Source: Methanomicrobiales archaeon (GTDB lineage: Archaea > Halobacteriota > Methanomicrobia > Methanomicrobiales > Methanospirillaceae). Taken from it: a stretch of 32,652 bases of DNA. Position numbers and translations under genes: made by a program. The stretch is taken from contig JAPKXR010000064.1 of the NCBI GenBank assembly GCA_026394715.1, forward strand, positions 1 through 32,652, given 5' to 3'. This document shows, piece after piece, positions 1-32,652 of this stretch; the stretch's first letter is position 1; each line of letters begins with the position of its first letter. Under the pieces are notes generated by a model. The model saw only the letters and a program-made list of their open reading frames with translations, was not told where the DNA came from and ran no database searches.

Positions 1-309
1 GTTCCTGCCCTGTTGGGCAATCATACCTATTGATTAGAAGGAGAAGAACATTTATTAGGATGTTTGAATGGCGGGCATGGCATTGCTGGTTTGGTTAACG
101 GAGGTGGTCCTGGATTTTTATGAGTGTGGGTGAGAGATTTTACAAAGACTTAAGGCAAAAGTGTATCTGTTCATAGACCAAAAAAAGTGAAGTTAATGTT
201 AGATCAGGTCAGGTCAGGCGGGACATTCTTTTTTGATGGGAAACATCTCATCATACGGCATTCCGTTCGTGGAACTCAAACCCGGCCAGATGGATAGGAA
301 GAGTGCATG
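1..309 (+). repeat. Degenerate copy A of the sensor-gene leader repeat
   Basis: This stretch matches the region before the receiver gene at 8803 (8504-8802): the first 28 bases are the same and the match continues through the shared block CAAAAGTGTATCTGTTCA near 154-171. Its second half also matches the leader at 10857-11011, including AAGTTAATG, the GTCAGG direct repeats near 203-219 and GATGGATAGGA just before the start codon. It is therefore a third copy of the same 5' leader. It now leads only into a few codons of a receiver gene before being interrupted by an inverted chemoreceptor fragment. No open reading frame persists through it. Confidence 0.7.
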
Positions 310-332
310 ATGGCAGATATTCTCCGCCGATG
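310..332 (+). pseudogene. Receiver-domain gene head remnant (about 5-7 codons)
   Basis: The ATG at 310 is followed by codons reading MADILR, as in the intact receiver genes of this window, which start MADTL or MAGLL after the same leader. After about 17 bases the match to those genes stops and the sequence continues as the reverse complement of a chemoreceptor gene. The words for both genes overlap here: GATATTCTCCG fits the receiver start and, reversed, the chemoreceptor AENI codons. The junction therefore sits on a short microhomology. Confidence 0.5.
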
Positions 333-655
333 CACGGGACTCCTGGGCGAGTGATCTCACTTCGGTGGCGACGACCGCAAAGCCCCTGCCTGCTTCTCCT
401 GCACGGACCGCTCCGATGGCCGCGTTTGGGGGAACCGGCCCGTCTGATCCAGGAAGGTCGGAAATCAACCCGAAGATCTATCCAATTTTGCCCCACTCTG
501 CCTTGCTATCGACAATAATCTTGTCGACTTCGTTGGAAGAGGTGGTGATGCTCTATATACCCCGTTCTGCCTGCCCTGGGAGCCCGGTACCTTTCGTGCT
601 CAGCGTGTTTGCATCCTCGGTCAGTTGTGAGACTTTTTCAGCTGTTACATCTACC
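315..655 (-). pseudogene. Chemoreceptor (MCP) signalling-domain fragment, two in-frame stops
   Basis: Read on the minus strand, one continuous frame from about 655 to 315 gives a methyl-accepting chemotaxis protein cytoplasmic signalling region. It contains segments such as VTAEKVSQLTEDANTL, SITTSSNEVDKIIVDSKAE and the hairpin-tip sequence [20 protein letters not shown], which binds CheA/CheW in intact receptors. TAG stops interrupt it at 553-555 and 478-480. Normally conserved residues near the tip are altered ([14 protein letters not shown] instead of the usual NLLALNAAIEAA). The sensor, membrane and C-terminal parts are absent, so this is a dead fragment. It lies inverted against the leader repeat to its left, which suggests a recombination junction. 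Confidence 0.85.
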
Positions 656-741
656 AATTAACTATTCCATTAAGGATGGTTCACGTATATTTTAAAATAT
701 AAGATTATGCCAGGGCCTGCTATGTGAAATGACGCCTGATG

Positions 742-752
742 ATAAAAAAGAA
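742..752 (-). terminator. Probable T-rich terminator of the esterase gene
   Basis: On the minus strand a run of six T (744-749, preceded by TTC) lies about 20 nt past the stop codon at 769. Archaeal transcription commonly ends at such U-runs without a strong hairpin. Confidence 0.4.
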
Positions 753-768
753 CTTTATTTAATAGATT

Positions 769-2016
769 TTAGTTATTCTTCAATTTTTTATCAAGGAATG
801 CAAGGACCTTTCCGACATTATCTGTTGTGGTAAACATCGCATCGCCGTGTCCCGCTCCCTGCAGAAGCTCCAATGTTACGTTATCGCTGCCTATCACCTT
901 TGCAAGTTTTGCAGCAAAATTGATCGACTGTTCTGTAGGTACCTGGGAATCCGCAGTGCCGTGCTGGATGAAGTACGCCGGGTCATCTGCAGTGATGTAC
1001 GTCTCAGGATTAGCTCCCATGACGAGGTCTGGTACTGCAGTTATCGCCTTTCCGAACAGTTTTGATTCGGGGGAATCTGCCGCATTATGAGTTGCCGGTC
1101 CAAGACCACTTGCCGTGAATTGCTCATCCATGGAAGTGAAATTGATTGGACCAAACCAATCCACAACGGCCTGAACACGGGATGACTGACCGGAATTCCC
1201 AAGGTCCATGTCTTCGAGACTGGCGACATCACCCGATGTACCGGCGAGTGCCGCAAGGTTACCACCGGCAGATCCGCCCCAGACTGCTATTTTATCAGGG
1301 TTTAATTTGTATTCCGCGGCATGTGCCCGGATGAAGCGGATAGCTGCTTTCACATCATTGATCTGTGCAGGGAAGGTCGCTTCTGAACTCAGGCGATAAT
1401 TGATAGAAACTACCGCATAACCCCGGTTGACACCCTGGAGCATCGGTGTGAGTTGACCATCTGCTTTGTCACCCATGATGAAGGCTCCGCCATGAATAGA
1501 TACAATTACCGGGAAAGGACCTTCCCCCTCATTCGGCAAATATATATCAAGCTTTTCTGCCGAAGACCGGGTTGCATAAGGAACATTGAGCCACTTCTGT
1601 TTTATTGATGATACATTTGGCGCGGTTGTTCCTCCACCAGCAGGGTGTGTACCACCTGGGGCCAGAGTAGTTGCTGGTGTTGGGGTTGTTGGAATAACAG
1701 ATGGATTTTGGGGCGGATTCCACAAATGAGGATTTGTTGGAATATATTTTATGGGGGGTAATATCTTGTAAAATGATAACGTCTTTGGTGGTATGTAGGT
1801 TGACACTGAAAATGCAGCCGAGTAATTTAAAGGAGTAAGTTTGGACGCAACAAAACTCGATGGTGTAAATTTGTCTGCCGTTCCCGATACGTAATATACG
1901 GAAGAATTAGTCCCATTTATTGGTTTATACGGGAACATGGTTGCTGCAACAACGGTTGAAACTGCAAACATGCAGAACAATACGACGATGATGAATGCCA
2001 GAGATAGCTTTTTCAT
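769..2016 (-). CDS. Exported alpha/beta-hydrolase esterase/lipase
   Basis: The 415-residue protein starts with a signal peptide or membrane anchor (MKKLSLAFIIVVLFCMFAVS, cleavage likely near VVAA). Then comes a Pro/Thr/Gly-rich linker, about residues 85-135, and a hydrolase domain of the hormone-sensitive-lipase/BD-FAE type, about 140-415. The oxyanion motif HGGAF is at 175-179. The nucleophile elbow GGSAGG places Ser249, the acid is probably Asp356 in HGTADSQVP, and the base His390 in GAGHGD. The catalytic set is complete, so it should hydrolyse carboxylic esters outside the cell or at its surface; the natural substrate cannot be read from the sequence. The start is preceded by no clear SD site, but a TATA-like box lies about 30-40 nt upstream, so a short leader is likely. 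The gene stands alone. Confidence 0.9.
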   Translation of the reverse strand: MKKLSLAFIIVVLFCMFAVSTVVAATMFPYKPINGTNSSVYYVSGTADKFTPSSFVASKLTPLNYSAAFSVSTYIPPKTLSFYKILPPIKYIPTNPHLWNPPQNPSVIPTTPTPATTLAPGGTHPAGGGTTAPNVSSIKQKWLNVPYATRSSAEKLDIYLPNEGEGPFPVIVSIHGGAFIMGDKADGQLTPMLQGVNRGYAVVSINYRLSSEATFPAQINDVKAAIRFIRAHAAEYKLNPDKIAVWGGSAGGNLAALAGTSGDVASLEDMDLGNSGQSSRVQAVVDWFGPINFTSMDEQFTASGLGPATHNAADSPESKLFGKAITAVPDLVMGANPETYITADDPAYFIQHGTADSQVPTEQSINFAAKLAKVIGSDNVTLELLQGAGHGDAMFTTTDNVGKVLAFLDKKLKNN

Positions 2017-2044
2017 ATTTGAACCGTTACCGTTACGTGTAGTA

Positions 2045-2056
2045 ACATATATCTAT
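2045..2056 (-). promoter_or_regulatory. TATA-like box of the esterase gene
   Basis: On the minus strand AGATATATGT lies about 30-40 nt before the ATG at 2016, which would give a leader of roughly 5-10 nt. This fits the absence of an SD site. Confidence 0.4.
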
Positions 2057-2136
2057 TACGATAGGTACAAAATATTAATTTTTACGCCTCAAACTGCCTC
2101 GCTTTTATCAGCCAGATACTAACTTCCGGCCGTTTC

Positions 2137-2199
2137 GATATTCCCGGTATCTTATATACTCACATAATTCTTATGAGATCCTTCAATACCGGGATATTC
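2137..2199. repeat. Long imperfect hairpin in the intergenic region
   Basis: The outer arms are ATATTCCCGGTAT (2138-2150) and ATACCGGGATAT (2186-2197), pairing over at least nine bases plus three more after a bulge. An inner stem CTCA..TAA / TTATGAG (2159-2177) closes on TTC. It has no gene of its own and could be an RNA structure or a small inserted element. Confidence 0.4.
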
Positions 2200-2662
2200 C
2201 GGCGAAAATTGCTTATTTTAGCCTTTATGGTAATATTATTCTAGTTTATTTTCTTCCGTATGGAACATGTGCCGTTCAATGATTTTCCCGGGAGCGACCA
2301 GGTATCTATTTTGGGGGAAATGATTTCGCAGGTCATCCGCATGTAACGGGTGAGAGTAAAGCAGGTGGATCTTCTTCAATAATTATGGATCGAAATTATT
2401 AAATTTTGTATAGTCGGCGTATTATTGTCCATATAGCATAAACCCGGTGATCGTGTTCATTCTCCTTCGCCGGTCTGTTGCCCTGCGTCTCTCACAGATG
2501 GTATCACGCAACTTCTGATAGTAAGCGTTGTTTTTCGTCTATATCTCATTAGAGTGACGTTAAAAGTCCCGTTCATGCCTTACACGCCTTTTTTTTTAGA
2601 TTGGACTTCTTCAGGGCCACAAACATCCGATTCAGCGAGCGTGATAATGGAGTTTTCCCCCC
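2200..2662. other. Gene-free stretch, nothing recognised
   Basis: No open frame with convincing codon use, RNA gene or repeat was recognised here. A T-run lies at about 2588-2597. Confidence 0.4.
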
Positions 2663-2798
2663 TCATCCCTTCACCCTCTTCTTGCGGGGCCGCTCAAGAC
2701 ACCAGGTCAAACTATGGAAAATAATGCTTGTTTTTCAACTGAGCCCGGTCTTCCACCGGCATGAGCGTGAAATTTTTTTTTCGCTGTTGTCACACATG
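2663..2798 (-). pseudogene. Decayed copy of the small zinc-ribbon gene
   Basis: The minus strand aligns base by base with the intact gene at 7113-7274. The CDNCG-coding region survives as GTGTGTGACAACAGCG, with the second Cys codon and Gly altered. The segment for TLMPAEARARMKNKRVF is recognisable, and the 3' end GTGAAGGGATGA is identical. Single-base losses break the frame after the first third and an in-frame TGA follows the Phe-rich part. The upstream start region is not preserved. It cannot make the protein. Confidence 0.7.
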
Positions 2799-2861
2799 CC
2801 ATATCCCAAAAACATTCGACAACACAACCAAAAAAAAGGGCCCCACCCCTACCCCACCAGA

Positions 2862-3361
2862 TCAGACGTCTTCGAAAACGAGCTCCACCGTTACATCCTC
2901 ACCGATGTTGAACCTGTCGTTGGCCATCAGGCCTTACCGATTGAGTTCACATAACCGAGATCGGTAGTCGTGTCAATCCCCGCCAGGCTCCTCGAACCGA
3001 AACTCATCGACCCGGTACCCGAACATGAGTTGATGGCCGTAAAAACAAACGCATCCGGCACCTCCAAATCCACCTGTTCAACAGACCTTACCGGGCGATA
3101 CGCCAGGTCATCAGCCATAAACAGAGAGTGTACCACAACCGTCTCACACTACGGCGTTGCGGTAAAGCTCGCCACCTCTGCATCCAACGATTCAACCCCA
3201 CACGTTACACCGGAAGCAGCAGCCCAGGCGGAGTGGAGCATCATACTCTCTTCATAGATGCCGGGCCCGGACGTTTGCAAAGTTCCCGGGTACCAGATCC
3301 CCAAAGAAAACGATGCTGGAATTAGCCGGCATATATGACCGTGGTGACATATTGCAACCAT
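2862..3361 (-). pseudogene. Frame-broken gene of unrecognised family, probably a surface protein
   Basis: On the minus strand a single frame runs from 3361 to 2927 with one in-frame TAG at 3149-3151. A shift by one base then continues in codons reading MANDRFNIGEDVTVELVFEDV and a stop at 2862. Codon choice looks like real coding sequence across the breaks. The predicted product is rich in small, Thr/Val-type residues and ends in a regular beta-type segment, as in secreted archaeal proteins, but no family was recognised. A T-run on the minus strand (2837-2831) about 25 nt beyond the stop fits a terminator. The decayed zinc-ribbon copy follows directly downstream. Confidence 0.5.
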
Positions 3362-3427
3362 CGTTGTTATTTAACATGATATTCCGCTATGGGTGTTTTC
3401 CGCCAGATCCATTGATCAAACATCAGT

Positions 3428-3452
3428 TTATATGCATTCAGATAAGAGGGGA
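3428..3452 (+). promoter_or_regulatory. TATA-like box and SD-like site before the PKD protein gene
   Basis: TTATATGC (about 3428-3435) is followed by GAGGGG (3446-3451), which lies seven bases before the ATG at 3459. The TATA spacing would put the transcript start very close to the ATG, so the gene may be near-leaderless. The SD-like site supports this ATG over the upstream in-frame start at 3393. Confidence 0.45.
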
Positions 3453-3458
3453 TGCATC

Positions 3459-5909
3459 ATGAATGGTGATCCGTGGTATTCACAACGGCATAACTCAGGC
3501 CTGCATTGGACAGGTTTTCTTGTTGTTGCCTTGCTGCTCATTTGTTGCCTGGTGCCGGTCGTCGCGGCAGAACAGGTTTCTGAAAATTCTAAAGCTGCCG
3601 TTGTTCCTTCTCATATTTATCCGTATACAGGCTTTCGGTGCCTGGACAAGGCCCCGTGTTTTGGAGGACGGCTGAGTTTTTCATATAATGAATGGGGCAA
3701 GAGACCCGATGAGGAGATGCCGAGACGGATCACCGGGTTGACCATTAACTGGGGTGATGGCACCGAGAGTACCGTCAACTCAGTACCCTCTACTCACACA
3801 ATCACCCATATTTACAAAACCCCCCAGAAGTTCACTATCACTGTCACGGCTCACGATATGGCATATGATTATGGATGGACTCGTGATACATACGTGCAAC
3901 AATATAACCTGGACCTCTCGTTAATGAAAGGGGACATCATGGTCCATGCGATTGGTGCCGATTCCCCTTACGCAGGGCCGTTTACCAATTTGGTGCCTGG
4001 ACACTGGACCCATGCCGCGATGTATATCGGGAACAATCAGACAATAGAATCAGGTGGAGGAGAGGGTGTAATACGCAAATCTGTCTCGGAATGGGTTTAT
4101 CCTCATGATGAATGCGACGCGATTTTCCGGGTCCCGGGACTGACCGATACCAAGCGGGAGAATATTGTCAACTGGGCGTTAGATAAGGAAGGCAGGGGAT
4201 ACGATTATCAGTCTCTTACAGGCCTGTATACAGGAAAACAACAGGATAACGACGATTTCAGTTGCTTGCTGTGGATTGCTCCCCCCTGGAGATCTAAAAA
4301 CCTGTATCCGAGTTGCAAGTGGGCCTGCTCAAATTATTATTGCAGTGAACTGGTCTGGGCGGCCTACAGGCGGAACGGAATAGACTTCGATCCCTATCCG
4401 ACATTGAAGTATGTTGGTGGAGGTTGCGTATACCCTATGGATCTTGTCCTGAGCAAGCATGTAACCGTGCAACTGGTCGGTACCCATATCGAAAAAATCC
4501 CGAAACGGGCGAAAGCCTATAGCACCACCGGTACCTATTACAGGCTCCTGCTAAACGCGAGTCCCGGGGACGTGGTGAAAGAACCACGCTCCATCACGAC
4601 ATCAAAAAGCTACATGCTCCTGGTAAATGCAGATTCCAATGCCGTAGTCAAAGATGCAGTCAAGTCCGGGTCATGTGATACCTGTGGTCCGGTGGGGAAC
4701 TCTTCAGTGGCTGACAGTCAGGCTGGTCTTATAGAAAACCCGATTTATACCCCTGCGATAGACCCGTTTGAAACCAGGGTTATCAATCCTGATAAACAAT
4801 CCATGACCGATTCATATAGCACGATACCTGGTTCGACGTACGGTGCGATAGATACCGATGGTGATAACCTCGTTGAAATGATGAACAGCATTGAAAATGC
4901 TGAAAAGGGAGAGTACACCATCTCTGTCACCCCAAAGGCCGGCACCGGGCAGGACTACATGTATTCACTCCGGATCGGGGCCTGGGATATCGATCAGATC
5001 TCCATGATCGAGCCCATTAATTATATGGAGTTCTCTGCGCTTCCGGATGCAGGAAAAATGCCACTCCGTATCGAGGAGAACGGGTACTGCCGGATTATTG
5101 CAGTACCTACCCGTGGGACGGCCCCCTTCAACGTCTCCTTTATGGACATCTCGCCGCTGATGAGGACCGATGAGGACTGGGACTACGAGGATATGGTGAT
5201 CAACAACCAGTGGGATTTCGGGGACGGAACGTCTGCGACCGACCAGGTCACGGCCACCCATCTTTATACCACCCCGGGGAGCTACCAGGTGATGCTTACC
5301 ACCCGTAACGCCACACTCGAGGCAACTGCGTCGGTAACCGTAACCATAGAAGCTCCACTAAAGCCCCTTAAAGCGGATTTCACCGCATCCCCTGTTACCG
5401 GTACCGCCCCACTTACCGTGAAATGCACAGATAATTCCACGGGTTCTCCAACCACGGTGGTGTACGATTTCGGTGATGGGAGATCGGCGATAAGTCCGAA
5501 TTCCACTCATATCTACCTTTTCCCCGGGGTCTATACCATTACACAGACGGTCATGAAATATGACACAAAAACGAATTCGGTTATAAGTAACTCGACAACG
5601 AAAAAGAATTGTATTACTGCGAACAGTATCCCGGTAGTCCCGTTGGTTGCGAATTTCAATGCCGGCCCGTTGCAGGGCACGGCACCCATGACGGTCACAT
5701 TCGCCGATCAATCAACCGGGAACCCGACATTTTACAGGTATGATTTCGGTGACGGGACCAATACATTAGAACCGAACCCGGTGCATACCTACCGCTATCC
5801 TGGTACCTATACCGTCACGTTATCGGTGAGGAAAAGTGATGGGAATACGGAAACGATAATGGGCAATTCTTCCATCCAGAAGGATCTCATTGTTGTCAAC
5901 AGTACATGA
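3459..5909 (+). CDS. Exported YiiX-like permuted-papain enzyme with four PKD domains
   Basis: The 816-residue protein has a signal peptide (hydrophobic GFLVVALLLICCLVPVVAA, about residues 19-37) and a first PKD-like domain (about 45-145, INWGDGT). Next is a permuted NlpC/P60-type domain of the YiiX/YaeF kind (about 155-330), followed by a 200-residue linker domain. Three C-terminal PKD domains (about 545-640, 640-730, 730-816) carry WDFGDGT, YDFGDGR and YDFGDGT. In the enzyme domain His185 (GHWTHAAMYIG) precedes Cys295 (NYYCSELVWAAY), the His-before-Cys order of circularly permuted papain-like amidases. Extra cysteines in the insert before Cys295 could form disulfides. It probably acts at the cell surface on an amide or ester; the substrate is unknown, since methanogens of this group lack murein. 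It is monocistronic, with a T-run after the stop. Confidence 0.85.
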   Translation: MNGDPWYSQRHNSGLHWTGFLVVALLLICCLVPVVAAEQVSENSKAAVVPSHIYPYTGFRCLDKAPCFGGRLSFSYNEWGKRPDEEMPRRITGLTINWGDGTESTVNSVPSTHTITHIYKTPQKFTITVTAHDMAYDYGWTRDTYVQQYNLDLSLMKGDIMVHAIGADSPYAGPFTNLVPGHWTHAAMYIGNNQTIESGGGEGVIRKSVSEWVYPHDECDAIFRVPGLTDTKRENIVNWALDKEGRGYDYQSLTGLYTGKQQDNDDFSCLLWIAPPWRSKNLYPSCKWACSNYYCSELVWAAYRRNGIDFDPYPTLKYVGGGCVYPMDLVLSKHVTVQLVGTHIEKIPKRAKAYSTTGTYYRLLLNASPGDVVKEPRSITTSKSYMLLVNADSNAVVKDAVKSGSCDTCGPVGNSSVADSQAGLIENPIYTPAIDPFETRVINPDKQSMTDSYSTIPGSTYGAIDTDGDNLVEMMNSIENAEKGEYTISVTPKAGTGQDYMYSLRIGAWDIDQISMIEPINYMEFSALPDAGKMPLRIEENGYCRIIAVPTRGTAPFNVSFMDISPLMRTDEDWDYEDMVINNQWDFGDGTSATDQVTATHLYTTPGSYQVMLTTRNATLEATASVTVTIEAPLKPLKADFTASPVTGTAPLTVKCTDNSTGSPTTVVYDFGDGRSAISPNSTHIYLFPGVYTITQTVMKYDTKTNSVISNSTTKKNCITANSIPVVPLVANFNAGPLQGTAPMTVTFADQSTGNPTFYRYDFGDGTNTLEPNPVHTYRYPGTYTVTLSVRKSDGNTETIMGNSSIQKDLIVVNST

Positions 5910-5931
5910 TCATCTCTATTTTTCAGATCCC

Positions 5932-5939
5932 TTTTTTTT
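5932..5939 (+). terminator. T8 terminator after the PKD protein gene
   Basis: Eight consecutive T lie about 22 nt past the stop at 5909, with another T-rich stretch just before. This is a typical archaeal termination signal. Confidence 0.55.
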
Positions 5940-6246
5940 AGGGAGATTAAGGGGCAAAGGGGAAGGGTTGTATTTCCTCAGGACTGGAGAGTTCCGGGGG
6001 TTAATCGTATCATAGAGGACTGGGTTGTCTTTTTAGCATTACCCGCATGGTTTTTGGGTTTGAACCCCCGTAAGTAATTCTTTGAAAAGTATCCGTTGTT
6101 CGTAACCAGATTACTGGGAAAAAAGACTATTAACAAGGTAACCGGAATAAAGGTTAGTAAACCCACATCTCTTGAGAGAGCAGATATTTATGACCCGTGA
6201 TACAAAGGAGATCACAATAGAATCAGACAAAGCATCGTAATCCTCT
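5940..6246. other. Gene-free stretch, nothing recognised
   Basis: No convincing gene. A TATA-like AGATATTTAT at about 6182-6191 may be the promoter of the antitoxin gene at 6257, giving a leader of about 45 nt. A 16-codon frame at 6190-6240 has no support. Confidence 0.4.
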
Positions 6247-6256
6247 GGAGGTACAA

Positions 6257-6559
6257 ATGAAAACAAATATCCTGAAAGACGGGATTAACAGCCTGATCAG
6301 GGCAGGATATTACAAGGATCGGGAAACATTGGCGGAAGACGCATTCCGGACTCTCCTGGAGGTCCGCCCAGGTATAAAAATTGACATGGCAATCGAGATG
6401 TATCGCCATGAGAGGGTATCCCTCGCGCGAGCTGCTGAAATTGCTGGCTTCTGCCAGGAGGGATTTAAGAATGTGATAGCCCAGCGGGGAATAAAAAGAA
6501 TCATACACGCACCATCCAATTCAGAACTGGCAAAAGAGGTGAGTCTAATCGTTGGATGA
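6257..6559 (+). CDS. UPF0175-family antitoxin-like protein
   Basis: The 100-residue protein matches UPF0175 proteins by eye. It has an N-terminal RHH-like segment (ILKDGINSLIRAGYYKDRE, then AEDAFRTLLEVRP). A helix-turn-helix-like part follows (about 45-75, VSLARAAEIAGFCQEGFKNV) and a short C-terminal tail. In archaea this family is usually encoded just before a DUF3368 (PIN-fold) protein and is thought to be its antitoxin. The same arrangement exists here, with an 8-nt overlap into the next frame. The start is fixed by GGAGGT at 6247-6252, four bases before the ATG. Its partner is broken, so it may now be a solitary DNA-binding protein. Confidence 0.8.
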   Translation: MKTNILKDGINSLIRAGYYKDRETLAEDAFRTLLEVRPGIKIDMAIEMYRHERVSLARAAEIAGFCQEGFKNVIAQRGIKRIIHAPSNSELAKEVSLIVG

Positions 6560-7043
6560 AATAATTATCCTTGATACTGACATCGCAAGTATATTTGCAA
6601 AAATCCAGAAGATTGTCCTCTTAAAAGAATTATTATCCCGTTACGAGCTTGCGATTAAGCCCTGCCATCTATGAAGAACTAGTCGTATCGGAGGAGTATG
6701 GATATTCTTTCCCGCGTCAGATATTTGAACATATTACGATAATCTCTCCCACAAGCGATGAAATCTCTGATTACCACCATCTGCTGAATACAAAAAAGAC
6801 CTTGGGAAAGGGTGAACTTGAAGCCCTTTGCATCTGCCGGAAACGCAATGGGATTTTTCATCAATGGATGCGAGCGCATTGAAATTTGCCAGAAATTGTG
6901 ATGTTGCAACACGTTCGATCCATGCCATCCTACGTTCATTATGGGTTTCCGGCTGCATGACCCATGATGAAGTAAAAGCACGTATCGACGAAATAGAAAA
7001 GATCGAGAACACAACGATCTCTGATTCCTATCTCATTCTTGAA
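6552..7043 (+). pseudogene. DUF3368 / PIN-fold toxin with two compensating frameshifts
   Basis: From a TTG at 6552 overlapping the antitoxin stop, the frame reads LDEIIILDTDIASIFAKI, the usual PIN start with its acidic LDTD. At about 6650-6660 an extra base shifts the frame. The next segment (SPAIYEELV..., GKGELEALCICRKRN, the second acidic patch) is in the new frame. At about 6855 one T is missing from the T-run (expected FFSSMDASALKF), which returns the original frame for SSMDASALKFARNCDVATRS to the end near 7043. The two breaks cancel in length but leave about 60 codons out of frame with a TGA at 6672-6674. The usual stop is also lost. An assembly error cannot be ruled out, though many other genes nearby are truly broken. 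Confidence 0.75.
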
Positions 7044-7112
7044 ACTAACCTAAAACATCAGAAAGCGAATAACCTGATAAATTATTATTATTATCCCCCG
7101 TTTTTTTGCCCT

Positions 7113-7274
7113 TCATCCCTTCACCTTTCGTTTGTGGAGCCATTCATTGCGGCAGGCAAAACTATGGAAGACCCGCTTGTTTTTCATCCGGGCCCGGGCC
7201 TCTGCCGGCATGAGGGTAAACCGTTTGCCGCAGTTGTCACACACCAGGGTAACGCGAATTCGTGGATGCATCAT
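7113..7274 (-). CDS. Small zinc-ribbon-like protein
   Basis: The 53-residue protein has CDNC at 12-15 and a later Cys (SFACRNEW, residue 41) with nearby His (38, 47), a pattern that could bind one zinc ion. The rest is basic (KNKRVF, HKRKVKG). The start chosen is the first ATG of the pair at 7274, which has a purine-rich GGGGGTGGT just upstream; a longer frame to 7307 adds only low-complexity residues. A decayed copy lies at 2663-2798, so this is a duplicated gene and the intact copy is likely the functional one. The family resembles small CxxC proteins of methanogens; the function is unknown, with nucleic-acid binding a reasonable guess. Confidence 0.6.
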   Translation of the reverse strand: MMHPRIRVTLVCDNCGKRFTLMPAEARARMKNKRVFHSFACRNEWLHKRKVKG

Positions 7275-7570
7275 GGGACCACCCCCATGCGACCGGTCCC
7301 GTTGCATACCCGGCAGGGTTCAGGGAGTTTCCGTTCGACGCCGAAACCCATAGTGCCAAGAGCGGAACGAATCTTCAGGCCGATAACCTCGTGGTCGTGC
7401 ACCACGGCAGCGACAGATCATCCTGCTTCGCATTCCTGTCCAAATCACAACAAAAGACCCGCGTCATAGAAGCGGGGGCCGGGATATACCGTGAATATTG
7501 GATCGATTCCCCAAAGCCCCCGTGCCCCCGTTCCAGTTCGAAAAACTGGTACCATAAACCAGAATAATAA

Positions 7571-7582
7571 TATGTTATATAA
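7571..7582 (+). promoter_or_regulatory. TATA box of the winged-helix regulator gene
   Basis: TATGTTATATAAAA lies about 35-40 nt before the GTG at 7615, a strong archaeal TATA match that implies a leader of about 10 nt. Confidence 0.55.
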
Positions 7583-7614
7583 AACACTAAATAATACATG
7601 TACACTATGGTGGG

Positions 7615-8004
7615 GTGATTCGGATTACGTCCAGAAATGTGCTATATTTTACAGAGCAGGAAGAAGAATTTGCAGCCCTTCTTCATAGATTCGGTATAGG
7701 GAAAAATATTTCAAAAGTCCTTGTCTATCTTGCCAACACCAGGGAGACAACGTCACGTGATATCGAGCGTGGTACTGACCTTCGGCAACCTGAAGTGAGT
7801 ATGGCAATGACTGCCATGATAGAGTTAAAATGGATCGAAAGCCGGGAAGAACGGCATCAAAAGGAAGGGAGGCCTGTGAAAATTTACAAACTCGCCCTCC
7901 CGATAAGTGAAATCGTGGACGAACTCGAGAGGGGGAAAACGGCTGAAGCAGACAAACAGTTGGAGATGATTAAGCAGTTACGGGAATTTATCGCAGAACA
8001 ATAG
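7615..8004 (+). CDS. Winged-helix transcriptional regulator (MarR/TrmB-like)
   Basis: The 129-residue protein has a winged helix-turn-helix at about residues 30-95. The recognition part reads TSRDIERGTDLRQPEVSMAM and the wing WIESREERHQKEGRPVKIYK. A C-terminal helix of charged residues (about 100-129, coiled-coil-like) probably dimerises. Proteins of this size and layout in methanogens are annotated as predicted transcriptional regulators; the ligand or target genes cannot be told. The start is a GTG shortly after a good TATA box; a second GTG at 7639 (VLYFTEQEEE) is an alternative. It stands alone upstream of the sensor-kinase array and may or may not control it. Confidence 0.75.
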   Translation: MIRITSRNVLYFTEQEEEFAALLHRFGIGKNISKVLVYLANTRETTSRDIERGTDLRQPEVSMAMTAMIELKWIESREERHQKEGRPVKIYKLALPISEIVDELERGKTAEADKQLEMIKQLREFIAEQ

Positions 8005-8503
8005 ACGGACATTTGGGTATATTTATCCCACGTGCGTATGAGAATTCTACCACGGGTCTCACCACGCGTGCAAAGAACCCGCTTAAGGTGCTTTTGGGTA
8101 TTAAGGTACTGTTCCGTTCCATGATCTATTGTTACCTGTTTTGGGTTATCCTGTCAACAAACCATAGGTGGGCGTCCATGGGTTGAGCTGTTCTGGCATG
8201 TTACGGTGAGGCTTCCCGGCAAACCCTTTCGTGCAACGCGGGGATAAAAACAGTGCACGGGGGCTTTTTATGGTGATCAGGTTTTTTTTATCATCAAAAA
8301 TGAGACGGAAGGTTACGGCGTAAAATCCTTCATCCCTCCCTCAGATAGGGATTGTATCCTGGGTGAGATAAACCTCACGGGGATTAGCGCTGTGAACGCA
8401 TCCCGGTGCCCGACTGCAACTGCATTTGCAACGTGCGAAGAAGTAAGACCATGCGTAGGTAATCTGGTCCATCCTGAGACAAGTCAGCCAGTGTTCCTGG
8501 CAG
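8005..8503. other. Gene-free stretch before leader copy B
   Basis: No convincing gene or RNA. A minus-strand frame of about 60 codons (about 8150-8335) has no recognisable family and no start signal. The next element, the leader repeat, begins near 8504. Confidence 0.35.
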
Positions 8504-8802
8504 TTCCTGCCCTGTTGGGCAATCATACCTCTATGTTAAAAGAAGCAGAACATTTATTTGGATGTTTGAATGGCTGGCATGGCATTGATGGCGTTTGGAT
8601 CCGGGGCGTTCCTTGGGTTTTTATGAGTGAGGGTGAGGGATCTGGAAAAAAATCCAATGCAAAAGTGTATCTGTTCACAGACCGAAAAAGGAACGTTGAT
8701 GTCAGGTCAGAACAGATTCTCATTCCCGATAGTAACTATCTGGGAGCCCGGGACGCATCGAGTGGCACGCAAACCAGTCAGGAAGGCTAGGAATTGTGCA
8801 TA
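8504..8802 (+). repeat. Leader repeat copy B, upstream of the 8803 receiver gene
   Basis: This is homologous to copy A (1-309) over its whole length and to copy C (10857-11011) over the second half. The shared block GCAAAAGTGTATCTGTTCA is at about 8660-8678, followed by a GTCAGGTCAG motif at about 8701-8710 and CATTC. Conservation before three separate receiver genes points to a shared promoter or 5' UTR element. A frame of 132 codons crosses it but is broken by several stops in copy A, so it is not taken as a gene. Confidence 0.65.
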
Positions 8803-10311
8803 ATGGCAGATACGCTTCATGTTCTCTATGTCGATGACGAACCGGACCTCCTCGAGATCTGCAAACTGTTCCTCGAGCAAGATGGAGAGTTTTATGTTAC
8901 AACCATTGATTCAGCCCCTGCAGCCCTGGCACTGCTTAAAGAAGAACCGTTCGATGCGATCATATCAGATTACCAGATGCCGGGGCTGGACGGTATCCAG
9001 TTCCTTGTTGAAGTGCGGACACGCTTTGGGTCGATTCCGTTTATCCTTTTTACCGGGAAAGGCAGGGAAGAAGTAGTTATCCAGGCAATCAACAGCGGAG
9101 CAGATTTTTATCTCCAGAAAGGCGGCGATCCCAGCGCACAGTTTGCGGAACTGGCCCATAAGGTCAGGTCAGCTGCATTGCGGAAAAGTGCAGAAGATTC
9201 TCTGCGGTATAGCGAGGATAAATACCGGCATTTAATCGAACACTCGAACGAGGCAATTGTTATTGCACAGGACGGGGGCCTGAAGCTGGTTAATCAACGG
9301 GCTGTCGAACTGACCGGGTATTCGAGAACGAAACTCCTTTCCATGCAGTTCTCTGCAGTTATTCACCCTGATGACCGTGTCATGGTCGTGGAACGGTACC
9401 AGAAGAGATTAAAGGGTGAGGAGGTCCCGTCCCGCTATCGCTTCCGACTGAGTCCACCGGATGGAAGCATACGGTGGGCTGAGCTCAGCGTTACCTCAAT
9501 AAATTGGGACGGACGTCCTGCCTCGTTGAATTTCTTAACGGACATCACCAAACGCAACCAGGCAGAGATGGCACTCCGGGAGAGCGAGGAGAAATACCGT
9601 TCACTTACCAACCAGGTCCATGAGGGCATTTATATCTACCAGGGAGATCGTTTTGTCTATACGAACACCAGGGTTTCCGAGATAACCGGGTATTCAAGTG
9701 AAGAACTGCTCAGTATGCAGTTTATAGAGCTGGCTCACCCGGATGACCAGGCATATATTAAAGATATCGCAGAACGGAGGTGGCGGGGAGAACCCGTTCC
9801 TGACATGTACGAGTGTCGTATTATCCAAAAAGACGGAGATGTCCGGAACCTGGAACTCATCGTTGCTACGATTCCGTACCAGAACGGGATTGCCGCACTT
9901 GGAGCTGCCCGTGACATCACCGACCGGAAAAGGGCAGAGGACGCACTACGCAAAAATAATACGCTTTTAAAACGGGCTGAAGAAGTCGGCAGATTTGGTA
10001 GTTGGGAGATCAGTCTGAATGAAAAAACCGTCACTGCGTCTGAGGGTGCAAGGATACTCTATGGTCTTCCAGGGACGCAATGGACACTTGAAGAGGTCTG
10101 GAAAATTCCCCTGCCTGAGTACCGTCCTCTTCTTGATACGGCGTTTGGAGATCTTATCACGGGAAAATCCTCCTATCATATAGAGTTTAAAATCCGGAGG
10201 CAGTCTGATGGGGCAGTCCTGGACATCCAGTCTCACGCAGAATACGACCCGGTACATAACGTCGTTTTCGGAGTGATTCATGATATCACCGGGCGGGAAA
10301 GCTGTAGATGA
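8803..10311 (+). CDS. Receiver-PAS-PAS-PAS protein, kinase end lost
   Basis: The 502-residue soluble protein has an N-terminal receiver domain (1-120). Its acidic pocket DD is at 11-12, the phospho-acceptor is Asp56 in ISDYQMPG, Thr84 is in LFTGKG and Lys106 in LQKGG. Three PAS domains follow, about 135-255, 260-380 and 390-500, joined by DITKRNQAE and DITDRKRAE linkers. The start is the ATG at 8803 (AGGAA 9-13 nt upstream), equal to the starts of its paralogues; a GTG at 8794 would add three residues. The frame ends abruptly at HDITGRESCR, where one extra base shifts the expected GRKAVDDAL linker. PAS remnants continue downstream. It has no transmitter domain, so either it acts as a receiver/PAS adaptor or it is a decaying kinase. 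Confidence 0.85.
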   Translation: MADTLHVLYVDDEPDLLEICKLFLEQDGEFYVTTIDSAPAALALLKEEPFDAIISDYQMPGLDGIQFLVEVRTRFGSIPFILFTGKGREEVVIQAINSGADFYLQKGGDPSAQFAELAHKVRSAALRKSAEDSLRYSEDKYRHLIEHSNEAIVIAQDGGLKLVNQRAVELTGYSRTKLLSMQFSAVIHPDDRVMVVERYQKRLKGEEVPSRYRFRLSPPDGSIRWAELSVTSINWDGRPASLNFLTDITKRNQAEMALRESEEKYRSLTNQVHEGIYIYQGDRFVYTNTRVSEITGYSSEELLSMQFIELAHPDDQAYIKDIAERRWRGEPVPDMYECRIIQKDGDVRNLELIVATIPYQNGIAALGAARDITDRKRAEDALRKNNTLLKRAEEVGRFGSWEISLNEKTVTASEGARILYGLPGTQWTLEEVWKIPLPEYRPLLDTAFGDLITGKSSYHIEFKIRRQSDGAVLDIQSHAEYDPVHNVVFGVIHDITGRESCR

Positions 10312-10432
10312 CGCATTGCGGCTGAGCGATGAATTCAATTTGGAACCTGATAAATAACGTCCCCGATTACCTCCTGATCTCGGATCAATTTGGTACTATT
10401 CTCTCTACAAACCTATTATTTTCGATGAAATA
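10312..10432 (+). pseudogene. Out-of-frame PAS remnant of the 8803 gene
   Basis: Directly after the stop at 10311, the +1 frame reads KAVDDALRLSDEFN, the expected continuation of the linker. A second shift then reads NLINNVPDYLLISDQFGTIL, the start of a fourth PAS domain, before a TAG. The gene once continued into at least one more PAS domain and probably a kinase that is now gone. Confidence 0.65.
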
Positions 10433-10856
10433 GCCATGGCCCCCAGTCCAGTCTCCCGACGGTACCGCTCTTCTGTCCAGAAAAACCCCGGGAAGGGCCA
10501 TTTTGGGGTGGGGCCGGTGAAATTATCAGGGCCCCAAAACGATAAGGGGAAAATTAAACCCAATAATAGGTTGAATCAGAATAAAATCGCTGTACCTGGC
10601 GTTATTCTGAATCCGTGGTAAACGGAGGTATATGCGGGCGATTTAAACGAACAAGGGTGGCAGATGTCCAGTTGGGTGGGATAAGAATGCATGTAGTGGA
10701 GGGGTGCTCAGATAATTCTTGGTTCATTCGATTAGGTAATATGAACATGTCCCCCGGGTATTCGATTTCATCCTGAATGCTTCTGGCCCATTGACATCAT
10801 GTCAGTTTTCATGATGTTTCGTGGGTTACGGTTAAATCGTTTCTCTGATTTACCAG
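10433..10856. other. Gene-free stretch with two perfect hairpins
   Basis: No gene is supported. Two short inverted repeats stand out: TTTTGGGG / CCCCAAAA (10501-10508 and 10532-10539) and ACATCATG / CATGATGT (10794-10801 and 10810-10817). Either may be a processing or termination structure between the truncated 8803 gene and the next leader. Confidence 0.4.
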
Positions 10857-11011
10857 TGCAAAAGTGTATCTGCTATCAGACACAAAAGAGGGAAGTTAAT
10901 GGTGGTACGTGTCAGGCCAGGTCATTCTCATTGTACGAGTGAGATAATCACACATCCCGGCACTCCGGGCGTGGTACGCAGACCTGTCAGGATGGATAGG
11001 AATGGTGCATA
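10857..11011 (+). repeat. Leader repeat copy C, upstream of the 11012 kinase gene
   Basis: This shares CAAAAGTGTATCTG (about 10858-10871), GGAAGTTAATG, GTCAGGCCAGGTCATTCTC and GGATGGATAGGAATGGTGCATA with copy A, and parts with copy B. It ends directly at the ATG of the 11012 gene. The paired GTCAGG/CCAGGTCA words may be an operator; no clear TATA box was identified. Confidence 0.65.
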
Positions 11012-14000
11012 ATGGCAGGTCTTCTCCGGGTCCTCTATGTCGATGACGACCCAGGTCTCCTGGAGATCGGCAAGCTGTTCTTAGAGGAGTCCGGTCGTTT
11101 CAGCGTTGACATCATTTCTTCTGCACCGGCTGCACTTACTCTCCTGAATGATACGAAATTCGATGCCATCATCTCCGATTACCAGATGCCGGGAATGGAC
11201 GGTATCCAGTTCCTTATCGAGGTCCGGGCAAAATTTGAGTCCATACCGTTTATCCTGTTCACCGGGAAAGGCAGGGAAGAGGTAGTCATCCAGGCAATTA
11301 ATAACGGGGTGGACTTCTATCTCCAGAAAGGCGGCGAACCGGTTGCACAGTTTGCTGAACTGGTCCACAAGATCCAGATCGCAGTCGAACATCACCGGGC
11401 CACAGAAAAAATACAGGCATTGAACAGGTTATATTCAGTACTTTCAGCCACCAATAAAGCTATTTTCAACATCCAGACGAAGATGGAGTTTTTTTCTGAA
11501 ATTTGTCGGATTCTCGTCGAAACCGGGGGGTTCCGCATGGCCTGGATCGGTATTGCCGATCTGGAGCAGAACCTCATCCGACCGGTTACATCTGCCGGGC
11601 ATGTCGATGGATACCTTGATTCCGTCAACATCTCTACCGAAGATGTCCCCCAGGGCAGGGGGCCGACCGGCACAGCATACCGGGAAGGCAAGTACTTCTG
11701 GTCTAACGATATTACACAGGACCCCCGCATGGAACCCTGGCGCGAAAACGCACTGTTACGCGGTTACCTCGCAAATGCGGCATTCGCATTTGCCCTTGGA
11801 ACAAAAAACGCCGGTGTCCTATCACTGTATGCCCCCGTCACCGGATTTTTTGATGAGCCGATCATCGATCTTCTGGATGAGTTAGCCGTTGATATCTCTT
11901 TTTTCCTCAGGACAATAGACGATCAGAATGATCGGAAACGTTTTGATGAGGAACTTTTGAGAAAAAGTGACGAACTGAGGGCCTCCTACGAGCAAATGAA
12001 TGCAACGAATGAAACACTTCGCCACACGATGGATGAGCTGTCAGGAAGAGAAAAACTCTTCCGTACCCTTTTCCAGGAGATGCTGAACGGTTTTGCAGTC
12101 CACGAAATTATCTGCGATGAGAACGGCAAGCCCCGGGATTACCGCTTTATTGATGTGAACCCGGCGTTTGAGCGGATGACCGGTCTCCGCCGTGAGAGTT
12201 TGATCGGCAAAACGGTGCTTGAAGTGCTACCGGGTATAGAACCTCTCTGGATCGAGCGGTATGGGCGTGTAGCCCTAACGGGATCCCCCGATCATTTTGA
12301 GAACTATTCCGGCGACTTAGGCAGGTCCTTTGAAGTAACCGTATACCAGAATGCCCCTTACCAGTTCACGACCGTGATATCTGACATAACGGAGCGGAAA
12401 CAGGCGGAAGCGGACCTTTCGGCAAGCGAGGAATCACTATCAGCCATGCTGAACGGGATCACCGAATCAGCATTCCTTATGACTCCGGAAGGTACAGTCC
12501 TTGCTGCAAATGAAACCGTTGCAAGACGCCTCGGAATGAAGCAGGCTGATGACCTGGTCGGTCAGAATGCATTAAGAATTCTTCCGAAAGAAGTGCAGAT
12601 GAGCCGGCAGATAAAGATACAGGAAGTAATCCAGTCCGGGCAACCGGCACATTTTGAGGATTACCGGCTGGACCGGGTTATTTCCCAGACGATTTACCCG
12701 GTTAAAGACCCGGACGGTATTGTTCGCCGTCTTGCAATTTTCGGGGTTGACGTTACCGATCGGAAGCTGACCGAAGAAGCCTTACATGAAACCAATGCAA
12801 GGTTGAAGTTTGCATTCCGTTCTGCCAGGTCGGGGTCCTGGGAATGGGACTTCCCTACCGGGAAACTCGTATGGTCCCCGGAGTTCTTTGAACTGTTTGG
12901 TCTGCCCCCGGAAGTCCCTCCGTCTTTTGAAACATGGCTTGGAGCTCTGCATCCGGATGATCGCACATCATCCATGGAGAAGATAGATCAGTCGGTAAAA
13001 GATCACAAGGACCTCTGGAACGAGTACCGGGTCCTCCTTCCGGAAGGGGGCTTGCGCTGGATTGGGGCAGCAGGCAGCACATCCTACAATGATCAAGGTG
13101 AACCGCTGCGCATGAGTGGCATATGCATTGATATCTCCGAACGTAAGCAGGCCGAAGAAGCGCTGCGGGAGAGCGAAGCACGGTATCGTCTTCTTGCAGA
13201 TAACGCAACCGACGTGATCTGGACGCTCGACCTCAAAGGTAACTTTATCTATGTCAGCCCGTCGATCTTCCAACTCCGGGGATATACCAGGGAAGAGGTG
13301 ATGCACCAGTCAATGCGCGAGGTGTTATCCGAAGGATCGGTTGCTCTCGTGGAGGAAACGATACGGCAGACGTTGGAAGAGTTTAAACCCGGTATCATTC
13401 CTGCACCGACGGTGACCGAGGTCGAGCAGCCCTGCAGGGATGGTTCATCGGTATGGACTGAGGTCGTCTCACGGTTGTTCGTTGATGAGACCGGGAACCC
13501 TGCAGGATTTATCGGTATCAGCCGTAACATCACCGAACGCAGGCGGGCGGGAGAATTGTTAAGGGAAAGTGAGGGACGTTTCCGCGCAATTCTTGATGCA
13601 ACACCGTTCCCCATTGCCTTCGTTGATGTTTTAGATAACAACATTAATTTCTGGAGCAGGAGTGCCCTCACCCTTTTCGGACATACGGCGCCGACAACAC
13701 CTGAATGGTACCAGATAGCGTACCCCGATCCACATTATCGGCGTGATGTGATTCATCGGTGGAAACCGTACCTGGAAAAGGCGAAACATTCCGGCCTGCC
13801 GGTCAACACCGGAGAATACCGGGTTACATGCCGCGATGGTTCGGTACGCATCTGCGAGCTCTATGCCGCGTTCCTGCAAGACAACCTTGTTGTCACGTTC
13901 AATGATATCACCGGGCGCAAACAGGCGGAGGAAGCGCTTCTTAAGAAAGCCGAAGAACTCTACGCAACGAACGAGGAACTGACTGCAACAGATGAGGAAC

Positions 14001-15862
14001 TGCGGCAGAATCTCGATGACCTTGGCAGGAGTGAGATGGCGCTGCGGAACCTCAGCGCCTACAACCGTAGCCTGCTCGAAGCAAGCCCTGACCCGCTCGT
14101 CACGATTGACCATGAGGGCAAGATCGCGGATGTGAACACCTCCACAGAAACGGTAACGGGGTACTCAAGAACTGAACTGATCGGCACCGATTTCTCTGAC
14201 TATTTCACCGAACCGGAGCAGGCGAAAGAGGGGTATCAACGGGTGTTCACTGGTGGCACTGTTCGCGATTACCCGCTGAGCATCCGGCACCGTGATGGTC
14301 ATATCACTCCCGTGTTGTATAATGCGACCGTGTACCTCGATGAGACCGGGAATATCAGTGGCGTCTTTGCGGCTGCCCGCGACATCACCGAGCGCAAAAG
14401 AGAGGAAGAGGCACTCAAAGAGAGTGAGGGAATAGTACAGGATATCATTGAGAAAAATCCCATGTCAATCCAGATTGTGGACCGGGAGGGGTTCACGCTC
14501 AGGGTAAACCCGGCATTCATTCGGCTTTTCGGTTCTGTTCCACCGCCGGATTTCTCGATTATTACGGATCTTGTAAAGAGTCACCCTGAACTTGAGAACC
14601 ACATCTCACGGGTAAAAAACGGGGAACCGGTTAATCTGCCTGATATGAGCTTCAACCCGCACGATATCTATCCGGAACTGCCGGATGTCCCAACCAGGGT
14701 GCGGGCAATCATTTTTCCCTTGAATGACATGCATGGAAAACCACAACGTTTTGTTTTCATGCATGAAGATATCACCGAACAGAGGCTGGCTGAAGAGGCG
14801 TTAAAGCAGGCCAACGAGCGCCTGTTGCTGGCCACTGTCGCAGGCGGGGTGGGTATCTGGGACTTAGAAGTTGTCACTAATAAGCTGACCTGGGATGACC
14901 AGATGTTTCGTCTCTATGGGATCATGAAAGAAAATTTCGGCGGCGCGTATGAGACGTGGAAGGCGAGAGTTCATCCGGAAGATGTAGAGCATGGGGATGC
15001 AGAAGTTCAGATGGCATTGCGAGGCGAAAAAGAATTTAATACGGAGTTCCGGGTTGTCTGGCCCGACGGAACGGTCCATACAATCCGGGGTCTTGCCAAT
15101 GTGGAGAGAGATGCATCAGGTAAGGCCGTCAGGCTAATCGGGACAAATTACGACATCACCGAGCGTAAAGAAGCAGAAAACTTAATACGCCACGCCCTTG
15201 CAGAGAAAGAAGTCCTCCTCCGGGAGGTTCACCACCGGGTGAAGAACAACCTTGCCGGGATCTTATCGTTAATCGAACTCCAGATAAGTTCCCTCTCCGA
15301 TCCCGTTCAGATCGCCCCGTTTAAGGACCTGGAGACCCGGATACGGAGCATGGCGCTGGTCCATGAATCGCTCTGCTCAGCAAAAGATCTCACACGGATC
15401 AACGTCGCCAGTTACACAGAAAACCTGACCCGCCACCTGCTCCCTGCATACGGGACGGCGGGCGAAGTCCGGTGCAGGATTGAGATGGGAGCTATCACCC
15501 TGCCCATGGAAACAGCCACACCCTGCGGGCTGGTCATGAACGAGATCGTCACCAACTCGCTGAAGTATGCGTTCCCGAAATCATTCTCCTGCGAAAAGAT
15601 CCGTGGGGAGCCTTGCACGATTGCACTCACACTGCACCGCGAGGGCAGCGATTATATCCTTATCGTTGCTGATAACGGCATGGGGATGCCGGAAGGGACT
15701 GATGCCACCATGTCCCACTCGCTCGGGCGGTTCCTTATCCGGTTCATTGTAGAGCACCAGCTGGGCGGGAGTATAGAGATCAGCACCGCACGAGGGACTG
15801 CGTATACGATCCGGTTCCCGGCGCCGGCAGCAAAGGAGGGAAACACCGATGAAAAAATGTAG
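11012..15862 (+). CDS. Receiver-GAF-8xPAS hybrid histidine kinase (HisKA_2 type)
   Basis: The 1616-residue soluble protein has a receiver (1-120; Asp56, Thr84, Lys106), a GAF domain (about 135-300) and a coiled coil to about 345. Eight PAS domains begin near residues 346, 472, 591, 718, 849, 1009, 1136 and 1263. A HisKA_2-type dimerisation segment EVHHRVKNNLAG gives likely phospho-acceptor His1408. An ATPase domain (about 1490-1610) has N-box MNEIVTNSLKYAF and G1 DNGMGMP. It should sense several internal signals and phosphorylate a receiver, possibly that of the next gene. The start follows leader copy C and AGGAA. It overlaps the next gene by 14 nt, so the two are translationally coupled. 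The kinase class differs from the later genes of the array, which use a TRHDINNQL motif. Confidence 0.92.
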   Translation: MAGLLRVLYVDDDPGLLEIGKLFLEESGRFSVDIISSAPAALTLLNDTKFDAIISDYQMPGMDGIQFLIEVRAKFESIPFILFTGKGREEVVIQAINNGVDFYLQKGGEPVAQFAELVHKIQIAVEHHRATEKIQALNRLYSVLSATNKAIFNIQTKMEFFSEICRILVETGGFRMAWIGIADLEQNLIRPVTSAGHVDGYLDSVNISTEDVPQGRGPTGTAYREGKYFWSNDITQDPRMEPWRENALLRGYLANAAFAFALGTKNAGVLSLYAPVTGFFDEPIIDLLDELAVDISFFLRTIDDQNDRKRFDEELLRKSDELRASYEQMNATNETLRHTMDELSGREKLFRTLFQEMLNGFAVHEIICDENGKPRDYRFIDVNPAFERMTGLRRESLIGKTVLEVLPGIEPLWIERYGRVALTGSPDHFENYSGDLGRSFEVTVYQNAPYQFTTVISDITERKQAEADLSASEESLSAMLNGITESAFLMTPEGTVLAANETVARRLGMKQADDLVGQNALRILPKEVQMSRQIKIQEVIQSGQPAHFEDYRLDRVISQTIYPVKDPDGIVRRLAIFGVDVTDRKLTEEALHETNARLKFAFRSARSGSWEWDFPTGKLVWSPEFFELFGLPPEVPPSFETWLGALHPDDRTSSMEKIDQSVKDHKDLWNEYRVLLPEGGLRWIGAAGSTSYNDQGEPLRMSGICIDISERKQAEEALRESEARYRLLADNATDVIWTLDLKGNFIYVSPSIFQLRGYTREEVMHQSMREVLSEGSVALVEETIRQTLEEFKPGIIPAPTVTEVEQPCRDGSSVWTEVVSRLFVDETGNPAGFIGISRNITERRRAGELLRESEGRFRAILDATPFPIAFVDVLDNNINFWSRSALTLFGHTAPTTPEWYQIAYPDPHYRRDVIHRWKPYLEKAKHSGLPVNTGEYRVTCRDGSVRICELYAAFLQDNLVVTFNDITGRKQAEEALLKKAEELYATNEELTATDEELRQNLDDLGRSEMALRNLSAYNRSLLEASPDPLVTIDHEGKIADVNTSTETVTGYSRTELIGTDFSDYFTEPEQAKEGYQRVFTGGTVRDYPLSIRHRDGHITPVLYNATVYLDETGNISGVFAAARDITERKREEEALKESEGIVQDIIEKNPMSIQIVDREGFTLRVNPAFIRLFGSVPPPDFSIITDLVKSHPELENHISRVKNGEPVNLPDMSFNPHDIYPELPDVPTRVRAIIFPLNDMHGKPQRFVFMHEDITEQRLAEEALKQANERLLLATVAGGVGIWDLEVVTNKLTWDDQMFRLYGIMKENFGGAYETWKARVHPEDVEHGDAEVQMALRGEKEFNTEFRVVWPDGTVHTIRGLANVERDASGKAVRLIGTNYDITERKEAENLIRHALAEKEVLLREVHHRVKNNLAGILSLIELQISSLSDPVQIAPFKDLETRIRSMALVHESLCSAKDLTRINVASYTENLTRHLLPAYGTAGEVRCRIEMGAITLPMETATPCGLVMNEIVTNSLKYAFPKSFSCEKIRGEPCTIALTLHREGSDYILIVADNGMGMPEGTDATMSHSLGRFLIRFIVEHQLGGSIEISTARGTAYTIRFPAPAAKEGNTDEKM

Positions 15863-18800
15863 CCTTCTCGTAGTTGAGGACGAAGCCCTTATTGCAGCAA
15901 ACCTTGTCCATACCCTCTCCTCGCTTGGCTATACGGTTCACAAACCGGTTGCCACAGGAGAGGATGCGGTCCGTGCAGTAGAAGGCCAGCAACCGGATCT
16001 CGTGCTCATGGACATCCAGCTGATCGGGGAGATGGACGGCATAGAAGCCGCAGATAAGATCCGGGCAATCGCCGATATCCCCATCGTATACCTCACCGCT
16101 TACTCCGATGACCTGCGCCTCAAACAGGCACGGCTCACGGAGCCGTACGGCTATATTGTAAAACCCGCTCATAACCGCGAACTCCATGCCACGATCGAGA
16201 TGGCGTTGTACAAGCATGGGCTCGACCGGAAGCTTAAGGAGAGCGAGGAGCGCAATCGGTCCATTGTAGAGGCGTTGCCCGGTTTCATCTTCCATTTTTC
16301 ATCTGATGGACGCTTTATTGACTGTCCGCTTAACAAAGGGGATCTACTGCTGCTCCCAGCTGACCAGATTATTGGCAAACGGGTAGCAGAAATCCTGCCG
16401 CCAGACCTGGCACACCTGACTGAGAGAAAAATCAGGGAAACTCTCGATAGCGGGCAACTGCAAATATTTGATTATTCGCTAACCATGCAAGACCAGGAAC
16501 ACTTTTTTGAAGCTCGCATGATAACGAGTGGGACTAACTCTGTATTGGCTTTCGTTTACGAAATCACCGAGCGCAAACGGGCGGAAGATGCGCTTTTACA
16601 GGAGAAGAACTATTCGGACAGGTTGTTCGATGCATCGCACGACACGGTCTTTTTGTTTGAGCCATCTACGGGTAAACCTATCCGGTGGAACAAAACCTTC
16701 ACCGGTGTGAGTGGCTATACGGATGACGAGATAGCGGGCATGAACGCACCCTTCGATTTCTATGATGAGGCAGATCTCAAAAAAGCCACCGATGCATTGG
16801 GAAGGAATTATGCAGGGGACGTCGCGGTCGAATTATCCCTTAGAACGAAACAGGGGGCGCATATTCCATTCGAGTACTCTGCAACCCCGATTGAAACGGC
16901 AGATGGCAGGACATTAATTCTTTCTATAGGCAGGGACCTCACCGACCGGAAGCTGGCGGAGGAAAAACTTGTAGCCGCGTTGAAAAGGGTCCAGGGGCAG
17001 CAGGCAGCACTGGCCCTGATATCGTTTTCGCCTGCCCTTCTGATGGGAGACGTGGATGGATTTTCAACCGGGCTTAACGAAGAATCGTCAGCAGTGCTTG
17101 GTGTGGAAAGGGCCAGTGTGTGGCTTTTCGACAATAACGGTGATGAACTACGGTGCATTGACCTGTACGAGGCCTCGCATAACCGGCACTCCGGGGACCT
17201 TATACTGATGCGTGATGAATATGAGAACGAGTTTGACGCCTTAAGGACGGCAAAGTACATCGATGCCCATGATCCGCTGACGGACCCACGTACGGCGGGA
17301 TACGTGGAACGTTACCTCAAACCCAACCACATCACCTCAATGCTGGACGCAGTGATACGGGTCTCCGGGCAGAACCTCGGTGTCCTCTGTTTTGAGCATG
17401 TTAACCGTCCGCATACCTGGGAGAGCGATGAGATCACATTTGCCTGCCAGCTTGCCGACCAGGTTGCGATTACCCTGCTGAACCGTGACCGGAAACGGGC
17501 AGAAGAGGCGCTGCGGGAGAGCGAGGAAAAATTCCGGCTTATTTCGGAGAGTTCTCCGGACCATATTATTATTCAGGACTGCGACTTGCGCTACATCTGG
17601 GTCCTTAACCCGCAACTGGGGCTCATGCCGGGAGATATGATCGGGAAAACCGATCATGATTTCCTGTCAAAGGAGGATGCAGACCTGCTGACTCTGGTAA
17701 AAAGGCAGGTCCTAATGACCGGGAAGGCAAAACCATTTGAAACATCGCTGTCATCATCACAGGGAGTGACTGAGTATTTTGAAGGGGTGTATCTCCCGAA
17801 ATATGATACTGCAGGCAGGGTTGACGGCGTGATGGGATATTTCAGAAACATCACGGGACGTAAAGAGGCTGAAGAAGCGCTGCGCGAATCCGAACGCAGA
17901 TTGAAAGATATCATCAGTTTCCTGCCAGATGCAACCCTTGTCATTGACAAAAACGGGGTGGTCCTTGCGTGGAACCGCGCAATGGAGGAGATGACGGGTG
18001 TTCCTGCAGAACAGATGATCGGGAAAGCGAATTATGAATATGCTCTCCCATTCTACCACGAACGGCGTCCGATCACGGTCGATCTCGTACTTCATGATGA
18101 CCCGGCGGTTGTTGCAACCTATCCTTTCATGCAAACGGAAGGCGGGTCCAGACGATCGGAGATTTTTATCCCGTACCTCAATAAGGGCAGGGGCGCATAT
18201 ATCTGGTTTGTCGCATCCCCGCTCTATGACGCAGACGGGAATCTTACGGGAGCAATTGAATCCATCCGGGACATCACGGAGCGCAGGCAGGCGGATGAGG
18301 CAGTCCGCCAGGCAAACAGGAAGCTCAACCTCCTCTCCTCCATCACCCGGCACGACATCAACAACCAGCTGCTTGTGCTGAATGGATTTCTGAATTTATT
18401 GCAAAAAAAAGCCATGGACCCGGCATTGGAAGACTTCTTCAACCGGATCACGAAGGCAAGCTCCCGGATCTCCGCCATGATCCAGTTTACCAAGGAATAC
18501 GAACAGATCGGTGTCCACGCTCCCGCATGGCAGGACTGCCGTACACTCGTAGACACTGCGGCCAGGCAAGCCCCGCTTGGAAAGGTCATCGTGCAGAACG
18601 ATCTGCCTTCCGGATCGGAAGTGTTCGCCGACCCGCTGGTTGTCAAGGTCTTCTATAACCTGATGGACAACGCAGTCCGGTACGGTGAGAAGATCACGAC
18701 CATCCGGTTCTCCGCGATGGAACGTGATGACAACCTGGTTGTTATCTACGAGGATGATGGAGACGGAGTCCCGGCAGATGAGAAAGAGAAGATCTTCGAG

Positions 18801-18962
18801 CGGGGCTTTGGGAATAACACCGGGCTTTGTTTAGCCTTATCAAGGGAGATCCTTTCGATCACCGGGATCACGATCACAGAGACCGGTGAGCCCGGGCAAG
18901 GGGCACGGTTCGGGATGACGGTGCCGAAGGGAATGTGGCGGATGGCAGGGAATGATACATAA
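15849..18962 (+). CDS. Receiver-PAS-PAS-GAF-PAS-PAS histidine kinase
   Basis: The 1037-residue protein has a receiver of a different subtype (VVEDEALIAANLV; Asp55 in LMDIQL, Thr83, Lys105). PAS domains follow at about 128-240 and 255-375, GAF at about 385-545, then PAS at about 556-675 and 680-815. The dimerisation helix has His835 in TRHDINNQL. The ATPase domain has N-box NLMDNAVRYG, G1 EDDGDGVP and F-box IFERGFG. The G2 box reads NNTGLCLALS: Cys994 replaces a Gly that is kept in the 18962 and 30994 sequences, which may weaken ATP binding. GGAGGG at about 15836-15841 precedes the ATG, inside the end of the previous gene. The receiver is the natural partner for the adjacent HisKA_2 kinase. 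The stop overlaps the next start (TAATG). Confidence 0.92.
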   Translation: MKKCSLLVVEDEALIAANLVHTLSSLGYTVHKPVATGEDAVRAVEGQQPDLVLMDIQLIGEMDGIEAADKIRAIADIPIVYLTAYSDDLRLKQARLTEPYGYIVKPAHNRELHATIEMALYKHGLDRKLKESEERNRSIVEALPGFIFHFSSDGRFIDCPLNKGDLLLLPADQIIGKRVAEILPPDLAHLTERKIRETLDSGQLQIFDYSLTMQDQEHFFEARMITSGTNSVLAFVYEITERKRAEDALLQEKNYSDRLFDASHDTVFLFEPSTGKPIRWNKTFTGVSGYTDDEIAGMNAPFDFYDEADLKKATDALGRNYAGDVAVELSLRTKQGAHIPFEYSATPIETADGRTLILSIGRDLTDRKLAEEKLVAALKRVQGQQAALALISFSPALLMGDVDGFSTGLNEESSAVLGVERASVWLFDNNGDELRCIDLYEASHNRHSGDLILMRDEYENEFDALRTAKYIDAHDPLTDPRTAGYVERYLKPNHITSMLDAVIRVSGQNLGVLCFEHVNRPHTWESDEITFACQLADQVAITLLNRDRKRAEEALRESEEKFRLISESSPDHIIIQDCDLRYIWVLNPQLGLMPGDMIGKTDHDFLSKEDADLLTLVKRQVLMTGKAKPFETSLSSSQGVTEYFEGVYLPKYDTAGRVDGVMGYFRNITGRKEAEEALRESERRLKDIISFLPDATLVIDKNGVVLAWNRAMEEMTGVPAEQMIGKANYEYALPFYHERRPITVDLVLHDDPAVVATYPFMQTEGGSRRSEIFIPYLNKGRGAYIWFVASPLYDADGNLTGAIESIRDITERRQADEAVRQANRKLNLLSSITRHDINNQLLVLNGFLNLLQKKAMDPALEDFFNRITKASSRISAMIQFTKEYEQIGVHAPAWQDCRTLVDTAARQAPLGKVIVQNDLPSGSEVFADPLVVKVFYNLMDNAVRYGEKITTIRFSAMERDDNLVVIYEDDGDGVPADEKEKIFERGFGNNTGLCLALSREILSITGITITETGEPGQGARFGMTVPKGMWRMAGNDT

Positions 18963-21900
18963 TGGCGGGACTGCTCCGGGTACTGTATGTCGATGACGAA
19001 CCAGGTCTTCTTGGTATCGGCAAGCGGTTCCTTGAGAAAGAGGGAGCATTTACCGTCGATACGCTCACTTCTGCAAAGCAGGCACTGGAGCAGTTGAACA
19101 CGAAGCAGTATGATGTCATCATCTCCGATTACCAGATGCCGGAGATGGACGGTATCCAGTTCCTTGTTGAGGTGCGGGCCCGCTTTGGACAGGTACCATT
19201 CATCCTGTTCACCGGCAGGGGCCGGGACGAGGTGGTCATCCAGGCAATCAATAGCGGAGCGGACTTCTATATCCAGAAAGGCGGAGACCCGAAAGCGCAG
19301 TTTGCCGAGCTCACCCATAAGGTGAGGCAGGCGGCATCCCAAAAAAGGGCGGAAGAAGCCATTAAACGAAGCGAGGCCCAACTAATCGCCATTATCCAGG
19401 GTTCACCTATCCCGAAGTTTGTCATCGACAGAGACCACCACGTAATCCATTGGAATAAAGCGCTTGAAGGATACAGCGGGATATTGGAAAAAGAAATTGT
19501 AGGCACCAATCAACACTGGCGGGCATTTTACAAAGAAGCTCGCCCCTGCCTGGCGGACCTCCTTTTAGATGGTGCCGTTGAGAAGATCCCGGATTGGTAT
19601 GTGGGAAAATATGCAACGTCAAAACTAATTGATGGTGCCTATGAAGCGACGGATTTTTTTCCCCAGATGGGCAAAGCAGGGACATGGCTCTTTTTTACCG
19701 CGTCGGCGATAACAGATGATAAGGGGGAGATCCTTGGTGCCATTGAAACGCTCGAAGATATCACAGAAACGCGCCTTAAAACAGAAGAATTAACAGCTGC
19801 CTACCAAAAAATACAGGTCGCCTTTGACCAGGCGAAACTGAGCGAGGACCGGTACCGGAACGTTGTCGAAGACCAGACGGAGCTCATCTCCCGGTTCTAC
19901 CCTGACGGCACCCATGTCTTTGTCAATGAGGCATATTGCCGCTATTTCGGAAAGAGCCGGGAGGATATCATCGGGCATATTTTCATGCCTGTTATTCCAA
20001 AAGAAGACCGGCTAAAACTCAAAGAGCACTTCCTGTCCCTGTCTCCCCAAACCCCCGTTGCCATGATAGAACACCGCATTACCATGCAGGACGGTTCAGT
20101 GTGCTGGCAACGCTGGTCAGAACGTGCAATTTTTGATAATGAGGGGAAAATCCTCGAATACCAGTCGGTCGGCAGGGATATTACCGATATAAAAAATGCC
20201 GAGATTGAACTCAACCGCAGCCACGAAGATTTATCTGCGGCGTATGAACAGATCGCCGCCGTGGAGGGGGAACTGCGCAGTAATTATAATGAACTTGCAA
20301 ATAACCAGGACCTTTTACGGCAGAGTGAGAACCGGTACCGGAACATTGTCGAAGACCAGACGGAATTCATCTCCCGGTTCCTCCCCGATGGTACTCACGT
20401 CTTTGTTAACGAGGCATATTGCCGGTGCTTTGGAAAGACCCCCGATGAGATCATCGGTCATATCTTTGTACCTGATATCCCAAAAAAGGACCAGCTCATT
20501 GTCCGGCAGCACTTTCAATCACTCACACCAGAAAATCCGGTTGCAACGGTTGCCCACCGCATCCTCATGCCCGACGGGTCAGTCCATTGGCATCGCTGGT
20601 CAGACCGTGCAATTTTCAATGAAGCAGGCTCGATCGTGGAGTACCAGTCTGTAGGGCGGGACATCACTGAACAGAAAGAGGTGGAAGAGGCCATTAAGAG
20701 AAATGAGGCCCAACTGACTGCTATTATCCAGAGTTCCCCCATCCCGAAGTTTGTCATCGACAAAAACCATTGCGTTATTCACTGGAACAAAGCGCTTGAA
20801 GGGTTCAGCGGGATACGGGAAAAAGATATTGTTGGCACAAAACAACACTGGAGGGCATTTTACGAAGAAGCTCGCCCCTGCATGGCAGACCTTCTGGTCG
20901 ATGGTACTATCGGGAAGATATCAAGATGGTATGAAGGGCAGTACAGTACATCGAAATTTATTGAAGGTTCCTATGAAGCAACAGACTTTTTCCCGCAATG
21001 GGGAAAGAACGGGACGTGGTTGTATTTCCTTGCAGCACCGATCAGGGATACAGAAGGGAATATTATCGGTGCGGTGGAAACAATCGAGGACATCACCGGA
21101 CGCAAAATGGCCGAAGAAGCGCTCCGGGAATCCGAACGCAGGGTGACGGACATCATTAGTTTCCTGCCTGATGCAACCCTTGTCATTGACAAAAATGGGA
21201 CGCTCCTTGCATGGAACCATGCAATGGAGGAGATGACCGGTGTTCCTGCAGAACAGATGATCGGCAAAGCGAATTATGAATATGCTCTCCCGTTCTACCA
21301 CGAACGGCGTCCGATCACGGTAGATCTCGTCCTTCACGATGACCCGGCGGTTGTTGCAAAATATCCGGTCATAAAAAGGAAAGGTAAATCCCTGTATTCT
21401 GAGATTTTTATCCCGCACCTCAATGAGGGGAGGGGTGCACACCTCTGGTTTACGGCATCCCCGCTCTATGACACAGCCGGGAATCTAACGGGTGCAATCG
21501 AATCCATCCGGGATATCACCGAACGGAAGCAGGCGGAGGAGGCACTCCGCACAAGCGAGGAACGATATCACGATGTGATCGAGGACCAGACTGAATTCAT
21601 CTGCCGGTTTCTCCCGGACGGCACCCACATTTTTGTCAACGAAGCGTATTGCCGGTATTTCGATAAGAAACAGGAAGAGATCATCGGCCACCGGTTCAGA
21701 CCTGTAATCCCTTCGGAAGACCGGGAAATTGTTGCCCGGCATATGGCCTCATTAACCCCGCAACACCCTGTAACAAATATCGATCATCGGATCATCATGC
21801 CCGATGGCAGCACCCGCTGGCAGCGGTGGAGTGACCATGCAATCTTTGATCAAAACGGCGGGGTTATTCAATACCAGTCGGTAGGCAGGGATATTACCGA

Positions 21901-22624
21901 CACGAAAGAACTCGAAAAGGAGATGGAATTCCATGAGCAGGAACTCATGAAATCCTCAACTTCGCTCGCTATTGCGAACAGGAAACTTACACTTCTCTCC
22001 AGTATCTCACGGCACGATATCAACAACCAGCTGACCATACTGCAGGGATATCTCGAAATACTCGAAGACAGCCAGCTTGATCCCTCACAGAGTGAGTATT
22101 TCGGGAAGGTTTCGACCGCTGCCAAACGGATATCCGCCATGATCCAGTTCACTAAGGAATACGAGGAGATCGGTGTCCTTGTCCCCGCCTGGCAGGACTG
22201 CCGTACACTCGTGGACACCGCTGCAAAGCAAAATCAGATCGGAGTGGTCATCGTGCAGAACGATCTCCCTGCCGGTGCAGACGTGTTCGCCGACCCGCTG
22301 GTTGTCAGGGTCTTCTATAACCTGATGGACAATGCAGTCCGGTACGGTGGGAAGATCACGACCATCCGGTTCTCTGCGCTGGAATCCGGAGATGACCATA
22401 TGATCGTATGCGAAGACGATGGCGACGGTATCATTGCAGCAGAGAAGGAGAAGATCTTCGAGCGGGGATTCGGAAAGAATACTGGCATGGGACTGTTCCT
22501 ATCACGGGAGATCCTCTCCATCACGGGCATCACTATCGCCGAGACGGGTGAGCCCGGGCAGGGGACACGGTTCGAGATGACGGTGCCGAAGGGGATGTGG
22601 CGGACGGCCGGGAAGGGGGCTTAA
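18962..22624 (+). CDS. Receiver-6xPAS histidine kinase with duplicated PAS modules
   Basis: The 1220-residue protein has a receiver (Asp56) and six PAS domains starting near residues 137, 294, 456, 581, 721 and 863. Its dimerisation segment contains His1018 in SRHDINNQL. The ATPase domain is complete, with NLMDNAVRYG, EDDGDGI, IFERGFG and GKNTGMGLFLS. PAS 1 and 4 are copies of each other (SPIPKFVID...HWNKALEG). PAS 2, 3 and 6 are copies (VEDQTE.ISRF..DGTHVFVNEAYC). PAS 5 is almost the same as the last PAS of the 15849 gene, down to DNA level. It looks like a fully active kinase. The start overlaps the previous stop by one base, and the next gene starts four bases after its stop, so it belongs to the same operon. 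Confidence 0.92.
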   Translation: MAGLLRVLYVDDEPGLLGIGKRFLEKEGAFTVDTLTSAKQALEQLNTKQYDVIISDYQMPEMDGIQFLVEVRARFGQVPFILFTGRGRDEVVIQAINSGADFYIQKGGDPKAQFAELTHKVRQAASQKRAEEAIKRSEAQLIAIIQGSPIPKFVIDRDHHVIHWNKALEGYSGILEKEIVGTNQHWRAFYKEARPCLADLLLDGAVEKIPDWYVGKYATSKLIDGAYEATDFFPQMGKAGTWLFFTASAITDDKGEILGAIETLEDITETRLKTEELTAAYQKIQVAFDQAKLSEDRYRNVVEDQTELISRFYPDGTHVFVNEAYCRYFGKSREDIIGHIFMPVIPKEDRLKLKEHFLSLSPQTPVAMIEHRITMQDGSVCWQRWSERAIFDNEGKILEYQSVGRDITDIKNAEIELNRSHEDLSAAYEQIAAVEGELRSNYNELANNQDLLRQSENRYRNIVEDQTEFISRFLPDGTHVFVNEAYCRCFGKTPDEIIGHIFVPDIPKKDQLIVRQHFQSLTPENPVATVAHRILMPDGSVHWHRWSDRAIFNEAGSIVEYQSVGRDITEQKEVEEAIKRNEAQLTAIIQSSPIPKFVIDKNHCVIHWNKALEGFSGIREKDIVGTKQHWRAFYEEARPCMADLLVDGTIGKISRWYEGQYSTSKFIEGSYEATDFFPQWGKNGTWLYFLAAPIRDTEGNIIGAVETIEDITGRKMAEEALRESERRVTDIISFLPDATLVIDKNGTLLAWNHAMEEMTGVPAEQMIGKANYEYALPFYHERRPITVDLVLHDDPAVVAKYPVIKRKGKSLYSEIFIPHLNEGRGAHLWFTASPLYDTAGNLTGAIESIRDITERKQAEEALRTSEERYHDVIEDQTEFICRFLPDGTHIFVNEAYCRYFDKKQEEIIGHRFRPVIPSEDREIVARHMASLTPQHPVTNIDHRIIMPDGSTRWQRWSDHAIFDQNGGVIQYQSVGRDITDTKELEKEMEFHEQELMKSSTSLAIANRKLTLLSSISRHDINNQLTILQGYLEILEDSQLDPSQSEYFGKVSTAAKRISAMIQFTKEYEEIGVLVPAWQDCRTLVDTAAKQNQIGVVIVQNDLPAGADVFADPLVVRVFYNLMDNAVRYGGKITTIRFSALESGDDHMIVCEDDGDGIIAAEKEKIFERGFGKNTGMGLFLSREILSITGITIAETGEPGQGTRFEMTVPKGMWRTAGKGA

Positions 22625-22628
22625 ATTA

Positions 22629-24068
22629 ATGGCAGATACACTCCGTGTCCTCTACGTCGATGACGAATCAGACCTTCTTGATATTGGCAGGATCTTCCTT
22701 GAGCAGGCCGGAGAGTTTTCTGTAACAACCATTGATTCGGCGCCTGCTGCCTTAACACTCCTTAACAAGGAGAAATTCGATGCAATCGTCTCCGATTACC
22801 AGATGCCAGGGATGAGCGGCATCCAGTTCCTTATTGAGGTCCGGAATAAATTTGGGTCAATACCGTTCATCCTGTTCACCGGTAAAGGCAGGGAAGAGGT
22901 GGTTATCCAGGCGATCAACAGCGGAGCGGACTTTTACCTCCAGAAAGGCGGTGATCCCAGTGCACAGTTTGCCGAACTCTCACACAAGATCAAAAAAGCA
23001 GTGGAAGGAAGTCGGGCGGAAGAAGCATTACGTGAATCTGAGAATACGTTTGCAACCATTTTTAAGAGTAACCCTGTTTCAATGACGCTTGTTTCGGCGA
23101 CTGATGGCGTTTTTGTGGATGTCAATGATGCATTTATGCGGAATACCGGGTATATCCGGGAAGAGATGGTCGGCAAAACTTCCATGGAACTGGGGATTTT
23201 TGCCGATAAAGATGAACAGGAATGGCTGGCCTCCGAACTTCAGAAAAATCGTCGCGTAGGTGGGATGGAATTGCATACCCGGACAAAATCAGGGGAAATC
23301 AGTACCAGCCAGTTTTCCTCCAGCGTTATTGTGATCGGAGGCAGGCCTTACATCCTCTCAACGGTAGAAGATATCAGCGGGCGCAAACTCGCTGAAGAAA
23401 CCCTCCGCCGGGTGAACCAGAAGCTCAACGTGATCTCCAAGCTGACACGGGAAGACTTATTCAGCCAGATTGTTCTCCTGAATGACTGCCTCCTGCTCGC
23501 GAAAGAACAGGCAGCCGGCCAGGACCAGGTTATTCTAACGTTACAAAAGAGCCAGCAGGCAGCCCGTTTAATCCAGGGTACCATCGAATATTCGAACGAT
23601 TACCAGGATATGGGTACGAAACCCCAAAAATGGCAGAATGTGAGGATGGTGATGTTGTTTGGCCTCTCTCAAATATCCAACGGTGAAATCCAGCCCAGTC
23701 TTGAAACCGGAGACCTCGAGATCTTTGCCGATCCCCTGCTGGAACTGGTGTGCCAGGGCCTCTTCGAGAATGCGCTCGCGCACGGCGGCCATGCCATACA
23801 GATCCGGGTCTGGCATACGTTGACTACCGACGGGGTCACCATAATTTTTGAAGATGATGGCATCGGGATCCCGCAGGAGAAGAAGGTGCAGATCTTTTTG
23901 CGCAGCGGGGATAGAGGCCATGCCTCGGTAAGGAGCCTCAATTTTGCGAGGGAAATCCTTGACATCACCGGGATCACGATCAAAGAGACCGGCGAGCAGG
24001 GGAAGGGGGCACGGTTCGAGCTGACGGTACCGAACGGGGCGTGGCGAATGGTGGGGAAGGGAGTCTGA
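22629..24068 (+). CDS. Receiver-PAS-pseudokinase, phospho-acceptor His replaced by Glu
   Basis: The 479-residue protein has a receiver (1-120; Asp56, Thr84, Lys106), one PAS domain (about 138-255) and a transmitter-like region (260-479). Where the array kinases read TRHDINNQL, this protein reads TREDLFSQI, with Glu275 at the His position. The N-box Asn (Asn381 in FENALAHGG) and G1 (EDDGIGIP) remain. The region equal to G2 reads DRGHASVRSLNFA and lacks the GxG pattern. It is therefore unlikely to autophosphorylate and may serve as an adaptor or regulator that binds a real kinase. The C-terminal signature ARFELTVPNGAWRM is kept, so the domain is under constraint. It begins four bases after the previous stop. 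Confidence 0.88.
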   Translation: MADTLRVLYVDDESDLLDIGRIFLEQAGEFSVTTIDSAPAALTLLNKEKFDAIVSDYQMPGMSGIQFLIEVRNKFGSIPFILFTGKGREEVVIQAINSGADFYLQKGGDPSAQFAELSHKIKKAVEGSRAEEALRESENTFATIFKSNPVSMTLVSATDGVFVDVNDAFMRNTGYIREEMVGKTSMELGIFADKDEQEWLASELQKNRRVGGMELHTRTKSGEISTSQFSSSVIVIGGRPYILSTVEDISGRKLAEETLRRVNQKLNVISKLTREDLFSQIVLLNDCLLLAKEQAAGQDQVILTLQKSQQAARLIQGTIEYSNDYQDMGTKPQKWQNVRMVMLFGLSQISNGEIQPSLETGDLEIFADPLLELVCQGLFENALAHGGHAIQIRVWHTLTTDGVTIIFEDDGIGIPQEKKVQIFLRSGDRGHASVRSLNFAREILDITGITIKETGEQGKGARFELTVPNGAWRMVGKGV

Positions 24069-24132
24069 TGTTATTGATATCCTTCACCCAGGCAGGTATC
24101 GGACTGAACGTTGCATGTCAAGGTAGGATGCA

Positions 24133-26562
24133 ATGAGGCCGGATATCCGATGGTGGCATATCATCGCACTGGTCATCATCATTGCCGGTGTGTTCCTTAC
24201 AATCTGGACCGCGCAGCAACAGGATCTGCGGATGAGGACAGAACTCCTGACAAAGGCAAAAATTGCTACGGAGAGTATAGATCCTGTAAGATTAGAGACA
24301 TTAAATGGTTCTCCTTCCGATATCACATCTCCGGATTACCAGTACCAAAAAGCAAAGCTGGCGCGAATCAGGGCTGCCGATCCATCCATCCAATTCGCAT
24401 ACCTGATGGGACAGAGACCTGGCGGGGGGGTATTCTTCTATGGCGATTCGGAGCCTGTGGACTCCCCTGATTATTCCCCGCCCGGACAGGAGTACCCCGA
24501 AGTATCAGCCCTGTTCCTGAAGGCTTTTTCCGAAAAAGCGGAGTTGACCGAGGGTCCGAGCTCTGATCGCTGGGGTACATCCGTTAGTGCAATTGTTCCA
24601 ATCACTGACCCTGAAACGGGACAGCTTATCGCTGTATTTGGGATGGATGTCGAAGCCAAAAACTGGAACTCTGCCATCGTACAAGCCTCTGCATCTATCA
24701 TAACAGCTACACTCCTTATCCTGGTATTAGTTGTTACATTCGGACTCATCCAGCGGCGTAACCGAAGGGAGGAACGGCGGCTTGCGGCATCCGAGGCCAA
24801 ATTTTCCCGTGCATTTCACACAAATCCTGCGCTTATGGCCGTATCGTTCATCGAAGATGGCAGATTTCTCGACGTAAACTCGTCGTTTTTAAAGGCCCTG
24901 GGCTATACCCGGGAGGAGGTAATCGGGAGGACTCCGATCGACCTCGGCCTCTATTCAGACCCTGCCCAGTGGGATTTCATCCAGGGCCAGATTACAGAGA
25001 ACGGGCATGTGGGTGATCTTGATCTGAAAGTAATCAGGAAATCCCACAACACGCTGGACGGATCGTTCTCCGCAACTCCGATTGACGTTGGCGGCATTTC
25101 CTGCCTGCTCACCCTCATACTCGATATCACCGAGCGCAAGCGAGCGGAGGAGGCACTATATATGTCGCTTGTGATGGACAGTATTCCAACGCGGCTCTGC
25201 TACGTTGATGCAGATCTGCGCTATGTCTATGTGAACAACGCCTATGCGGAATGGTACGGGAAGACCAGGAAAGAGTTCAGGGGAAAAAGTATCAGCGATG
25301 TAAAGGGTGAAGCGGTATTCCGACAAGACCTCCCTCATTACCAGGTGGTATTGAGCGGGAGACCCGTCTCTTTTGAGAGAATTGACCTTGGTGAAGAAGG
25401 GTTTGAACATTTTGAAATTGTCACCCTGGTCCCGCACTACGACGGGGGACTGGTCACGGGCTTTTTTGCATCTATTCTGGACATCACCGAACGCACGCGT
25501 GCAGAGGAGGCGCTGCGGCAGAGTGAAGAGAAATTCCGGGGCATCTTTGACACGATAAATGACGGGATCCATATCCACGAGACGGGACCTGATGGGATGC
25601 CCGGACAATTCATTGAAGTAAACGAAGTCGCCTGCCGGATGCTTGGTTTTTCCCGCGAGGAACTCCTGGAGCACGGGCCCCTTGATTTTGTCACCGGCTA
25701 TCACAACCGGCCAGTCAATGGGATCATCGAAGAATTAGCTTCAACCGGGCACTCGTTCTTCGAGACCGAGCACCGGAGAAAGGATGGTTCAATTGTTCCG
25801 GTCGAGATCAACTCTCACGTGGTCAGTCTCCAGGGAAAACGGATGACTGTTGCGGTGGTCCGGGATATCACCGAACGCAAACGAGCGGAAAACACACTCA
25901 AGCGGGTGAACCAGAAGCTCAATTTCCTCTCCCAGCTGACAAGACAGGACTTAACCAGCCAGATCTTTGTCCTGAACAGTTACCTGGAGCTGGCGAAAAA
26001 GCAGGCGGCCGGGCAGGGTCAGATTCTTGAGAGCATACAAAAAGGTAAGCGGGCTGCAGAGTCAATTTACGCGATCACAGAAATTACAAAGAATTACCAG
26101 GACATGGGTGCAAAACCCCCAAAATGGCAGAATGTGAAGATGGCGATGTTGTTTGGACTCTCCCACATCCCCCTCGGTGAAATTCAGCACAGTATTGAAA
26201 CCGAAGGTCTCGAAATCTTTGCCGATTCCCTGCTGGAAAAGGCATTCCAGCGCCTATGCGAGAGCTCGTTCACGCATGGGGTCCGTGTCACCCGTACCCG
26301 GTTATGGAAAAAGATGACTGCTGGTGAGCTCACTATCTTCTTTGAAGACGACGGGATCGGCATCCCGCCTGAGAAGAAGGAGCAGATTTTTTTGCGAAGC
26401 GAGGGTGTCACCCGTGCCTCGAGGGGGAGTCTCATCTTCGTCCGTGAGATCCTTGACATCACTGGCATCACGATTACTGAGACCGGCGAGCCGGGCAGGG
26501 GTGCACGGTTTGAGATGACGGTGCCGAAGGGGGCGTGGCGGATGGCGGTGGATGGTGATTGA
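24133..26562 (+). CDS. Membrane sensor-3xPAS-pseudokinase, phospho-acceptor His replaced by Gln
   Basis: The 809-residue protein has TM1 at about 9-26 and an extracytoplasmic region at about 27-183. That region resembles a small-molecule Cache-type sensor (contains PSIQFAYLMGQRP and SEPVDSPDYSPPGQE). TM2 is at about 184-207, followed by PAS domains near 220-335, 343-455 and 463-585 and a transmitter-like region at 590-809. Gln605 sits at the His position (TRQDLTSQI). The N-box Asn is also lost (CESSFTHG; Ser711), and the G2 box is absent (GVTRASRGSLIFV). G1 (EDDGIGIP) remains. It probably cannot transfer phosphate; it may pass an external signal to the soluble proteins of the array. AGGTAGGATGC before the ATG supports this start. 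A 64-nt gap separates it from the 22629 gene. Confidence 0.88.
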   Translation: MRPDIRWWHIIALVIIIAGVFLTIWTAQQQDLRMRTELLTKAKIATESIDPVRLETLNGSPSDITSPDYQYQKAKLARIRAADPSIQFAYLMGQRPGGGVFFYGDSEPVDSPDYSPPGQEYPEVSALFLKAFSEKAELTEGPSSDRWGTSVSAIVPITDPETGQLIAVFGMDVEAKNWNSAIVQASASIITATLLILVLVVTFGLIQRRNRREERRLAASEAKFSRAFHTNPALMAVSFIEDGRFLDVNSSFLKALGYTREEVIGRTPIDLGLYSDPAQWDFIQGQITENGHVGDLDLKVIRKSHNTLDGSFSATPIDVGGISCLLTLILDITERKRAEEALYMSLVMDSIPTRLCYVDADLRYVYVNNAYAEWYGKTRKEFRGKSISDVKGEAVFRQDLPHYQVVLSGRPVSFERIDLGEEGFEHFEIVTLVPHYDGGLVTGFFASILDITERTRAEEALRQSEEKFRGIFDTINDGIHIHETGPDGMPGQFIEVNEVACRMLGFSREELLEHGPLDFVTGYHNRPVNGIIEELASTGHSFFETEHRRKDGSIVPVEINSHVVSLQGKRMTVAVVRDITERKRAENTLKRVNQKLNFLSQLTRQDLTSQIFVLNSYLELAKKQAAGQGQILESIQKGKRAAESIYAITEITKNYQDMGAKPPKWQNVKMAMLFGLSHIPLGEIQHSIETEGLEIFADSLLEKAFQRLCESSFTHGVRVTRTRLWKKMTAGELTIFFEDDGIGIPPEKKEQIFLRSEGVTRASRGSLIFVREILDITGITITETGEPGRGARFEMTVPKGAWRMAVDGD

Positions 26563-26811
26563 TGGCTGCGGATGAGCGTAGCCGCTATTGCAGGAGCTTC
26601 GCGACAAGCAATGGGTGTCATCATCTCAACAGAACGACACCGTAACACAGCGAAGTGATCTGAAGCAAGCCTGATAATCAGGCATGGCGAGTAACCATCA
26701 CCGGGCGTCATCCGGTCAACCGTACATGGGAGGTCAATGCGTTTCCGTGTGCACCTCTCCCAATCACCTAGTGCCCCACCAGGTATCACGACAGGTTAAC
26801 CCAACAATCGA
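26563..26811. ncRNA. Structured intergenic region with four consecutive hairpins (candidate RNA)
   Basis: Four hairpins follow one another: GCCTGA-TAA-TCAGGC (26669-26683), ATGG-7 nt-CCAT (26684-26698), ACCGG-7 nt-CCGGT (26700-26716), and TGGGAGGT with ACCTCTCCCA (26727-26762, with a 2-nt bulge). They lie between the last kinase gene and the Fic gene. No known RNA family was recognised and no gene is supported; a reading frame from 26684 exists but lacks a start signal. Confidence 0.4.
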
Positions 26812-26852
26812 TTTATTATTATATCCTACTAATACTACTGATAATACTACTG
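26812..26852 (+). promoter_or_regulatory. TATA box and 11-bp tandem direct repeat before the Fic gene
   Basis: TTTATTATTATATCC (26812-26826) is a TATA-like box about 30-35 nt before the ATG at 26855. Two copies of TAATACTACTG (26830-26840, 26842-26852) fill the space between it and the start. With no SD site, the transcript is probably leaderless, and the repeats sit where a repressor would block initiation. Confidence 0.5.
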
Positions 26853-26854
26853 CT

Positions 26855-27895
26855 ATGATAAAACTTCAAATAAAGAATATTAAAGGCAATAAATACCTCT
26901 ATTTCAGTGAAAGCCTCAAAGTTAACTCTAAATCACTATATATACAGCTTTACGGTGGTAGAATAGATAAAATAACCCTAAATGAGTTTTACGATAAACA
27001 GAGAGAGTACAATTTTATCAGGTTAACAAAGTTTTTAGATTATCGCGTGGGTCACTACCATGCTGAATTCATCGATAAAGAGCGAATTGCGGCACTTGAA
27101 ACACTCCGGTATTATCACACCGAATTTAAAAACCTCTACCCGGATGAAAGCACCAGGTATGGTGAGTCTGTGTTCGTTCGCTATGTCCAGGGCACGACAG
27201 CAATTGAGGGTAACACCATCTCACCCCGGGAAGTACAGGAGCTTCTTGAGCATGATATCTCTCCTGGGGGGAAGAAAGTTTCCGAAGTTTATGAAATTCT
27301 TAATTTCGTGAAACTCCGGGATTTTTTGACGACATATAAGGGGGATGTATCGGAAAAATTGATCAAAAGGATGCATGCGATCCTCATGGGGGACCTGATG
27401 CGGACACCCGGGGAGTACCGGCAGATCCAGGTGGGGATCGAAAAAGTCGACTACGAACCTCCACCCGCAATACTGGTCCCGGATCTGATGAACGAGCTGA
27501 TGTTGTGGTACCGGGCCAATGCAAAAAAAAGCCACCCGTTTGAACTTGCAACTCTGTTTCACACGCGCTTTGAACTGGTCCACCCATTCATCGATGGAAA
27601 TGGAAGGGTCGGCAGGGCCCTCATGAATTTCATTCTTGAAAGGGGCGGGTATCCAACGATATATCTTGGATTGTCTCATCGAAAGGACTATCTCGATGCA
27701 ATTAAGCCCGCCGATGATGGATACTATGGCCCCATGGTAACCATGCTCCTTGAAACCTATCTCGACCAGCACAAAGAGGTTGCCGACCAGGTCATGATAA
27801 CGATGAATAGTTCCCAAAAGAAGTCAAAGGTTGATTATTTAGTAAAAGAGTTTTTACAGCTTAAAAAAGCACACGAAAAGCCAATCCATGACTAA
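26855..27895 (+). CDS. Fic-domain protein (probable AMP transferase) with class II inhibitory motif
   Basis: The 346-residue protein has the Fic core HPFIDGNGRVGR (about residues 243-254). The catalytic His and the phosphate-binding GNGR are intact, so it should transfer AMP (or a related group) to a hydroxyl side chain of a target protein. An inhibitory motif TTAIEGN, of the (S/T)xxxE(G/N) form, lies N-terminal to it as in class II Fic proteins, where the Glu blocks ATP in the resting state. The first 60 codons are distinctly AT-rich (for example NIKGNKYLYFSES) compared with neighbours, which suggests a transferred or fused segment. The ATG at 26855 is preferred because it follows a TATA box; a longer frame to 26684 crosses hairpins and has no start signal. 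The target is unknown. Confidence 0.88.
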   Translation: MIKLQIKNIKGNKYLYFSESLKVNSKSLYIQLYGGRIDKITLNEFYDKQREYNFIRLTKFLDYRVGHYHAEFIDKERIAALETLRYYHTEFKNLYPDESTRYGESVFVRYVQGTTAIEGNTISPREVQELLEHDISPGGKKVSEVYEILNFVKLRDFLTTYKGDVSEKLIKRMHAILMGDLMRTPGEYRQIQVGIEKVDYEPPPAILVPDLMNELMLWYRANAKKSHPFELATLFHTRFELVHPFIDGNGRVGRALMNFILERGGYPTIYLGLSHRKDYLDAIKPADDGYYGPMVTMLLETYLDQHKEVADQVMITMNSSQKKSKVDYLVKEFLQLKKAHEKPIHD

Positions 27896-27999
27896 TACAA
27901 GAAATGTGATGCAAAAATATGAACCCTGTGGGACCAGACGAGGAAGCAGCTTGCGGGGACGTGAACAACATTCCCTGCCCGGCTGGAAGAGATTCGGAC

Positions 28000-28111
28000 C
28001 ATTCCCGGCACCACTATCACCGGGACGGGCGAGCCTGGGCAGGGGGCACGGTTCGGGATGGCGGTGCCGAAGGGAGCGTGGCGGTTCCAGTTCGATAAGG
28101 GACCGGAATAA
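28000..28111 (+). pseudogene. Orphan histidine-kinase C-terminal tail, remnant 1
   Basis: A frame reads TITGTGEPGQGARFGMAVPK, then GAWRFQFDKGPE and a stop at 28109-28111. This is the end of an ATPase domain as in the array kinases. Upstream there is no N-box, G1 or G2 box. A 56-base stretch (28026-28081) is identical to 32222-32277. Confidence 0.8.
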
Positions 28112-28510
28112 GCAGTCTTTAAGCCATGCCACCACAATCATGTTCCAAACGCAAGATAGACCCTATCGACAGATAAGATTTCAGATAACTGGCCATCGAG
28201 TGCTGGAACCTCCCGGCATGATCACATCACCGTCAAGTGCCCGTTTATTACCAAAATAACCGTATACAATTCAGTGGATGATATACTCCATATCGAATAC
28301 GGGATCGATAAAAAGCGAGACCCAGGCTTTTTTTAATAAAAGAACCAAATTCGGCTGGAGATTAAAGCATTGGTATTATACTTCGCAGAATCAGAAGAAA
28401 CAAACAGGTAATGGTAGTGCTACCTGCCGTGTTGAATCTGCACGGTCATGAAATCGGACCACTTTTTTTCAGGCAACCTTTTGTTGTCGACGTTTGACGG
28501 AAAAGCGAGA
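28112..28510. other. Gene-free stretch, nothing recognised
   Basis: No gene, RNA or repeat was recognised between the kinase tail and the RelB/RelE pair. Confidence 0.4.
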
Positions 28511-28545
28511 ATTTATTTTTATATTCCTCTGTATACTGCAGTATA
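28511..28545 (+). promoter_or_regulatory. Promoter and palindromic operator of the RelB/RelE pair
   Basis: A TATA-like TTTATTTTTATATT (28511-28524) is followed by the perfect 14-bp palindrome TATACTGCAGTATA (28532-28545), whose last base is the A of the antitoxin ATG. The layout fits a leaderless transcript repressed by the antitoxin or its complex. Confidence 0.6.
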
Positions 28546-28811
28546 TGGCAGCGGTTACAACGGTACGGATGCGAGCGGAGACAAAGGCCCTCCTGGATGA
28601 TCTGAAACTGTTTCCCAGGGAGACGTATGATTTTGTTGTGAAACGCCTGGCTGAAATGGCGTATGATAATGAACCACTCACCAAAGAAGAACTTGAAGCG
28701 ATTCAGGAGAGTGAGGAGGATATCAAAGCCGGAAGGGTCTGTTCGATCGAGGATGTGATGAAAGAACCTGGCGATGAGGACCACATCAGGAACATGAGGA
28801 AGAGGCGCTGA
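28545..28811 (+). CDS. RelB-like antitoxin
   Basis: The 88-residue protein starts with a beta strand and helix (TTVRMRAETKALLDDLKLFP), as in ribbon-helix-helix antitoxins that bind the operator as dimers. An acidic C-terminal half follows (LTKEELEAIQESEEDI, then a charged tail), suited to wrapping round a basic toxin. It is encoded just before a RelE-like toxin, with the stop and start overlapping as TGATG. The ATG at 28545 is chosen because it follows a TATA box and operator; a longer upstream frame to 28494 lacks these. The pair should stabilise the region and be autoregulated. The family call is from pattern only. Confidence 0.7.
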   Translation: MAAVTTVRMRAETKALLDDLKLFPRETYDFVVKRLAEMAYDNEPLTKEELEAIQESEEDIKAGRVCSIEDVMKEPGDEDHIRNMRKRR

Positions 28812-29125
28812 TGCTGAAGTACTCCATCTCCTTCACCCGCCGGGCAAAGAAGAACTTCATGGACCTCCCTGTTGAAGAGAGACATAAGATTGAGGGAGCC
28901 CTTTTTGCATTTGCATCCGATCCAGGTCCTCACCATGATGTGAAGAAGATGCATGGGCCTCAATCATCCCGTCCACTCTACCGGCTACGCGAGGGTGAGT
29001 ACCGGGTCCTCATGTACTTGTATTATGATACGCTCATTGTTGAGGTGATCTCAGTATACAAGCGCGGGGGGCATATTGATCGATTGGTGAGCCTCATATC
29101 AACCTTGATGTTGGTTGGCATGTAA
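28811..29125 (+). CDS. RelE/ParE-family toxin
   Basis: The 104-residue protein has the RelE pattern: a first beta strand and basic helix (YSISFTRRAKKNFMDLPVEE), a helix, and the core sheet YRLREGEYRVLMYLYYDTLI followed by VEVISVYKRG. The basic residues and late Tyr resemble the catalytic set of ribosome-dependent mRNA interferases, so mRNA cleavage during translation is the likely activity. The alternative is a ParE-like gyrase inhibitor. The C-terminus extends about 15 residues past the usual KRG end, which may be a lost stop. The start overlaps the antitoxin stop by one base. Confidence 0.75.
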   Translation: MLKYSISFTRRAKKNFMDLPVEERHKIEGALFAFASDPGPHHDVKKMHGPQSSRPLYRLREGEYRVLMYLYYDTLIVEVISVYKRGGHIDRLVSLISTLMLVGM

Positions 29126-29378
29126 ATGAAATCCCTAAAAATATATTGATTGCCTTTACCTGGACCATTCAACGTTCTGCCGATTTCATGGATATGTTTC
29201 AACAGTAAAAAATAATAACCGGCCTGTTCTCGCATCGAAACTAGACATATCAGGGGGAAAACTGTTCATCCTCACGGTATCTCAATGATCTGGCGGAATA
29301 GTTACGAAGTATCAGGATCTATCGGACACTTCCTATAGTTACTGTATACTCTATTTTAAATCTCTAATAACTTCTACT
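29126..29378. other. Gene-free stretch, nothing recognised
   Basis: Nothing recognised apart from AT-rich sequence leading to the promoter of the ATPase gene. Confidence 0.4.
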
Positions 29379-29395
29379 ATACTATAAGTATATAA
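29379..29395 (+). promoter_or_regulatory. TATA box overlapping a palindrome before the ATPase gene
   Basis: ATACT-ATA-AGTAT (29379-29391) is a palindrome with a 3-base centre, and the TATA box TATAAGTATATAA (29383-29395) runs through it. The distance to the ATG at 29420 (about 30 nt) fits a near-leaderless start. Confidence 0.45.
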
Positions 29396-29419
29396 TGGAG
29401 ACTCACGATAGTGTGTATC

Positions 29420-30736
29420 ATGCCTGCCCTCACAAAACTCATGATACTGGAGATCCTCAATGACTGGAATTACTGGCACAGGAATTTTGAAGAATATGTC
29501 CCGAGGGCAGGTTACCTCAATAAAATAAAACTCTTCAGGAGATCAGGGGAGATCATAGTTCTGACCGGTATCAGAAGAAGCGGGAAGTCAACGCTCCTGA
29601 AACTGGAGATGAAGGATCTTGCAAACGATCGGGAAAAAAAAGAGCTCGTGTACATAAATTTCGAGGACCCCCGGTTCTCAGGCAACCTTACAACAAACAC
29701 CCTCGATATGATTTTCGAGGCGTACCGGGAGAACATCAACCCTCACGGAGAGGTGTATCTCTTCCTTGACGAGGTGCAGTATGTTGATGGCTGGGAAAAA
29801 TGGGTCAGGACTGCCCATGAACTGAAGAAGGCGAAGATATATGTGACAGGTTCGTCATCAAAGCTGCTTTCAGGCGAGATCGCAACATCAATAAGCGGCA
29901 GGTACCTCCAGTTGGATGTTTATCCACTCACATTCTGCGAATTTCTGGTCTTCAATTCTATAGAATGTAGGAATATCAGCGATTATTCGGTAAACCGGGT
30001 GGCAATCAACCGCCTGTTTACAAATTACCTGAAATATGGAGGGTTTCCCCGGATCGCATCTGTGGAGGAGGACTTAAAAAAAGAGGAATTAATGTCGTAT
30101 TTCAATACGATACTGTTAAAGGATATACTGGCAAGGTTCAGGCTCAGGAACTTTGACATGTTAAAAAAACTTGTCGAATACCTCCTGACAAACGATACGA
30201 AACAAAACAGCATACATCGTGTCAGCAGGGCGTTGAAGTATAGTTATGAGACCGTCGATGATTACATAAATTACTCAAAGCAGGTCTATATGTTTTTTGA
30301 ACTGAGAAACTTCAACTATTCCCTCAAAAAACAGCTGGTATCAGATATAAAATACTATACCATCGATACCGGATTCGTAAATGCTGTTTCGTTCTCATTT
30401 TCTGAAAATATCGGACGGCTGTATGAAAATGTAGTCTTCAACGAACTGATACGAAGAGGAAAAAACATCTTCTTCCTGAATGAAAACAACATTGAGTGCG
30501 ATTTTATCGTGAAGGAGGGCACGAATATTATCGCGGCATACCAGGTCTGTTATAACCTGAATGAACAAAATGAGCAAAGAGAGATCACCGGTCTTGTCAT
30601 GGCATGCAAAAAATTTGACTTGGAAGTGGGATTTATCATAACCGAAAGCACATCCCGGACCGTCACCGAAGAGGGTGTGAGTATCCGGATCATACCGATA
30701 ACCGGGTTTCTTCTCGGTGTAACAGATCAGCTTTAA
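29420..30736 (+). CDS. AAA_14/DUF4143 ATPase
   Basis: The 438-residue protein has Walker A GIRRSGKST and Walker B VYLFLDEVQYV. A conserved SSSKLLSGEIATSISGRY follows, then the PLTFCEFL motif typical of the archaeal AAA_14 plus DUF4143 family. The C-terminal half (about 200-438) has a winged-helix part and a restriction-endonuclease-like end (NENNIECDFIVKEG, then AYQVCYN), which in this family may bind or cut nucleic acid. Its role is unknown. Candidate starts are 29411 (GTG), 29420 and 29441; 29420 is taken because of its distance from the TATA box. The gene stands alone, with AT-rich codons compared with the kinases, and may be a mobile accessory gene. Confidence 0.85.
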   Translation: MPALTKLMILEILNDWNYWHRNFEEYVPRAGYLNKIKLFRRSGEIIVLTGIRRSGKSTLLKLEMKDLANDREKKELVYINFEDPRFSGNLTTNTLDMIFEAYRENINPHGEVYLFLDEVQYVDGWEKWVRTAHELKKAKIYVTGSSSKLLSGEIATSISGRYLQLDVYPLTFCEFLVFNSIECRNISDYSVNRVAINRLFTNYLKYGGFPRIASVEEDLKKEELMSYFNTILLKDILARFRLRNFDMLKKLVEYLLTNDTKQNSIHRVSRALKYSYETVDDYINYSKQVYMFFELRNFNYSLKKQLVSDIKYYTIDTGFVNAVSFSFSENIGRLYENVVFNELIRRGKNIFFLNENNIECDFIVKEGTNIIAAYQVCYNLNEQNEQREITGLVMACKKFDLEVGFIITESTSRTVTEEGVSIRIIPITGFLLGVTDQL

Positions 30737-30993
30737 ATATTCGTTCAATTGTGTATATCCGCGAAGAACAGCCGGGAAAGGAAAAGATGTAAGGGATGAA
30801 TATAGTGGCTATACAGAAGGGATATTGAGAGAATACCCCGTTTGATGCCCGCGCTGAAGCCAGCATACACCGGATTCATGAAGAATATCCAAGCCAGGTG
30901 TATATTGGCGATGATGCATGCATGGGGTGAAGCAATTAAAATCCTGCGGCAGATTGAACCTACAATTCTCCCCGTGAGACCAACACGACAACG

Positions 30994-31236
30994 ATGGAAT
31001 CTGGTGATGTTCAGCTGATTGTATACAAGGACGATGATGATGGTATCGTGACTGAAGAGAAAGAGAAGATCTTCGAACGGGGATTTGGGAAGAATATCGG
31101 TCTTGGTTTAGCCCTTGCCCGGGAAATCCTTTCGATTACCGGTATAACGATCATCAAAACAGGTGTGTTGGGCAAAGGTGCACGGTTCGAGATGCTGGTG
31201 CCGAAGGGGATGTGGCGGATTGGGGATCAAAAATAA
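30994..31236 (+). pseudogene. Orphan histidine-kinase ATPase fragment, remnant 2
   Basis: An open frame of 80 codons reads the end of a kinase ATPase domain: G1-like DDDDGI, F-box IFERGFG, G2 GKNIGLGLALA and the ARFEMLVPKGMWR signature. The bases before the ATG still resemble the ITTIRFSALESG part of the intact genes but are out of frame. The receiver, PAS, His segment and N-box are missing. It may be untranslated. If made, it would be a small fragment with an intact G2 box that lacks the rest of the ATP lid. Confidence 0.7.
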
Positions 31237-31429
31237 TTGGCCTCGTTTATCCTATCCTCAGGGTGCGCCTTAATTTGTGGATATCATTTCTGTCTTGCAA
31301 ATAATATTCCGTAAACCAGAATGCAAAGGAGATGAACAGTCCCGACAGGTATCATGGGGCTTCCAGGCGATCCCCTGTAAACAGAACCAATTTATTGTGG
31401 CAGGATAAGAAGGGGGAATCAGGAAGCGA
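31237..31429. other. Short gene-free stretch, nothing recognised
   Basis: No gene or RNA recognised before the broken PIN gene. Confidence 0.35.
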
Positions 31430-31897
31430 ATGAGAAAGTCTATCCCGGTGTATGCTGCCTGTGCCGGTCTTTGGACAACCAGGTAATCCCGAAAATCCGG
31501 TATGAAAGCGAAAGCGGTTATTGTAATTCTGAACCGGTGTTCGTGGGACTGGGAACTGATCTGGAGTTCCGCAATCACGTATGAGATTGCCAAAATTGTC
31601 GATCACGACGAAAAAACACTACGGTAACCATCTTCCGGAGCAAAGGCAACCACAAATTTTCCCATAGACCAGGAAATTAAGGGACGTGCAGCTTTTTTCA
31701 TGGGTTGGGGTGTAAACGCACTTGACGCACTGCATATTGCCTGTGCGGAGCGGGCGGGTGCAACGGTTCTTATTACAACTGATGCTGCAATGGAAAAAAT
31801 TATGCGCCACCACAGCGATACAATTCCCTTACGAATTGTGAACCCTGCTGTGTGGTATGAGGAGGTAACAGAAAATGAAAGTGACGACCCTGCATGA
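31430..31897 (+). pseudogene. PIN-domain (VapC-like) ribonuclease gene, broken
   Basis: In frame from about 31432, codons read KVYPGVCCLCRSLDNQVIPK. The expected start of this PIN family is VYLDVCCL, so the first catalytic Asp has become Gly (GGT for GAT). An extra A at about 31512 shifts the frame; it continues as AVIVILNRCSWDWELIWSSA and YEIAK. A TAA at 31625-31627 interrupts it. It then runs on as GVNALDALHIACAERAGA, LITTDAAMEK and RIVNPAVW to the stop at 31895-31897. Three independent lesions make it inactive. The partner gene overlaps its end. Confidence 0.8.
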
Positions 31898-32097
31898 AAT
31901 ACATGATGAAATGGTTAAATGCCCTGCTTAAGACACGGGGTCCCGTTGACCTGATCCGTTTCATTCAGATGTTTGATCATGGGAGGGGAGATTATACCAA
32001 GGAACGTAACCAGTGGTTAAGCAACGATCTTGATGAAATATACACTGAAATCCACAAAATGCGGGAGCTGGTGGAAACTATTCCTGGCTCCGGATAA
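31875..32097 (+). pseudogene. Partner gene of the PIN protein, frameshifted
   Basis: An ATG at 31875 with GGAGGT about 7 nt upstream (31861-31866) begins MKVTTLHEIHDEMVKCPA. One base shift near 31915 breaks the frame, and the rest reads LKTRGPVDLIRFIQMFDHGR, then GDYTKERNQWL and an acidic helix to the stop at 32095-32097. The gene overlaps the end of the PIN gene by 23 nt. This pairing of a PIN gene with a short downstream gene looks like a toxin-antitoxin module with toxin first, but the family of the second protein was recognised only loosely. Confidence 0.6.
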
Positions 32098-32139
32098 GTG
32101 ATCTTTTTTCATACGTCAACACTCACACTTCTCCCCGTT

Positions 32140-32301
32140 TCTGGTTTCGGGAAGAATAGTGCTCTTGGTTTAGCCATTTCCCGTGAGATCCTCGCGGTCA
32201 ACGGCATCACGATCAAAGAGGCGGGCGAGCCTGGGCAGGGGGCACGGTTCGGGATGGCGGTGCCGAAGGGAGCGTGGTGGATGAATGGGGATCGTGCATG
32301 A
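32140..32301 (+). pseudogene. Orphan histidine-kinase C-terminal tail, remnant 3
   Basis: Codons read GFGKNSALGLAISREILAVN, GITIKEAGEPGQGARFGMAV and PKGAWWMNGDRA to a stop at 32299-32301. The G2 box is partly degraded (NSALGLA). Nothing of the upstream kinase remains. A 56-base part is identical to remnant 1. Confidence 0.8.
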
Positions 32302-32335
32302 AGGCGGCAACCCGGGTCCTTATGTCGATGACAGG
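32298..32335 (+). pseudogene. Receiver-gene head remnant following kinase tail 3
   Basis: The kinase tail stop overlaps an ATG (ATGA at 32298-32301), as in the intact array. The next bases (CGGGTCCTTATGTCGATGAC, one base lost in CTCTATG) match the receiver start RVLYVDD but out of frame. The match ends within about 35 bases. Confidence 0.55.
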
Positions 32336-32365
32336 ATGCCTGTTGTGCCTGGTGCTATGCAGACG

Positions 32366-32374
32366 AATATATAT
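32366..32374 (+). promoter_or_regulatory. TATA-like box of the last gene
   Basis: AATATATATCC (32366-32376) lies about 45-50 nt before the ATG at 32416. This fits a short leader. Confidence 0.4.
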
Positions 32375-32415
32375 CCCCTGACGAAAGGTACCTCTGTTAA
32401 TCGTGTTCAGACAAA

Positions 32416-32652
32416 AATGCCCATTCATATGCAAGGGATCATGCAGCAAAAATTGAATTGCGGGTCAGCATCCCCGGTCCGTTTTCCTCTCCGGCTCTGT
32501 GGCATCCTCTTACTTCTTCTTGTCATTACCGGATGCGGTATCTGCCAGCCTGCTGCCGCTGACTCTTCTGGCGTTCCCATAAAAATCGGTGTTCTTGCCC
32601 ACAAAGGGATCGATGAATGTACAGCATCCTGGCAACCGACCATGGATTACCT
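32416..32652 (+). CDS. Lipoprotein-like PhnD-type binding or sensor protein, cut by window end
   Basis: The frame runs open to the end of the window. It has a basic N-terminus, a hydrophobic segment (LCGILLLLLVITGCG) with a lipobox-like ITGC, then IKIGVLAHKGIDECTASWQP. That matches the first strand of phosphonate-binding PhnD-like periplasmic domains, often fused to PAS and kinase modules in methanogens. Only about 79 codons are visible, so it may be a simple binding lipoprotein or a sensor kinase. Candidate starts are 32416, 32428 and 32440, all in frame; none has a clear SD site. Confidence 0.6.

What the first reader, a model, noticed from the sequence alone, without database searches (positions are those of the whole stretch)
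22629..26562. Two consecutive pseudokinases end the sensor-kinase array
In 15849 and 18962 the dimerisation helix reads (T/S)RHDINNQL. In the 22629 protein the same position is Glu275 (TREDLFSQI) and in the 24133 protein Gln605 (TRQDLTSQI). Both also lack the GxG of the G2 ATP-lid box, and the second lacks the N-box Asn (CESSFTHG). G1 and the C-terminal signature are kept. They share a special region (DYQDMG.KP.KWQNV, MLFGLS) absent from the active kinases, so they form a subfamily rather than random decay. They may act as allosteric partners of the active kinases, one soluble with a receiver, one in the membrane with an external sensor domain.
Basis: partly seen in the sequence, partly recalled or inferred. 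Interest (0 to 1): 0.72.

Follow-up and report, generated by a model that had tools for sequence, protein, structure and literature searches.

The report
Conserved kinase-dead sensor proteins in methanogens
Two neighbouring sensor proteins of a methane-producing archaeon have lost the parts needed to phosphorylate themselves, and this is a shared trait of a conserved subfamily (about 10 copies in this genome, about 40 in 12 related genomes), so these methanogens appear to keep a set of 'dead' kinases as regulators.

Summary
The His site is Glu275 in the 22629 protein and Gln605 in the 24133 protein. Both lack the G2 glycines, and the second lacks the N-box Asn. They belong to a sharply bounded subfamily: 39 complete transmitters plus a fragment in 12 genomes and 5 genera, all in one family (Methanoregulaceae by the names of related records). 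Ten are in this genome, about one sixth of its HATPase_c domains. The His site is Lys 25, Gln 8, Arg 4, Glu 1, His 1. The lone His is a recombinant whose His-bearing segment comes from an active kinase. The canonical ATP lid is absent in 39/39, while overall conservation and dN/dS (median 0.23 versus 0.22) equal those of the active kinases, so this is not decay. A sister group in three species of another genus has Thr at the site. About 25 of 36 with readable neighbours sit beside an active histidine kinase on the same strand. Catalytic columns are relaxed while the regulator-docking face stays tight but differs from the active kinases. Best reading: kinase-dead transmitters that act by binding receiver domains or partner kinases (like DivL or RetS); a phosphatase-only role is the main rival. 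New variant of a known kind; moderate interest.

The parts
22629..24068 (+). Kinase-dead transmitter protein 1: REC-PAS-DHp-CA, 479 aa, soluble
22647..22961 (+). N-terminal receiver domain, acidic pair (VDDE), phospho-Asp (SDYQMP), Thr and Lys present
23451..23453 (+). Codon of Glu275 at the phospho-acceptor His site (H+1 Asp, H+4 Ser279)
23766..23792 (+). N-box LFENALAHG, Asn383 kept
23856..23879 (+). G1 box EDDGIGIP kept
23898..23960 (+). Rewritten ATP lid (IFLRSGDRGHASVRSLNFARE), G2 glycines absent; low model confidence here
24133..26562 (+). Kinase-dead transmitter protein 2: 2 TM helices with external region, 3 PAS, DHp-CA, 809 aa
25945..25947 (+). Codon of Gln605 at the phospho-acceptor His site (H+1 Asp, H+4 Ser609)
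26269..26271 (+). Codon of Ser713 in place of the N-box Asn (LCESSFTHG)
26350..26373 (+). G1 box EDDGIGIP kept
26392..26454 (+). Rewritten ATP lid (IFLRSEGVTRASRGSLIFVRE), G2 glycines absent
18962..22624 (+). Active-type hybrid kinase (REC, 6 PAS, SRHDINNQL, GMGLF) ending 4 nt upstream of the first kinase-dead gene; presumed partner
15849..18962 (+). Active-type hybrid kinase (REC, PAS, GAF, TRHDINNQL)
11012..15862 (+). First kinase of the array, REC-GAF-PAS-HisKA_2-HATPase (different transmitter class)

Best explanation
The two genes encode members of a conserved, multi-copy subfamily of histidine-kinase-like proteins that cannot autophosphorylate. The acceptor His is replaced by Lys, Gln, Arg or Glu and the ATP lid is rewritten (shown by sequence; loss of activity inferred). 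The dimerisation (DHp) domain and the CA fold are retained. The subfamily most likely works as a non-enzymatic signalling platform: many kinds of sensor move the dimer, and its DHp face binds a receiver domain and/or a neighbouring active kinase, changing how much phosphate flows in the local kinase network. This resembles DivL reading DivK~P or RetS restraining GacS. Shown: loss of motifs, conservation, purifying selection, tandem placement, conserved docking face. Inferred: the binding partner and the direction of the effect.
For: His absent in 38/39 and canonical GxGLG absent in 39/39; the ORFs are open apart from one copy with a TGA, with some copies cut by contig ends. Subfamily dN/dS median 0.23, max 0.39; active kinases 0.22. 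Mean column entropy is the same as in the active kinases (1.00 v 0.99 bits), but H0 (1.35 v 0), H+4 (1.43 v 0) and the lid (1.38 v 0.40) are relaxed, while docking positions stay tight: H+7 0.35 v 1.20, H+12 0.59 v 0.90. At H+7 Phe (37/39) replaces Thr, and at H+11 Ser (32/39) replaces Gly; H+7, H+11 and H+12 correspond to T250, L254 and A255, the main EnvZ specificity sites (PMC2991266). No substitute His conserved in DHp. Five or more sensor types sit on the same output module. Tandem with active HKs; the same pair is kept in three genomes (L183, L187, L191), and a REC-bearing member beside a 4HB-HAMP-GAF-HisKA-HATPase-REC-REC hybrid in two genera (L188, L204). AlphaFold model has the HK fold (pLDDT 78, pTM 0.69).
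Against: No experiment. H+4 is Asn, Ser or Thr in 38/39 and H+1 acidic in 39/39, which a pure binding platform would not need. Asn in the N-box (35/39) and G1 (39/39) are kept, so nucleotide may still bind. No pair-specific co-evolution with the neighbouring kinase. About 11 of 36 members have no kinase neighbour in the DNA held.
Confidence: 0.5

Rival explanations
1. Phosphatase-only transmitters. Without the acceptor His they cannot donate phosphate, but the residue at H+4 still positions water to remove phosphate from receivers, so these sensors only switch pathways off.
For: H+4 is Asn 24, Ser 10, Thr 4, Ile 1, and the sister group in another genus has Asn in 3/3. CrdS H371A keeps phosphatase activity, N375 (H+4) is essential and Thr partly works (PMC3510030). 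DrBphP is a natural kinase-inactive phosphatase (PMC8292422).
Against: H+4 is invariant Asn in active relatives (29/29) but drifts here, entropy above the domain average. Both window proteins have Ser, which I did not find tested in those papers. HK853 H260A showed diminished phosphatase activity (PMC5727384). The DrBphP reaction depended on ATP (PMC8292422), and the ATP lid here is rewritten.
Confidence: 0.25
2. Dedicated heterodimer partners. Each pairs with the active kinase encoded next to it and tunes its autophosphorylation through the shared four-helix bundle.
For: Tandem genes, 7/10 v 13/48 within 3.5 kb, p = 0.014; orthologous pairs kept across genomes. ChrS made into a pseudokinase forms heterodimers with HrrS (PMC9491836).
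Against: Distance matrices of 18 neighbouring pairs uncorrelated (r = 0.03; DHp only r = 0.22, p = 0.09), and the neighbour is not the most similar active kinase (mean rank 9 of 18). Some members have no kinase neighbour.
Confidence: 0.17
3. Decaying paralogues left over from expansion of the kinase array.
For: One copy has an internal stop (L008), and kinase 3'-end remnants lie nearby. The second window protein has also lost the N-box Asn.
Against: dN/dS 0.09-0.39, the same as active kinases; a conserved new lid sequence and MLFGLSHIS stretch; orthologues across genera.
Confidence: 0.03
4. Still active kinases with a different acceptor residue or an unusual ATP lid.
For: N-box Asn 35/39, G1 39/39 and H+1 acidic residue 39/39 retained.
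Against: No conserved substitute His in DHp; the acceptor position varies among Lys, Gln, Arg and Glu, none a usual phospho-acceptor; the F-box and G2 region is gone.
Confidence: 0.05

Closest known systems
DivL of Caulobacter (PMC4211667)
   Same: HisKA-type DHp-CA fold with the acceptor His replaced (Tyr550), no kinase activity, PAS sensors; DivL matched by profile and by fold (E 1.9e-10)
   Different: Single bacterial protein with Tyr; here a multi-copy archaeal subfamily with Lys, Gln, Arg or Glu and a rewritten lid, usually beside an active kinase; binding to a receiver not tested
RetS of Pseudomonas (PMC5992135)
   Same: Sensor kinase that restrains another sensor kinase; a model for how a transmitter acts on a hybrid kinase
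ChrS frameshift pseudokinase of C. glutamicum (PMC9491836)
   Same: Kinase-inactive transmitter that forms heterodimers with a paralogous kinase
   Different: Laboratory-evolved CA frameshift, not a natural conserved family
Archaeal 'HisKA, no HATPase' non-enzymatic HK-like proteins (PMC5847659)
   Same: Kinase-incompetent HK-like proteins in the same archaeal class
   Different: The mirror image: those keep His and lack HATPase; ours lack His and keep HATPase
DrBphP phosphatase phytochrome (PMC8292422)
   Same: Natural transmitter without kinase activity
   Different: DrBphP has Glu at H+4 and needs ATP; ours has Asn, Ser or Thr and an altered lid

Membership tests
HisKA/HATPase_c sensor histidine kinase (catalytically competent) | Phospho-acceptor His in DHp helix 1 | tested here: not met
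   E275, Q605; 38 of 39 subfamily members lack it
HisKA/HATPase_c sensor histidine kinase (catalytically competent) | HATPase_c fold with G1 box | tested here: met
   Pfam 43.6 and 34.8 bits over a cut-off of 26.4; DxGxG kept
HisKA/HATPase_c sensor histidine kinase (catalytically competent) | N-box Asn | tested here: inconclusive
   Met in 22629 and 35/39 overall, not met in 24133
HisKA/HATPase_c sensor histidine kinase (catalytically competent) | G2 glycines and ATP lid | tested here: not met
   absent in 39/39, present in 29/29 active-type relatives apart from one Gly to Cys
HisKA/HATPase_c sensor histidine kinase (catalytically competent) | HisKA Pfam domain (PF00512) | tested here: not met
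   no match in either window protein at E up to 1; the two active neighbours match
Pseudo-histidine kinase (works like DivL) | HK fold with acceptor His lost but under selection | tested here: met
Pseudo-histidine kinase (works like DivL) | Tyr at the His site (DivL itself) | tested here: not met
   Lys 25, Gln 8, Arg 4, Glu 1, His 1
Pseudo-histidine kinase (works like DivL) | Binding of a phosphorylated receiver without catalysis | not testable with these tools
   needs biochemistry
Phosphatase-only HisKA transmitter | Asn or Thr at H+4 | tested here: inconclusive
   28/39 Asn or Thr, 10/39 Ser; both window proteins Ser

The most novel reading that the evidence does not exclude
A lineage of methanogens has turned one sixth of its kinase-like sensors into a dedicated kinase-dead class sharing one conserved, distinct docking face. 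Many different sensors then act on the same receiver(s) by binding or dephosphorylation, a signal-integration layer parallel to the active kinases and not described for archaea.
Probability: 0.3. Interest if true: 0.65.

Novelty: new variant of a known kind. Interest (0 to 1): 0.47.

Why it matters
Natural kinase-dead histidine kinases are known mostly as single cases such as DivL. Here a whole multi-copy subfamily, with intact paralogues next door, is maintained by selection in methanogens, where I found no role described for such proteins. The active and dead forms differ at few places and recombine naturally (L186), so it is a convenient system for testing what a dead transmitter does. It also warns that automatic annotation as 'histidine kinase' would be wrong for about a sixth of these genes in this genome.

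Tried and rejected
Random decay: rejected by dN/dS and by the conserved new motifs. A shifted acceptor His or Tyr in DHp: none conserved near the site. Pair-specific co-evolution with the adjacent kinase: not seen. The single His-bearing member as ancestral: rejected, nested among Lys members and active-type only up to about H+6. Folding without an alignment gave a useless model (pLDDT 36). The class-level genome search returned the same 232 genomes as the order. NCBIfam gave no specific family. Literature searches found no report of His-less HATPase-bearing kinases in methanogens, but only open-licence papers are held.

Full report
OBSERVATION. The two ORFs are intact and lie at the stated coordinates, as the last two of five co-directional kinase genes spanning 11012-26562. 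Gaps are -14, -1, +4 and +64 nt. Alignment with the two preceding kinases places Glu275 and Gln605 at the acceptor His and shows the loss of the G2 glycines in both and of the N-box Asn in the second only. HATPase_c is recognised in both and HisKA in neither. Its 'special region' is only partly special: YQDMGxKPPxWQNV is a variant of a motif also found in active kinases, whereas the MLFGLSHIS stretch is restricted to the subfamily.

SUBFAMILY. A search of the window's genome with residues 252-479 gave ten matches at 61-100% identity, then nothing until 41% among full-length matches. All nine that cover the His site lack it. A profile of eight of them, run over the 232 held genomes of the order, gave subfamily scores of 334-452 bits (fragment copies apart) and then a drop to 253. 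The members lie in 12 of 108 genomes of the same family and 5 of its 17 genera, and in none of the other five families. Named relatives are Methanoregula and uncultured Methanomicrobiales MAGs. The window's genome has ten copies among 59 HATPase_c matches over the cut-off: eight intact, one with an internal TGA, one cut by a contig end.

RESIDUES. Over 39 transmitters: His site Lys 25, Gln 8, Arg 4, Glu 1, His 1; H+1 Asp 37, Glu 2; H+4 Asn 24, Ser 10, Thr 4, Ile 1; N-box Asn 35; G1 glycines 39; canonical lid glycines 0. The 29 active-type kinases in the same loci have His 29, Asp 29, Asn 29, N-box Asn 29, and the G2 glycines in all but one (Cys). Mean entropy over the transmitter is the same in both sets (1.00 and 0.99 bits); only the catalytic columns are relaxed. 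Docking positions H+7 and H+12 are tighter than in the active kinases and H+11 about as tight, with different residues at H+7 and H+11. dN/dS is 0.09-0.22 for most of the closest pairs and has a median of 0.23 over 267 pairs with dS below 1, against 0.22 for active kinases. For the window genes against their nearest relatives it is 0.24-0.35.

HISTORY. The tree puts the 39 plus one divergent Gln-bearing relative (L200) in one clade (96/96). A sister lineage in genus g15, three species, has Thr at the His site, Glu at H+1, Asn at H+4 and no G2. The only His-bearing member, L186:1629-3389, is nested deep among Lys members. Its sequence is active-type up to about H+6 and subfamily-type afterwards, so it is a recombinant. 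Loss of His therefore probably happened once before the clade spread, although support at the base is moderate.

ARCHITECTURE AND CONTEXT. The same output module is joined to REC-PAS, two-TM external, four-TM, seven-TM and soluble PAS inputs. By my reading of the ORF tables, about 25 of 36 members with readable neighbours are next to an active histidine kinase on the same strand. In this genome 8 of 10 have another kinase within 4.5 kb, against 19 of 48 for other kinases (p = 0.02; 0.014 at 3.5 kb, 0.05 at 6 kb). Three genomes share the same dead-active pair (L183, L187, L191). In two genera a REC-bearing member follows a 4HB-HAMP-GAF-HisKA-HATPase-REC-REC hybrid (L188, L204). Neighbouring pairs show no correlated divergence.

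STRUCTURE. With an alignment of 34 sequences AlphaFold2 gives an HK fold (pLDDT 77.8, pTM 0.69) with low confidence in the lid. The nearest solved structures are ZraS, HK853, CpxA and others, with DivL among the hits.

MECHANISM. Kinase incompetence follows from the missing acceptor and lid (established HK biochemistry). What remains, a dimer with a conserved receiver-docking face, an intact CA fold and varied sensors, fits a binding module. DivL is the precedent: it has neither kinase nor phosphatase activity and binds DivK~P (PMC4211667). The phosphatase reading stays open because CrdS H371A keeps most activity while N375 at H+4 is essential (PMC3510030), and H+4 here is almost always Asn, Ser or Thr. 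Against it, H+4 is more variable than the domain average, and both window proteins carry Ser. Heterodimers with the adjacent kinase remain possible (PMC9491836 for ChrS-HrrS).

NOVELTY. The archaeal census of two-component systems (PMC5847659) describes, in the passages read, HK-like proteins with His but no HATPase, not the reverse. I found no description of this subfamily, within the limits of the library. The kind (pseudo-histidine kinase) is known; a selected, multi-copy archaeal subfamily with a rewritten lid is a new variant.

Noticed in passing
window 27986-28090, 30988-31221, 32140-32283 (+): Remnants of kinase 3' ends (35, 78 and 48 aa; the last two clearly active-type), direct repeats of the intact kinase ends at 22508, 23952 and 26446 (75-81% identity). 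They lie around a Fic gene (26684-27895) and an AAA_14/DUF4143 ATPase (29411-30736), suggesting insertions or recombination at conserved kinase 3' ends.
   Followed up: partly
L176:4818-6203 (-): An AAA_14/DUF4143 gene lies directly downstream of a subfamily gene and before an active kinase in another genome, recalling the window.
   Followed up: no
L186:1629-3389 (-): Natural chimera: active-type DHp helix 1 with His joined to a subfamily body.
   Followed up: yes
L193:769-1391 (+): A decayed active-type kinase lies directly upstream of an intact subfamily gene.
   Followed up: no
L201:3903-5786, L201:6079-7944, L203:4905-7157, L200:6274-8121 (-): Further His-less transmitters (Asp, Arg, Gln, Gln at the His site) outside or at the edge of the subfamily; L201:6079 keeps a partly canonical lid and may be an intermediate.
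   Followed up: partly
L206:13557-15316 (+): Corrinoid-binding and URO-D methyltransferase-like genes directly follow a subfamily gene, a possible hint at a regulated pathway.
   Followed up: no
L177:3942-4976 and L181:3962-5068: NMT1-type solute-binding protein gene next to subfamily genes of the same architecture in two genomes.
   Followed up: no

Follow-up and report, generated by a model that had tools for sequence, protein, structure and literature searches.

The window analysed here, a 32,652-nucleotide stretch of DNA from a Methanomicrobiales archaeon, contains three fragments of PAS-type histidine kinases (T1, T2 and T3), each a C-terminal part without its body. We regard them as decaying, non-functional 3' remnants and propose a "joint model", in which the last ~40 codons, the block conserved best among the dozens of kinase paralogues that these Methanoregula-like archaea have, may work as a recombination joint, with the DNA to the left of the block being replaced. 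This model as a whole is better supported than deletion between tails, though it is not proven and we hold it with less than even confidence.

Orphan kinase tails and their surroundings

All three kinase ends that the initial annotation had described as lacking the rest of the gene were confirmed by tblastn, by the profile A1 and by inspection of the upstream DNA, and they all lie on the forward strand, as do the other features described below. T1 (27986..28111), with a counterpart at locus C61 of the genome G001, ends with a TAA codon (28109-28111), T2 (30988..31236) is an open frame of 80 aa with a HATPase_c match, and T3 (32143..32301) ends with TGA (32299-32301). When the window's two closest kinases served as tblastn queries, T2 was matched at 30988-31218 (77-79 aa) and T3 at 32143-32292 (49-50 aa), both at 65-70% identity, and T1 only at 28040-28087 (16 aa, 81%). 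The profile A1 (213 positions) aligns 27986-28087 with its positions 177-210, 30988-31221 with 133-210 and 32143-32289 with 164-212. No kinase body was found directly upstream: of the 3 kb examined before each tail, those before T1 hold the complete kinase o7, and those before T2 and T3 hold the preceding tail and nothing else kinase-like. Homology to a part of a functional kinase gene, with the rest missing, is the mark of a pseudogene remnant. The share of differences that fall on third codon positions is 0.49, 0.57 and 0.51 in T1, T2 and T3, compared to 0.67 in intact kinase ends (small samples, without a formal test), and 0.44-0.70 of the changes in other tails. As pseudogene remnants, T1-T3 are under relaxed constraint, as judged from these small samples.

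The last intact kinase of the array, o7 (24133..26562; ORF of 809 aa, full A1 domain at 25906-26550), is a PAS-type enzyme of the "K" subclass without the HDI/HDL/HDV phospho-acceptor motif. It ranks only 7th of 49 in similarity to T1 and was not shown to be the original owner of that tail, from which it is separated by a Fic-domain gene (26684..27895; PF02661, E 5.7e-23). The 3' flank of T1 (28112..28314) is conserved in G001 (28029-28314 are jointly 82% identical over 288 columns), whereas the left neighbour differs, being a Fic gene in the window and a GNAT-like gene in G001. There follow an antitoxin-like gene of the DUF7557 type (28545..28811; 24.3 against the Pfam cut-off of 25 bits, which the G001 copy exceeds), a ParE/RelE-like toxin gene (28811..29125; PF05016, E 0.013, below the cut-off, and E 3.7e-7, above it, in the G001 copy) and an AAA_14/DUF4143 ATPase gene (29420..30736; PF13173, E 2.9e-36; PF13635, E 9.6e-23). 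The flank of T2 (31272..31482) is 77.6% identical over 214 bp to the DNA that immediately follows an intact kinase in a sister genome (G002:C92); behind it lies a PIN-domain remnant (31691..31897; 22.0-22.9 against 23.6 bits, below the cut-off), and at the corresponding place (7320-7619) G002:C92 has a fuller PIN gene with a match above the cut-off. An ORF of 67 aa between the PIN remnant and T3 (31894..32097) has no Pfam or NCBIfam match. An intact kinase behind a homologous flank in a relative was thus found for T2, and none for the flanks of T1 or T3, except for a 56-bp match in the case of T1.

Toxin- or defence-like genes precede each tail: Fic before T1, the DUF7557 and ParE-like genes and the AAA_14/DUF4143 gene before T2, and the PIN piece, below the cut-off, before T3. 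No transposase was found among the genes searched before T1-T3, and no integrase was recognised in the window cargo that was searched or in other inserts that were read and partly searched. The region 26500-32652 has no match to Rfam families, which rules out a known RNA element there.

Behind T3 we found what is probably the degraded start of a receiver gene (32298..32332), comprising an ATGA overlap with the stop codon of T3 (32298-32301) and, at 32312-32332, a match of 22 bp that includes one indel. The score of this match exceeds those of all 500 mononucleotide shuffles for two of the five receiver starts (37 against at most 27, and 32 against at most 29), and for the other three it is reached by 2, 11 and 69 of 500 shuffles. 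The degraded receiver start noted by the initial annotation is present, but it is short and clear for two of five receiver starts only, and the annotation's description of the junction as the same ATGA type as in the array is inexact, as the array of the window has other junctions: TAATG (18960-18964), TAA-ATTA-ATG (22622-22631) and a 14-base overlap (15849-15862).

Tails and heads across genomes

In this genome the 96-nt kinase end is present at 37 places. In four genomes of the genus (including that of the window, and G003 only in part) we counted 26 internal orphan tails and a single internal head. The count started from 55 partial features, from which 14 tails and five heads cut by contig edges, seven features matching other kinase classes weakly (17-34 bits) and the two halves of the split kinase G000:C246 were dropped; since T1 and G001:C61 correspond to each other, not all of the 26 tails are independent. 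Simulated heads and tails of such lengths (27 values close to the observed ones) were detected at ratios between 1:1 and 1:2.6, and therefore the excess of tails is beyond detection bias; compared with the contig-edge fragments (26:1 against 14:5) it has p = 0.07 (two-sided Fisher test). The left edges of the tails vary between model positions 84 and 193, nine of the 26 contain a frameshift or an in-frame stop, and in 25 no own body was found in the 485-3000 bp of upstream DNA examined, the exception being G001:C165, where a PAS reading frame runs into the tail. A further set (80 loci minus 21 from the genomes already used) yielded 14 partial features, of which six internal tails and one doubtful head were left after the removal of five tails and two heads cut by edges; in one of these tails, L172, a receiver/PAS frame runs into the tail, and it is probably a whole, damaged kinase.

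Three times a kinase is intact in one genome and orphan in another behind a homologous flank (orphan named first: T2/G002:C92, G002:C38/kinase o6 of the window, and G000:C181/G001:C46). Gradual decay that leaves only the conserved tail visible was rejected, since no residual body was found upstream of 25 of 26 tails and heads are detectable too. Simple insertion of cargo into a kinase was rejected as a general cause, since it would leave heads; it fits G000:C246 alone, where a kinase is cut by a 1.85-kb insert and both head and tail are kept. That insert looks IS-like by eye, but at E 0.001 no Pfam family is matched by its ORF of 565 aa. Many tails are located away from arrays, with other genes upstream, and several directly precede a receiver or array gene (G001:C121, C146 and C165; G002:C40, C92 and C38).

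Exchange of kinase ends

The identity of 28026..28081 in T1 and 32222..32277 in T3, noted previously, is exact over 56 bp. No longer exact match was seen in 903 pairs of kinase 3' ends (43 ends of this genome, a part of its total, each taken from 700 bp before to 300 bp behind), the next ones having lengths of 52, 51 and 44. In the alignment with T3 and G001, the G001 counterpart of T1 lacks the variants common to T1 and T3, so the tract was probably shared, by sequence exchange between the two tails, after the split from G001. An individual tract with clear ends is what is expected of gene conversion.

The comparison of kinase subclasses supports an exchange of their last ~40 codons as well. 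Between subclasses, identity at 4-fold sites is 0.294 (0.267-0.327) at positions 41-172 and rises, with a step at ~169, to 0.446 (0.419-0.473) for the last 40 codons; composition alone lifts the expected value from ~0.27 to 0.32-0.36 for the tail, and a value of 0.396 is seen at the first 20 positions too. Synonymous sites are more alike within the tract between subclasses, again in the manner of gene conversion, composition making up a part of the rise. The nearest third-position neighbour of the K-type kinases is another K-type kinase for 22-25 of 27 in nine windows of the body and for 13 of 27 in the tail, and on whole DNA still for 23 of 27. One chimera pair of kinases is 92% identical in the tail and 51% in the body, and in seven pairs of intact kinases the 3' flanks are homologous (69-83%) and, over the 1.1-2.4 kb upstream, blastn finds similarity in less than 150 bp.

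An overall excess of flank over tail identity was not borne out among 61 flank-homologous pairs: the flank was higher by at least 10 points in seven, the tail in five, and 49 were within 10 points (the filter against receiver flanks let four of the 61 through); in the 27 pairs made up of intact kinases that lack a receiver flank, the counts were two and three. The lack of an overall bias lowered our confidence in the joint model from even to somewhat below even.

Toxin-antitoxin cargo

Nine orphan tails follow a kinase end or tail on the same strand at a distance of up to 3 kb (G001:C121 was left out, as its neighbour matches a different kinase class, and only weakly). In eight of them toxin-antitoxin or defence-like genes lie in between, and in only two is the directly upstream kinase end the nearest relative of the tail within the genome. 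The cleanest case, and one of gain, is G002:C15, where a ParE-type toxin and a small partner ORF are located between two copies (91% identical) of the 3' end of one kinase, which is single in G000 and G001. The placing of the native flank behind the second copy rests on ~45 bp (reached by one of 2000 shuffles, against G000), the other flank is reached by seven of 2000, and neither is clear with G001. Further toxin genes are located behind the second kinase-end copy. Among the VapBC-like copies akin to that at G002:C185, two of six close ones and none of 24 distant ones examined (of 32) abut a cut kinase; relatives of its PIN gene were not found on PLSDB plasmids at E 1e-5. Toxin genes behind kinase ends are only mildly enriched (some 10 of 95 matches when counted by hand, where ~3 would be expected by our arithmetic), and a general association between the two is a weak result.

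Possible origin of the tails

According to the joint model, if the newcomer to the left of the conserved block were another kinase body, a mosaic kinase would result, and if it were other DNA, often a toxin-antitoxin or defence-like module, an orphan tail would be left behind the module. This would take a homologous exchange at the tail together with a further breakpoint to its left, in most cases a non-homologous one, or alternatively a single-crossover integration of a cargo-tail segment. We infer that one process may make both mosaics and orphan tails. It is unlikely, though conceivable, that kinase 3' ends act as shared homology sockets, into which any DNA with a kinase end could plug at dozens of sites per genome, with sensor bodies and toxin-antitoxin modules swapped, without an integrase, as cassettes to the left of a common joint of ~120 bp, and orphan tails as the visible sockets. 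If true, a common 3' joint would provide a concrete route for the reassortment of sensor modules and for the settling of mobile toxin-antitoxin genes in signalling arrays, and it predicts breakpoints at one named place, testable by comparison of strains.

Nearly as likely as the joint model is ordinary erosion, in which mobile toxin-antitoxin modules or other inserts land in kinase arrays and the bodies are deleted at random, the 3' ends persisting since they are silent or since an array gene further downstream depends on the border in front of it; a truncated head, in contrast, would be expressed and do harm. The split kinase with both halves kept, the VapBC-like module found in six genomes, the tails directly before receiver or array genes, the broken frames and the lack of an overall flank bias all agree with it, but neither the exchange of the last 40 codons among kinase subclasses nor the doubling of a 3' end at G002:C15 follows from it alone. 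The order of genes in the latter locus is also that expected from site-specific integration at kinase 3' ends, where the target end is restored and the displaced one becomes the orphan tail; since no integrase was recognised when the cargo ORFs were read or searched, the tails have no common left edge, and only two of nine are closest to the directly upstream kinase, we consider this very unlikely.

The initial annotation had attributed the tails to repeated recombination between kinase ends with loss of the middle parts. Recombination centred on the 3' ends is supported by the exchanged codons and the T1/T3 tract, but the loss of middles with tails remaining does not work as stated. The many copies of the kinase end and the 56-bp tract would favour such deletions; however, crossing over within two tails would connect the body of the first kinase with the tail of the second, so that each body keeps a tail and no orphan tail arises, whereas for 25 of 26 internal tails no own body was found upstream. 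A non-homologous left breakpoint or the arrival of a cargo-tail segment is necessary. Tail-to-tail deletion is accordingly even less probable than site-specific integration. Least probable of all is an independent function of the tails, be it as intact short genes or as regulatory elements, an outcome that would have refuted the reading of the initial annotation: the frames of T2 and T3 are open (80 and 67 aa), but the low third-position share in T1-T3, the nine broken frames, the differing starts and the lack of an Rfam family in 26500-32652 speak against it.

Relation to known systems

Some integrative elements target the 3' ends of genes and restore them. G002:C15 resembles them in its order of restored gene end, cargo and second gene end, but unlike them the tails described here have no recognised integrase and no common left edge, and their cargo is very short. 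We found no paper on orphan kinase ends or on toxin genes between kinase ends. Some archaea have very large sets of sensor proteins, e.g. Methanospirillum hungatei JF-1 with 133 histidine kinases and response regulators, according to passages of a survey (PMC5847659) which also describe many REC/PAS/kinase architectures in Methanomicrobia and, among lineage-specific architectures, a few REC domains that are truncated or frameshifted. The present genomes differ in having orphan kinase ends and toxin cargo, which are absent from those passages, and the word "recombination" does not occur in the main text of the survey. The closest likeness is offered by mtrA-1 and mtrA-2 of the same archaeal order, Methanomicrobiales, for which a study reports partial gene conversion, or concerted evolution of paralogues, with one domain homogenised and the rest remaining different (PMC4632066). 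In contrast to that pair, dozens of kinases are involved here, the tract comprises only the last ~40 codons, and the segment also occurs without its gene.

Orphan kinase ends in the window and in the genus

The window's genome (3.25 Mb in 402 contigs, 98% complete) carries, downstream of a run of large receiver, PAS and kinase genes (8794-26562), three forward-strand C-terminal ends ("tails") of PAS-type histidine kinases. A kinase-domain profile of 213 positions, A1, built from 25 intact domains, matches T1 (27986-28111) at model positions 177-210, T2 (30988-31236) at 133-210 and T3 (32143-32301) at 164-212. The kinase tails without bodies noticed in the initial annotation are thus real, and the finding is more general than was seen from the sequence alone. 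Within 3 kb before T1 no kinase DNA occurs other than the complete kinase o7, and before T2 and T3 none other than, in each case, the preceding tail. The degraded receiver start reported behind T3 is present as a 22-bp remnant with one indel; its junction, described as the same ATGA type as in an array, is unlike those of the intact array. A dispersed repeat occurs at 1-218, 8503-8689 and 10855-10921 (74-91% alike over 34-119 bp), in two of the three places preceding receiver/kinase genes.

Four genomes of the genus (G000-G003, the window's own included) were searched genome-wide with profiles, and 119 stretches (909 kb) were then re-scanned. This gave 188 features, of which 133 are full domains and 55 are partial. 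When 19 contig-edge fragments (14 tails and 5 heads, i.e. N-terminal fragments), seven weak hits on other classes of kinase and both halves of one split kinase are set aside, 26 internal tails remain versus a single head. No kinase body of their own was found for 25 of these tails in the 485-3000 bp examined upstream; the exception is on G001:C165, where a PAS frame runs into the tail. At 25 bits, 306 of 324 simulated heads and 322 of 324 simulated tails were detected when unchanged, and 94 versus 183 with 20% random changes. One head in 27 has a p value of 2e-7 to 2e-3 across all simulation settings, a calculation that treats fragments as independent although they are only partly so; direct comparison with the contig-edge fragments gives weaker evidence of a tail excess (p = 0.07). 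Across 59 loci of other genomes there are six internal tails, of which one is probably a whole kinase with damage, and a single head, itself doubtful. In G000:C246 a 1.85-kb insert (5758-7609), IS-like by eye with inverted ends, sits within a kinase ATPase domain, separating position 165 from 166; its 565-aa ORF gave no Pfam match at E 0.001.

The tails are remnants. When each tail is compared with its three closest intact kinases, third codon positions account for 0.49 (T1), 0.57 (T2) and 0.51 (T3) of the differences, the share being 0.44-0.70 in other tails and 0.67 between intact kinase ends. Frameshifts or stops affect 9 of the 26 internal tails in the four genomes, seven being in several pieces and two more having stops inside the match (G002:C54, G003:C158). 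The counterpart of T2 with its 3' flank, in G002:C92, is where an intact kinase of 1419 aa ends, and a PIN gene comes next; the window has a PIN remnant at the matching place. The counterpart of T1 and its flank, in G001:C61, is likewise an orphan tail, with a GNAT-like gene to its left where the window has Fic. The toxin-antitoxin pair of the window is present at 91% on G001:C2, a contig that stops at the corresponding point, so the window and G001 probably have the order tail-flank-pair in common, with the join between the two G001 contigs inferred.

Exchange of kinase ends between subclasses

Among the 124 intact domains of the four genomes, 97 have an HDI/HDL/HDV motif (H) and 27 lack it (K). 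The array kinases o6 (22629-24068) and o7 (24133-26562) are of the K type, with TREDL/TRQDL in place of the HD phospho-acceptor motif. In 20-codon windows, H-K identity at 4-fold degenerate sites is 0.32-0.40 for windows starting before position 37. Over positions 37 to 176 it is 0.27-0.33, and from 169 onwards it reaches 0.42-0.49, matching the values within H; those expected from composition alone are about 0.27 (body) and 0.32-0.36 (tail). When third positions are compared, nine 40-codon windows upstream of the tail give 22-25 of the 27 K kinases another K as nearest neighbour, but the final 40 codons do so for only 13; comparison of whole DNA in the tail gives 23 of 27. Codon constraint alone does not fit, because it would raise within-class identity too, and no such rise is seen. 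Judged by these comparisons, kinase ends are exchanged between the H and K subclasses, the 56-bp tract common to T1 and T3 being a specific example. The initial annotation was right in placing array recombination at kinase ends, but wrong in its geometry, a tail-to-tail loss of middle parts.

Proposed replacement or gain of DNA at kinase 3' ends

Several pairs differ in the similarity of their parts. The 3' flank is 92.4% identical versus 77% for the tail and 72% for the body in G001:C64/G002:C22, 95% versus 74% and 70% in G001:C121/C86, and 98.5% versus 79% in G001:C106/G002:C30, where it is a receiver gene. In seven intact-kinase pairs the flanks are 69-83% alike and the upstream 1.1-2.4 kb has <150 bp of blastn similarity; some of these flanks are where the following gene of the array begins, and that gene belongs to a repeated family. 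One tail-flank family follows two intact kinases (G002:C139, G001:C242), a PIN gene (G002:C185) and a chemoreceptor gene (G001:C102; PAS and HAMP, and MCPsignal at E 1.5e-42), whose stop codon lies inside the first bases of the called orphan tail (3226-3339). In a tandem in G002:C26 the bodies are 100% identical over 773 bp and the ends 79%. Elsewhere, a 1.2-kb block within two kinase genes (G002:C92, 5240-6435, and G001:C259) is 96% identical between two species, despite 72% identity of the kinase domains. Stretches 96-100% identical between two species' bins (G001:C204/G002:C111, G001:C285/G002:C185) reflect recent transfer or mis-binned contigs.

The clearest layout concerns one kinase common to G000 (C327), G001 (C168) and G002 (C15). 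In G002 a ParE-type toxin comes after it, accompanied by a small partner ORF on the opposite strand, then a second copy of the kinase's last ~110 bp and further toxin genes; G000 and G001 have a single copy in the stretches compared. The second copy is 91% identical to the first (next-closest end compared, 76%) and may be the displaced original end, as its flank resembles that of G000 over ~45 bp, which lends modest support.

In the best model, which we hold tentatively, the kinase 3' end would serve as an anchor for replacement or gain of DNA. Our confidence is reduced because flank and tail showed no overall bias among 61 pairs (flank higher by 10 points in 7, tail higher in 5, 49 within 10), nor among 27 intact-kinase pairs without a receiver flank (2 and 3). 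Ordinary erosion around mobile modules ranks close behind, and is itself quite possible. Close copies of the VapBC-like PIN module of G002:C185 (2091-2847) occur in five further genomes; they resemble it over 623-759 bp only, and three of them share up to 1051 bp mutually. The module adjoins a cut kinase in two genomes, at different kinase points, and no kinase lies within ~1.5 kb of the 24 distant copies examined. Its PIN protein is 81-93% identical across six genomes, and no transposase was noticed.

For nine orphan tails, another kinase end or tail stands on the same strand no more than 3 kb upstream. The cargo between the two comprises Fic before T1, a DUF7557/ParE-like pair with an AAA_14/DUF4143 ATPase before T2, and a PIN remnant with a 67-aa ORF before T3 (the pair and the PIN piece score under Pfam cut-offs in the window, the G001 copies of the pair above them); elsewhere, a Polbeta nucleotidyltransferase (G000:C58), Polbeta with HEPN (G002:C22), PIN (G002:C185), PIN_2 (G002:C94), ParE (G002:C15), and a kinase with a receiver (G002:C40). 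Toxin genes behind kinase ends are slightly enriched overall, at about 10 of 95 by hand count, where 162 ends x 1.9 kb over 9.05 Mb would predict about 3. The families before the orphan tails are ones that we take to be toxin-antitoxin or defence-related.
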